Source: Lobosporangium transversale
Taxonomy: Eukaryota; Mortierellomycota; Mortierellomycetes; Mortierellales; Mortierellaceae
Direction of reading: 5' to 3'
DNA length: 64,000 nucleotides
Assembly: GCF_002105155.1 (NCBI RefSeq)
Contig: NW_019028995.1
Location: forward strand, 372,001 to 436,000
The notes beneath the pieces are model-generated. The model was not told the DNA's origin and did not search any database. It saw only the letters and a list, made by a program, of their open reading frames with translations. Shown one piece after another: positions 1 through 64,000 of the stretch. Numbering within the stretch: position 1 is the stretch's first letter; the number at the start of each line of letters is the position of its first letter. A program made the position numbers and the translations under genes.

Positions 1-1565
1 AAAGCAGAGATATTCGTTGGCTCTCAGGTTTCGGCATCAATGGCGGAGATAGGAGTGATGTAGTTGCATGCGCTTATTGCTTGGAGTAAAAGCTATCTAA
101 GCACCCTTTCTTACTGGACGATGCCTTGTTAATGGTGATATTGCGCAGCGCCTTGTGGATGGAGGGAGAGCAGAAGCGAGAGTGGTGGTTTTTGGCGGTC
201 GTTTGGTGTGTGTATGTGCGAATTTGATGGTTGATACCAATCGCCAAATTATATGAATATAGAATTACAGAAGCGAGATTAATACCGACGCGTTTGAGTT
301 TCTTTCCTTGAGATTGTTATAACCATGGGATGATTGCGGAGTGGCCACCAAAATAGTTTGTTTATTTCTTCTGGAGGCTCCATTGGAAAGCGCTTGTGTT
401 TTGAAGTTGCCTAGAAAACAAAAAAAAAACGCCGCGATGCAAAATGTGTTTCTATGCGTGCAAAAACCAAAGAGATGCTTTAGCTGTTTATTCAATAGCC
501 TGGTGCATGTTCATGTACACACGACTGATAGTGATTGATTAACAAAAGGAAACTCTCGTCTCATCCCATGCATGTACCGCCAAATATTTTCGAAACAATA
601 AAAGGCATGTACAGACAACAAAGAAGCACGTCAACTGTTTGATTGCTTGATCAGTATCCTCCAGTTTACTCACGTATAATATTTTTTTCTATTCACTCTT
701 GGCGTGCTTGTACGTCTATTAAGTTTTCTGTCTGGTCGTATAACACTAGGAACCCCCCACGCCAGAAAAAAAATACTTCCCATGGTTGGTGCCAGGTCTG
801 AAAACAATAATAATAATGCACATGCCGTGCATGGAAGATAGGGCCTTGACACTATGACCATTGTTATGCAGACTCACCGAAATCAACTTGTGATCACAAC
901 TGCTACTCATGCTCTGTTGCCAAGGGCTTGAAAAGGGACACAAACCTCTTCTTCCTTGTTCTCATAATCCCTCACATCCTTTCAATACTTTCGCCGTAAA
1001 TGTCCATTACATTTGAATCACACATAGGCACTTCACCATTACATATATCACCTTGGGTATGATACGTTGGTGTGGTTCCCTCCAGTTTCAACAGGCCCAA
1101 CAAACTCTATTAGCAGTGCTTACCAACCCAGATATATCAAAGGAACGCAAGAAGACGAGGAAGCAAACGATGTGAAAAATCAGGTCTCGCCGAGTTGTAC
1201 AGGAAAAGATCAAGTTAGTCAAGCTTCATGGTGCGGTAGAATGAATCAACTCAGATTGCACTGCTTTCAAGTCGAGACTACGGCGGCGAATATTACCATT
1301 GCTATATTACACCAGTCAATAAATAAACGATACAATGGGCTCCCAAGCGGATGCTAGAGTCATGCGAAAGTTTTCATGAGTTTTTTTATTTGCACAAATA
1401 AAGAAGCCAGGATAGTTCCTGGATTTTAAGCCCATTTATAATGGTAAATTTGCCCTTGTTATGGATGAAGGGATAATACTAACGTAGATGGTGGGGATTT
1501 ATGTCTGTTTCGTCCAGCGTTCAGCCGTTCTTTCAGGATCGTCCCGCGCAGCTATCGCTCGACTT

Positions 1566-1567
<2 letters not shown>
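1..1567. other. Left-edge intergenic sequence
   Basis: No gene is supported here. Open frames are short, lack recognisable motifs and have no convincing splice context. The stretch ends abruptly at the poly(T) that marks the 3' end of the minus-strand LINE. It may contain flanking sequence of a gene beyond the window. Confidence 0.5.
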
Positions 1568-1598
<31 letters not shown>

Positions 1599-1795
1599 AT
1601 AACAAGGACCCTCAGGGTCATGGGATTTATTTTCTACACTCTATGAACAAAATGCTCCAGAAACTATAGTCAATAAACAGCTATTACTGCACAAACGACA
1701 AGAGCCGCTGTATCCATGATTTCATAAACCCTGACCGCCGTGGTTGGTACTCAAAGTCCACCTTTCCGACGTGGCCTGTTGCGCAACGCGACAAA

Positions 1796-2125
1796 TTATC
1801 CGCTATCCATAGTCATCAAAAACTTCATTCCACCTAGCCGCTCCATCACGTCCAGTTTGGTTTTCCCAAGGTAACTGTCCCGGACTCGGTCATCCGCGAT
1901 CTTGTAGATCTCTTTTACATTCAGCTTCTGTCTTTGTCTGAGGGAAGGGACAAGGAAATCATTGCTACTACGTCTGTGCTCCCCAACACAGTTGCGTCCT
2001 CTAGCGCGTTTGCTCATAGCAGTGATTCCACGAGCCTTTTCCCATTCAACGGTGACTTTACACCGTTTGTTCCAGATTTCTGTACGACCGAATTCCTCTA
2101 TGGCCTTGACGAAGCGCCCTGCCAT
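1796..2125 (-). CDS. LINE third frame, C-terminal basic domain (possible ORF3)
   Basis: A 109-codon frame beginning MAGRFVKAIEEFGR. It matches the extreme C-terminus of the uninterrupted ORF2 in the related LINE at 39.8-42.4 kb, sharing for example GRTEIWN, RCKVTV and SKRARGRNCVG. In this family it is cut off from ORF2 by the ORF2 TGA, a frameshift and a second in-frame TGA after WSVQDIYH. The domain is basic and of unknown function. Either it is translated separately from this ATG, reached by readthrough, or is a dead remnant. The identical arrangement in both young copies shows that it was already present in the source element. Confidence 0.5.
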   Translation of the reverse strand: MAGRFVKAIEEFGRTEIWNKRCKVTVEWEKARGITAMSKRARGRNCVGEHRRSSNDFLVPSLRQRQKLNVKEIYKIADDRVRDSYLGKTKLDVMERLGGMKFLMTMDSG

Positions 2126-2429
2126 ATATGTAGCTATCCTTGTTGTTGTCTTGAAGCCAACTTTCCAACTCTGAGCAATGGACTTGGGCGTAAGTCAATG
2201 GTAAATGTCCTGCACAGACCAATCTGGTGTGTGCTCTCTCTCTTCCTCATCACCGTCGTTCCTATCACCATGGCGTCGTACTTCTCGCACACCATCGATA
2301 TGCATCTCCAGAGTTTTCCAAATGTAGTCCTCCTCTGCCGCAGTAAAAGTTGGCTCTTTTGTCCTTGGTGGGTCTACACCTCTCTCTGGCCCTTTGTGCT
2401 TGCTCCTGCACTGCTTTCAACGCTTTCCT

Positions 2430-5400
2430 TCATGTCCTCTCCCCTATCACATTCACATTTTGGATTATCTCCTTCCACTTCTCGGCCTGAGTCCCCATCG
2501 TCCTTGGACATCTCCAGATGTGCGATGTGTCTTCATCCTCTGTCCCACACACTCTGCAGTTGCCGTCTTCATAAAAGTCTGGCCTCCAGTGTCTCATATA
2601 TGACTGTGTAGGCAACATTCCATGGAGTTTCTTGATCCTGTGCGCTCGCTTTTGGCAGTCCGCTGGGCTGGTGAAGAGTCCTTTCGGTAGGTTGCTATCA
2701 TGAACAATGTTCATAGTAGCTCGCCAATCAATTTTTGTCCAATCCTTAACATGCTCCTGCGTCCTGTTCTGAGCGATCCACGTGTGATGTGTACGAGTTG
2801 TTGACTGTAACTTAAGGATCTGCCTTAAGTCATCTTCCGCTGGTACACCGTTGAACTTTGCATGGCAGTACATGTCATTATGCTCCGTTATGTTGATATC
2901 CCATAGCTCGCCATAATGTCCATGTTTTGCTGCTTCGTCCGCTTCTTCGTTCCCTCTGTTGCCGGCATGTCCTTTGACCCACTCGACCGTGACTTCCGAT
3001 CCTTGTTGAATAAATGCGTTGTGTATAGCTGCCCACCATACTGCATACGGTGATCTAATACGTTGTCGCAACGTGCTATCCACTCTGCCTCGGACCAATG
3101 CTCGGAATTGAGTCACAACTGCGCTGTTATCAAGTCGGATTGTCATAGGTCTGTTTCGTGGGCTGATAAGTATTCCTGCCAACAAACCAGCTAGCTCTGC
3201 CTTTGTCGAGGATGCGTTGCCTGCTACTCTACCAGATAGCGCAGTGTAAAACTCACCCTCTTGTGTCTGGACTACCACACCAAATGCCATACTTACTCTT
3301 TCAGTGCCAATATCTTTGAGAGATCCATCCGTATAAATGACATTACCCGGCTGGGTATTGTACCGTTCCCTTTGGCGTTGGATTTTCTCCTCGGTATTGG
3401 CACTAATGATAACTCCATTTGTGTCCCTGGCTAGGCCTCTGTTGACTTCAGGGATCACTTTTAGGCACGGTGTCTCGTTGGAATCCAGGTCGACTTTTGC
3501 TCTCCTTAGCAGAGCTTGCTCGCTCAGACCCTCATATCTCCTTGTGTTCTGGGTCCGGCGTCTCCTCGCTTCTTCGCGGGCTCGCATGCGTTCACCATGC
3601 CTTCGCTCTCGGTCCTGGTGGCGTTCTGCTCTTCTGACTATGGCATCTAACTTTGCTCTTTGTCGCCTAAGATTATGTTCTCTGGTTGCTCTGCGCGCCT
3701 CTTTCATAACAGCTTCTCGTCTCTTTTTCCGCTCCTTCTGTTGATCTAGAATCCACTTAATTCCAATTGGTGGCTCAACAGCTTGATTAGCCGGTGATAC
3801 TGTCAAGGTTCTGTTCGCTGCCTCATGCTTTATGAATTGGTTGAGTGCACGAATCGCTTCTCGATCTTCGTCTTCTGTATCCCCGTCTACCGAGCTGACA
3901 TAACTACTGTCGCTGTTGCTGTCATCATCACTGACGTCTAAGAGTGCCAGTTTCCTCCTGTTCCATTCTCTTGCATGCCTACCCACATAATCGTTGTCGA
4001 AGCAAAAGTTTTGAAGTTGGTTGAACCAGAATGGCGAAACTTTAGGCCCTCCGTAACGGGTCCTGAATGCGTGCCATGAGATCATGTCCTCCTTATCATC
4101 CGTAAGTATTTGATCCACAAAGTATACCATACGCTTGGTGAGCGCCTTCCATACGTGTGGTAATTCTCCGTTTAGCCATTTCCATGTCGAGAGAGCGTTG
4201 TGTGGGAGACCAAATTCGGCTGCGATCGATAGGTCGAAAGTAATGTTACGATTCTTCATTTCTTCACAAACATTCGATATAAAGTTGTGGCGATACTTTT
4301 TGACACGATGTGGCTCCAAAGTTGGCGAGACTTCCATCTTATTCCTGTGCTGCAGCATCAGTACTCGTGTCCGACATATCCGTCCCATTACATTGCTGTC
4401 ATTAAGTCGAAGCGCCAGGGTAGATATTTGTTCTTCCGCTTGAGCGTTCGCCAAGTCTTTGATGGCATACAATCTATTGTGGTTCATAATGCTGTTTGGC
4501 GTAGTTGATGGCATACGTGCTTTCCGCTTACACAGTGACATATACTTACCAGTCATCTTCTGTAGGAACGTTGGTGGCAACATTTGGGCCGAAATCCTAT
4601 ACAGCACCTTTGGGATGAGCACATTATTGACAATATACGTTGTCTGCCGATCTGTCAGGGCTTTGGACCGGAGAATGTTACAGGTCGTTTCTATTTCCTG
4701 CTCCACTATTTGCTGTGTTGCTGTTGGATTTCCTGTTGCTGTGACCCAAACACCAAGAATCCGTACCGATTCATTCTTTTCCACTGGTCGGATCTCTTCT
4801 GTAGGTGTCCCAAATTTCAGCGTGCTCCTCCTATCCTGCTTGCTGTTGATACAGATGACCTGCGTTTTCTTGGCGTTCACTTCCACCCCGTTAAGAATGA
4901 AGAATGTCGTTGCAATGTCAAGTATCTCCTGCATATGTGCTTTGGAGTCCGATATCCATGTAGTATCATCCACGAAAGCAAGGCCAGCAACTGATGGTGT
5001 CCCTCTTGGTCCCTCTAGACTATATCCAGTGCTACTGTCTATAATTTCACACAGGAGTGCATCATATGCTATTCTCCATAAAAGCGGACATTCCACTCCA
5101 CCTTGATCCAAACCGCACTCTGGATGATACTCGTCAGTTGGTCCGTATTCAGTAATCACCCTGTTCACTTTGGAAATGGCGATGTTTTCACATAGGCGTA
5201 TGAACTGTTCAGGGACCTGGAGCCGTCTTAGTCCGCGAGAAAGCATCCCATCGGGGGCGCAGTTGACAGAGTCGAAACACCGTTTCATGTCTTGGAACAC
5301 AATCCACTGTTCTTTCTTGAACTCTCTTGCGTCTTCCATTGCCGCTTGCAGGATATGGATTGGATCCTTAGTGGTAGTACCTTTAAGAACAGAGAAGTTT

Positions 5401-7454
5401 GGTCCTCGTAGAATATCGTGCCTGGCCATGATCGCGCTTAACCTATTTGTTATTACTGCAAACATTATTTTCCGTGCGTGCTCCAACAAAGCTATCGGCC
5501 TTACCTCTGCCATGTTTCCTGACCATTCTGGAGCTTTTGGTATGCAATAGAGGAGCCCCGTCTTCCAATCCTTGGGGACGTCTTCTTGCACGATAGTGGC
5601 ACTTATGATTTGGAAGAGGATAAAGAGCCCCTGCGGTCCTTGGTGTTGGATCATTTCGTTCGTAATGCCTGACACACCAGCTGCCTTGTTTTTGGGTGCA
5701 TCCAGGACCACAGCTGAAAACTCATTTCTGCTTGGTGGATCCATCAGACCGTCGTACCATTCACTCTTGATCCACCTCTGAGGGCTATATTGCTTCTGCC
5801 ATCTCGAACCCGGCTCTAGCGGTTTTGACGGCCTACGTCCGTGCCACTTGTCGAACCATGCCCGTACCTTCTCTTTAACTTGCTGTGGCTCTAGAATATT
5901 CACTGTGACACCGCCTTCGTCGTCCTGAATCCGGTCTATTGTCACTTTACCTCCGCCACGTCCCAGCACTTTGTCTATCATTTTCCCTGTTGCCGACTTC
6001 AACTCTCCACAGCGTTTCTCTATCAGGCCATTCATCGTCCTTGTCTTTTCCAGCTTCCTTGTCGCCTGTAAAAATGATATTGACTCTGTCCATCTGTGCT
6101 TTACTCCTCTTACCCAATCTTTCCATACATCGTCGCTATCCTTCGTGTCCGGTATAGTAGTGAGGCCTTCGATCTCCCCTTGTCCTTGCAGCCTCAACCA
6201 CTCAGCATTCTTATTAAATTTTTTCTGCTGCTCTACCAGTGTTGTCCATCTTGCGTCTCTTTGTACTGTTGATAATCCTCTGCGGGTTTGATTTGCCAAT
6301 TTTTTAATTTTAGCGAGATCACGTATGAGGTGGCGGAGACACAATTCTTGTTCTGGCTTCACTCCAGACCGACCAACCACTCTTCCTGGCAAGTTTTCTT
6401 TGGCGCTTTCTATGAGCAGCTTTGAATACCATTTCCATGCAAGGTCAATGTCGATTCTTTGAAGGTCTTCTGGCGTCAAGAGATCCTTTTCATCGTCGTT
6501 CTGGGCTCTCCGTAGGCCCATTGTAGAAGATTCACTGCCGTCTCCAATTCTTATATTCACACCGTTCTCAAAATTCTCCCAATCGTCGTTGCTGGCATCG
6601 CGAAGTAAGAATTTGTAGCCCTTGGGTTTTTTGTAAATGATGTGATGAAGTGGTTGTTGAATAAGGCGGTGCAGTGTCATTTCTAGAGTGACCATTTTGT
6701 GGTCTGACGCCACAATACCATCCAATGATTTGTGTTTGACCCTGAGAAGCCTATCCGTGAATACACTAGATACAAAGATCATGTCTATACGGCTCGTATT
6801 CTGGCAGGTATAGTCTTCACGAAGAGGGTGTTGAGCGCGGAAAACATCATGAAGTGGCTGCGTCTCCATCCATTGAAGTAGTGCCGATTCTGGTCTTATA
6901 CTCGTTGCGTTCTCTCGTCGTCGATCGAGCCGGGGGTTCCTAGTAGCATTGAAATCCCCAAGAATGATTATACCCCTCCCTTCTTCTCTCGCGTCGTTAT
7001 ATTCTTTTTGTATCCATTTAGTAATTACTTCTGCTTCATCTTCCCTTCCGCTTGGTAGGTAGCAGTTAATTACTCTGATTTTAAATCCCCCAGGAAAGTT
7101 GAAATCTCTCGCTTGGCCTCTGCTCCCACAAGATGAAGTTCTCGCAGCGTACTGGAACCAATGCTGAGCGATCAAAAGCCCAACCCCTGTTCCCTGTGTT
7201 GCACCTTCTTTACCACTCACCCACCACATTTTATATTTAGTTTGTTTCAAATTTCTTGCCATTTTACTCCCTCCAACATGCATGTTGGTTTCTTGGAGTG
7301 CTATCATATCTAAATCTTTCATATCACCATATTCACATAACGCTTCTATTTTCCCAGCTTCTAACGCACCCCGTATGTTAAATGATCCAAATTTAATAGC
7401 ATTGCTATTAGATCTAGTACTGTCCTGTCTATTTTGAGTGCTTGCATTACTCAT
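2430..7454 (-). CDS. LINE ORF2 polyprotein: AP endonuclease, reverse transcriptase, RNase H
   Basis: A 1674-residue replication protein that would nick target DNA, copy the LINE RNA onto the nicked end and degrade the RNA. Residues about 20-260 are an AP-type endonuclease (NIRG, LQETN, GDFNATRNP, RIDMIF, ASDH). Residues about 580-880 are the reverse transcriptase, with WKTGLLYCIPK, MKRCFDSVN, DQGGVECP and the catalytic FVDD near 827; V replaces the commoner A before DD, but both aspartates are kept. An Arg/Glu-rich helical stretch around 1260-1340 precedes RNase H (about 1370-1510) with all four acidic positions (YTDGS, KAELAG, LDNSAV, EEADEAAK). A CX2CX8HX4C zinc motif lies near 1632. The frame ends at a TGA, but homology to the related LINE at 39.8 kb continues downstream in other frames. 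Confidence 0.93.
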   Translation of the reverse strand: MSNASTQNRQDSTRSNSNAIKFGSFNIRGALEAGKIEALCEYGDMKDLDMIALQETNMHVGGSKMARNLKQTKYKMWWVSGKEGATQGTGVGLLIAQHWFQYAARTSSCGSRGQARDFNFPGGFKIRVINCYLPSGREDEAEVITKWIQKEYNDAREEGRGIIILGDFNATRNPRLDRRRENATSIRPESALLQWMETQPLHDVFRAQHPLREDYTCQNTSRIDMIFVSSVFTDRLLRVKHKSLDGIVASDHKMVTLEMTLHRLIQQPLHHIIYKKPKGYKFLLRDASNDDWENFENGVNIRIGDGSESSTMGLRRAQNDDEKDLLTPEDLQRIDIDLAWKWYSKLLIESAKENLPGRVVGRSGVKPEQELCLRHLIRDLAKIKKLANQTRRGLSTVQRDARWTTLVEQQKKFNKNAEWLRLQGQGEIEGLTTIPDTKDSDDVWKDWVRGVKHRWTESISFLQATRKLEKTRTMNGLIEKRCGELKSATGKMIDKVLGRGGGKVTIDRIQDDEGGVTVNILEPQQVKEKVRAWFDKWHGRRPSKPLEPGSRWQKQYSPQRWIKSEWYDGLMDPPSRNEFSAVVLDAPKNKAAGVSGITNEMIQHQGPQGLFILFQIISATIVQEDVPKDWKTGLLYCIPKAPEWSGNMAEVRPIALLEHARKIMFAVITNRLSAIMARHDILRGPNFSVLKGTTTKDPIHILQAAMEDAREFKKEQWIVFQDMKRCFDSVNCAPDGMLSRGLRRLQVPEQFIRLCENIAISKVNRVITEYGPTDEYHPECGLDQGGVECPLLWRIAYDALLCEIIDSSTGYSLEGPRGTPSVAGLAFVDDTTWISDSKAHMQEILDIATTFFILNGVEVNAKKTQVICINSKQDRRSTLKFGTPTEEIRPVEKNESVRILGVWVTATGNPTATQQIVEQEIETTCNILRSKALTDRQTTYIVNNVLIPKVLYRISAQMLPPTFLQKMTGKYMSLCKRKARMPSTTPNSIMNHNRLYAIKDLANAQAEEQISTLALRLNDSNVMGRICRTRVLMLQHRNKMEVSPTLEPHRVKKYRHNFISNVCEEMKNRNITFDLSIAAEFGLPHNALSTWKWLNGELPHVWKALTKRMVYFVDQILTDDKEDMISWHAFRTRYGGPKVSPFWFNQLQNFCFDNDYVGRHAREWNRRKLALLDVSDDDSNSDSSYVSSVDGDTEDEDREAIRALNQFIKHEAANRTLTVSPANQAVEPPIGIKWILDQQKERKKRREAVMKEARRATREHNLRRQRAKLDAIVRRAERHQDRERRHGERMRAREEARRRRTQNTRRYEGLSEQALLRRAKVDLDSNETPCLKVIPEVNRGLARDTNGVIISANTEEKIQRQRERYNTQPGNVIYTDGSLKDIGTERVSMAFGVVVQTQEGEFYTALSGRVAGNASSTKAELAGLLAGILISPRNRPMTIRLDNSAVVTQFRALVRGRVDSTLRQRIRSPYAVWWAAIHNAFIQQGSEVTVEWVKGHAGNRGNEEADEAAKHGHYGELWDINITEHNDMYCHAKFNGVPAEDDLRQILKLQSTTRTHHTWIAQNRTQEHVKDWTKIDWRATMNIVHDSNLPKGLFTSPADCQKRAHRIKKLHGMLPTQSYMRHWRPDFYEDGNCRVCGTEDEDTSHIWRCPRTMGTQAEKWKEIIQNVNVIGERT

Positions 7455-9204
7455 TATGGACTAGTGGTTTTGGCGGCAATCCACTTGAGGTTGATTTCTC
7501 TTCTTTTCTACTTTTTTCCTTACTACCTGCTCCGTTTGCTATGAGAGCCATAATCCCTGCTAGGGACTCGTTAGTAGGAGGCATGCCTGGAAAAGCAGCT
7601 GACTTACCTTTGTTTTTGGGCACGTTCCTGTGGAACTCTCCACTCAGTCCTGCTGCCTTCAGGTGCTCGGCTGCGAAGTCCATTCCAAGATGTTGGCTCA
7701 TCATTCCTATTAACATTTGGATTAGTAGACTGTTTTGAGCACGTAGTTGTTGTTGCTCTTCCTGTAGGCGTTCCACTGTATCTACCAGTTGCTGGATTTT
7801 CTTATCGACTGCACCAGTGTTGCTGTTCTTTCCTATGACGTTTGTTTGACCAGAACTTTGGATATTGGTTTTTTCTTCCTGTGCCTTCTGTTGGTTGCTT
7901 TGAGTAACACTTCCACTCTTTCCCGTGGCGGCTTTGGCGTATGAGAGTTGTGGTACAACTTTCAGTGCTCCTCCCTTTTGGTATTCCTTGACAGCTTTGA
8001 TGTGCTGCTTTGTCTCCTGGAGTGCAATGAATACCTCGCATTCCCTCATGATGTGTCCTGGTTTGTGGCATTGTCGGCATCGTTTGTCGTCCTTATCACC
8101 CCAGAAAGTCTCAATGCCCCCGATTTTGACTGGTTTAGTCATAGTTTCCGCCATTGCTTCTGCAGAGGGGAAATACACGAATGCTTCTCGTTGATATTGC
8201 CATTTCTTCCCGTCTTTTGAAAAATAGCGTGGCACTTTGACGAAATTCGCTTGCTTTTCTCCAAGGAGAGGCTCCAAGTCCTTGTCTGTCGTTCCAAAAG
8301 GGAGACCTGAGATTTTTGCGACGTGTGTCAATGTCCACTCGACTCGTTCATTGCCGATTTTGCGGATGCGCGCGAGTTCTTTTCCAATGAAGACGTGCTC
8401 CCGGTTGGCCAATTTGAATTTTGTGACGTCCTCAACATTGTTATAAACTACTGCTGCGGTGATCTTGACTCCCTTGGAGCATGGGCGGGTTGCAATCTTT
8501 TCAATAGTACCGAACTGCAGCATTGCTGACTTGATAAGGAATTCCGGAGTCCTAGGAGCAATACCATAAACCTCCACTGTGCGTTCCAGTTCACGTTCAC
8601 GGGTGTCGGTATTCATTTCAAAAAACAATGGGACTTCGTGTTCATTTCCGTCTTCATCTTTGTGTGTAGCAGTCATTTCCAGGAGCGCTGTCAGGGATGG
8701 TTGATCCTCAACAGCAACACGGAAAGCAGTATATCCATTGACTTTGACCTTGTGTGGTCCTTCTGTGCAATAGATGGCAGCATCCAACAAGACTGTTTCC
8801 AGGTCTTTCTTTTTTTCGGCAACCGTTGTTCCATAAAGGTCCTCGAGGAAGACGCCGGCCGCCTTCAGCCTATCCTTGGTGCGTCTCACTTCCTGCCATT
8901 CTGTGACTCCCACAGTGGCCATTGCGTCATCGTCTTCGTCCATTGCGTCCTGTTCTTGTGTAGCTGCACGCAAGCCATTTGCACCCAGGCTGCGGTTATA
9001 CGAGGGACGGCTCTTAGAGCCCGTTCCCTCGTCAACGCGGCTCCCGCTCGCCTCTATGCCGCTTGCGGGACCGACTTCTTGGTTGTTGGGCTGTCTTTGA
9101 GATCCGATTCCGCTATTTGGAATGCGAGCTCTTTTCGAATGAGGGACATTTCTGTCCAAATTGGGTGGATCATGTTGCTGATTTTTTCCTAATGCAGGTT
9201 CCAT
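7447..9204 (-). CDS. LINE ORF1, zinc-knuckle nucleic-acid binding protein
   Basis: This encodes a protein of about 585 residues that should coat the LINE RNA and act as a nucleic-acid chaperone in the retrotransposition particle. One CCHC zinc knuckle (CX2CX4HX4C, starting CRQCHKPGH) lies near residues 377-391. It is followed by a Gln-rich coiled coil with LQEEQQQLRAQ around residue 500, probably for multimerisation. The first third is acidic and Ser/Pro rich. I chose the ATG at 9204 (MEPALGK); an in-frame GTG at 9225 is less likely as a eukaryotic start. The stop overlaps the start of ORF2 in the octamer ATGAGTAA. The frame is intact in this copy, whereas the sister copy at 31405-33850 is interrupted by a SINE. 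Confidence 0.88.
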   Translation of the reverse strand: MEPALGKNQQHDPPNLDRNVPHSKRARIPNSGIGSQRQPNNQEVGPASGIEASGSRVDEGTGSKSRPSYNRSLGANGLRAATQEQDAMDEDDDAMATVGVTEWQEVRRTKDRLKAAGVFLEDLYGTTVAEKKKDLETVLLDAAIYCTEGPHKVKVNGYTAFRVAVEDQPSLTALLEMTATHKDEDGNEHEVPLFFEMNTDTRERELERTVEVYGIAPRTPEFLIKSAMLQFGTIEKIATRPCSKGVKITAAVVYNNVEDVTKFKLANREHVFIGKELARIRKIGNERVEWTLTHVAKISGLPFGTTDKDLEPLLGEKQANFVKVPRYFSKDGKKWQYQREAFVYFPSAEAMAETMTKPVKIGGIETFWGDKDDKRCRQCHKPGHIMRECEVFIALQETKQHIKAVKEYQKGGALKVVPQLSYAKAATGKSGSVTQSNQQKAQEEKTNIQSSGQTNVIGKNSNTGAVDKKIQQLVDTVERLQEEQQQLRAQNSLLIQMLIGMMSQHLGMDFAAEHLKAAGLSGEFHRNVPKNKGKSAAFPGMPPTNESLAGIMALIANGAGSKEKSRKEEKSTSSGLPPKPLVHNE

Positions 9205-9316
9205 GATGAGTGATGTCGTTGGCACTCTTGTGCGCTAACAGGGGGTGTGGAAGGGGTGTGTATAGAGAGGGAATGTGTAAATGTAGCGTATCCGATGGTG
9301 TACGGAGAAGAGTTTT

Positions 9317-9447
9317 ATAAAAACTCAAGCAAATCCCTGACCTGGCACATGTTTGCTTCACTTTATGTGCCTTAACCAGGACTCGAACCCGACCCCTGGG
9401 CTAGACAGGAGGGTGCCCTGACGAGTATACTACTCAGCCATTGGGCC
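9317..9447 (-). mobile_element. tRNA-like SINE head joined to the LINE 5' end
   Basis: Read on the minus strand, this 131-bp stretch matches the head of the SINE at 31508: an A-box-like TGGCTGAGTAGTATACTCG, a B box GGTTCGAGTCC, TTAAGGCA, then a shared leader ending GCTTGAGTTTTTAT. The tRNA-like part is 9368-9447; its acceptor stem pairs poorly, so it is not a functional tRNA gene. It abuts the LINE 5' end with no SINE body on the far side of the LINE. It is therefore either a 5' addition made during reverse transcription (template switching) or a SINE disrupted with loss of its 3' part. Confidence 0.75.
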
Positions 9448-9448
9448 T

Positions 9449-9518
9449 GATGTCCTTTGACCCCGTTGCCCTGGTCCATACATGACGTCCTTTGACCCCG
9501 TTGCCCTGGTCCATACAT
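9449..9518. repeat. Two tandem copies of a 35-bp unit
   Basis: The unit runs from GAYGTCCTTTGACC to GGTCCATACAT and occurs twice with one mismatch (GATGTCC/GACGTCC). A third GACGTCCTC follows immediately. It lies between the tRNA-like head and tRNA-Thr; function unknown. Confidence 0.85.
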
Positions 9519-9628
9519 GACGTCCTCAATCTCACAGAAGCTTTTGGCTACGCCAAGGGTTCACCCATGATCTTTTTTTATTAATCAGCTGACCACTCCA
9601 ATGACGTCCTTGGTTATTGCTGGTTATT

Positions 9629-9700
9629 GCCCTTATGGCTTAGTGGTTATAGCGTCCCACTCGTAATGGGAAGGTCCTCGGTTCAACTCCGAGTTGGGGC
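9629..9700 (+). tRNA. tRNA-Thr (anticodon CGU)
   Basis: A complete 72-nt cloverleaf, intronless. The acceptor GCCCTTA pairs with TTGGGGC with one T-T mismatch, the D stem is GCT/AGC, the anticodon stem TCCCA/TGGGA holds loop CTCGTAA (anticodon CGT), and the T arm is CTCGG-TTCAACT-CCGAG. It decodes ACG. The first downstream T run is the TTTT at 9721-9724, which lies inside the target duplication of the adjacent inverted-repeat element. LINE copy A lies upstream, with its 5' end facing this gene. Confidence 0.93.
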
Positions 9701-9724
9701 AACTTAGATCTAGAAATACCTTTT

Positions 9725-10193
9725 GGATTAATCTATTTGACAGCCTAGTTGCTAAATATTATTTGGCAGCCTAGTTGCTAAATATTATTTGGCAGCCCAT
9801 TGCCAAATATAATCAACTTTCAAGACTCTCTTTGGCAGCCCAGTTGCCAAATAACATTCATTATTTACTTGGCAGCCTACCCAGGGCTATTTGGCCTCTA
9901 ACTATTTATTTATTTTTATTTTTATTTTTTTTTTTTCAAGTAGGTCGCTCATACAGTTTTGGAGGTGCCATTTGGAGATCAATGCCTATGAGAGGTTTTC
10001 GCTCGGAGCAAACGCGTCTCACCTACTACCTAGACGTCTTCAATAAACCATTCCCTAACCGTGTACATTGAAGGCTGTTTTGTGAAGATGTCATCGCCGC
10101 TGCCCTTAGTACCTCCGGCGGCATTAGCTGTGCAAGGCAATGTATCCACAGAACGCTGCTTGTTTTACCACTGATGTTATGACCCTGTTTATC

Positions 10194-10226
<33 letters not shown>

Positions 10227-10373
10227 TGTATTTGGCAGCCCAGCTGCCACCCAAGAGTGCGAAGTTAAGTGGCAGCCCCCAGAAGTAGGCTGCCAAATAG
10301 AGGCAAAAATTACTATATTTGGTATGGGCTGCCAAATAATGTTTGGCAACTGGGCTGCCAAATAGATTAATCC
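9725..10373. mobile_element. MITE-like terminal-inverted-repeat element
   Basis: The 649-bp element starts GGATTAATCTATTTGACAGCC and ends with the inverted version; the arms match over about 50 bp with a few differences. It is flanked by a 9-bp direct repeat ATACCTTTT (9716-9724 and 10374-10382), a perfect target-site duplication. A 9-bp duplication fits Mutator-like elements; 8 bp (TACCTTTT, hAT-like) is also possible. It encodes no transposase, so it is non-autonomous. About nine copies or half-copies of a palindromic motif (ATTTGGCAGCC / TTGCCAAAT) sit in the two ends. A poly(A)-tailed segment lies in the middle. Confidence 0.85.
9945..10222 (+). mobile_element. Poly(A)-tailed retroposon fragment inside the MITE
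   Basis: The central part of the MITE has none of its palindromic motifs. It ends TTATGACCCTGTTTATC followed by 29 A residues (10194-10222), resembling the LINE end in this window (CCATGACCCTGAGGGTCCTTGTTATC plus A) but without the hairpin's second arm. A short open frame (GAIWRSMPMRGF) is visible but not identified. The left boundary is approximate and no duplication was found. Confidence 0.45.
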
Positions 10374-10573
10374 ATACCTTTTTGTCACCAAGAAGTTGGC
10401 GCTCTTTCTATTTCATTTCCGAAGCGTTAACCATTGTCTTGTGGCGTTTCTTTTACACTACCCACATATTCTTTGGAAAAGAGATTTGTACGGAGTCTTT
10501 ATTTCAGTCTTTAATACCACTACCAGGAAGCCTTCCACGGCACAAGCTCGATACCCAAGCATCAAATATTGAC

Positions 10574-10920
10574 CAGAATATTTATCTTATCAAAGTCGTA
10601 CGTAGCCCAGAATATTTATCTTATCAAAGTCGTACGTAGCCCAGAATATTTATCTTATCAAAGTCGTACGTAGCCCAGAATATTTATCTTATCAAAGTCG
10701 TACGTAGCCCAGAATATTTATCTTATCAAAGTCGTACGTAGCCCAGAATATTTATCTTATCAAAGTCGTACGTAGCCCAGAATATTTATCTTATCAAAGT
10801 CGTACGTAGCCCAGAATATTTATCTTATCAAAGTCGTACGTAGCCCAGAATATTTATCTTATCAAAGTCGTACGTAGCCCAGAATATTTATCTTATCAAA
10901 GTCGTACGTAGCCCAGAATA
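10574..10920. repeat. 34-bp minisatellite, about 10 copies
   Basis: The unit AGAATATTTATCTTATCAAA-GTCGTACGTAGCCC is repeated ten times with essentially no divergence, plus a partial copy. Each unit carries TTTATCTTATCAA, whose complement has two GATA-factor cores (TGATAAG and AGATAAA), and the palindrome TACGTA. Near identity of the copies points to recent expansion. Confidence 0.95.
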
Positions 10921-12646
10921 GATGTTGATATTCTTTATGCGATTCTGAGACTAAATAAAGGATTACAAACGATTTATCTATAATTGGAATATACTATGCC
11001 GCTTTACTTTGCACTTTTGTTGGTCGTATTCTTATAGGTTGTGGATGGTTCCCTGATGCTTTCTTTCATTTAGCGCTTGCATACATCTCTAGTGTTCCGT
11101 ACGCTATTAAGCATATAACGATGAGTTCAGTAATTAGGGACCTCTAATGTGTAGTTTGTTTCGGTATATATATAAACGATCATACTCATTGCTACGATGC
11201 ATAGCGCGCCGTACTACTACTCTCTTTCTTTTCTCTTTCTTCTATGTCCTTATCACTGTCCTTCTTTATTAAGAGCTCAAATGCCCTCGGTACTAAATTT
11301 TGTTTACCAAATTCACCAAAATACAATGGGTAGACCTCAGTTTATTTTGTGGGCAGTCTATCCTTTCACCCGTTTGTAACCCGAGAGAACTTATATTCTG
11401 ATAGTTGGTAACAGTTCGCACTCAAAGCCGATCGTGCCACAATTACCTATATCCCTCTATCTAAATAGCTAAAATACTTTAATAGCATAGCCGTGACTTA
11501 TAGTGATGGAAAAGAGGTATAAATACTCTTTTCTGTTGCGTTGATAAAGATCCTTATTTTTGTCTCATTACATTCCAGGCTTACTATCATCGTCTTTAGC
11601 ACGCAGTGTCGCATACTCAGCAGCACATGTAGATGCTCATTGCGTCTAGGGACTAGCTTCATATTGTACAATCACCTGAAAGAAAGTTTGGTCAAAAAAA
11701 TAAAATTTTGAAATGGTTATGAAGAGAAGCACTGTCTTCAATCCTATTTCTTGCCGTTTTCCCTCAGCATGTACTGCCCACAAACCTCAGTGATTATCCA
11801 CATTGGCCTCATTAATAAAAGCCTAAATTTCCATCTTGATTGGTGAAGTATTTTTGTATGTCACAAATGAGCTGTTTGTCAGAGATTTAAAATAAAAAAA
11901 TAATAAATAACCCACTTTGACCAGACTTTATTTCGGGTGACTGTAGAGCGGAATAGAGCGTGAAAAATATTTTGTAGATAGATGGTAAGCAGTAGAAAAG
12001 TAAGTGAGAATAAGATATGGGTCCACACACCACACCCATGGGGTATTTATTCATTTTCTGCTAGAGGGACTTATACCAGGTAACTACGTATCTATCTGTA
12101 GGATGACATAGGTTCGTTCTAAAAATTTCATATCAAAGATTTATCGCGTCTTTGTGTGGCGCGTTATTGCCACTAATTTCTACTGTTAATCTTTTTAGCG
12201 CATTAGTATTTTTCTTAATTTTTTTCTAGCTAGGCCATAATATTGCATACTATGAAATATGCAACAGAGCGCGATAAGTATCGCAGCTCCCACGGCGCTG
12301 CAACTTCCAACAGTAAAATAATTCCAGACTCCCCTCTACTCTAGATTCACCTTCGCTTATTTCCTTCGAAATAAAAAGCTAGAATCATGTAGGATACACG
12401 TTGCCGCTTGTAGATGAAATAAAGATCCCGTACAAATAACTTCATCCTATTCTTTTTAGAAATGCCTTGTTAAAATTCTTTATTATGTCGTTATCGCTAC
12501 ATAATGGACTGCATAAATTTATAAAATTACAGTAATAAAAACACAGTAGAATCATGGTATTATAGTCTTCGATTTCAGTGCGCCTTAGAAGTCTCTGTGC
12601 AACAACAGCAGAAAAAAAAAAAGGTTTAGAAATGAATAACTACTTG
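10921..12646. other. AT-rich intergenic stretch
   Basis: About 1.7 kb with no supported coding sequence, RNA gene or repeat. Open frames are short and the base composition is strongly AT-rich. Confidence 0.5.
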
Positions 12647-14416
12647 TCAAGTGTAGAAATCTGTCAGATGTCTGAACAGTGTAGTGTTATTACCTGGAAG
12701 AGGCTCATCTTTTTTTGGCCAAACCTTGTTCCTGTGGCGTAACATTTCCTCCCCCAAAAGAAAACCATATCGATTAAAAAACTCTTCAGGTAACTCCCAA
12801 CTGTGAGGATCGAGTGGGTGGCCATGGCACCTTGCTCCATTGATTAAAACTCTGCATAGATCTTCAACATCAAAACTTTTTTGATGCAAAATCATCTGCG
12901 CCCTTAATCTCGGACATGGAATCAAATCAATTCTGCTGTCATGTGGGAGAGCATAGACCTTGGGATCAATATTGGGATCTACTACAGGTGGTGCCGAAGC
13001 AAGTACCTGGATCTCAAGTTGCAGCCGCTTGCTCGGGATAACATTCTGCTTCAAGCCGTCATCCAGCCCCAGTGTGGGTGTAGCCATGTCAAATTCATTG
13101 CCGTCCTCATCCAAGATCGAGGTTGGATCAGTAGGAGAGCCAGCATCTATTGCAGTAGTGCAGTAAGTGATTGTGGCTTGAGCGGGCGCGATGACGGGAT
13201 CTCTAAGTGGAAGTGGAGGACGACGATGGTGATTGAAATGATCATGAAGTTGTTCCAAAAGAGGAACATCATTCACGATTTCCTGAGGGGTTGCCAAATC
13301 AGTACGGATAATCGATTGAAGAGTGCCAGGAGGGAAAAGGGATGACTGAAGTTCATCAAAAACGGACGCATGTTTTGTATACTCTGTTGCTCTCTTTGCT
13401 AGGTATGTTCCTGCCTCTGTGAAAAATAGTCGTGATGCTACAGGCGGCTCGCAGGTTGTAATAGATCTAACGGACTTCCCGTCGTCAGGTTCTAGCATAC
13501 AAACCAATGACGGTTCGTTACAAAGGATACCATCATTGATGGGGAATAATGTAGCGTTGTCTGGATCCATTGCTTGATCCACAGGTTCATTCATTAAGGT
13601 TGAGGAGACAGTTCTTGTTGATACAGGAGATGAAGAGTAGGAAGAGATATTTTCGAAGGCAGAGTTGGTAGGGGACGTAGTTGGAAGAGTAGCAGAAATG
13701 GTGGATTTGGGACTCGATGGCAAAGAAGTTGGTATAATAGCAGTAGTTGAAGTAGAAGGAGGGGAAACAGAATCAGGAGATACTGGCGCTGTAACCGGAG
13801 CGCTGACAACCTTTTGATGCAATAGCTGCTGCGATTCCTCTGCTAAGACTTGGAGAGGGAGATGGCCATTAGGAAGGAATATCGATGGTGTTGTGGGCAT
13901 TGGTGTCCGTTGCTCCTGGCTCGACGATATTGTGTCTGAAAGCTGTTTCCGCGCATGTCTGTCGTAATGACGACGATAGAACTCAGCCTTGACTTCCTGC
14001 AATATCGCCATATTTCCACCTTTATGTAATGTCGTTTCAAACGAAAAGACAACATGGCGCAGATAGTAGTTCTCGCTTTGAAGCGATTCGACAGTAGTTT
14101 TAAACTGTTGAGTGTCCTGTTGAATCCGCATATTCATTTGAGAGTTCTTTTCTTGAAGGTCTTTAATCATTGCTTCCATTTCCTGAAGATGCCTCTCTTT
14201 ACGGTCACGAAACGCACGCTGAGCGGCTCTATTTTGCTCCTTCCGCACCGCAGGCGATGCAGGATTAGGCTTGCGGCCAGGTTTTCTTCTTACTTTTGCT
14301 GATGGTTCAGATGATGAGGTGTGATTACTACTGGCGGAGTCCGAATATCGAGTCCCAAGTGTTTTGCGACTGTCTGCATCCTCGTCTATTGTAGCATTAT
14401 GTTTAGGGGACTTCAA
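12647..14416 (-). CDS. bZIP transcription factor (fungal Pap1/Yap-like basic region)
   Basis: The open part encodes about 589 residues of a nuclear DNA-binding regulator. Near residues 45-130 is a basic region, KEQNRAAQRAFRDRKERHL, followed by a leucine-zipper-like helix. The NxAAQxAFR pattern is typical of fungal AP-1-type (Yap/Pap1) bZIP proteins. A long Ser/Thr/Pro-rich middle follows. The C-terminus has a conserved-looking block (DLCRVLINGARCHGHPLDP, then WELPEEFFNRYGFLL) resembling C-terminal regions of other fungal bZIP proteins. No in-frame ATG precedes the basic region and a TGA lies just upstream of 14416, so the true start must be in an upstream exon. A candidate ATG at about 14577 (MTSTMRPLPQ) with a GTGAAA donor does not join in frame, so exon 1 is unresolved. 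The target genes cannot be told from sequence. Confidence 0.85.
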   Translation of the reverse strand: MKSPKHNATIDEDADSRKTLGTRYSDSASSNHTSSSEPSAKVRRKPGRKPNPASPAVRKEQNRAAQRAFRDRKERHLQEMEAMIKDLQEKNSQMNMRIQQDTQQFKTTVESLQSENYYLRHVVFSFETTLHKGGNMAILQEVKAEFYRRHYDRHARKQLSDTISSSQEQRTPMPTTPSIFLPNGHLPLQVLAEESQQLLHQKVVSAPVTAPVSPDSVSPPSTSTTAIIPTSLPSSPKSTISATLPTTSPTNSAFENISSYSSSPVSTRTVSSTLMNEPVDQAMDPDNATLFPINDGILCNEPSLVCMLEPDDGKSVRSITTCEPPVASRLFFTEAGTYLAKRATEYTKHASVFDELQSSLFPPGTLQSIIRTDLATPQEIVNDVPLLEQLHDHFNHHRRPPLPLRDPVIAPAQATITYCTTAIDAGSPTDPTSILDEDGNEFDMATPTLGLDDGLKQNVIPSKRLQLEIQVLASAPPVVDPNIDPKVYALPHDSRIDLIPCPRLRAQMILHQKSFDVEDLCRVLINGARCHGHPLDPHSWELPEEFFNRYGFLLGEEMLRHRNKVWPKKDEPLPGNNTTLFRHLTDFYT

Positions 14417-16208
14417 TTGTCAATGATTGTAGACTGCAAAATGAAAGGAAAAAATGTTCGCTGTAGTATATATTTCACCTGAAGAATTGACTGTACTAGA
14501 GTACAGCCTTTTGTCCTTGCGATCAAATTGCTGTTGAATGATGCGGAGTTGTGGTAGTGGCCGCATTGTCGAGGTCATTTCTGAGACAAAACAATCGAAC
14601 CGAGCACAAATAAGTAGAAAGTAATATAGTGAGCAATGGAATGGAGCAAATGGAGAGTTGTCCCTCGTCCTGATGCTGGCTCCTTCGGACTAGAACTGGA
14701 GCGTTGACAGACAATAATAATAAATTGAATAATGAAATTCTTATATTAATAGAGAAGACTGATTATCGAATTTTGACCTGATTAACTAAATAAGAGCCAT
14801 GGAAGGAAGTAATTACCATCATGAAATCAATCTGCCGAAAAACAAAAAAAGAGCGTGCGCAACTCAATGTGTCAGTCACGCTGGGCGCATTTCTGGAGGA
14901 TAGCTTTCTTCGCTTGCAATTAAGGGATATTCTCCATGTGGAGTAAAGGTTAGAGAGCCTGTTGTCAATTATCCAATGATATTCGACAACGACAGATTCT
15001 GTCCTTTTTAAAGTATTTGTATACATGAATACATATTTGTTCACAATAAATATACAAATATATATATCTATGTAAAATATAGGTGTTAGAACCCTGTTTT
15101 GCGTATTGGAAATCCATTTACGAGCAAATCAATATGTGCGACATGTATACTTGTTGTTTGCAGCTGGCGGAAAAAACACCACGCGGAAGATGGGGGTACA
15201 GAGGAAGATTCGAATGGCTCTCATTTGTCATTCTTTACGTATATATATAATAATATTAAAAGTGGATAGTAGCCAGCAGGGACCTATGCACAAATGCGTC
15301 CATTACTTTTCAACACAACCACTTCTGGGCAACTATGCTTTGAAATGTGGCTTTTTTGGAATTTCAGACCCAGGCTGGAGAGTCTTGCCAAGTAGGTAAT
15401 GTGAATAATATAGAATATGCTATATGCATCGATGCTCCTCTCTCTTTACTTCTCTTCTCCATACTCCATTCCATCACAAGAAGAAAGTTCCAATAAGCTT
15501 TTTATACCACGCGTTTTTGTCCCTGAACATGTTCTCCTGTAATCCAGCGATCCAAAACTATGCTGAATACATGCATTTGTGTACATGTTATATTTTCGAG
15601 TTAAACAGTTTTATTTTTATAAAATTTCTTACAAAGACAAAAAATAAAATAGTAGATTATAAGTCCATGAGGCTGCTCCAGTAGCCAATCACTTGGCTCA
15701 TCGAAAGAAGTGGAGACTGTTTGTCCTCTTTCCCGTCAAGGTCAAGAAGATGGAGGACAGTTCTGGTCACTCGACCTCTCCTTTGGCTGGCCTGAGTTAG
15801 TACTAAAAAACTCTTTTCCCCAGCCTTCACGCCTCTTTTTTAAATATTTTCTTATGAGGCACATTTTCTTTCTCTTCATCCATCACATCATCCATCATCT
15901 CCTTCCTTTCTTCTTTCTTTCCTTCAGATCAGTTCATTTATTTAAATACTCATTATTTTCCTTCGGTCTCTGTCTAATCCATTTCTTTTGTGCCATCTCC
16001 ACATCACTTTCCCTTCTCTTCCGTACACAAACTTTCCCCTTTCTCCACAACAGACAAACACGTTTTTACACAAAACATTCATAATATAGTCCCACACATT
16101 CAAATACACCAAAATTTTCCCTCTTTCTCTCTCACGCACCCTTTTCTCTATTCCTTTTCTCTCTTGACACCTGAATCAGTTCTCCGCATCCAGCCATAAC
16201 GTGCAACC
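14417..16208. other. Divergent intergenic region between bZIP and bHLH genes
   Basis: Probably holds the 5' exon of the bZIP gene near 14.45-14.6 kb, and the bHLH promoter with long pyrimidine-rich tracts at 15.86-16.19 kb just before its ATG. No other gene seen. Confidence 0.5.
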
Positions 16209-17592
16209 ATGAACATGTTTAATACCGATTCAGGGTTCAGACCGCCATCCCCTTTGAACTTTGCTCCGCCCAGTCATGGCCTCTTTGGCGAGTCTCTTCC
16301 TTATGATGGTAAGTAGCTTATGCTAATGCTCCATAAATGGGTACATTTTCGTGATGTAAACTGTACTAACTTACTTTTTCCCTTCATGCCCACTTCTAGA
16401 TTTTAAACTGTCAAATCAGGATTTTCTCAACCTGCCCGCTTCTCCATCTACATTGACAAGCGACCCATCCATGTCGCTCTTCAACCCTTCTGAACAGCGC
16501 TACTTTTCAGAGTTCCTCGATACCTTGGTCGTCGACCAGGACTTCACTTTTGACCCGAGCTCAATACCTAATCTTCCCAATCTGCCTCTCTTCACCTCCG
16601 AAACCATGCCCAACGGGTTCAATCTTGAAAACAGCAGCAACAGCAGCTCCTCCTTTCTCACCGGAGGCTCTATCTCTTCCTCTTCATCGTCATCATCATC
16701 TCTTGGCTCAACCCAGAGTATGATGAATGCCAGCACTATGGATTTCGAGTTGGTCTCGCCTTCATCCCAATCTAGTTTTAGTGGTTCGCATTCTTTTCCT
16801 TCTCATTTTAGCTATAATGGTGCTGTCGATGGCGTTGAATCCCCAGCTTCACCCGCGTCTCCTTCCTCTTCATCTGCCTATACCAACCCTAGTAAGCGAA
16901 AGCCAACCAAGAGCGCAGAGGCAAGACGGACAGCCTCTATCAACCAAGAATCCAGCAAAATTTCGACACCAATCCAGCAACTTTCAAAACTCTCACTTAA
17001 TAGCAACAGCAATCCTAGTATAATCAATACCAACAATCCAACCAATGGATCTTCCAATCCGAAGAAGAATAAACGGGATGAGGACGAACATCCCGCATCA
17101 TCTACCTCGCCCACCTTGGTCTCTTCACCTTCACGAGCACGACGAGAGTTGGTGGAAAACAGGCGAGAGAGAAACACATCAGTCTCGGATGGATCAGTCT
17201 CAGATACTGTTACGACAATCACAGCTCCGGCTACGGCAAAGCGTAAGCCTTATAAGGAGTTGTTGACAGAGGAGGAGAAACGTGCCAACCATATTGCCTC
17301 CGAGCAGAAGCGTCGAAATACAATTCGTAATGGATTCAAAGATATGACCGACATCATTCCAGATCTCAAGGATGTCAACAGCTCCAAATCAACGATTTTA
17401 TTCAAGGCTGTCGATTTCATCAAGCATTTGGAGCGCCAGAATCGTATGCTGCAAGAGAAGGCCAGCAGACTTGAGATGAGACTTGTGAATCAAAGAAATG
17501 AGACTAATGGTGGAAGTGTCATTGGCTCTGGACTGGATGATCAGCGGTTGCAGGACATCCCTCACATTTATCCGGTCCCATGTAGCCGGTAA
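16209..17592 (+). CDS. bHLH transcription factor (Ino4/Mlx-like)
   Basis: Two exons, 16209-16308 and 16400-17592, joined across a 91-nt GTAAGT...TTCTAG intron, give 430 residues starting MNMFNTDSGFRPP. The first 280 residues are Ser/Pro/Asn-rich, with a run of Ser and nuclear-localisation-like KKNKR. The bHLH lies near residues 300-370: basic region NHIASEQKRRNTIRNGF (the H-x3-E-x2-RR E-box-reading pattern), helix 1, a short loop with DVNSSKSTILF, helix 2 VDFIKHLERQN, and a short zipper. The SEQ+RR..IR pattern resembles Ino4-type and Mlx-type proteins, which act as heterodimers. The partner is not visible here. Assignment to lipid or sugar control would be guesswork. Confidence 0.88.
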
Positions 17593-17788
17593 AGCTTACA
17601 CGTAGCAAACCAGTAACAGTGAACTTTTCTCTCTCACTCCTCCTTCACCTTTACTTTTTTTTTTAGTGGCTCTATTTTCAGATAGATCACTTGTAGCATT
17701 ATCGCCATGTTTCATTGTAATATAGCCCATATTTGTCAATCAATATCTATTTGATTTCTTTTTCAATCCAATATCCTTTCTTTTTTTT

Positions 17789-17825
<37 letters not shown>

Positions 17826-17944
17826 GAATAAATACCATGGTTTATTGCTATTGTTGTCATTTCTTTTTAGTATAGTACACCGTTTTATATTTACGCTACT
17901 CTATTACGTATTTTTTTTTTTTTTTTGCTAAAAGGTAGTTCAAA

Positions 17945-19843
17945 TCATATAATGGATGAAGACGCCTCGCTACGAGTAGGGATGAAAATATTCAAGGGCA
18001 CCTTGGAGTCACTGGCGTTGTTACTCTCTCTCAGATCTAGCACCCTTTTCGAGGACATTTGAGACGGCACTTGTTTCATGGCCAATGATTTAACCTGGGG
18101 CTGAGATAACTCCTTGGGGCTGATCTTGGCGACATCGGCATAGGTCTTGTCAAGGTCTATGGGATATTCATCCAATAGCTTATTCACGAAGATGTCAATG
18201 TTTCCCAGCACCTCTTCATCCATCTCCGGAAAGTTTTCCAGGTGGTTATCATCTCTGTACAGCGACAGATACGAACTTGTGCCATATCCTTCCATCGAGA
18301 CTAGAGATAGGTCTCCACCAAAATATCGAGCGATCAATCGTGATAGAGGCAGACCATGCCCAGATCGACTCAGAGGAAGGTTCAAGTAGCCTTTGGTCTC
18401 ATCGGCCAATCCGCTCGCGAGTGCGTTAGAATTTGGATCTGTAAGCAACATACCTACTCCCTGTTCATTCCCAAGTCGTTCATTTTCAGCCTTTGGTGTG
18501 ACTGAAGTGGCAAAGTGCATATAGCTCCAGATCTTGTCTAATTGTGACAAGGCTATCCCGCCGCCTTGATCTGTGATCTTGATTGTCACATCCTCACTAC
18601 CGTCAACTAGTGCCAGTGTGATGGGCGGTAGTTTTGAGCTAGTACCAAGACTTGATAGCTTAGACATTCCAAGCGAAATTGGGTTCCCATCCTTGCTCAA
18701 ATGTGTCTCACAAGTTGCTCTCATGGCATTCTTGAGAAGCTCAAAGATGGTTCGATGGAGAAAATCATCCACATAAGTCATGGTGATGTCTGGGTTAAAC
18801 GTCTGGATCAAGACGGATGGCGCCGGTTGTCCATAGTGTACGGAACAAACACGTTGAGCATCCTTGATAGCACGCTGTGAGGTCGAGAGCAGATTCACAC
18901 GCTGCGCTAAGTTTAACTCGTGATCGCGGAGCGCAAGTTGCTCACCTTCGTAAATGAAAAGGAGCCAGTTAATTTACAGTCATGATGTCACATAGGAACT
19001 TGGAATTTTGAATCAGACCCTACAAAAAATAAACAATAAACATATCCTTACCAATTAAAAGTTGAGTACTAAGGTTGATGGAATAAAATCTATCGAAATA
19101 GGCCTGGATATCCCTGTCCATTTGTGGATCAATGAGCAACCTTTTATTATCAGTAGTTGATTGCAGACTAGCTTTAGTCGAGGTAGCGTCATCTCGATAA
19201 TCTGTGAACTGAGCTTGGAGAGACTTCGTAAACTCTTTGAAACCCTGACTGAGAGCCAACATCTTGATTTTGTGTCGATGGCCTAGGTCTCGGAGCAACA
19301 TTGTAAACTCTTTCTCTAGCTGAGGGCTTGATGGCTTCGGCATCTGGACCAAAAGGCTAATAATATCATTTGTGGGTATGTCACCGATGAATTCATATAG
19401 TTCATCAGCAAGTAAAACAGGAGGTGTAAAAGTATGTTAGAGCGGTTTTAGTAAAGCTTAAAGGACTGAACGTGGAAAACTGGATCAGTTACTCCTAATA
19501 GTAATAAAAGATGGTCATTCGGCTGGTATTCCTTGTCCTACTGCTCTGTTGTATGAGATCATCTTTTTTTTCTTCCACTCTGCAGTATCTTTCCCTTCCC
19601 GATCCAATTCTTTTTCTAAAAATTAAGGCAAACAAGTGCATAAAATACATTGAAGGAACAAACCTAATGTCTTCCAAGTAGGACCTGGCGATGTTCTGAA
19701 AGGTCGGCATCTCTGACATATTAGTCCCCAGCAGTTTTGAGTTCAACATGCTGAGGGCATGCGACAGACGGATAGGGAGTTCTCGATGTAAGAACACTGC
19801 AGGGATGACCAACGCGTCTTGATTATTTGACGCGAGGACATGT
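17945..19843 (-). CDS. Mitochondrial PDK/BCKDK-family protein kinase
   Basis: Family members phosphorylate and switch off the E1 subunit of pyruvate or branched-chain keto-acid dehydrogenase in the mitochondrial matrix. Three exons read cleanly: 19843-19664 (ending YLEDI), 19356-19052 and 18945-17945; phases agree across both introns. The N-terminal four-helix domain shows FLHRELPIRLSH and YSINLSTQLLIGEQ. The GHKL ATPase domain shows the N box (TIFELLKNAMRAT), G1 (DQGGGI) and the hallmark GHGLPLSRLIARYFGGD with SMEGYGTSSYLSL. The 5' exon with the start and targeting peptide is not settled. ATG at about 20114 opens a basic, acid-free peptide (MPMNKTQAALIIK) that looks like a presequence but does not splice in frame. 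Whether the substrate is PDH or BCKDH cannot be decided. Confidence 0.88.
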
Positions 19844-20697
19844 CTAATGAACAGAACAAGTCATATGAGTATTTGCTTCAAGACAAAAAGTCAGAACAGT
19901 GAGATTCTTTCTTTGTCTTTTTACTTCCTCTCATTACCGTCCAAGTGTGTATATTTGTTTGAGCTTATATCAAACAAAAAAAAAAAAAAAAAAAAAAAAA
20001 GATTGAACAAAATAGATTCGTTAGAAACTAAATGCGTAGGGATATTGTTATACTCAAGGAAGAAGCCCTTACAGACAATCGAGTCGCTTTGAAGCGACAC
20101 AGTTTAATGATAAGAGCAGCCTGAGTTTTATTCATAGGCATTAAGTTTTTTTTTTTTTTTTTGGATTGTTATAGAAGAGAGAAAGAGAGAGTGTGTGTAA
20201 ATGTAAGTCTGTGTTGTGTCCGTCTAAAGTAGGGCTAAGGAGTGATAAACGCGAATACCATTCGGTGGCGAAGGGTTGGAGGACGAATAAGAGAGAGAGG
20301 AAAAGATAATCATGAACATTGCACGAGAGACAAAGGATTGAGCCAAGCTAGGTTGGAAGAAAAAGAAAAAGGCGATAAAGAGAAGATGCGAAATTTCGGC
20401 CGAAGTAACGAAGCGCCAAATGTAAGCAAGAGAAGATTGAAGTGACTGAGACAGCGGAAGCGAAGGCTACGGAAGAAAGAAAGAAAAATGAATAAAATGT
20501 TTCCAGCCGAATAGAAGGAACCGGAACCAGTGAGACATCTGTGGGGTATCAGGCAACTCTTTACTCTTTTTCAACCAACAGTTAATCAGATTAAGCGTTT
20601 ATAATGATTATACGCGAGTGCGCAGATTTATATATTACAAAAGCGAAGGGGGAAAGTATATACTATTAAAGGAATAATATGGAGACGGTGATTGATT
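19844..20697. other. Intergenic; probable first exon region of the kinase gene
   Basis: Contains a 24-nt poly(A) (about 19977-20000), a poly(T) near 20150, and the candidate presequence exon of the kinase described above. No other feature seen. Confidence 0.4.
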
Positions 20698-21516
20698 TTA
20701 GAAGAGGAATGCAGAAACACCGACTGCAGTTGCCAGGACCAACGTCTTGACAAAAGAGTTAGCGACTATACCGGCATCGCTGTTGAAGCCTTTGCCATGG
20801 TCAGAGTGATCACTGGTGGAAGTGGGTTTAGAAGGTACTGTAGTGGTTCCAGTGCCGTTGCCAGGGTTGGGTGCAACATACTTGAGGTCGCAGAAAGGTG
20901 CAAACTTGGTATTGGAGCACATAGTATTGTAAGAAGGGCACTGCTTCATGTCAGGCATATCGAGGCACAATCCCTTCCATGCCTTAACTTCGTCACAATT
21001 GCTGTAGCCGGATGCTTCAGGCGTGGGGCAAATCTTACAATCGGTCATCATGGGCATCTCCTGACAGATAGAATAAACAGTTCCAGTCACGGTCTTACCA
21101 GAAGGAAGACCGGGGAATGCAGGCTGACCTTTACATGCAGGAATGAGAGAGTTGGCGGCACAAAATATAGAGTAGCTCTTTGAGCAAACAGTACCAGTGA
21201 GAACTGCATCCTCCGTTGGGATGCAGAGCGAGGCCAAGATAGTCATTGGTGCACAATAGGTGGTACTCAGCTTAGAATCAGCTGTGCAGGCAGCGTTGAG
21301 TGAGCATCCAGGCAAGAACGAGTTGATAGCACAGATCTCCTTGATAGCATCCGTAATGGTTGCATTTGGTACAACAAATGTTGAACATACGGCATCAGTG
21401 GGAGTAGCCAAGCAGCCAGAAGGAGCAGTGGCTGGGGGATCGTGAGGATGACCATCATGAGCAGTAGCGGAGGCGACGAAGACTGAGGCAACGGCGAAGA
21501 GCAAAGAGGAGCGCAT
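20698..21516 (-). CDS. Secreted Cys/Met/His-rich protein, probably copper-binding and GPI-anchored
   Basis: A single exon of 272 residues. Residues 1-19 are a signal peptide; cleavage after ASATA would leave a His-rich N-terminus, HDGHPHDPP. The body (about 30-215) has roughly 20 cysteines and repeated Met-Pro-x-Met-x-x-Cys motifs (EMPMMTDC, DMPDMKQC), which suit Cu(I) binding. A second His cluster (DHSDHGKG) precedes a C-terminal hydrophobic tail, fitting GPI attachment to the plasma membrane or wall. The same Cys-rich domain forms the outer part of the Ctr copper transporter encoded divergently 841 bp away (shared PSGCL/VDCL start, MPGCSL and MPDMxQC blocks). Proposed role: extracellular copper capture or buffering. 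This is inference from motifs and neighbours; no close named family is recognised. A TATAAAA box lies 130 bp upstream. Confidence 0.85.
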   Translation of the reverse strand: MRSSLLFAVASVFVASATAHDGHPHDPPATAPSGCLATPTDAVCSTFVVPNATITDAIKEICAINSFLPGCSLNAACTADSKLSTTYCAPMTILASLCIPTEDAVLTGTVCSKSYSIFCAANSLIPACKGQPAFPGLPSGKTVTGTVYSICQEMPMMTDCKICPTPEASGYSNCDEVKAWKGLCLDMPDMKQCPSYNTMCSNTKFAPFCDLKYVAPNPGNGTGTTTVPSKPTSTSDHSDHGKGFNSDAGIVANSFVKTLVLATAVGVSAFLF

Positions 21517-21646
21517 CTTTCACTTGTTTCGTTTGTTTTGGGTTATGGTTGGTGAGTTGTTGTTAGATCTTGTGCAAAAGAAAGGAAGAGATGAATGAAA
21601 ATAGAGAAAAATGCTGAAGTGGTCATGGAATGGAGGAGGACGACAC

Positions 21647-21655
21647 TTTTATACC
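21647..21655 (-). promoter_or_regulatory. TATA box of the Cys/Met/His-rich gene
   Basis: GGTATAAAA on the minus strand, about 130 bp upstream of the ATG. The other two genes of the proposed copper cluster carry the same element. Confidence 0.6.
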
Positions 21656-21673
21656 GAAATCCTTGGTTTAATA

Positions 21674-21680
21674 TTTGCTC
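21674..21680 (+). promoter_or_regulatory. Possible copper-response element TTTGCTC
   Basis: TTTGCTC lies 19 bp upstream of the TATA box. It matches the core bound by fungal Mac1/Cuf1-type copper regulators. Only one copy was found in the shared intergenic region, so it may be chance. Confidence 0.3.
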
Positions 21681-22271
21681 TCAAGATGACAGACATAGAT
21701 GAATGTCAAGGGGTGTTTAATATCTTGATGGATTTGACAGGTGGTGTGGGCTTCTGTTAAAAGTCGCAAAAATGCTCTCATTCTTGGTGTGATAATTTGC
21801 TTTTATTGAATTGGAGTGAGTATATACAACATATGAAAAAAAAAAATGACAGTTGAATGTTTGACATACCGAAGAGGTACTCGTTTTCCTGGGTCCTCAA
21901 TTTTCCTGATGTTCCATTTTGACAAACATCAGCCTGTTTATTTTTGTGGACGCACTCTTTTTGACAGGTGAAACCGGCATGCATCCATCTCTCAGTTGTT
22001 CAACTGTCATTATTTTGACATTTTCTTCTTCTTCCTTTATTCCCCCCTTTCTTTTTTCCTTCACTGCGTTATTCCTGTCTCTTTATTTACATATATTATA
22101 TAATACTCTTTCTATTCCCCCTAGATTTCCCTGTCTTTTTCTATTTTCTTCTTTAATAGTTGTAGTTATTCCTGTTGTTCTCATTGCTTATTCATCTGTA
22201 CATCTCTTTCGTGGCGTTTTTGACATTCAAGATCATTCCACTTTTTTTTTTTTTTTTTTTTTTTTTTTGGC

Positions 22272-22280
22272 GGTATAAAA
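22272..22280 (+). promoter_or_regulatory. TATA box of the Ctr gene
   Basis: GGTATAAAA, 78-86 bp upstream of the ATG and just after a 27-nt T tract. Confidence 0.6.
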
Positions 22281-22357
22281 CCAAGTCCTTTTCGAATTCT
22301 CTTTGAACCCAAATTCTTGTTCATTTAATTCACTCCCTTTAAAAAGAATAGTAAGGA

Positions 22358-23575
22358 ATGAAAGCCTTATCATTCCTTAGAACCAGCCCCCACTTGGCGT
22401 TGTTGTTTCTTCTTGGAACACTCTCTATTACCCATCATGTCCAGGCACAGAGTGTCGATTGTCTAATTACACCTTCCGATCCTTCTTGCGCTTCCTTTGA
22501 GCTGCCGGAGGCGACAATCAAAGCTGATCTAGATGGCCTCTGCACCCAAATGCCATACATGCCTGGTTGCTCGCTCTATAAATCATGTCAGGCTGCTTCC
22601 AAGGCTGATCAGTGGTGCACACCTTTCTCAGTATTGGCAGACATCTGTGCCTTGGATATGCCTAACATGCGCGACTGTAAGAATTATGTTGCTCTCTGTG
22701 GCGCTGCCGTGAATCAGACCTTGGCCGCTCGGCCTGCTATCTGCAAGAAGGCCCCCATGATCTCGGCGTTCCCGACCACCAAGAATGCCTCAGCTCTCGT
22801 CATTGACATTTGCACAGAGATGGATATGGCCGGTTGTGAGCGATGCCCCAAACCCAAGCCCGATACCTATGCGGCTGATTGTGATACCCTCGGTACTTAT
22901 GCGATCCTGTGCAAGGCCATGCCAGACATGCACCAGTGTGCTGCTTGGAAATCCATGTGTTCCTCTTCTTCTGATACTGCCTCAGTTCTCAACTTCCAGG
23001 ATTCCGAATACTGCGCTGCTGGTGTCGGTAGTCCTGATATGAACCCGCCTGCCATGCGTATGTACTTCCATTTAGGCTTCTCGGATTATGTCTTATTTGA
23101 GAAGTGGGTTCCTCGAAATCAGAGCCAGTACATTGGTACTTGGTTTGCACTCTTCTTCCTCACACTTTTTTTCCAGACTGTTCAGACCTACCATAACTGC
23201 CTCGAGGCCCAATGGGCGGAGGAGTATATAGCCGAAAGTGAAGAAGTTTCAAAGTCGGATTCTTCCATTCCTTTGGCTTCTAGCAAAGGCTCGCGTTCCA
23301 ATCCAATCCTCCTCCAATGGATGCATATCTGGCGCCAACCTTGGACGCTGAAGGAGGCAAAGCAAAACATGTTCCGTGCTGTGCTGACTTTTATCGAAAC
23401 TACACTTGGATATGCACTCATGCTAGTTACTATGACCTTTAATGTGCCTTTGTTCTTTGCCGTCATTCTCAGCCTAACCGTTGGCTCAGTAGTCTTTTCA
23501 AGGCAACGTTCAGTAGTTATGATCAAATCCAACGCCAATGCTGCCAGTGGAACTGGTTGTGCTGGCTGCGGTTAA
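22358..23575 (+). CDS. Ctr-type copper transporter with Cys/Met-rich extracellular domain
   Basis: A single exon of 405 residues; the trimeric family imports Cu(I) across the plasma membrane. Residues 1-31 are a signal peptide. Residues about 35-225 are a Cys-rich domain with the recurrent motif MPxMxxC (QMPYMPGC, DMPNMRDC, AMPDMHQC), homologous to the neighbouring secreted protein. The Ctr domain begins near 230 with MRMYFHLGFSDYVLF. TM1 is GTWFALFFLTLFF. TM2 carries the essential MxxxM (ALMLVTMTFN). TM3 is LSLTVGSVVF, where Ser replaces the first Gly of the usual GxxxG. The tail ends GTGCAGCG, a Cys pair suited to handing copper to cytosolic chaperones. Most Ctr proteins have only a short Met-rich ectodomain, so this architecture is unusual. 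Confidence 0.92.
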   Translation: MKALSFLRTSPHLALLFLLGTLSITHHVQAQSVDCLITPSDPSCASFELPEATIKADLDGLCTQMPYMPGCSLYKSCQAASKADQWCTPFSVLADICALDMPNMRDCKNYVALCGAAVNQTLAARPAICKKAPMISAFPTTKNASALVIDICTEMDMAGCERCPKPKPDTYAADCDTLGTYAILCKAMPDMHQCAAWKSMCSSSSDTASVLNFQDSEYCAAGVGSPDMNPPAMRMYFHLGFSDYVLFEKWVPRNQSQYIGTWFALFFLTLFFQTVQTYHNCLEAQWAEEYIAESEEVSKSDSSIPLASSKGSRSNPILLQWMHIWRQPWTLKEAKQNMFRAVLTFIETTLGYALMLVTMTFNVPLFFAVILSLTVGSVVFSRQRSVVMIKSNANAASGTGCAGCG

Positions 23576-23874
23576 AAGCACATCTTACTTTCTTCGTAAG
23601 CTCCACTATAATCCGAATGTAAATAAATGTCATATTCAATATCAAAATAAAAATAAAGTGCATGTCTTACCTTTCTATATTATGACCTCTGAGTCGGATA
23701 AAACCACCTATTACGCTTTGATTCATACTGTCGGACAAATCAAATACATGTATGCATGCGTCTTATTTTCCAATATGAAGAACGTGAGGGTAGTCCAGAC
23801 TGCCGTACATTTACCACTATCCGTTACCTTGGCGTAGTTCTGGATTGCATGCTAATAGGACATTTACAATAATA

Positions 23875-24160
23875 TACAGTGCATATCAAAATTAGCAAAA
23901 ATTTTACCTTCTTTATTTCCTCCGCTTTTACTGCATGTTCAGAGCGAACTGGATTGGAATAAAGGACTAAACGAACAAAGCTTCATTAAAAAATAAATAA
24001 CGTTCGTAACCGGCCACCACAGTCCCCTGACATGAATTCCATTGAACACATGTGTTGAACTCAAGAGAAGGCTTGGAAAGTATTTTTTCTTTTTTTTTAC
24101 AGCCTTTGACAACAATGACAAAACTGTAAAATATGAATGTATTCGCCAAAATTAACGTAG
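23875..24160 (+). pseudogene. Decayed Tc1/mariner transposon fragment
   Basis: Starts TACAGTGCATATCAAAATTA, a typical Tc1-like terminal repeat, and has a weaker inverted partner near 24137-24150. Around 24005-24065 the + strand reads RPPQSPDMNSIEHMC then a stop, matching the conserved QSPDLNPIE block before the third catalytic acid of Tc1 transposases. Only a few hundred bases remain, with stops; not functional. Confidence 0.65.
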
Positions 24161-25431
24161 ATGACTCCTTTCTTCTAGCACTAGATACTAAAATGGATCA
24201 ATCATTGATGAAATAAGACACGTGTATAATGAATATATTTGTGTATATCCATCGTATCCATAGTGAACTGACTTATTTTATTTCTTTACAAGGCCATCTC
24301 GCATTTTGTCTTTACTGTTTGAGAAGATATCACGAAGATATCACACGGCCATTGATTAAAACACCCTCTAGATTTTATTAGGGATATATGCAATTGAATA
24401 GTGTCGTTCATCCTATCACGTATGTATATATATATCATGGCATGTTTCCTTCTATCTGTTGTAAGGATTTCCCTGTTTAGCTCTGATAATTCTATTAACT
24501 TTTTAGATAGATGGCCCATTAAACCAAGGGAGATCTGATTAAGCCAGAGAGCAATCTATAAAGAATGTTAAAGTACAATGTCAAGGAAGTCAAATACCTA
24601 TCCCGAGTCAGTAAGCATGTTCGTGTACATGCACATAAAAATATTATACATGTACTTGTACTTGTATGGCGGAAGAATCTTCCAGACAACACAATAGGTT
24701 AATTTTTGACTTACTTTTGACAAACTTTAAAAGAATATTCATGTACCTGTCAAAACGCTGACTCGGGACCGACCGCCCATCAGTACCTTAACCCATACAT
24801 GTACAGGCTTTTTGTGATGTTTTTCTTTTTTCTACTTTCCTTTTGATGAAATGACATCCTTAATGGTAAACCCCGCATCGATTAAAATTTCTTTTTACTG
24901 TATGGTCAGCTGTGTGAAGGAGATCTATTGGTGTTATTGTTCAAGTTATTGATCTGTCTCTTATGGACGTATCGATATGAATTCACTAACGACAGTTATA
25001 AGAGTTGCTCGAACAACAAAATAAAGTATAGGGCCAATTTTGGCAGACAGGGGTAGAGGAAGGAGGAGGACTTTCAGGTACTACCATGGCCGTGTCAATA
25101 GTTTATATTTGTCAAGTTGATAAAGAGAGTTGACAGACTGAGTAAATGTATTATTTAAGGTTTGACAAAGAGACAAATCCTTGTCTCCTTTGAGGTACAC
25201 AATTTTGACGTTGACACAAACAAACAACGTGCCTTCTATTTGTTTTCCGTTGCCCTATACATTCAAAAACAAATACATGTAGCACTTTAGAAACTCTTGT
25301 TGTAGAGCTTGAGCCAATCCAGAAGCAACAAGGCCACTAATATATTTTTCCCAAGGTTATCAGCACTAGATAAGGAATGAAGATGCAAGAATTAGTTACT
25401 ATCGCAAAAAGCATCATCGTCAATAGATTCA
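24161..25431. other. Intergenic, upstream of the YcnI-like gene
   Basis: No gene supported. Contains an 11-bp inverted repeat pair, TCCCGAGTCAG at 24601-24611 and its complement at 24758-24768, enclosing about 145 bp. The 3' part is the promoter of the YcnI-like gene. Confidence 0.45.
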
Positions 25432-25439
25432 GTATAAAA
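25432..25439 (+). promoter_or_regulatory. TATA box of the YcnI-like gene
   Basis: GTATAAAA (in AGTATAAAATGG), about 128 bp upstream of the chosen ATG. Confidence 0.6.
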
Positions 25440-25560
25440 TGGTCCCTCTCCCGCTTTCTCTTTCTTTACTGTCGTGCCACATTTTGCTACCACTTCCTCA
25501 GTCATATATCCGTCTTCTATATCTCTTTACTGTAATACATCACATCAGTTTTTTTCAACC

Positions 25561-26205
25561 ATGAAGTTCGTTGCTGTCGCCTCTGCTGCCATCTCAACTA
25601 TCCTCTTCGCCACCCCGTTGGCCGAAGCCCATGTTACTGCCAACCCCTCAGCTGCTGTCTCAGGGTCCTACTTTCAGACTAGTTTTCGTGTCCCTCATGG
25701 TTGTGATGGTAATGCTACAAACCTGGTCATTGTCGAAATCCCCAAGGGTGTTTCCTCAGTTAAGCCCCGCCCTCTCTATCCTTGGAATACTACCATTTCC
25801 ATGGTACCTCTCGATACCCCCATCACCACACCTACGGGCACCATCAATACCACCGTTGGTTCTATTACCTGGTCCAATGGTCTAATCCAAGATAACATGT
25901 ACGAAGATTTCGGATTGCAGTTCAAGTTACCAACTCAGGAAGGCCCTCTCTACTGGAAGGTCTACCAGCATTGCGTCAATAACGAATGGAACAACTGGAC
26001 CAGCGTCCCTGACGCCAACGGAAAGACTGATGGTTTCCCTGCAGCCGTTATTACTCTTTCCAATTCCACAACTACCACTGGCCCTGGAGGTGCTTCCCCT
26101 TCCGCTAGCAGCAAGCCTAGTGCTGCTGTCGCCGCCTTCCAGAGCTTGAACTTCGGCCGCGTCGCTCTTATCAGCTCTGGTGCCTTCTTGGTCGCTCTTA
26201 TTTAA
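25561..26205 (+). CDS. Secreted YcnI/DUF1775-domain protein, predicted copper-binding, GPI-anchored
   Basis: 214 residues from one exon. I chose the ATG at 25561 because it opens directly on a signal peptide (MKFVAVASAAISTILFATPL); an upstream in-frame ATG would add 29 residues before it. Cleavage after AEA leaves His as the mature N-terminus (HVTANPSAAVSG). In bacterial YcnI this His with a conserved Trp forms a Cu(II) site. The family blocks are all present: FRVPHGCDGNATNLV, VKPRPLYPWN, ITWSNG, a YEDFGLQFKLP strand, LYWKVYQHC and a final PAAVITL. The Ser/Ala-rich C-terminus ending in a hydrophobic stretch suggests GPI anchoring. Located 2 kb downstream of the Ctr gene on the same strand. 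Role in copper acquisition is inferred. Confidence 0.88.
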   Translation: MKFVAVASAAISTILFATPLAEAHVTANPSAAVSGSYFQTSFRVPHGCDGNATNLVIVEIPKGVSSVKPRPLYPWNTTISMVPLDTPITTPTGTINTTVGSITWSNGLIQDNMYEDFGLQFKLPTQEGPLYWKVYQHCVNNEWNNWTSVPDANGKTDGFPAAVITLSNSTTTTGPGGASPSASSKPSAAVAAFQSLNFGRVALISSGAFLVALI

Positions 26206-26517
26206 GAAAAATAAAATAAAAAAAGCCTTACCTATATACCATGCGAAGATAAACAGGCAGCGAGTGGAGAAGAAAGGAAGAGGACGAGAAGGAGAACGCA
26301 TTATACATCCTATCATAGACTATATGGCGCTGCTTCATATACAACGCTTCTATTATCCATAATGCTCACACCTTGAACGTAATACAGTTAATAATAACAA
26401 TGGTAATAATACAAACCTGGTTGCCATTCAAAGTTTGGTACTCATCTGAATGCGATAATATTTATTTTCTCCTTGCGTACCACAATTTATTTATCACATA
26501 TGACACAGAACTGCAGG

Positions 26518-26647
26518 TCAAGACGGTGAATAGTATAGAAGCCAGAGGAAAAAAATCAAAATGAATGCTGCAATAATGATCTTGTATTTACGGAGCAGAC
26601 GAATTGAACGCTGTTCCAATCCGATTTCGTCTCGAAGCCGATTCAGC

Positions 26648-26692
<45 letters not shown>

Positions 26693-29600
26693 GCAGTTAG
26701 TGTCCCTGCATAGAGCAGATAAAGCGAAGCTTCGGAAAAAAAAGAGAGACCTACATTAAAGCGTGCAGCGCCCATGATCTTCGTGCAGAGCACAATTCTC
26801 TCGTTAACATCCTTGAGCTTCGCGTCTACAGTTTCGGCTAACGTCTTGCCAGTGGAAGGTGATGGCCTAAGGGCTAACTGAATCTCTTGATTATCGATCG
26901 CTCGTAGCATAGCGGTCATCAATTTCTAATACACATATTGTACAGTAAAAATGATTATTCATTCATAGTCACGGCATTCAATTATATAAGACTTGCAAAT
27001 GTACTCACTTTAGCACCATCATCCAATTTATTCAACTTATCGAGACACATATCAATCTGCTGTGATACGTTCTGGATATTTGCATAGCTTGCTTGAAGTT
27101 TGCCTTCTTGTTGTGCCAGACGGAGATCAATCATATCAATCAACAAATCCATATCCCTAGTTTTATCGCGAAATAAAGGAGTAAATAAATTTGTGATAAA
27201 AATAAAGTATTGATAAGGGACACTCTACATGTTCCGTCGCATACTCAGAGATGTTTTCGGACTGGTGTTTCTTGGAATCCATAAATGCATCAAAGCCTAT
27301 CCCTCCATGTGGCTTGGATGAATCAATAGTATGGTCGCTCTCCACGTCTAAAGCGTCAAAAAATAGCAGCAATGTAAAAAGGGAATAAGATTAGCAACGC
27401 AACTACATAAATATTTTTCAGCCGCCATTGATTCCTTGAATGCTATTAACCATACCTCCGTGGTCCATGACACTTATGGCAATCCAGTTTATAAATTCGC
27501 ACTTCAGCTTAACGGAAGGGGACTCGAGGCACATAATGTTAGTCCTATCACCATTGAGCATAGAAAATATCGCTGTGGCATCTATGAAATTACAAAAAAA
27601 AGAAAGAAATTATATGTGGTGTCAACAGCTAAGGAATTTTCATGGACACCCATCGCTTGTCGTGTTTTATATTATTAAAAAATACTTACGATTATCATTC
27701 ATAATGGACACATCAACTGCGGTATCGAATTTTTCGTATTCGAGCCCACGGGCAATTTCACCAAGATAGAGCTCCAGGCCAAATGTTGCTTGTCGAAATT
27801 CCTCGCGATATTTTCGCTCCATCTCTTTCCATTTGGCAATTTCGGCTGTCTGTAGCTGTAGCTGTTCCAGTCGCTGCTGCTCCTTAACGCTTGTCCACGA
27901 CCATTTCCTGCTGAGGAGCTGTGCAGAGTACGGTATTGTCTTGGATAAATTATTGTTGTTGTTATTACTTATCTGTCGGACTGAAAATGGTGGCTCATGG
28001 TGTTCTGTAGGATCGCTTCTAGACCGATCAGGTGTTCCTGCAATGCCTCTGAGAAACAAATTACTGCTGCTTATGGGGCTGTACCGCTGATCCAAATACC
28101 CAAGTGCCCGTCCAGAAGATATCCCAACAGGGGAAGCTATGGGACTTTCACTTAGGGTTCCTGAGCTTGTCATGCGCGTCTGATCCCAAGCTAATGCAGA
28201 TTTGACGATCTTTTCTCCTAGATTTTGCTTGTCTCGTTCACTGCCGCTCAGTCGAACAGACTCTTTTGTTGGCTTAGAGAGGGCAGTGCTTAAAATTCCG
28301 GTTTCTAGTTGTTCAGACGTATCATCTTGACCTCCATCATTCGGCCAGAAAGAGGCAATCCGGCTCTGTTCTTGTTCTTCTCTTAATGTTTTTGCTTTTT
28401 TCTCTAATGCACGGTAGGTCACATATGCCTCCCGAAAATATTGTGCACATGCAGGCTCCAATTTCAAGGATAGCTTTTTATATTCGACATTTTTGCCCAG
28501 AACTCGAAATATATAGTATCCTTGGAACTTTGAGTTTTCATAAGATCTGAAAAGAAAAGATTTTGTCCCTATGATGTCCAGGCCATTCGCTCTCGACTGC
28601 TGAGGCATTGATTGAGGCTCGTAATTAGTGAGCGTACCAATAGGTGTACTGTAGATAGAAAATGGTATGACATGTGGTGCCAAAGGGCCTTGTTGTATTT
28701 GAGTATATGGATGATGTTGCTGTTGGTACGTTTGCGATTGGAAACGAGTTTTGGACGCGGATAGCGTTGCAAAGGCATTGACAAAGCTAGTTGGTAATGG
28801 TTCTAATTCCACCAAGAGCAAGTTTGGATCTGGGTTCGCCTGACGTGCTTCCTTTAGTGCAGGCGAAATGAGTGCTTCCAGGCACCAGGTCACCGGTATC
28901 TGATGGCGAACTTCTTCTCCGACAGACCGACTACGATGGCGGTGGTGGAAGCTATGGAGAAACCCATGATGGTGACGGTGACGGCTCGACCGGGATGTTG
29001 ATGAGTCTTCGTCATCTGTAGCAGCTGTCGCGAAAGGAGTAAACATTCCGGTGGCAACAGAGTGAGTTTTTTTTGTGAAGCGCCTCTTACGCCGCCCTGA
29101 ACCCTTCAGCTTGAAGCCTTTGGAAGTCGAGGGTTGATCATCTCCCGAAAGGAAGTCTCCAAATAAGGGGAATGTACTACGAGTTTGTATTGGTTTCATG
29201 ACACCGTTTTGAGTCCCATGCAGATCTCGAGCAGATGGTGCGGTTGAGAGGGGCGCAGTTGAATGCTGATTTGAGAAGCCCACGCTCTTTAATAATAAAC
29301 GTACTGCTTTATTATTTTCGTGCCCTTGCTCTGATCCAGACAAGCTACCGCCTTTACCTTGCGTTACTGGGCCTTGCCCATTGTTGAAGTGAGTTATAAT
29401 GCTGCTGGGGCCGTTTCGTGGTGGGAGTTGTGGTGGGAGACCAGAGTCGGTATACTTTAGTTTCGAGCGTGTAGACAATGAGGCTTTTTTGCTTTCTGGT
29501 GCTGATGGAAATCTATGTGTGATGCCTCCAACATTAGATATGAGATCTGATTCAGGTTCTAGAGGGAAATTCATCAATCATGCTTTCCTTAGCTTATGTT

Positions 29601-30675
29601 TAGGAAGATCTAATTGTTTAAACATAAAACTCCCACTCATACTTGCATATTTCCACAAACCCTTCTCTCAAAACCACATCCATAGATCCATACACCTTTG
29701 TGATTCTTACCAAATGTAGCCTCCGAGTCACTTTCTCCACTTGTGATGAAGGCATTTACTCCACCATTATCACGCGAACTCGATCCTTGTTTTCTTCGAA
29801 GCTTTCTAAACCTGTTTTTGATCCCTTTCTTAGGTGTTTTATTTCCTACTATTTGACCTTTTCGCGTGTTTGTCGTAAACAGGGGTGGGCTGTTATTGAT
29901 ATCTGCAGGTAACTTAGCGAACGGCACTGATGAAATAGACAGGTCGGCTAGAGGTTCCCGCAAAAGATATAGAGCGTGGTGGCGGCATCATGCTCACATT
30001 TGAAAAAGAATGATAAAGAGGTCGCATAAGCTCCGGAGACTGTGATCTCTTCATTTGACTGCCATTATTATTGCCAGAGAGAGCAGGAGGCACAGTAGGA
30101 CTTTCAGATATTGTTCCTGATGCAAAGTTATGTCTCGCGATAGCATCTACAGAGGAAGGTGTAGTAATACCACCTGATGGCGGTGTTGATTGTGCGTGAG
30201 GGCGAATCGTACTTGGTAAGAATGAGGCGCTGCAATAAGGGTGGAATGCACCAGGCGGGACCGAGATGGGCGAACTTAGTAAGCCTCCTGATACCGTATT
30301 CCGCAAGGTTATAGGATCAGTTTTAATCAAAGTTGCAGAGAAAGACCGAGAGAGCTGCCTTTTAGCATGGGGCCGTACTGTATCCGATATTGATGGTTCA
30401 ATGGTTTCTGTAGGTGTAGGCTGGAGCGTAGCTTTAGCTTTAGCTGTTCCAGAATTCTGCTGGACACAACATATACCATCTGGTTGACTGTTGATTGTAT
30501 CCGTTGGATTAGGTAAGTTATTTTTATTAGAAGAAGAAGAAATAGAAGTAGGAGAACGGCCAGCAAGGGAAGTTGTGCAAGAAGACTGTGGTCCAGCTAA
30601 AGGATCGGACATGGTGGTAGTATCAGGCGAAGTGGGGACCCGTGGAGGCCAACCACCTAAGTAGCCATTATGCAT
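26518..30675 (-). CDS. Unrecognised multi-exon, C-terminally membrane-anchored protein
   Basis: I do not recognise this family. One minus-strand gene of eight exons: 30675-29998, about 29915-29711, 29558-27690, 27581-27456, 27347-27245, 27156-27009, 26925-26755 and 26646-26518. Phases agree across all junctions except exon 1/2, whose acceptor is unsettled. The product is roughly 1,000 residues. The N-terminal third is Ser/Thr/Pro-rich and disordered; KNRFRKLRRKQG is basic. The middle has an ordered-looking segment (FQGYYIFRVLGKNVEYKKL) and a long coiled coil (QQRLEQLQLQTAEIAKWKEM). The last exons are helical and end in a single transmembrane segment with a very short tail (KYKIIIAAFILIFFLWLLY-YSPS), so it is probably tail-anchored facing the cytosol. 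The last intron contains a T-run/A-run palindrome. Confidence 0.7.
26648..26695. repeat. Poly(T)-poly(A) palindrome in an intron
   Basis: About 20 T residues are followed directly by about 24 A residues, next to the final exon of the tail-anchored-protein gene. The transcript could fold into a long A-U hairpin immediately beside the splice acceptor. Confidence 0.8.
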
Positions 30676-31092
30676 CGCAGTGGAAAGTAGACGAGGATAG
30701 GAGGCAGTACTTGTAATGGAAGATGATGCACAAAGTTACAAGCATGCAACGTAATGGTTGTCTGCACTGGTCTAAGAGCTAAGGTGAGAAATGAGAGACG
30801 AAAGGAAGTGAATGCCAAAAAAAAAAATAGAAATATATATTTAATGTTCTACTTACTGCATATGAGAGAGCTCAATTCAAATGATGTTTCATTATCAAGT
30901 AATGTTATTCGTGCCCTGACAAACAACAGGAACCATACGAGTGACTGCAGATGTAGCAGATATGCCCTATCTATCGATTTGACTTTAGTTGCAATTCAAG
31001 AAAAGAACCATGTTACTCCGTGTCCAGGGTGTCCAGGAATACTTTTTGCTCTCAAAAATAGAGAAAAAAATATCATACCGGATACAGGTATT
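30676..31092. other. Intergenic between the tail-anchored gene and tRNA-Arg
   Basis: No coding sequence supported. Contains the T-run (TTTTTTT read on the minus strand, about 31066-31072) that should end transcription of tRNA-Arg. Confidence 0.5.
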
Positions 31093-31165
31093 AGCCCAAC
31101 GCGGGGATCGAACCCGCAACCTTCAGATTAGAAGTCTGATGCTCTACCGATTGAGCTAGCCGGGC
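31093..31165 (-). tRNA. tRNA-Arg (anticodon UCU)
   Basis: A complete 73-nt cloverleaf, intronless: acceptor GCCCGGC with GTTGGGC, D arm GCTC..GAGC, anticodon stem CAGA/TCTG with loop CTTCTAA (anticodon TCT), and T arm GCGGG-TTCGATC-CCCGC. Decodes AGA. A T-run follows about 20 nt downstream. The mobile-element stack begins 105 bp upstream of its 5' end. Confidence 0.95.
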
Positions 31166-31404
31166 AAGGTGTCCTGCGCATAGTTTTGGATCTCCTTAAA
31201 ATCTAATTACCTTGTGTTATCATTATATCCAGTAGTATTGTGTTTGGATATAGTGGCTTCCATACATTAGGTAGTATACTCGTCAGGGCACCAAAACTCT
31301 TCTCCGTACACCATCGGATACGCTACATTTACACATTCCCTCTCTATACACACCCCTTCCACACCCCCTGTTAGCGCACAAGAGTGCCAACGACATCACT
31401 CATC

Positions 31405-33850
31405 ATGGAACCTGCATTAGGAAAAAATCAGCAACATGATCCACCCAATTTGGACAGAAATGTCCCTCATTCGAAAAGAGCTCGCATTCCAAATAGCGGA
31501 ATCGGATTGGCTGAGTAGTATACTCGTCAGGGCACCCCCCTGTCTAGCCCAGGGGCCGGGTTCGAGTCCTGGTTAAGGCACATAAAGTGAAGCAAACATG
31601 TGCCAGGTCAGGGATTTGCTTGAGTTTTTATACTTTCTCTCCGAGACAGCCTAGTGTTCTCCGCTAAGGCTAAGATCGTGGGTGCACTACCCTAAGTCGC
31701 CTGGCTGGCCACATGTCTTAGGTATATATTCCACCCCCCAGCCGAACCAGCGGTACATCTGGCAGCACATCCCCCCATCCACCCACTTGACTAGGACAGC
31801 GATGATCACAAAGTTTGACGGAGTCCAAAATAGAAATTTCAGACCAATTCCGCAAGATTTGGGTCCACATGCCAGTGGATTTGATCTAATAGAAAAAATT
31901 AAAAAAGTCGTCCTTAGCTAGAGTCGGCACGCCAGCCTCCGCAGCTTTTCACGGGCGCAACAGGCCACATCGGAAGGATGGACTTCGAGTACCGATCACG
32001 GTGTACATTGGTAGAGAAAAACATGGATACGAATTGGCTCTTCACAGCCATCCCGTGCGAACTTTGAGAGTTTCGCTTGTTTCATAGTTGAGGGCGATAT
32101 CATTACTTTAGAGCGAGATTATGAAATAAAATTCCTCACCTCTGTGGGTTCTTGTTAACAGGAAAAAAAAAAAAATCCAAATAGCGGAATCGGATCTCAA
32201 AGACAGCCCAACAACCAAGAAGTCGGTCCCGCAAGCGGCATAGAGGCGAGCGGGAGCCGCGTTGACGAGGGAACGGGCTCTAAGAGCCGTCCCTCGTATA
32301 ACCGCAGCCTGGGTGCAAATGGCTTGCGTGCAGCTACACAAGAACAGGACGCAATGGACGAAGACGATGACGCAATGGCCACTGTGGGAGTCACAGAATG
32401 GCAGGAAGTGAGACGCACCAAGGATAGGCTGAAGGCGGCCGGCGTCTTCCTCGAGGACCTTTATGGAACAACGGTTGCCGAAAAAAAGAAAGACCTGGAA
32501 ACAGTCTTGTTGGATGCTGCCATCTATTGCACAGAAGGACCACACAAGGTCAAAGTCAATGGATATACTGCTTTCCGTGTTGCTGTTGAGGATCAACCAT
32601 CCCTGACAGCGCTCCTGGAAATGACTGCTACACACAAAGATGAAGACGGAAATGAACACGAAGTCCCATTGTTTTTTGAAATGAATACCGACACCCGTGA
32701 ACGTGAACTGGAACGCACAGTGGAGGTTTATGGTATTGCTCCTAGGACTCCGGAATTCCTTATCAAGTCAGCAATGCTGCAGTTCGGTACTATTGAAAAG
32801 ATTGCAACCCGCCCATGCTCCAAGGGAGTCAAGATCACCGCAGCAGTAGTTTATAACAATGTTGAGGACGTCACAAAATTCAAATTGGCCAACCGGGAGC
32901 ACGTCTTCATTGGAAAAGAACTCGCGCGCATCCGCAAAATCGGCAATGAACGAGTCGAGTGGACATTGACACACGTCGCAAAAATCTCAGGTCTCCCTTT
33001 TGGAACGACAGACAAGGACTTGGAGCCTCTCCTTGGAGAAAAGCAAGCGAATTTCGTCAAAGTGCCACGCTATTTTTCAAAAGACGGGAAGAAATGGCAA
33101 TATCAACGAGAAGCATTCGTGTATTTCCCCTCTGCAGAAGCAATGGCGGAAACTATGACTAAACCAGTCAAAATCGGGGGCATTGAGACTTTCTGGGGTG
33201 ATAAGGACGACAAACGATGCCGACAATGCCACAAACCAGGACACATCATGAGGGAATGCGAGGTATTCATTGCACTCCAGGAGACAAAGCAGCACATCAA
33301 AGCTGTCAAGGAATACCAAAAGGGAGGAGCACTGAAAGTTGTACCACAACTCTCATACGCCAAAGCCGCCACGGGAAAGAGTGGAAGTGTTACTCAAAGC
33401 AACCAACAGAAGGCACAGGAAGAAAAAACCAATATCCAAAGTTCTGGTCAAACAAACGTCATAGGAAAGAACAGCAACACTGGTGCAGTCGATAAGAAAA
33501 TCCAGCAACTGGTAGATACAGTGGAACGCCTACAGGAAGAGCAACAACAACTACGTGCTCAAAACAGTCTACTAATCCAAATGTTAATAGGAATGATGAG
33601 CCAACATCTTGGAATGGACTTCGCAGCCGAGCACCTGAAGGCAGCAGGACTGAGTGGAGAGTTCCACAGGAACGTGCCCAAAAACAAAGGTAAGTCAGCT
33701 GCTTTTCCAGGCATGCCTCCTACTAACGAGTCCCTAGCAGGGATTATGGCTCTCATAGCAAACGGAGCAGGTAGTAAGGAAAAAAGTAGAAAAGAAGAGA
33801 AATCAACCTCAAGTGGATTGCCGCCAAAACCACTAGTCCATAATGAGTAA
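31405..33850 (+). pseudogene. LINE ORF1 disrupted by a SINE
   Basis: The frame opens at the same ATG as copy A (MEPALGKNQQ) but is broken at codon 35 by the 668-bp SINE at 31508-32175. After the insertion, from 32176, the remaining frame is intact to the stop at 33850 and matches copy A, including the CCHC knuckle (CRQCHKPGH at about 33217-33260) and the coiled coil. A shortened protein lacking the first 35 or more residues might be made from an internal start, but this copy is probably dependent on ORF1 supplied by other copies. Confidence 0.85.
31508..32175 (+). mobile_element. tRNA-headed SINE with LINE-derived tail, inserted in LINE ORF1
   Basis: A 668-bp non-autonomous retroposon flanked by a perfect 20-bp target duplication TCCAAATAGCGGAATCGGAT (31488-31507 and 32176-32195). 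The head has Pol III A-box-like (TGGCTGAGTAGT) and B-box (GGTTCGAGTCC, about 31558) sequences. The unique body starts near 31650 (TTCTCCGCTAAGG). The last 230 bp resemble the LINE 3' UTR: GCGCAACAGGCCACATCGGAA versus GCGCAACAGGCCACGTCGGAA, then GGACTTNGAGTACC and ATCATGGATACG. It ends with hairpin ACCTCTGTGGGT (32138-32149), TTCTTGTTAACA and poly(A). It probably uses Pol III for transcription and the LINE enzyme for mobility. A second, split copy lies at 39734-39798 plus 42647-43160. Confidence 0.88.
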
Positions 33851-36800
33851 TGCAAGCACTCAAAATAGACAGGACAGTACTAGATCTAATAGCAATGCTA
33901 TTAAATTTGGATCATTTAACATACGGGGTGCGTTAGAAGCTGGGAAAATAGAAGCGTTATGTGAATATGGTGATATGAAAGATTTAGATATGATAGCACT
34001 CCAAGAAACCAACATGCATGTTGGAGGGAGTAAAATGGCAAGAAATTTGAAACAAACTAAATATAAAATGTGGTGGGTGAGTGGTAAAGAAGGTGCAACA
34101 CAGGGAACAGGGGTTGGGCTTTTGATCGCTCAGCATTGGTTCCAGTACGCTGCGAGAACTTCATCTTGTGGGAGCAGAGGCCAAGCGAGAGATTTCAACT
34201 TTCCTGGGGGATTTAAAATCAGAGTAATTAACTGCTACCTACCAAGCGGAAGGGAAGATGAAGCAGAAGTAATTACTAAATGGATACAAAAAGAATATAA
34301 CGACGCGAGAGAAGAAGGGAGGGGTATAATCATTCTTGGGGATTTCAATGCTACTAGGAACCCCCGGCTCGATCGACGACGAGAGAACGCAACGAGTATA
34401 AGACCAGAATCGGCACTACTTCAATGGATGGAGACGCAGCCACTTCATGATGTTTTCCGCGCTCAACACCCTCTTCGTGAAGACTATACCTGCCAGAATA
34501 CGAGCCGTATAGACATGATCTTTGTATCTAGTGTATTCACGGATAGGCTTCTCAGGGTCAAACACAAATCATTGGATGGTATTGTGGCGTCAGACCACAA
34601 AATGGTCACTCTAGAAATGACACTGCACCGCCTTATTCAACAACCACTTCATCACATCATTTACAAAAAACCCAAGGGCTACAAATTCTTACTTCGCGAT
34701 GCCAGCAACGACGATTGGGAGAATTTTGAGAACGGTGTGAATATAAGAATTGGAGACGGCAGTGAATCTTCTACAATGGGCCTACGGAGAGCCCAGAACG
34801 ACGATGAAAAGGATCTCTTGACGCCAGAAGACCTTCAAAGAATCGACATTGACCTTGCATGGAAATGGTATTCAAAGCTGCTCATAGAAAGCGCCAAAGA
34901 AAACTTGCCAGGAAGAGTGGTTGGTCGGTCTGGAGTGAAGCCAGAACAAGAATTGTGTCTCCGCCACCTCATACGTGATCTCGCTAAAATTAAAAAATTG
35001 GCAAATCAAACCCGCAGAGGATTATCAACAGTACAAAGAGACGCAAGATGGACAACACTGGTAGAGCAGCAGAAAAAATTTAATAAGAATGCTGAGTGGT
35101 TGAGGCTGCAAGGACAAGGGGAGATCGAAGGCCTCACTACTATACCGGACACGAAGGATAGCGACGATGTATGGAAAGATTGGGTAAGAGGAGTAAAGCA
35201 CAGATGGACAGAGTCAATATCATTTTTACAGGCGACAAGGAAGCTGGAAAAGACAAGGACGATGAATGGCCTGATAGAGAAACGCTGTGGAGAGTTGAAG
35301 TCGGCAACAGGGAAAATGATAGACAAAGTGCTGGGACGTGGCGGAGGTAAAGTGACAATAGACCGGATTCAGGACGACGAAGGCGGTGTCACAGTGAATA
35401 TTCTAGAGCCACAGCAAGTTAAAGAGAAGGTACGGGCATGGTTCGACAAGTGGCACGGACGTAGGCCGTCAAAACCGCTAGAGCCGGGTTCGAGATGGCA
35501 GAAGCAATATAGCCCTCAGAGGTGGATCAAGAGTGAATGGTACGACGGTCTGATGGATCCACCAAGCAGAAATGAGTTTTCAGCTGTGGTCCTGGATGCA
35601 CCCAAAAACAAGGCAGCTGGTGTGTCAGGCATTACGAACGAAATGATCCAACACCAAGGACCGCAGGGGCTCTTTATCCTCTTCCAAATCATAAGTGCCA
35701 CTATCGTGCAAGAAGACGTCCCCAAGGATTGGAAGACGGGGCTCCTCTATTGCATACCAAAAGCTCCAGAATGGTCAGGAAACATGGCAGAGGTAAGGCC
35801 GATAGCTTTGTTGGAGCACGCACGGAAAATAATGTTTGCAGTAATAACAAATAGGTTAAGCGCGATCATGGCCAGGCACGATATTCTACGAGGACCAAAC
35901 TTCTCTGTTCTTAAAGGTACTACCACTAAGGATCCAATCCATATCCTGCAAGCGGCAATGGAAGACGCAAGAGAGTTCAAGAAAGAACAGTGGATTGTGT
36001 TCCAAGACATGAAACGGTGTTTCGACTCTGTCAACTGCGCCCCCGATGGGATGCTTTCTCGCGGACTAAGACGGCTCCAGGTCCCTGAACAGTTCATACG
36101 CCTATGTGAAAACATCGCCATTTCCAAAGTGAACAGGGTGATTACTGAATACGGACCAACTGACGAGTATCATCCAGAGTGCGGTTTGGATCAAGGTGGA
36201 GTGGAATGTCCGCTTTTATGGAGAATAGCATATGATGCACTCCTGTGTGAAATTATAGACAGTAGCACTGGATATAGTCTAGAGGGACCAAGAGGGACAC
36301 CATCAGTTGCTGGCCTTGCTTTCGTGGATGATACTACATGGATATCGGACTCCAAAGCACATATGCAGGAGATACTTGACATTGCAACGACATTCTTCAT
36401 TCTTAACGGGGTGGAAGTGAACGCCAAGAAAACGCAGGTCATCTGTATCAACAGCAAGCAGGATAGGAGGAGCACGCTGAAATTTGGGACACCTACAGAA
36501 GAGATCCGACCAGTGGAAAAGAATGAATCGGTACGGATTCTTGGTGTTTGGGTCACAGCAACAGGAAATCCAACAGCAACACAGCAAATAGTGGAGCAGG
36601 AAATAGAAACGACCTGTAACATTCTCCGGTCCAAAGCCCTGACAGATCGGCAGACAACGTATATTGTCAATAATGTGCTCATCCCAAAGGTGCTGTATAG
36701 GATTTCGGCCCAAATGTTGCCACCAACGTTCCTACAGAAGATGACTGGTAAGTATATGTCACTGTGTAAGCGGAAAGCACGTATGCCATCAACTACGCCA

Positions 36801-38867
36801 AACAGCATTATGAACCACAATAGATTGTATGCCATCAAAGACTTGGCGAACGCTCAAGCGGAAGAACAAATATCTACCCTGGCGCTTCGACTTAATGACA
36901 GCAATGTAATGGGACGGATATGTCGGACACGAGTACTGATGCTGCAGCACAGGAATAAGATGGAAGTCTCGCCAACTTTGGAGCCACATCGTGTCAAAAA
37001 GTATCGCCACAACTTTATATCGAATGTTTGTGAAGAAATGAAGAATCGTAACATTACTTTCGACCTATCGATCGCAGCCGAATTTGGTCTCCCACACAAC
37101 GCTCTCTCGACATGGAAATGGCTAAACGGAGAATTACCACACGTATGGAAGGCGCTCACCAAGCGTATGGTATACTTTGTGGATCAAATACTTACGGATG
37201 ATAAGGAGGACATGATCTCATGGCACGCATTCAGGACCCGTTACGGAGGGCCTAAAGTTTCGCCATTCTGGTTCAACCAACTTCAAAACTTTTGCTTCGA
37301 CAACGATTATGTGGGTAGGCATGCAAGAGAATGGAACAGGAGGAAACTGGCACTTTTAGACGTCAGTGATGATGACAGCAACAGCGACAGTAGTTATGTC
37401 AGCTCGGTAGACGGGGATACAGAAGACGAAGATCGAGAAGCGATTCGTGCACTCAACCAATTCATAAAGCATGAGGCAGCGAACAGAACCTTGACAGTAT
37501 CACCGGCTAATCAAGCTGTTGAGCCACCAATTGGAATTAAGTGGATTCTAGATCAACAGAAGGAGCGGAAAAAGAGACGAGAAGCTGTTATGAAAGAGGC
37601 GCGCAGAGCAACCAGAGAACATAATCTTAGGCGACAAAGAGCAAAGTTAGATGCCATAGTCAGAAGAGCAGAACGCCACCAGGACCGAGAGCGAAGGCAT
37701 GGTGAACGCATGCGAGCCCGCGAAGAAGCGAGGAGACGCCGGACCCAGAACACAAGGAGATATGAGGGTCTGAGCGAGCAAGCTCTGCTAAGGAGAGCAA
37801 AAGTCGACCTGGATTCCAACGAGACACCGTGCCTAAAAGTGATCCCTGAAGTCAACAGAGGCCTAGCCAGGGACACAAATGGAGTTATCATTAGTGCCAA
37901 TACCGAGGAGAAAATCCAACGCCAAAGGGAACGGTACAATACCCAGCCGGGTAATGTCATTTATACGGATGGATCTCTCAAAGATATTGGCACTGAAAGA
38001 GTAAGTATGGCATTTGGTGTGGTAGTCCAGACACAAGAGGGTGAGTTTTACACTGCGCTATCTGGTAGAGTAGCAGGCAACGCATCCTCGACAAAGGCAG
38101 AGCTAGCTGGTTTGTTGGCAGGAATACTTATCAGCCCACGAAACAGACCTATGACAATCCGACTTGATAACAGCGCAGTTGTGACTCAATTCCGAGCATT
38201 GGTCCGAGGCAGAGTGGATAGCACGTTGCGACAACGTATTAGATCACCGTATGCAGTATGGTGGGCAGCTATACACAACGCATTTATTCAACAAGGATCG
38301 GAAGTCACGGTCGAGTGGGTCAAAGGACATGCCGGCAACAGAGGGAACGAAGAAGCGGACGAAGCAGCAAAACATGGACATTATGGCGAGCTATGGGATA
38401 TCAACATAACGGAGCATAATGACATGTACTGCCATGCAAAGTTCAACGGTGTACCAGCGGAAGATGACTTAAGGCAGATCCTTAAGTTACAGTCAACAAC
38501 TCGTACACATCACACGTGGATCGCTCAGAACAGGACGCAGGAGCATGTTAAGGATTGGACAAAAATTGATTGGCGAGCTACTATGAACATTGTTCATGAT
38601 AGCAACCTACCGAAAGGACTCTTCACCAGCCCAGCGGACTGCCAAAAGCGAGCGCACAGGATCAAGAAACTCCATGGAATGTTGCCTACACAGTCATATA
38701 TGAGACACTGGAGGCCAGACTTTTATGAAGACGGCAACTGCAGAGTGTGTGGGACAGAGGATGAAGACACATCGCACATCTGGAGATGTCCAAGGACGAT
38801 GGGGACTCAGGCCGAGAAGTGGAAGGAGATAATCCAAAATGTGAATGTGATAGGGGAGAGGACATGA
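33843..38867 (+). CDS. LINE ORF2 polyprotein, copy B
   Basis: An intact 1674-residue frame with the same sequence as the copy A protein. Endonuclease motifs (GDFNATRNP, ASDH), reverse transcriptase with FVDD at about residue 827 (nt 36319), RNase H beginning YTDGS (nt 37963), and the C-terminal CX2CX8HX4C (nt about 38738). Its ATG lies in the octamer ATGAGTAA shared with the ORF1 stop, so translation probably depends on termination-reinitiation. Since ORF1 of this copy is broken 5' of the junction but reads through to the same stop, ORF2 expression may still occur. Confidence 0.92.
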   Translation: MSNASTQNRQDSTRSNSNAIKFGSFNIRGALEAGKIEALCEYGDMKDLDMIALQETNMHVGGSKMARNLKQTKYKMWWVSGKEGATQGTGVGLLIAQHWFQYAARTSSCGSRGQARDFNFPGGFKIRVINCYLPSGREDEAEVITKWIQKEYNDAREEGRGIIILGDFNATRNPRLDRRRENATSIRPESALLQWMETQPLHDVFRAQHPLREDYTCQNTSRIDMIFVSSVFTDRLLRVKHKSLDGIVASDHKMVTLEMTLHRLIQQPLHHIIYKKPKGYKFLLRDASNDDWENFENGVNIRIGDGSESSTMGLRRAQNDDEKDLLTPEDLQRIDIDLAWKWYSKLLIESAKENLPGRVVGRSGVKPEQELCLRHLIRDLAKIKKLANQTRRGLSTVQRDARWTTLVEQQKKFNKNAEWLRLQGQGEIEGLTTIPDTKDSDDVWKDWVRGVKHRWTESISFLQATRKLEKTRTMNGLIEKRCGELKSATGKMIDKVLGRGGGKVTIDRIQDDEGGVTVNILEPQQVKEKVRAWFDKWHGRRPSKPLEPGSRWQKQYSPQRWIKSEWYDGLMDPPSRNEFSAVVLDAPKNKAAGVSGITNEMIQHQGPQGLFILFQIISATIVQEDVPKDWKTGLLYCIPKAPEWSGNMAEVRPIALLEHARKIMFAVITNRLSAIMARHDILRGPNFSVLKGTTTKDPIHILQAAMEDAREFKKEQWIVFQDMKRCFDSVNCAPDGMLSRGLRRLQVPEQFIRLCENIAISKVNRVITEYGPTDEYHPECGLDQGGVECPLLWRIAYDALLCEIIDSSTGYSLEGPRGTPSVAGLAFVDDTTWISDSKAHMQEILDIATTFFILNGVEVNAKKTQVICINSKQDRRSTLKFGTPTEEIRPVEKNESVRILGVWVTATGNPTATQQIVEQEIETTCNILRSKALTDRQTTYIVNNVLIPKVLYRISAQMLPPTFLQKMTGKYMSLCKRKARMPSTTPNSIMNHNRLYAIKDLANAQAEEQISTLALRLNDSNVMGRICRTRVLMLQHRNKMEVSPTLEPHRVKKYRHNFISNVCEEMKNRNITFDLSIAAEFGLPHNALSTWKWLNGELPHVWKALTKRMVYFVDQILTDDKEDMISWHAFRTRYGGPKVSPFWFNQLQNFCFDNDYVGRHAREWNRRKLALLDVSDDDSNSDSSYVSSVDGDTEDEDREAIRALNQFIKHEAANRTLTVSPANQAVEPPIGIKWILDQQKERKKRREAVMKEARRATREHNLRRQRAKLDAIVRRAERHQDRERRHGERMRAREEARRRRTQNTRRYEGLSEQALLRRAKVDLDSNETPCLKVIPEVNRGLARDTNGVIISANTEEKIQRQRERYNTQPGNVIYTDGSLKDIGTERVSMAFGVVVQTQEGEFYTALSGRVAGNASSTKAELAGLLAGILISPRNRPMTIRLDNSAVVTQFRALVRGRVDSTLRQRIRSPYAVWWAAIHNAFIQQGSEVTVEWVKGHAGNRGNEEADEAAKHGHYGELWDINITEHNDMYCHAKFNGVPAEDDLRQILKLQSTTRTHHTWIAQNRTQEHVKDWTKIDWRATMNIVHDSNLPKGLFTSPADCQKRAHRIKKLHGMLPTQSYMRHWRPDFYEDGNCRVCGTEDEDTSHIWRCPRTMGTQAEKWKEIIQNVNVIGERT

Positions 38868-39171
38868 AGGAAAGCGTTGAAAGCAGTGCAGGAGCAAGCA
38901 CAAAGGGCCAGAGAGAGGTGTAGACCCACCAAGGACAAAAGAGCCAACTTTTACTGCGGCAGAGGAGGACTACATTTGGAAAACTCTGGAGATGCATATC
39001 GATGGTGTGCGAGAAGTACGACGCCATGGTGATAGGAACGACGGTGATGAGGAAGAGAGAGAGCACACACCAGATTGGTCTGTGCAGGACATTTACCATT
39101 GACTTACGCCCAAGTCCATTGCTCAGAGTTGGAAAGTTGGCTTCAAGACAACAACAAGGATAGCTACATAT

Positions 39172-39501
39172 ATGGCAGGGCGCTTCGTCAAGGCCATAGA
39201 GGAATTCGGTCGTACAGAAATCTGGAACAAACGGTGTAAAGTCACCGTTGAATGGGAAAAGGCTCGTGGAATCACTGCTATGAGCAAACGCGCTAGAGGA
39301 CGCAACTGTGTTGGGGAGCACAGACGTAGTAGCAATGATTTCCTTGTCCCTTCCCTCAGACAAAGACAGAAGCTGAATGTAAAAGAGATCTACAAGATCG
39401 CGGATGACCGAGTCCGGGACAGTTACCTTGGGAAAACCAAACTGGACGTGATGGAGCGGCTAGGTGGAATGAAGTTTTTGATGACTATGGATAGCGGATA
39501 A
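39172..39501 (+). CDS. LINE third frame, C-terminal basic domain, copy B
   Basis: Same 109-codon frame as at 1796-2125 (MAGRFVKAIEEFGR...). It is preceded in frame by WSVQDIYH-stop-LTPKS, where the related LINE reads WTVQDLYHGLVPKE. Expression unproven. Confidence 0.5.
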   Translation: MAGRFVKAIEEFGRTEIWNKRCKVTVEWEKARGITAMSKRARGRNCVGEHRRSSNDFLVPSLRQRQKLNVKEIYKIADDRVRDSYLGKTKLDVMERLGGMKFLMTMDSG

Positions 39502-39733
39502 TTTGTCGCGTTGCGCAACAGGCCACGTCGGAAAGGTGGACTTTGAGTACCAACCACGGCGGTCAGGGTTTATGAAATCATGGATACAGCGGCTCTTGTC
39601 GTTTGTGCAGTAATAGCTGTTTATTGACTATAGTTTCTGGAGCATTTTGTTCATAGAGTGTAGAAAATAAATCCCATGACCCTGAGGGTCCTTGTTATCA
39701 AAAAAAAAAAAAAAAGTATACTCGTCAGGGCAC

Positions 39734-39798
39734 ATATATACTCGTCAGGGCACCCCCCTGTCTAGCCCAGGGGCCGGGTTCGAGTCCTGGTTAAGGCA
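39734..39798 (+). mobile_element. Head fragment of a second SINE copy
   Basis: Matches the tRNA-like head of the SINE from TATACTCGTCAGGG through the B box GGTTCGAGTCC to TTAAGGCA, then changes abruptly into LINE coding sequence at 39799. The remainder of this SINE lies beyond that LINE, from 42647. About 85 bp between the two parts are missing. Confidence 0.7.
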
Positions 39799-42378
39799 TC
39801 TCCAGCATGGTCCCACAATGTTCAAAATGCCCTTCATGAGTCCCTTTACACACACAACTTTATCGAAGTATGGTGTAGAGACAAAAAGAACATTCTTCAG
39901 AGACTAGACGAAGAGGAAGAGAGAGATTTAAGGGAGCTCCAACAGCTAAATGAGGCTGAAAACAATGAGAGAGCAGATGAACTACTCACAGAAGACAATA
40001 TGTTGGAGGAGCAGCCCACTGAGGATGATGAGGATGATGACGTTGGATATATAAGTTACCTCAGTGACGTGGAAGAAGACCCCAGAGAGCCACTTGATCC
40101 CCTAAGTGTAGAACAGCGGGAGGAAAGAGAAAGAAGAGCACAGTGTTACATACAAGAGGGTATGCAGGAGTATGAAGGATACACTGAGTCTGATCGCGAA
40201 CTCCAAAAAGAATACTTGCGAGAAAATTTTGAAAAAAGAGAGCGTTTGAGAGAAAAAGAGCGCGAAGCTAACGAGAGGCATAGGCTGTGGAAAGATCCTC
40301 AAGGAAGGAAAATGTTTCAATTTCGCGACCGTTTGGAAAGAGGGAAGAGGGAGCAATGGTTGCTAAGAAAAATAGAGCAAGAGAGGAAAAAAGAAGAGGC
40401 GGAGAGAAGGAGAGTGTGGCGACGTGAACAGTGGGTGCAAGCCAAGCAAGAAGCCGCACACTCGAAGGCTATCGAAAGAGCTCGCCGTCAAGAACGCCTA
40501 CGGTTACAGGCTAGGTTTCAAAGGCTCGATGAACAAGGAAGAAGAGAACAGCGACGGCGAGCGGCTTTCAACCGAGCAAGACGTAGAGCACAAGAGCGAA
40601 ACAAGATACGTGGACGCCATGAACTCGATGAACAAGCTCTCGATAGGAGGCTCAGGACGAAAGCGCAAGAAGAGATGGACTCCTCAAGAACAAGGAATAA
40701 TAAAATCCCAGAGGGTCATCATTGGTGGTTTGGCTCCTCTGAGTGCCTAGGTGTAGAGATCCCACAGGTTGACATGGACAATATACTGCGTCAAAGAGAG
40801 AAACTATCAACGATGAGTCAGCTAACACTTTACTCCGATGGGTCCCTTGAAGAGGCAGGAAGAAGGGCGGCGCGGATGGCTTTCGGAGTGGTGGCTCAGA
40901 TAGGCCCAGAAAGCTTCTCAAATGTAGTTTCAGGTAGAGTCGATGGGTATGCTTCATCCACCAAGGCAGAGCTAGTAGGACTGTACGCAGCCATCCTAGT
41001 CAGTCCCCGTAACGTTCCAACGACTGTCTACATAGACAACATGGCGGTAGTGGTTCAGTTCAAGGACCTTGCTCAAAAGCGAGAAGCAAGCACTGAACGG
41101 CAGCGATTGCGATCCAAGTACGCAGTGTGGTGGGCAGCCATTTCGAGAGCGCTCTTTAAGCAGGGCGGGAAGGTAACTGTGAAATGGATCAAGGGCCATG
41201 CTGGGAATAGAGGCAATATAAGGGCAGACCAAGCCGCCAAAGATGCTCATTTTAGCGAAATGTGGACAATCAAAGGACTGGAACACAACGATCTGCGCTG
41301 TCACGCTATTTTCGAGAACGAGGTGGTGGAGGATGGTCTTAGACACCTGCTAAAGCTCCAATCAGCAGTGAGAACACATTACTTGTGGGCGTCTCAGAAC
41401 AGAGTCAGGAATTATATTGCAGACTGGCGAGAAGTAGAATGGAAAGCAAGCCTGCATATTCTTCACGATGGCAACACGCCTAGAGGCCTCTTCACCAGCC
41501 CAGCAGATTGTCACAAGAGAGCGCACAGAATAAAAAAGGTCCATGGTATGCTTTCTACACTCACTTATATGAGGCAGTGGCGACCGGACCTGTATGAGAC
41601 TGACATCTGCAGGGTGTGTGAACAGGAGCAGGAGGACATAGAACACCTCTGGCGATGTCCCATGACACTGGACGAGCAATTGAAAGGTTGGAAGCAGGCC
41701 ATAGAACTCATCACGAAGGATGGCAAAAGAGCATTAGTGAAGGAGAAGAAGCTCTGGGAAGACAAACAAGGGAAAACACAGGAGCCAAACCTGAATAAAG
41801 GAGGTCCCTCGTTTACACCTGTAGCCGACAACGTGATTTGGGGCTCTTTGGAAGCGATGTTCAAGGGCGTCAGAGAGATCCGACATGCAAGCACTCTGTT
41901 TGGTGAGGAAGACGTGGATATGGGACGGAGGAACGAGGGTGAGGATGCCCACTGGACTGTCCAAGACTTGTACCACGGTTTGGTGCCGAAGGAACTGATA
42001 CAAAAATGGAAGACGATCTTCAGAACCACAGCATCGATCTCAAGGTACATTGTTTGCCGCTTTGTCAAGTCAATCGCGGAACTCGGCAGGACTGAAATCT
42101 GGAACAGACGCTGCAAAGTCACCGTCAACTGGGAAAGAGACAATGGTATCACCTCTGCGAGCAAACGCGCCAGGGGACGCAACTGTGTTGGGAGGCACAG
42201 ACGTAGCAGAGGTGAATTCTTTGGCTCTCACCAGGGACAACGACGAACAGCAGATGTGAAGGCGATCAGGACTGAGGCAGACCGGCGAGTGGCGGCAAGC
42301 TACCGGCAGCAGGTGGAATTGGCGATTATGGAGCGCCTGGAAAGCTGTAAATTTTTGATGATTGAGGACAGCGGCTAA
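39799..42378 (+). pseudogene. Truncated LINE ORF2: RNase H, zinc motif and intact C-terminal domain
   Basis: One open frame enters from the junction with no start codon (first in-frame ATG at 40000) and runs to 42378. It aligns with full-length ORF2 from about residue 1140. It has a strongly charged Arg/Glu helix, RNase H with YSDGSLE, KAELVGL, YIDNMAVV and RADQAAK, and the zinc motif CRVCEQEQEDIEHLWRC. Unlike copies A and B it then continues without a break through FTPVADN, WTVQDLYHG and CRFVKSIAELGR to the C-terminus (MIEDSG-stop). It is the reference showing that the third frame in copies A and B was once part of ORF2. It lacks endonuclease and reverse transcriptase, so it is not autonomous. 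Confidence 0.82.
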
Positions 42379-42646
42379 AGGATGACCTTCGCGCACAACA
42401 GGCCAAGTAGGGAGTAGAACCGTGCCACAGGTCCTCTGGGACCAAGGAAGTCTACTCAATGCTGACGTGGTTTATGAACAGGATGTAGTACTGTGGCAGT
42501 ATGACGATGCGGCTTCGGTCGATTATTGGATACCGCTTTATTTGCGACCCCAGTAATGGGGCAACCCATTTATAGAGCTAACATCTAAATAAATCCTACA
42601 TGACCTCGTGGGTCCTTGTTATCAAAAAAAAAAAAAAAAAAAAAAA
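39799..42646 (+). mobile_element. 5'-truncated LINE of a related family
   Basis: 2.85 kb carrying only the 3' part of a LINE related to, but clearly diverged from, copies A and B. It ends AAATAAATCC..., hairpin GACCTCGTGGGTC (42602-42614), CTTGTTATC and a 24-nt poly(A). The 5' junction falls within ORF2 at a position equal to about residue 1140 of the full-length protein. Short TCTCC matches at the two junctions (39799 and 42648) suggest joining by microhomology rather than an ordinary target duplication. Confidence 0.85.
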
Positions 42647-43160
42647 TTCTCCGCTAAGGCTAAGATCGTGGGTGCACTACCCTAAGTCGCCTGGCTGGCC
42701 ACACGTCTTAGGTATATATTCCACCCCCCAGCCGAACCAGCGGTACATCTGGCAGCACATCCCCCCATCCACCCACTTGACTAGGACAGCGATGATCACA
42801 AAGTTTGACGGAGTCCAAAGTAGAAATTTCAGACCAATCCCGCAAGATTTGGGTCCACATGCCAGTGGATTTGATCGAATAGAAAAAAATTAAAAGTCGT
42901 CCTTAGCTAGAGTCGGCACGCCAGCCTCCGCGGCTTTTCACGGGCGCAACAGGCCACATCGGAAGGATGGACTTTGAGTACCGATCACGGTGTACATTGG
43001 TAGAGAAATCATGGATACGAATTGGCTCTTCACAGCCATACCGTGCGAACTTTGAGAGTTTCGCTTGTTTCATAGTTGAGGGCGATATCATTAATTTAGA
43101 GCGAGATTATGAATAAAATTCCTCACCTCTGTGGGTTCTTGTTAACACGAAAAAATAAAT
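42647..43160 (+). mobile_element. Body and tail of the second SINE copy
   Basis: About 97% identical to 31652-32165, starting TTCTCCGCTAAGG directly after the LINE poly(A) and ending in hairpin ACCTCTGTGGGT (43125-43136), TTCTTGTTAACA and an A-rich end. With 39734-39798 it forms a SINE split by the truncated LINE. Confidence 0.85.
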
Positions 43161-43194
43161 AAATAAATTAATATAATAAACGCCCTGTGCACTC

Positions 43195-43445
43195 TTTTTA
43201 CAGTAATGCCAAGGGTACTGCAGTCAGATGGCACCATGTCAAGAAGCTGCATGGTATACTACCTACCCCCAATGTCATGTAAGCTAGACAACTCCTTCTT
43301 TATCCAGATCGAGTTTGCTGTGTCTGTGCGGCTGTAGACCTTGGTGAGACCCACAGTAACATTTGGGAGGAGGCTCTGTCACGCATAGACCGCTGGGGCC
43401 ATGAAGCCACTACCGAATACAAGAAGGGCCACAAGAACATGAATC
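43195..43445 (+). pseudogene. Scrap of an older LINE (zinc-motif region)
   Basis: Translates with stops to pieces such as VRWHHVKKLHGILPTPN, DRVCCVCAAVDLGETHSNIW and RWGHEATTEYKK. These align with the HRIKKLHGMLPT...CRVC...HIW end of the LINE ORF2 in this window. Highly decayed. Confidence 0.6.
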
Positions 43446-44199
43446 TGAGATAGGCCAGCCCAGATCGGGACGTAGATTTACAAGGATTCCCATCCATCAG
43501 TGGGGTGCGTGCGATTTTAAGCACAGACTGTTACGTACCGAGGTTTGGGAGTACACCTCAGGGGCCCTTCCATTTTTATTCATAAGGTCAGAGCATTGTA
43601 TAGCGGTCATGGCGGGACCTTAATAAAAAGCCCCCACTTGGCAACAATAATAAAAACAACTTCTTGATCTCCTTGAGTCAATGTTTCAGAAAATACTTCA
43701 TTTTTAAGGAAGTAGATAAGTTTAAGAGAAAGCAATATTTCCGAAAACATCAGCACATATATACATCCATCCAGCTTTTTCGGGCTATGACTCTTCCTCA
43801 GTTGAAAAGGCTGTCATCACTCAGGACAATCACTCTCGAGAGCAGGATTTAATTCTTAGATCCGATAATTCCTCAGAATCCAATGCTCTCACTCAGAGGG
43901 AGCTCACAGTCCACGACAGCTAGGTCAGTGTTGCATATTTCACAGTACACGGGTTACATAAAAATTAATATGTGTTTCATATACAAAATAATACACAAAT
44001 GACTGTATATCATAAAAACTCGCGCGGTACGAGCATAGAAGGGACGTGGTGATTATACACGTTTGCACCATGGCTACTCTATGTATGGTGCCCGTAGACA
44101 AACTTGTAGTTACATTTAGATACGATTTTGAATAAATAGCCCATGGATGTGATGTGTGTTCCCACATCTGATTCTCACTTACTTTTGTTCTGATTACTA
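43446..44199. other. Gap between LINE scrap and chromovirus remnant
   Basis: No gene seen. TGTTACGTACCGAGG at 43529, followed by an AATAAA about 95 bp later, could be the start of an LTR, but no matching 3' LTR was found after the remnant. Confidence 0.3.
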
Positions 44200-47100
44200 C
44201 CTGTCTGTCTATAATTTTTCAGTCAGCATGAAAATCAAGCTGTCGCTGATGAAAATCCTGATTTGCGGGATAGAGTACAGGAAGTGCATAGGCTCATGGC
44301 CTTGATTGATATTTAAGGCCAGGGCTGTGACGGATTTTCGAGGATGTAGACATGGAGTTAGATCAAGATGATTTAGTTGTGGTACTAAGGAACAATGAAG
44401 TAAGACTGAAGACACTTCTTTCAGTCAGGCTGTTGCTTGCATCCAGGTATCACAAGGTAAGCAACATAATCAGGAGTGTCAACATAGACTTCAACCTCAA
44501 ATTCAATATGCTGACGAGGCTCTAGGGCAAGAAACAGGAAATTTGGGACAGTTTGGAGACTGATATCGTTTCACTAGTGGCAGAGACCAAGTACATGAAG
44601 CGTGATCTGGCCCTTCAGGACGGTGGTTCTAGACCAATTGGCCCACTTGAACCATCAGCGGTATCAAGGCCGTATGGACACGAGTTTTCACGTTAAGTGG
44701 AGTAGTTCTGAGTAAAGAATGCCTTTTAGTCTACCAGCATTTCAAGTTGTAGTATACTCCACTTGACTCAAAACCCAAAGAAGTAGACTATAGCCAGATC
44801 AGTGGCTCGAAATTCAAGGACCCTGCGGGAGGAAATGATGAAAGACTTGGCAAGGAAAGTCAGGTGCTTTCTTAAAACCTTCCAATCTTTTTATCGACGC
44901 AGCCTTTCAGGAATCCTCTTCCATAAGGTGGCCTGGATATACATATATGCTTATATCTTTAAGCAAGGTAGACAGGACAATGCTGAATTACGAAGAGTGA
45001 ATCCAAAAGTTCCCTCAATCTGAAATGACTTGGGATCGTGTCAAGGATTGTGATTACAGGATTCTAGAGTTTGACAAAATCCAACCCGATCTTATGATCG
45101 AGTAACTAGAGGTACGTCTCAAGAGCGGAGAGGCCATCCCTGGCTTCGCGGCACGGGTTTTACCGTTGATAGAGTCACCAGGCCGCATAGCATATTGCTT
45201 GTCAGATGTTGATTATCAGGCCATTAAATCTAAATACAAGTCCTTCCGGAACGTAGGTTCCATCATGAGATATTTGGAGTACCTCCAGTTGCTTCTAGGC
45301 GCGTGGCCAGGTGCAAAAATCAACCATAGTCTGAGAATAATCAAGAGGTCCGGTGGCGAACCTGCTGCCGACAAGATGTTTCAGCATGGAAAGATGGAAC
45401 AAGTCGAGAGACGAAGTTCTAAAAACAAGTGTGCTCACGTACATGGCTTAAGAGGCGATGACGGCAGCAAGAAGCAAAAGCTGTCATTCAAGCCATATAC
45501 TTATACCAAACTTTGTAAAGAGATACAGAAAAAACATGATCCTCGCCAATGCTGGTACAAAAAGATGGATGAAAAGGAGGATGTCTCGAAGAGCCGACCC
45601 AATCCAGGCAATGGTAACTTCAAAGTCATGAGTGAGGTAAATAGCTTCAACAAAACAGTTGGGGCTTTCTCTCGCATTATAGATGACACTCATTTTAGCT
45701 GATTTTAGTGACAATAAAGACGAAAGTATGTTATTTTCAAAATATTCTTCATTTTCCAACCTTAATGGTAACGATGTGTATGCATCCAAAGGCCCTACAA
45801 AGGGTGACAATCGCATAGCCTTTCCTATTTATATCATGGGGCAACCATGTACAACCCTGCCAGATCAGGGTACTACTATATCTCTTATCGCATTAGATGT
45901 AGCAGGCAATTTCAATATTATATATGATGAATTGTCTAATTCGCCATGATCAGAAAGGGCATGGACACTGCAAGTGTCATTACGTGTGACAAAGTGGTTA
46001 TCATGTAATTGAGGATCAGCTATATATCATGGACATAGAGTACTACGATTTCATCATTGACATGAATCTTTTTAGCCGATTTAGTTTTGCTGTTACCGGA
46101 ATAGCTCAACCCCAAGCGATTTTAGGAGATTTTCCTTAGGTTCCAAATGATGAGAAATCCACTGTGATTTCTAAAGAAACATCACAATGGGCAATAGATG
46201 AATTTCTTAGATGCAATTGAGCCATGTCTCCAGGCAAATGCCTATGTCGACCCAATCTCATATTGTACAAACCTGGCTGTGTTATCTCAACCATTTCATG
46301 CACAGATTGAAGCCGGCAAAGCAGTGCAGAAATGGCGGGATCCAGGGGTTAATATACTTGATCCAAAGGATAATTCGTACAATAGCTCTCTTACGATGGC
46401 AGCTAGAAGGGATCTAGAAGGCAATATCATAAAGTATAGAGTATGTCTTGATCTAAAGACACTGAATAGGTAACTAATGGGTACTGACAACTTTCTTCTA
46501 CCTTTAGTCATTGAGGTTCAACAAAAGATAGCTGGTCATAAATACTTTTCTGCCATTGATCTTTCTCAGGCGTATCACCACATGCCTGTAGCTAAGCAGA
46601 GTCAGCCACTCACAGCTTTTACATACAATGACAAGCAATACCCTTAAACCTCTCACCAGCATCTCCCAGAGAGGATTGTCTCAACTATTAGTGATCATTA
46701 TTGTGGAGTCTATGTAGATGATATTATTATTTTCTCAAGAATAATAGATGAGCATCCTGTGCATGTCAAGATCATTTTAAGCAGACTGACCGAAGCAAAG
46801 CTCATCATTGATTGAGAAAAGAGTAAGTTCCTGAGTACAGAAGTGACGTTATTGAGTTTTTGTCTAATGAACATGGTAGGAGCGTCAACACAGAAAAAAT
46901 AGCCAATGTGCGAACATGGGTATATTCTAAAATAAGATGATTCAACGATATCTTGGTCCCTTCAATTATTTTAGAGAGTACATTCCTCTCTATAGCACTG
47001 TCACTGCCCCTCTCAATTAGCTGCGTAATGCAGGAGATACATTCAAGCTAAATGATCTACATAGAAGAAGCTTCGATGCAATAAGGAATCTCATTGCCAC

Positions 47101-48040
47101 CGCACCAGTATTATCATTTCCGGACTTCAAGGCACCATTCTATGTCGCAACAGATGCTCCTAATGCGGGCATTGATGCAGTTCTCTATCAGTTATCGATG
47201 GGGCGACAATTTCGCGTTAGTGCTGATAGACGCTTGTACAAGATTCGTCATCCTAGAGGCACTACCGAATGAGGAGCCCAGTACTGTTGCTGTACGACTG
47301 TTCTAATTATTTTACATGATTGGTTTCCCCAAGATCATCCATAGCGACAACGGCACTGAATTTATCAATGGTCTTTCCAAGCTCATGAATGAAAAGCTGA
47401 AGGTAGGTCACAAACTATCCACTCCATACCATCCCAGGTCAAATGATGTAGCAGAACGGCTTGTTCAAGCCCTCAAGGATAATAATATCCAGAAACAGCT
47501 TGAAGGTCACGATGAAGCGTGGGACAAATATCAGCCCATAATTCAACTTCAATTAGATGTCAAGGCCGCCAGTTTACATGGGTTTACTCCATTCTCCTTA
47601 TTTCATGGCAGATCCTTTGCGGGTTTTCGTCTGCTGAGTCTCATCCTTTGTCTGACGAGGAGCTTAATGAGCGATTGGATTATTTAACCAATTTGGTTTA
47701 TCCAGACATAGCTGAAAAGAGTGCAGACACACAACGTAAGATGATCTCTAAATTTAATCACACCCACCGATTTCCCTCTAGGGTCATTTGCTGTGACGAG
47801 GGATCCATCACGGAAGGCAAGCTTGCACCTAAATATCATGAACTATACAAAGTCATGGCCAGAGCAGAGAGCGGTAGCTATACTTTATTAGATGCCACTA
47901 ATAGTCAGCTATTACGCAACTATGCCCCTGAGCAACTCAAATTAGTCACACAGGCACTTGATGCTTCAAGTGATGAGTCCTTTGAAGTCGAATCTATCAT
48001 CGGGTCACAACTTCACACCAAGGGGAGTGAAAATTAGGAG
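44200..48040 (+). pseudogene. Decayed Ty3/gypsy (chromovirus) retrotransposon
   Basis: Pieces in the expected order, broken by stops and frameshifts. They are gag-like sequence (44.3-45.7 kb), an aspartic-protease-like LPDQGTTIS (about 45.86 kb), and reverse transcriptase (46.2-46.9 kb) with YRVCLDLKTLNR, YFSAIDLSQAYHHMPV and YVDDIIIFS. These are followed by RNase H-like sequence (about 47.1 kb), an integrase core (47.2-47.7 kb) with LIDACTRFVIL and HSDNGTEF, and an end with LLDATNSQLLRNYAPEQLK then SFEVESII. That last block resembles the start of a chromodomain and gives the chromovirus assignment. No paired LTRs seen. Inactive. Confidence 0.78.
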
Positions 48041-48231
48041 TAAATGAATTCCATACTTAAAATATAAAAAGGATAGGAATTAGAGTCCTTAATTCCACTA
48101 TTGTGACTACCAGCTTGAAAATATATACAAACAAAGCTTTTTTTTTTTTTTTAACTACCTACATTCAGTTCATTTACTTTTCATTTTCTTTCTTACTCTC
48201 ATACTTCCTACTTTCATTTAATATACAATCC

Positions 48232-51065
48232 ATGGCTGTTGCTGAGAAACGAGTGCGTGGTTCACGTGGAAAGAAAAACAAAGGAGATAAGGATAAAGGC
48301 AAACCCAAGTATGAAGCCGAGTCAAATGATAATAAAAAGTTTCAGCGCGCACATCAAACTACCTACGATCGCAACGTGAAGGATGCTGAAAACAATGGCG
48401 GATCGATTCGTCCTGACCGTAAAGAACAGATCGACGCTGCTGCCATCTTTGGTTTCATTGATCCGGACGTTCAACAGTACTTTAAGGGCGTTGAGCAAAC
48501 CATAGACGAACTCAATTTTGAGACTGCACAGGGTAAATACATGAATAATTACTTTTCCATATTTTCTGTTGATTGAGAGACATTTGAAACTTTGCATTTA
48601 CCGACATTTTTGACTACTTGATGCCTATTATTCCTTTATATCATTGCAACACAGAGCAACAGCTTTTCTTGGAAAATGTATACACAGAAGTGCAAGGGAA
48701 GGAATTAGTCCTTGCGACCGACCATTCCTGCTCTTTGGTTCTTGAGAAATTATTAAGAGCATCAAACGACTTTCAACTTCGTGTGTTTTTCGACAAGTTT
48801 AATGGAAAGTATGTCTTTCAGACAAGAGAATCATGTACTACAGACGAATGTTTCAATTGACAGCATAGTGACCAACACCTACACTATTTACACTATAGCT
48901 TTTTGAAACTATTTACACACCGGTTCGCATCTCATGTTTGCCAGACACTAATCACATTGTGTGCAGATGCGGTTGAGAGAGAAGTCAAAAGCAATGATAT
49001 CAAATCTAAGGAAGAACACGAAGTGCCTCAGGAAGATGGCGTCTTGCTCAGCGCACAAGATATGATCTTAAATATGTGCACTCAGACTCAAGAAGAATTT
49101 ACTTCCTTGATTTCTGATCCGTTTGCCTCCCATATCATTCGTGTTATTCTTCATGTGCTTTCAGGACGTACTGTTGGTGACGATGGCACTGGAAAGGGCA
49201 ATATCAGGAGTAAGAAATCTGCAAAGTATAACGATGCTAACAATAGCAAGACTAATAATATGGGCGTGTTCCGGCCTACTCGTCTTGTCCCACCTTCGTT
49301 CAAGGAAATGTTACGTACTATTACTTCGACTATGATGAATGGGCTCAGCGATTCGGTTGTTCGCTCCCTTGCTGTCCATCAGGTGGCTAACCCTGTGTTA
49401 CAGCTGCTATTGGAGGTCCTCGCTAAAGACAATGAGATGGCAAAGGATCAGCTTGTAGACAAGTTGCTAATAGATATCACTCACGAAGAGGAATCTGGGC
49501 ACAAAAATGACGATCGTGATGCCTATGTTGAAACTTTGCTTAGAGACCAAGTCGGATCCCATCTGCTGGAGAAGATCGTACAAGTCGCTTCACCAACGTT
49601 GTTCCAAAAATTCTATATATTATACTTTCGCGGTCGTTTAGTTAAGCTCTCTTTTCATCCTATAGCCAACTATGTAATTCAGCAGCTCTTCGTTCATGCT
49701 AAGACGTCGATTCAGCTAGAGATGATGGTCGAGGAGGTACTGCCAGAGTTCGAAAGCTTTTTGAAATATGGTCGTCCAGGCGTCATTCGAGCAGTTGTTG
49801 AGGCGTGTAAAAACGTGGGTGCGTGCCATAAGGAGGTGATCAAGGGGCTCTGCACTGCCTTTCATACCAACACACCAGTGGAGCGTAAAGAATTTATCCA
49901 TGTAGTCCTGCATATGGAGACTTATGAGGCACTGATGGAGCGTCGGAAACAACAGGAGTCGATCAAGCCTAAGTTCCATCCCCAAGGCGCCGTTGTTTTA
50001 CAGCTCCTACTCCAGTACCCAGAGGAACATAGCAAAATTGTAGTTGATAGCTATTTTGCTCAAAAGGACGACTTGATGTATGCATGGACCATGGATCCCG
50101 TAGGCTCGCACGTCATTGAGGCGTTCCTGACGTCACCTACATTGAATCTCAAAATCAAAAGAAAGATTTTGAAGTCATTCTTGGGTAAATACCATTCTAT
50201 GGCTTTGGATCGGTATGGTGGCCATACAGTTGACAAATGCTGGGCAGTTTCAGACATAGATATGAAAGAGAAGATTGCCACCGAGTTGCTGGAGCACGAG
50301 CTAGAACTATCGCAGAGCTTTCATGGGAAATTCATCCTTCGCAACTGCAAGATCGACCAGTTCAAGCGCAAGAAGGAGGAGTGGTTGGAACGAGAGAAGG
50401 GTATTGAACGCAAAAGGGATATGTTCAAGGATATCCTCGGAGATGCTGTGTTGGCGACTGTTCAGGGTAAGCAAACTGCTGCGGGCAGTTCAACTGCAGA
50501 GCTTCCTGCACCTAATCCAAAGATGGCGGATCTTGGTTTCGGAGGCGGCATTGCTGGGGTCAAGACTGTAACTGAGAAGAAGAAAAAGAAATCTAAGAAG
50601 AGTTCTGAAGACCCCAATAAGGTAATATGTCACATTGCATTGTCGCCATCTTTTTTTTTTTTTTTTTTTTTTTAAAAAAAAAATATTAAGTAATTTCCCA
50701 CCAATTTATAGTTACTAATTGAGGATGATGAAGAGAATCCGCTAAAGGAGAAGTACAAGTCGGATGAAATTGACAAGTTGTTCAAGAAACGATTGCATAA
50801 CGAGAATGCCGCCAAAAAGAGTAAAGACGACAATCAAGATACTGATATGATCACAATATCCGAGAATGAAGAGACAAAGTCGGAAGATGAAGAAGTGGAG
50901 GCTCCAAAAAAGAAGAAGAAGGTGTCTAAGGATCTCGGGTCAGTTTTGGATGCCATCGATGCAACCAAAAAGAAGAAATCCAAGAAATCCAAGTCTGACG
51001 ATGGTGGGCGTAAAAAGAATAGCAAGCAAGACAAGGACAGCAAGAAGCGCAAGTTCATGTCCTGA
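48232..51065 (+). CDS. NOP9: NOP9-like nucleolar Pumilio-repeat protein
   Basis: Nop9 binds pre-rRNA through Pumilio-type repeats and is needed for 18S rRNA maturation in the nucleolus. Four exons (48232-48532, 48655-48808, 48899-50621, 50712-51065) join with matching phases to give 843 residues. The N-terminus is basic (KRVRGSRGKKNKGDKDKGK). FGFIDPDVQQYFKGVEQ and EVQGKELVLATDHSCS are typical Nop9 blocks. At least ten degenerate Puf repeats follow, with DPFASHIIRV, DQVGSHLLEKI and DPVGSHVIEAF. The C-terminal tail is acidic then Lys-rich (KKKKKVSKDLG, KKRKFMS), suiting nucleolar targeting. Intron 3 contains a poly(T)-poly(A) run. Convergent with SPC1, 184 bp between stops. Confidence 0.9.
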
Positions 51066-51249
51066 GGAGGTTCAACCTTATTAATATTTCCCCCTTCTAT
51101 ATCGTGTAATATTTAGCATTCCTGAACCAAAGTAATATATACAAAAAAATGGAAATATCTCAATGTAGACATTTCTCGGATATTTATGTAGTATTGTCGT
51201 TATAATAACTAGAAGTTGTAGACCTTTGTAATAAAATGCAGAGAGCTGT

Positions 51250-51880
51250 TCATGACAATTTTTCTTTGATATCCTCTGAAGTAGATGTCTCATGTTCTTT
51301 TGACACAGTAATTGCTGTCTTCTCTCTGCTAGGCAGCCATTTGATGGGGTTCCTGTTGAGATATGGCCAGGCAGGAATCACGAGCTACAAAATGAAATGA
51401 TTAAAGTTTAACATCTAAAAGGTTTATGGAGTTTCAAAGCTTGTGTATTTGCATCGTCTCCTACCAAAGCGGTCAGAATCACGCCCGCAGAAAAAATGTA
51501 CAGCGACACGCGAATATCCTGAAGCAAAATACCGACTATGAACCCGATTGCCTAATTAGTGGTGTGGAGGATATTTTATTCTTATTAAAGAGGGACCGAA
51601 AAAGCTAATGGTATCGTGTTAGCGATTTCCAGTCTCTTTTAGTCTTCCGTATTAGACTTACACCAAATGCTGAGATGACACCCTGGGTGATTTGTTCCGC
51701 AAGGTTTTGACCTTGAAAATCCTTTTTTTAAAAAAAAGTTTTGTTAATAGATTACGAGGACAAACCAATAAAATAACAAAAAATAATAAAAAATAAGACA
51801 TAAAATGGTTCTTTATTATAAAAAAATGGAAAGATCTTTCTTTAGCTTTTTTAATGACATACAATATGATATTCGATCAT
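51250..51880 (-). CDS. SPC1: Signal peptidase complex subunit 1 (SPC1/SPCS1)
   Basis: A small ER-membrane subunit of the signal peptidase complex, built from four exons on the minus strand: 51880-51863, 51721-51662, 51551-51465 and 51384-51250. All phases are 0 and all donors and acceptors are GT/AG, giving 99 residues. The start MIEYHI joins DFQGQNLAEQITQGV, the conserved Spc1 opening. Two transmembrane helices follow (about AIGFIVGILL and LYIFSAGVILTALLVI), then the family signature PAWPYLNRNPIKWLP. The short C-terminus is Ser/Glu-rich. The 18-nt first exon is the least certain part. Divergent from the kinesin gene, with 603 bp between the starts. Confidence 0.85.
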
Positions 51881-52079
51881 GGTAATGGAAGAAGTGTAGG
51901 GAATGAAGTGATGACCTGAAGCAACATGAACATGAGTACAGATACAACTCAAATTCCGCTAAAATTACGTTTCTAATTGCCGGCTTTATATCCTAACTAA
52001 TCGTAATTTTAGCTACTGTTGTGCTATTCGAATATCATTTCACGCTGTTCCTTTCGCACCCGCCTGGCATCCATTCTCT

Positions 52080-52380
52080 TGCTCATTACCAGCTCACTTA
52101 CTCGCTCACTTACTCGCTCACTTGCTCTCTCGCCAACATACACATTCACTCATTCACTCATTCACTCATTCACTCATTCACTCATTCACTCATTCACTTG
52201 CTCTTTATTAAGCTTGCATTCGGCTCTGTCTTTTTTTTTTTATTCTTTTTTTTTTTTCTCCATTCTCTTTGCATCTTTCTCTCCTTCTTTCTCTCACTCT
52301 CACTCTCTCTTCTCTATCTCTTCTCTCTCTCTCTTTCTCTTTCTCTTCCCTTCTCTGTCTCTCTTTTACTTTGTGCTTTA
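52080..52380. repeat. Simple-sequence and pyrimidine tract upstream of the kinesin gene
   Basis: GCTCACTTACTC repeats, then about eight copies of ATTCACTC (52143-52198), then T runs and CTCTTTCTC-rich sequence. It lies in the promoter/5' UTR of the kinesin gene. Such pyrimidine tracts are common before fungal start codons. Confidence 0.8.
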
Positions 52381-52483
52381 CGCTGGTTTTCTTATAGACT
52401 ACTTTTTTTTTTTTTTTTAATATTACCTCAAACGTCCTATCTGTTTATTCTCCATTACTCTCCGTTTAAGCTCAAACTTAGTC

Positions 52484-56477
<3,994 letters not shown>

Positions 56478-58976
56478 GTTTAATGCAGGTAATATGCAAG
56501 GCAAAATGGTTTTGTATTACCAAATCATAAATCCTATAAAACAATAAAACGTAATAAAAATTGACCATTTGAATACAAGAAGGTTTTGAAGCATATGCCT
56601 TAAACCGTTAAGTGGGCAGATTTACTTGTGTAGGTAGGAGGATTCATTTTCATCAAGCCCACCAGATAAGCAGCGTAGAAAACCGCCGGTTATTGGCTTC
56701 TGACTGCCTTGTACAACGCCACTGATGCTCTAATGCATAGTAACACTGCCAGTATTCGACCTATTCAATACCTTTTTTTTTTTTTTTTTTTTTTTTTAGA
56801 TGGATGCGTTCGCATTTCCAAGTAAAATCAGCAAAATCACTATATCAGTGATAACAGAACGATGTACAGCATCCATCTTTCACTTGCCCCCACTTCTCTG
56901 CGCATCTACTAATCTTCATCTTCTCGCTTCCGTCTCCTGTAAATAAACATAGAAGCAAGTGCTTCCTTTTTCAACTTTTTTTTTTTTTTTTTTTTATTTT
57001 TTTTTATTTTTAATTACAGCATGGGCTTATCAGGATTTTTTAAAAGACTCTCCGATTGAGACCTTCCGCAAGCGCTATGGACACCCAGTGAAGAAGAAAT
57101 GAGATTCCATGGACTGCGGCAAACGACATAAACAAAACACGTGGTTGCACCTGAGGATGCAGTGGATTATATGAAAAAAAAAGGGAGTGGCACTTGGACA
57201 ATCCGCTCTGTTGTGTGTCGTATCTACCAGGGCTTGAGAGTATCTATGCTCTTATTCGAGGCAACAACGGGTAGCTGTTTGAGGGACTTGGGCCGTTGCT
57301 CACAACCTGCAGGCGCGACAGGATCAGATGCGTGCAATGGGTATTCAGAGGCCCTCATGCAGAAAGTCATTATCACGGACAATTCGCCTACGCTAATACC
57401 GCAACGCCCATACGGTTTCTATCACACCAACGAAACTCGTTCTCAGTTATTGAAGAAATGAAGCCTTGTAAATGCAGAAACCCATCCTCCTAACGTTTCC
57501 TGCTACTCTTTGTAATGAGCGACAACGACCATAGTAGCAATATTCGAGGCGGTGCTCTCACTAGAAACCGTGAGACTATTCGCAAAGCCCTCTAGTTATA
57601 TCAAGGCTACGCTAGAGGGCTATCGGCATCGTATGCAAAGTACAATGTATCGGACAAGGTCTTGAGGCTCGTTCTTGCTCTGCGAATGAGTTGCTTTCTG
57701 AGATTTGTAGTCAAAGAGCTCAAAAAGGTTTTTTACCATTGTTGCCAGGTAGCAGTGTTTATTAAGGCCGCTATCACCGTCGCACAACGTTCCGACCTTA
57801 CGAATAAAAATGGAGGTGCTCCTGAAGTGCACTCCTAAGCCTCGGTATATACTTCGCATGTAGTGAGATAACTGCGATAAAAACGCTCATTTCAAATTCC
57901 ACGTTTGAGTTATTCATTATAGGTATTGATGATGCTAAAGCCTGTTGCCACAGCGCGGCGATAAGTAAGCGCAAGAATCGTGGCAGCTAGTATACTGAGC
58001 GATCACAACTATGAATGTGTACACGATGATAACCAAATAGCCATCTTTGATATCTAAACAGAGGGCGGAGCCGCTCGCGATATCCCACGGGGGTAAAAAC
58101 GAATAGGTTCTAGCAGCTTGTAACAGAAGAGAGATGCTCTATGGCCACGAGAGAGCTGATGCTACACAAAATCATCGCTGAACCATCGCATTGCCGCCAT
58201 TACCCCACCAAAGAGTGTACCGAAAAGAAAACGCGCTAAAAAGAAGGCTGCCAGGGCCAATTAGAAAGAACCGGACCATATAAGGATGAAACTCGAGTAG
58301 AAGAACAGAAGAAGCGTCCAAAGGTAATCTTAAGGAGGCCATAGGAGCTGATCAGCAATTCAAAGCCGCGCATCCCGCCGATAGCATCGGTAAGGAGTGC
58401 CCTGTACATATGTAATCTCAAATGCAACTCAAAGAGTTCAAGCCCATTGCAGCAACCAGGTTGTGAAGGGCTTCCTCAGTAGTGCCTGAAAGCACCCAAG
58501 GCAGCAGTGGCCGAAGACATTGGCCTTCCCCTCACAAGTTATAAGTGAGACAAAAATGGCTTTCATATTCTCGACGTGCTACAGTGCCCATTCTTCAACT
58601 AATGAGTTTTTGTTAATAATTGACCATCCTTACACGCTACATTATACTGCGGCTTTCCTCATATAGTTGAACTTTTACAGCACCTATGAAGCACCTCGTC
58701 AATCCTGTAGAAAACAATCCTGATGTTTATGGCACAGTCATGGCTAGACTTGAAGAAGCTATTGTGGTAGAGAAAGGCAATGATATCCAGTGGTATGATA
58801 ACCAGGGTGCTAATGGCAAATCGAGCGGCTCGAATTTTAATTGGTTTCCTCAATTACAGTAATATTGTTAATTAAACCCTTTATATTTGAAAGGACAATC
58901 CTGTGGCGTGTTTTTTGGTAAAAGGTTTTGATTCCTGGTTTGGTAGCAACCAAGAAAACGGAATCTACGCATTGCC
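56478..58976. pseudogene. Degenerate tract, possibly an XPG/FEN-like nuclease remnant
   Basis: No intact gene. After two poly(T) runs (56774, 56976), ACAG|CATGGGCTTATC begins MGLSGFFKRLSD, which resembles the start of XPG/FEN-type nucleases. Coding-like fragments follow in shifting frames: APEDAVDYMKKKG, then SDNDHSSNIRGG (compare the SG(S/N)DY..NIxGxG block of that family), and PVENNPDVYGTVMARLEEAI near 58.7 kb. Stops and frameshifts interrupt every few dozen codons. Identification is tentative; the last fragment may be unrelated. The 3' end is the promoter of the PIG-P gene. Confidence 0.35.
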
Positions 58977-60501
58977 ATGGACACACACAGCTCGACTACT
59001 GGGCCAGGACTCAACACTTCATCTAGCTCATCATTCCAGCATGAGGGCGTGCATGGCTCTTCTGGTCTTCAACGAAGATCAAAGCCGACATCCTATTTTG
59101 CACACCAGTATAACCAGCACACTTTGTCATATGTGCAGAATCCTAGCTTGAACTTGGTTTCTAATCGATCCACAGCCTTTGTCCAATGGGATGACTCGGA
59201 GTTCCCTAACTCTATGGAGGCCGCTAGGTAAAGAAAATTGTAGCTAGCTTCTACTGCTGACATTTTGGGGGCATATCCGGACGGTGTTCTAAAATAACAT
59301 CAGAACATCCATGGATTCATTTGATCCGCGCAGATATCCAGTCAGCAAAAGAGCCTTAATATCCATTATTATTTCGTATCAAATATCTCTTCGATAGTAT
59401 GAAACGGACAGCATCATATAGTAGCTTCTTATCTAAAAAACCAGGTCCTATGTTTAAATCCACATTTCAGCACACGCGGGCATTGAGTGGACAGATTCAG
59501 TAAGTGCTCTTTTGTCATCCAATGCTCCCTTTATTTATCAGAGCATCACAGCTGACTGTTTTAATATATTATACCGATATTGTAAAGACCACCTGATGTG
59601 TATTCTGCCCCACCAGATGATTCACTGCCAACAACTCTTACGAAGACTCCAACGTATGAGTATTATGGATTTGTATTATACTTAGTTTCCGCAATTACCT
59701 ATGGTAATAAGTGATCTCGTGATATTGATATGTTAGATATGGTAGTTTGAGGCATTCATTAATTGACACGGGTCTCCACTTCTCGAGCTCCCTATATCAT
59801 TATTTCTAAGATTTCTTATTTCTTTTTGTCATTGCTGTCATTGTGTTATAGCAATGTATTTGGGTTGGGCATACTTGCCAAAAGAAGTCTTAGATTCAAT
59901 GGGTATAACATATTACCCCAGCAAGTAGGTTACATAGGAGTTTCTGTCTAAAGTGAAAAAATCGATACTCAATCATGTCAGTAGGTGCATACTGCTCACT
60001 AACATTTTTGAGCTACCGCTAGGTATTGGTCATTAGCACTTCCCATTTGGTTGTTTGTACTGATTATATATCTTTACATAGCCTTCTTTGCGATCAACCT
60101 ATACAATACAGCGCCATTTGATTCATTTAATACTATCACAGGTGCGTAGGTTTTCTAATGATCAGTTTTGATCTGTATTTTTTTTTTTTTTATTAATTAT
60201 TGGTATTTGCAAAATATTCTTATTATTGCTACTCTACTATATAAATACGCATATTCCTTTAGATGAACATGCAAATCAATTCCAGACCATGAACGCTGCG
60301 TCCTCGTTGACTGACGATTTTGTGCCAGATTTAATGGATATACCTATTGGAATGGTTAATGCATGCCTATACCAACACATCGAGGGTATCTCGGATGAAG
60401 AGGAGGATGGTGAAGCGGATGATGTCGACGAATGTGAATATGAAGAGTCCTACTTTGATGATACAAACTTAAGTGACTGGGATGATCCTTCCGAGATGTG
60501 A
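58977..60501 (+). CDS. PIG-P domain protein (GPI-GlcNAc transferase subunit P)
   Basis: PIG-P (Gpi19) is a small ER-membrane subunit of the enzyme that adds GlcNAc to phosphatidylinositol, the first step of GPI-anchor synthesis. Six exons (58977-59227, 59398-59499, 59588-59703, 59852-59924, 60023-60141, 60263-60501) join in phase to 299 residues. The first 120 are Ser/Thr-rich and poorly conserved. The domain has helix 1 (TYEYYGFVLYLVSAITY), the family signature ITYYPSKYWSLALP, and helix 2 (IWLFVLIIYLYIAFFAIN) followed by YNTAPFDSF. The C-terminus is very acidic (DEEEDGEADDVDECEYEE). It would supply the pathway used by the GPI-anchored proteins inferred elsewhere in the window. Confidence 0.87.
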
Positions 60502-60639
60502 ACCATTCTTAGTTACAAAGCGCTTATCACGTGAGTCGTGGGAATTTTACACCTGATCTTTTTTTTTTTTTTGATCATTCCATTCATTCAATTGTAATTT
60601 ATTTCCCTTCTCCATATCTTTTTACTTTATTCCATAATT

Positions 60640-61385
60640 ATGCCCACCTTAAAGCATGTCCAGAAGGTTTGGTAAGCATAAAAACTAGGAGTTTTTCTAA
60701 AAAATAGACAAATAGGTAACATCTAGATTGGTATAAATATATTATACTGAATAATAACCAATACTTAATTTCAGGACCAATTTTCTGAAAAAAGAGGGCT
60801 TCGAAGCCCACACGCTTTCTAGCGTAAGTCTCATGCTTCAGCAAAAAAAGAATGAAACAAAGCCCCCTTGGTAATGGTTTATTTAGTAGTTGGCATGTAA
60901 GCCTGATTCTTATGTGAGTAACATGTTTGGTTTTAATTTGGTGATGATCCTTGTAGCTCAGATTGATCTCCGCATCGAAAGGGACCTGTGTAGCAGAGCT
61001 CAACGTTGCTTCTCAACACCTGGTAAGAGACACATAAAAGTTTTTCATCTATTCAAAGGGGTTTACTCATTGGCCATTGCACTTCTCAATCTTTAGAACC
61101 GACTCGGTGGTTGTCACGGCGGTCTCCTCAGCACCATCGTTGATGTGGGGGGTTCACTAGCCATTGCTGCAAGTGATATGCACGCTACCGGTATTTCTAC
61201 AGGTGTGATATCCTGTTTTGTGGTTAAAATGAAACGCGGTAGCATGCTTGGAAATAATGCTTAATGACTAACAAATGCTTGGGTTCCAATGTAGATCTCA
61301 ATGTTTCATTCGTTTCCGGTGCCAAGCTTGGGGATACTTTGTCCATTGTAAATTGACGTATCGCCATGCTTGTTGATATTTGTCC

Positions 61386-61417
<32 letters not shown>

Positions 61418-61608
61418 TTCACACATACATATATTATATTTAATCGATTTTATAGATTTCTCGATGTCACAAAGTTGGAGGTTCTCTTGCGTACACAGAT
61501 GTAGAGATCACAGTGGATGAAAAGGTTATTGCCCTTGGTCGCCACACCAAGTTCGTGCGAATCGCCCATAAAGCCAATGCGCAGAAGAAAATGGATGGCG
61601 AGGAATGA
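60640..61608 (+). CDS. Hotdog-fold acyl-CoA thioesterase (ACOT13/THEM2-like)
   Basis: Hydrolyses acyl-CoA thioesters; animal relatives are mitochondria-associated. Six short exons (60640-60671, 60775-60823, 60957-61022, 61097-61202, 61295-61347, 61456-61608) join with matching phases to 152 residues starting MPTLKHVQKVW. The signature NRLGGCHGGLLSTIVDVGGS carries the catalytic-helix HGG and Asp, followed by ISTDLNVSFVSGAKLGD, GGSLAYTDVEI and a final ALGRHTKF, as in the PaaI/THEM2 group. The ATG sits 138 bp after the PIG-P stop on the same strand, and the stop is 54 bp from that of convergent translin. Confidence 0.88.
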
Positions 61609-61662
61609 GAATATTAAAAACGCTCTGGGACCAGAGTGTTTTGGAGTCCAATATGATCCATT

Positions 61663-62042
61663 TTATGTTCGCATTTCCTGTTCAACATTGGGGGTTCCCT
61701 GCACTGCCTCCATGTTGATCACAAGAAGCTTTCGTACCGTCAGATCATAAATGATTTCCTCAACCTTCTTGATATCATACTAAATAGAATTGTAGTAAAG
61801 CATTAGATATATTTATAGATGTTAAAATAAAATAAGAAAATCTCTCAATTAAAGTCGTGATACAAACCTTGATACCATCAAATCGCTTACGAAGCGAGTC
61901 GTTTTTCAAGTTCAGCAACTGGAATCCGCTGTAAAGCTCCTTTAGAAATTTCCCGATACGTATTGGACGAGTAAAATCACCGGCTGTTACAGCGTTCACC
62001 GCTAAACGAGACTACAGCCAGAAACTGTATACGATTAGCCAA

Positions 62043-62076
<34 letters not shown>

Positions 62077-62872
62077 GATCATATGTTTATTACAGTTGAA
62101 TCTCATAAACATACAAGCTCATTTGTAAGCGAGACAATACCATGGAGGAATTCTTCGATCGAAATTTCAAATCTGGAAATGTCGTTATTGAGATCAACTT
62201 TGACTGTCAAGGCGCGATCATGATAAGCACATAGGGGTAATTAATAAATGCTTATTGTACTATGATGAAAATATGAGAGAAGGATAGTAATTGGTTGCGC
62301 CTGATAACACTCTCATCTTGTTAGGACTTACCACCAAAAAATCCTTCAAGCTCTTCAACCGTGATCAGGCGCTCATGCTCCAGGTACATCGTCAATGTGG
62401 CAAGGAAGCAAGCTTGTTGCATTGGTCCTGACCACAAGCTGTTGTATTTGTAATATTGGTTGACAGGAACTATCTTGGCGACTTCCTGAATATGAGTCTG
62501 GATGTCTCCAAAATGAATACGGGCTTGCGCACATAGAGCTGGAACTATGGAAAAAAATGAATCAAGCTGTTGTTACTAAACGGGGCAGACTTATGCATAG
62601 ACTTCTCCTAAAGTAATATCTGGCTGCTACCTTGCTCTCTGGGACTAGAGTGAACCCTGTTCAGAACAGCTGTAATGTTCCTGTTAGTCCTGTCTAGTTC
62701 GCGAACTGCTGTACGGATGTTATCCTTAGTAGCCTATATTTTATGCGCGTTCGTATGAGACGAATGTAATTTCTTTTCACATTTTGTCATAAACGGATCG
62801 TGTTCTTACAGCTTCTGCCTCCATGGAGGTCTGGATTGCATCGAAAAATCTAAGATCCACCACGTCCGACAT
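61663..62872 (-). CDS. TSN: Translin (TRAX-partner RNA/DNA-binding endoribonuclease subunit)
   Basis: Translin assembles into octamers that bind single-stranded nucleic acid and, with TRAX, form the C3PO ribonuclease. Six exons (62872-62810, 62733-62631, 62544-62332, 62203-62115, 62011-61868, 61779-61663) join in phase to 242 residues starting MSDVVDLRFFDAIQ. Conserved blocks are VRELDRTNRNITAVLNRVH, YYKYNSLWSGPMQQACFLAT, IEEFLHGIVSLTNELSRLAV and the near-invariant VNAVTAGDFTRPIRIGKF plus GFQLLNLKNDSLRKRFDGIKYD. The length is close to the usual 228-235. No TRAX gene is visible in the window. Confidence 0.93.
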
Positions 62873-63184
62873 TCTTCGTTTCTGAGAGAAAAGAAGAAGA
62901 GACCTGTCGAAATCGGACAACATTAAACATTCAGTGACTGTTCAAATTAGACTATGTGCAATTCTTTTCAATGGAAGAAGCCATTCATTCGTAGGGCAGC
63001 TCATACATCTCATTCTTGTTCTCATGTTTAGCGGATACAGCGCTTGGTTTTCACCTGAGCTTGCTTCATACAGAAGTACTTGGAGTAAAGGCACAGCAAG
63101 ATAAAGAACTATTGTAGTTTCTAAAGTTACTTAAGTTATTGCTGCGTCTGGACTGATAGGTATTCGAATTTCGATTTCTTACAG

Positions 63185-64000
63185 AAAATAATGGTGGCGA
63201 AGAAAAGGAGCTGGCAGAAGCCGATATTGCTTTCATGAATGATCGGTCGCTCTCCAACTCAGATAGGTATGTGCTGTAATAGTTCATATATATCATAAAC
63301 GTTCATACTCCTGCTCATACCATTAAACCACATTCTGATATGTTTTTCTGGGTTACTCTTCAGAGTCAAGCCAACAATGAAAATCCTTCGGCCAGACTGG
63401 ATAGAAGGTATATAGTAGAAATAAGACGACTTCATTAGCAGCGGAGGGGACCTTTAACCTAACCATCAGATGTCCCCGCGCCACTATACTTCATAGATTC
63501 TGTTAAAGGCAGGAGACGCTTATCTCTAACGCGTTATAAACAAACTTTTCCTGCACTTGAACGTTGGGGTATGTGAAGTGTGTTCACTACGTGGTAGCGC
63601 GCCTATGCTTTACTTACTACATAGCAAACATTTGGCTCAGCACTTTTGCTTTGTAGACTCAGCAACTTTTAGTAGAAATTTGGCTGTAGGAATTGATGCC
63701 TTCAAAAGCTCCAAGGTACTATCGCTGACATCACCTTCCAAGCATCTCCATCAGCCAGAGGAAGGGATTGCAGACTTGCCAATTACCTCGTTGGAGCATT
63801 CATTTAGGCCATCCACACTCAAGGATACGCAGCTCTCTATGCCTGAATCGAGAGAGAGTCAGGAAATGGAGCAGACACAGACACTCAGTTTACTATCGAA
63901 GCAAAGTCAAATGGAGCGTGAAAATGCTTCTCCGCTTAGTGATTATGATAGATTTGGGCCCTCGGAGGGAGGTCACTTGGATAGATGGCAGACACGATCA
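63185..64000 (+). CDS. Partial unrecognised gene running off the right edge
   Basis: At least four exons join in phase: 63185-63266 (EEKELAEADIAFMNDRSLSN), 63364-63407 (VKPTMKILRPDWIE), 63497-63568 (VKGRRRLSLTRYKQTFPALERW) and 63657 to the end of the window. The last is Ser/Glu/Gln-rich (SKHLHQPEEGIADLP, ESRESQEMEQTQTLSLLSKQ). I do not recognise the family. The start codon lies upstream between the translin ATG (62872) and 63185; an ATG at about 63029 (MFSGYSAWFSPE) is possible but not spliced with confidence. Basic plus disordered composition suggests a nuclear or chromatin protein; this is weak inference. Confidence 0.6.

Follow-up and report, generated by a model that had tools for sequence, protein, structure and literature searches.

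The closest described systems for extracellular copper delivery come from Bacillus and Cryptococcus. Copper-binding YcnI/DUF1775 proteins have otherwise been described in bacteria. In the ycnKJI cluster of Bacillus subtilis, a membrane-tethered YcnI is encoded beside YcnJ, a CopC–CopD importer with its own extracellular copper domain, and the two proteins are reported to exchange Cu(II) and to support growth at low copper (PMC12154828). Another family member, PcuD of Bradyrhizobium, is tied to copper in section 8 of PMC8424229. In Cryptococcus, the GPI-anchored histidine-brace copper protein Cbi1/Bim1 is induced in copper shortage and Cbi1 acts with the importer Ctr1, by a mechanism that the report calls unclear (PMC9258870). 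Among the titles and abstract openings of the literature searched, none described a eukaryotic DUF1775 protein beside a Ctr importer.

The window analysed here, meaning the whole 64,000-nucleotide stretch of Lobosporangium transversale DNA, contains such an arrangement: a Ctr importer, a secreted Cys-rich protein (CRP) related to the outer domain of that importer, and a secreted YcnI/DUF1775 protein. The genes and their parts are as follows.

20698–21516, minus strand: CRP, secreted Cys-rich protein, 272 aa, single open frame
21457–21459, minus strand: codon for His20, with which mature CRP probably begins
22358–23575, plus strand: Ctr (SLC31-type) copper importer with a Cys/Met-rich outer domain, 405 aa, single open frame
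22454–23020, plus strand: Ctr outer domain, approximately residues 33–221, homologous to CRP, with three MxxMxxC motifs and one MxMxxC motif
23060–23497, plus strand: Ctr membrane domain, residues 235–380 (PF04145)
25561–26205, plus strand: secreted YcnI/DUF1775 protein, 214 aa, single open frame, likely mature N terminus His24, GPI-like tail
25630–26058, plus strand: DUF1775 domain, residues 24–166, with His24, His46-Gly47-Cys48, Cys138 and Trp146

The original prediction gave the correct coordinates, strands and lengths for these frames, and its central observation of three such proteins side by side, with no other intact gene between them, is confirmed. The sole ATG frame of at least 80 aa lying wholly between the genes (99 aa, 21979–22278) is unsupported, as is a second 99-aa ATG frame (23538–23837) that overlaps the end of Ctr. 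CRP and Ctr are divergent, with a common intergenic region of 841 bp, and the distance from Ctr to YcnI is 1,985 bp. The absence of introns agrees with the orthologues of the cluster genes. The claim that the neighbours are intron-rich fits a kinase at 17948–19436, with its two domains in different frames; however, long open frames also occur nearby (a bHLH frame of 410 aa and one of 636 aa), so the contrast is weaker than had been claimed.

Our best reading is a relay comparable to the bacterial YcnI/YcnJ and Cryptococcus Cbi1/Ctr1 systems, made of other parts. These three neighbouring Mortierella-group genes probably act together to trap scarce copper at the cell surface and pass it to the importer, and we consider it reasonably likely that they make up a unit for copper capture and import at the surface, in which a relay feeds Ctr and the genes are switched together. 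This reading draws on direct observations: a conserved gene order, homologous domains, the YcnI fold, conserved residues and a shared motif. YcnI and CRP would be secreted and probably held at the membrane or wall by GPI-type tails, each binding copper at a site around its mature N-terminal His. YcnI would carry Cu(II), like its Bacillus relative, and CRP, whose Met-x-x-Met-x-x-Cys motifs resemble those of the Ctr outer domain, would serve as the middle carrier. Copper would then be reduced, for instance by one of the genome's ferric-reductase-type proteins, and would reach the pore by way of the Met motifs in the outer domain of Ctr. A factor reading TTTGACA would switch the three genes together, most likely in copper shortage. 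Such a cluster would be an independent case of extracellular copper collection for Ctr, one whose parts are named and which offers a candidate regulatory motif and a relay that can be tested.

In contrast to the B. subtilis cluster, the importer here is a eukaryotic Ctr rather than CopD; the additional domain is α-helical and Cys-rich rather than CopC, and is present as a free copy too; and YcnI is missing the Glu ligand and has a GPI-like tail. The locus also differs from Cbi1/Bim1 with Ctr1 in that its genes are clustered and a separate BIM1-like gene exists in the genome. The BIM1-like domain of Cbi1/Bim1 (LPMO-like, PF20238) found no match in CRP, Ctr or YcnI at E ≤ 10, a search in which the HMMER filters drop most weak matches, and NCBIfam gave no match for any of the three proteins. 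The proposal of an analogous but differently built system is partly supported, and one point in it needs correcting: because the genome encodes an unlinked BIM1-like protein elsewhere, the cluster adds to a Cbi1/Bim1-type system and does not substitute for it.

Ctr/SLC31 proteins are marked by a Met pair before TM1, MxxxM in TM2 and GxxxG in TM3. The window's Ctr matches PF04145 over profile positions 1–151 of 151 (E 2.5e-29; 103.2 bits against a cut-off of 25.3) and contains MRM before TM1 and MLVTM; at the third place it reads SLTVG, where the orthologues shown have GxxxG (for example, GLTVG). The Cys/Met outer domain brought to light here corresponds to no Pfam family and gave no PDB fold match. 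Three MxxMxxC motifs are present in it in 26 of the 28 rows examined, out of 29 Mortierellomycota rows. Ctr proteins from chytrids, Basidiobolus, Conidiobolus and dictyostelids carry the domain as well. One relative, P0079 of Powellomyces, is named FZ in its source; no match to the FZ profile or fold was found. The dictyostelid sequences P0059, with two tandem copies, and P0068, which we take to be p80 relatives, share the Cys/Met outer domain on Ctr; in contrast to the Mortierellomycota, no dictyostelid row appeared in the searches for CRP or YcnI homologues. In PMC7262877 and PMC5770829, p80 is termed a putative or CTR copper transporter.

The alignment of CRP to the outer domain of Ctr spans 197 columns with 34% of residues identical (E 7e-28), and these two copies were the only ones found among the best candidates scored in the 42.7-Mb assembly. 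By eye, a signal peptide precedes His20 (HDGHPHD) and a GPI-like tail ends the protein; the signal peptide and GPI signal of YcnI were likewise assigned by eye. The deposited CRP model P0001 (225 aa) has a different C terminus, which occurs in none of 25 aligned homologues. Eighteen Cys residues are invariant across 26 aligned CRPs. It is possible, although unlikely, that YcnI and CRP mainly keep copper from the importer, protecting the cell from an excess or storing the metal, and that the genes answer high copper or both states. His/Cys-rich proteins with GPI-like tails could serve as wall-bound buffers, and 21 of 29 CRP rows have at least two His within their last 70 residues. However, the linked gene encodes an importer and not an exporter, no array of many metal sites is evident, and CRP copies the importer's own outer domain.

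That resemblance admits another explanation, which we regard as distinctly improbable: CRP might be a protein partner of Ctr, acting in assembly, trimer capping or trafficking and carrying no metal, with YcnI an independent copper protein linked by regulation only. The Cys framework common to CRP and the Ctr outer domain (13 Cys invariant over 42 sequences) would suit domain–domain packing, and CRP retains two of the outer domain's Met motifs without the others. Two MxxMxxC motifs, however, are found in all 26 rows examined, and His directly follows the likely signal peptide in 25 of the 26 rows with a complete N terminus, the window's own included; both features count against this explanation. 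A recent origin of CRP by copying of the Mortierellomycota Ctr outer domain was unsupported by the tree, in which the CRPs group as a single clade, separate from every Ctr outer domain included, on a stem of 2.75. This tree was built from a chosen set of 16 CRPs and 26 outer domains, Basidiobolus P0065 and P0067 having been left out because the cutting pattern did not fit them, and it carries a long-branch warning.

The third gene belongs to PF07987/DUF1775 (E 7.5e-35), and its model matches YcnI structures with Foldseek E values of 3e-9 to 7e-9 and TM scores of 0.83–0.86 by target length. At least 90% of 35 YcnI rows have His24, and every one has Trp146; in 18 rows both are invariant. The expectation of a YcnI-type copper site thus holds for the fold, the mature N-terminal His and the Trp, but not for Glu50 of Bacillus YcnI, where the aligned stretch in fungal YcnI reads HGC instead of SEK. 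Because this ligand is not conserved, some of the fungal Cu site must be different; the histidine of HGC may supply the second half of a two-histidine brace in place of the bacterial Glu site. His, Glu and Trp are reported to occur together in approximately 60% of the DUF1775 family, and sequences with His and Trp but without Glu are described as mainly proteobacterial (PMC8424229). Bacterial proteins without the Glu ligand share His-Gly-Cys with fungal YcnI: of the 24 bacterial rows in our midpoint-rooted tree, 19 carry the motif, and the 17 of them for which letters are shown also have a second Cys; the five rows without the motif are interspersed among the others. The fungal rows differ from them in forming a separate, long-stemmed clade (support 100/100) and in lying beside Ctr. 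All named non-bacterial YcnI rows are from Mortierellomycota. A more specific version of the relay, which we advance tentatively, is a hybrid uptake machine of Mortierellomycota, in which a bacterial YcnI of the HGC class, acquired once, was combined with Ctr and a detached outer domain under one promoter code, copper passing from YcnI to CRP to Ctr.

The promoter regions contain the following elements.

21647–21654, minus strand: TATA-like GTATAAAA of CRP, 138 bp before the ATG
21733–22225, plus strand: six TTTGACA in a single direction in the CRP–Ctr common promoter region (841 bp); at least six in 0 of 2,000 simulations
22273–22280, plus strand: TATA-like GTATAAAA of Ctr, 85 bp before the ATG
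25093–25216, strand unassigned: 124-bp stretch upstream of YcnI with five TTGACA, one being TTTGACA; 0 of 2,000 simulations
25432–25439, plus strand: TATA-like GTATAAAA of YcnI, 129 bp before the ATG

The common octamer stands at the upstream positions originally claimed for it, but it is TATA-like and not outstanding after correction (P 3.65e-5 among 32,768 8-mers; 5 in the window against 2.5 expected). In an unbiased scan of the two regulatory regions, the top 7-mer was TTTGACA (7 observed against 0.21 expected), and its over-representation in both intergenic regions suggests one regulator. If only TTTGACA is counted, nothing sets the YcnI promoter apart (1 copy; 344 of 2,000 simulations); its 5 TTGACA within 600 bp compare with 0.54 expected. 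To our knowledge, TTTGACA differs from the copper box of other fungi.

Conserved clustering in related genomes, a check named in the original prediction, was borne out. All three proteins were found in 11 other genomes, in 10 of which they lie on contigs of one equal listed size and in 7 of which they bear consecutive locus tags. In 10 of the 16 genomes in which two proteins were found, contig sizes are equal and tags are one or two apart. In 20 of 27 genomes the detected genes lie together; in the other 7 they do not all do so, and the contigs known there measure at most 25 kb. In these counts, 'same contig' means equal listed sizes, the size being that of the cluster's longest contig; tags are those among the matches listed, entries lacking a locus tag are excluded, as is the window, and GBAus27b is entered under its species name. 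The tag order in Actinomortierella wolfii is YcnI–CRP–Ctr rather than CRP–Ctr–YcnI, indicating that linkage outlived a rearrangement. We regard it as very improbable that the genes stay linked only because of a divergent promoter and a quiet region, with the copper theme a coincidence: the divergent CRP–Ctr region alone can hold a pair together, but YcnI lies further on with its own motif cluster, and linkage was kept in A. wolfii.

Twelve other copper loci were also checked for the motif. The other Ctr loci, three in number, show no cluster of TTTGACA (0, 1 and 1 copies within about 800 bp upstream); one of these, C44, has 3 TTGACA, equal to the maximum of a background that includes the three loci. 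Nor is the motif clustered at seven of eight ferric-reductase loci, a set that excludes a ninth match, L075, adjoining L070. The remaining locus, L067, has 4 TTGACA no more than 800 bp from where the open frame begins, and no background window exceeds 3; L074 has 3, and the other reductase loci have fewer. A spaced-triplet pattern, considered as the mark of a genome-wide shared regulon, had 50 genome matches: 46 in one array on contig C99, 2 overlapping in the Ctr promoter, and 1 each on C39 and C52, near which no frame appeared notable by eye. Because a reversed control gave 3, the pattern is not significant outside C99. For a copper-fist regulator, the genome yielded just two weak partial matches.

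At the BIM1-like gene, whose Cryptococcus counterpart is reported as a copper-starvation gene (PMC9258870), two TTTGACA and one more TTGACA lie in the approximately 490 bp that separate the neighbouring frame from the first domain match, used here in place of a start codon. Another TTTGACA lies 825 bp upstream, inside the neighbouring frame. Of the overlapping background windows, 0.8% contain at least two TTTGACA; given 12 loci, the occurrence here is suggestive only.

A second YcnI copy, on contig C96, was not counted as a paralogue. The end of this contig is 99.75% identical to positions 24068–33730 of the window (alignment of 9,676 columns) and its YcnI copy contains a stop; for these reasons it was provisionally treated as redundant assembly or an allele.

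The copper cluster lies in an assembly of 42.7 Mb and comprises three genes, each contained in a single open frame, for a secreted Cys-rich protein (CRP), a Ctr copper importer and a secreted DUF1775 protein (YcnI):

20698–26205: CRP (minus strand), Ctr (plus strand) and YcnI (plus strand)

CRP corresponds to the deposited L. transversale protein BCR41DRAFT_54260 (100% identity over 78% of the CRP length). Pfam cut-offs were exceeded by Ctr and YcnI, CRP matched no family in the Pfam profile search, and none of the three had an NCBIfam match. The outer domain of Ctr is homologous to CRP (34% identity over 197 columns, E = 7e-28). When the whole genome was searched and the best candidates were scored, two copies of this domain were found, in CRP and Ctr, and none at the three further Ctr loci of the assembly (contigs C44, C117 and C24).

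Conserved clustering in related genomes was the half of the original prediction's own refutation test that could be run here, and the clustering proved to be retained. As judged from locus tags and the equal size of the contigs given for each protein, CRP, Ctr and YcnI occur on contigs of one equal size in 10 of the 11 genomes, besides that of the window, in which all three were found, and seven of the 11 have known and consecutive tags (prefixes EDD11, BGX27, BGX28, BGZ76, BGZ58, BGZ83 and BGW42). The order of these tags is YcnI–CRP–Ctr in Actinomortierella wolfii and CRP–Ctr–YcnI in the other six sets. In the eleventh genome (BGW38), Ctr adjoins YcnI and CRP is on a separate 2.2-kb contig. 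Two of the three proteins were found in 16 genomes, with equal contig sizes and tags one or two apart in ten; in the remaining six (BGW39, BGX29, BGZ65, BGZ74, BGZ90 and BGZ94) the genes are not together, and the known contigs are at most 25 kb.

The protein searches require common 5-residue words, so distant relatives may escape them. The CRP search returned 29 rows including the window's own, four without a name and the named ones all from Mortierellomycota genera. The 51 Ctr rows span Mortierellomycota, chytrids, Basidiobolus, Conidiobolus and dictyostelids, plus unnamed or metagenome rows; one Ctr, from Dictyostelium citrinum (P0059), carries the Cys/Met outer domain twice in tandem. The 53 YcnI rows consist of the window's own, 35 named Mortierellomycota (counting a second copy on contig C96), two close nameless rows and 15 more distant ones that are bacterial or nameless.

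The intergenic regions share a short motif, TTTGACA, which was noticed by eye before every 6-, 7- and 8-mer was counted in the CRP–Ctr intergenic region and in 600 bp upstream of YcnI, against a background of the window beyond 20.6–26.3 kb. It was the top 7-mer (7 seen versus 0.21 expected, P = 2.8e-9, 8,192 tests), and TTGACA was the top 6-mer (12 versus 1.26, P = 1.1e-8, 2,048 tests). The 841-bp CRP–Ctr region holds six TTTGACA, all in the same direction, a number matched by 0 of 2,000 first-order Markov simulations. Before YcnI, the five TTGACA were likewise matched by 0 of 2,000, and the single TTTGACA was attained by 344 of 2,000. The copies have differing flanks and therefore do not look like repeat copies. 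Across the whole window TTTGACA is not over-represented (18 versus 15.6 expected), and 10 of the 18 fall within the two cluster intergenic regions; what is unusual is its clustering, not its window-wide number. Among 1,559 overlapping 800-bp background windows, none contained three TTTGACA and 0.8% contained at least two. The upstream element GTATAAAA, to which the original prediction had drawn attention at each gene, is TATA-like and says little.

The motif also occurs at an unlinked BIM1-like gene of the Cryptococcus Cbi1/Bim1 type, a locus inspected with the motif already fixed:

G000:C95:809670–810278 (same assembly; loci L063 and L076): BIM1-like gene, PF20238, matched as two pieces; its tail looks GPI-like by eye

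The stretch from the neighbouring frame to the gene's first domain match carries two TTTGACA and one further TTGACA. At eleven other loci (three Ctr and eight reductases), nothing exceeded the background maximum apart from the TTGACA count at the C91 ferric-reductase locus (L067), where four copies, one of them TTTGACA, lie in the 800 bp ahead of the open frame, more than in any background window. This reductase is a possible partner of the cluster.

The AlphaFold2 model of YcnI has a mean pLDDT of 76.9, with 127 of its 214 residues scoring at least 90. It matches the copper-bound and apo structures of Bacillus YcnI as well as a Nocardia relative (E = 3e-9 to 7e-9). The Bacillus study names the N-terminal His27 and Glu50 as ligands, with Trp137 beside the metal (PMC8424229). 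The window YcnI retains His24 and Trp146; the Glu position falls within His46-Gly47-Cys48, with Cys138 a possible disulfide partner. Of 142 genomes searched from the class to which an alphaproteobacterial record belongs, 11 had a match, and His-Gly-Cys was present in the matches of all 11. Glu-less family sequences are predominantly proteobacterial, according to the same study (PMC8424229). The 16 fungal YcnI form one clade (100/100) in a 40-row tree. Together with the spread of named rows, this points to a single acquisition from bacteria; the rooting of the tree, the donor and the absence from other eukaryotes are provisional. A CopC–CopD protein directly precedes the YcnI gene in a record titled Actinobacteria (L046), and a frame with a TonB-receptor domain adjoins it at L047 and L048. 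A 317-residue jgi-sourced protein (P0132) joins DUF1775 and the copper chaperone domain PCuAC, a further tie of the family to copper hand-over.

By analogy with known systems, we lean towards the cluster being a relay that feeds Ctr when copper is short. YcnI would be a tethered Cu(II) binder, Ctr the importer bearing an outer copper domain, and CRP a free version of that domain. In Bacillus, YcnI exchanges Cu(II) with the CopC domain of YcnJ, the importer of that system, and loss of either impairs growth in low copper (PMC12154828); in Cryptococcus, the GPI-anchored copper protein Cbi1 works with Ctr1 (PMC9258870). The roles are comparable to those proposed here, but the parts are other. The main rival is that the cluster buffers against excess copper. 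Among the titles and abstract openings that searches of mostly open-licence literature listed, none concerned a fungal YcnI or a Mortierella copper-uptake cluster.

A 23-kb segment bearing the cluster is bracketed by two inverted copies of a LINE-like element, 7,540 nt each and 100% identical, with endonuclease, reverse transcriptase and RNase H in one 1,676-residue frame:

1582–9121, minus strand: LINE-like element
32176–39715, plus strand: LINE-like element

Inversion or misassembly could have occurred through these copies. The end of contig C96 (L012, L077) overlaps window positions 24068–33730 at 99.75% identity, including a YcnI copy with a stop, and the 4 kb of C96 past the LINE copy have no match to the window; the overlap may be a redundant contig end, an allele or a structural variant. 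Elsewhere in the assembly, G000:C99:149822–152322 is a long tandem array with units bearing TTTGACAAGGTGAAA or TTTGACAAGGTGGAA.
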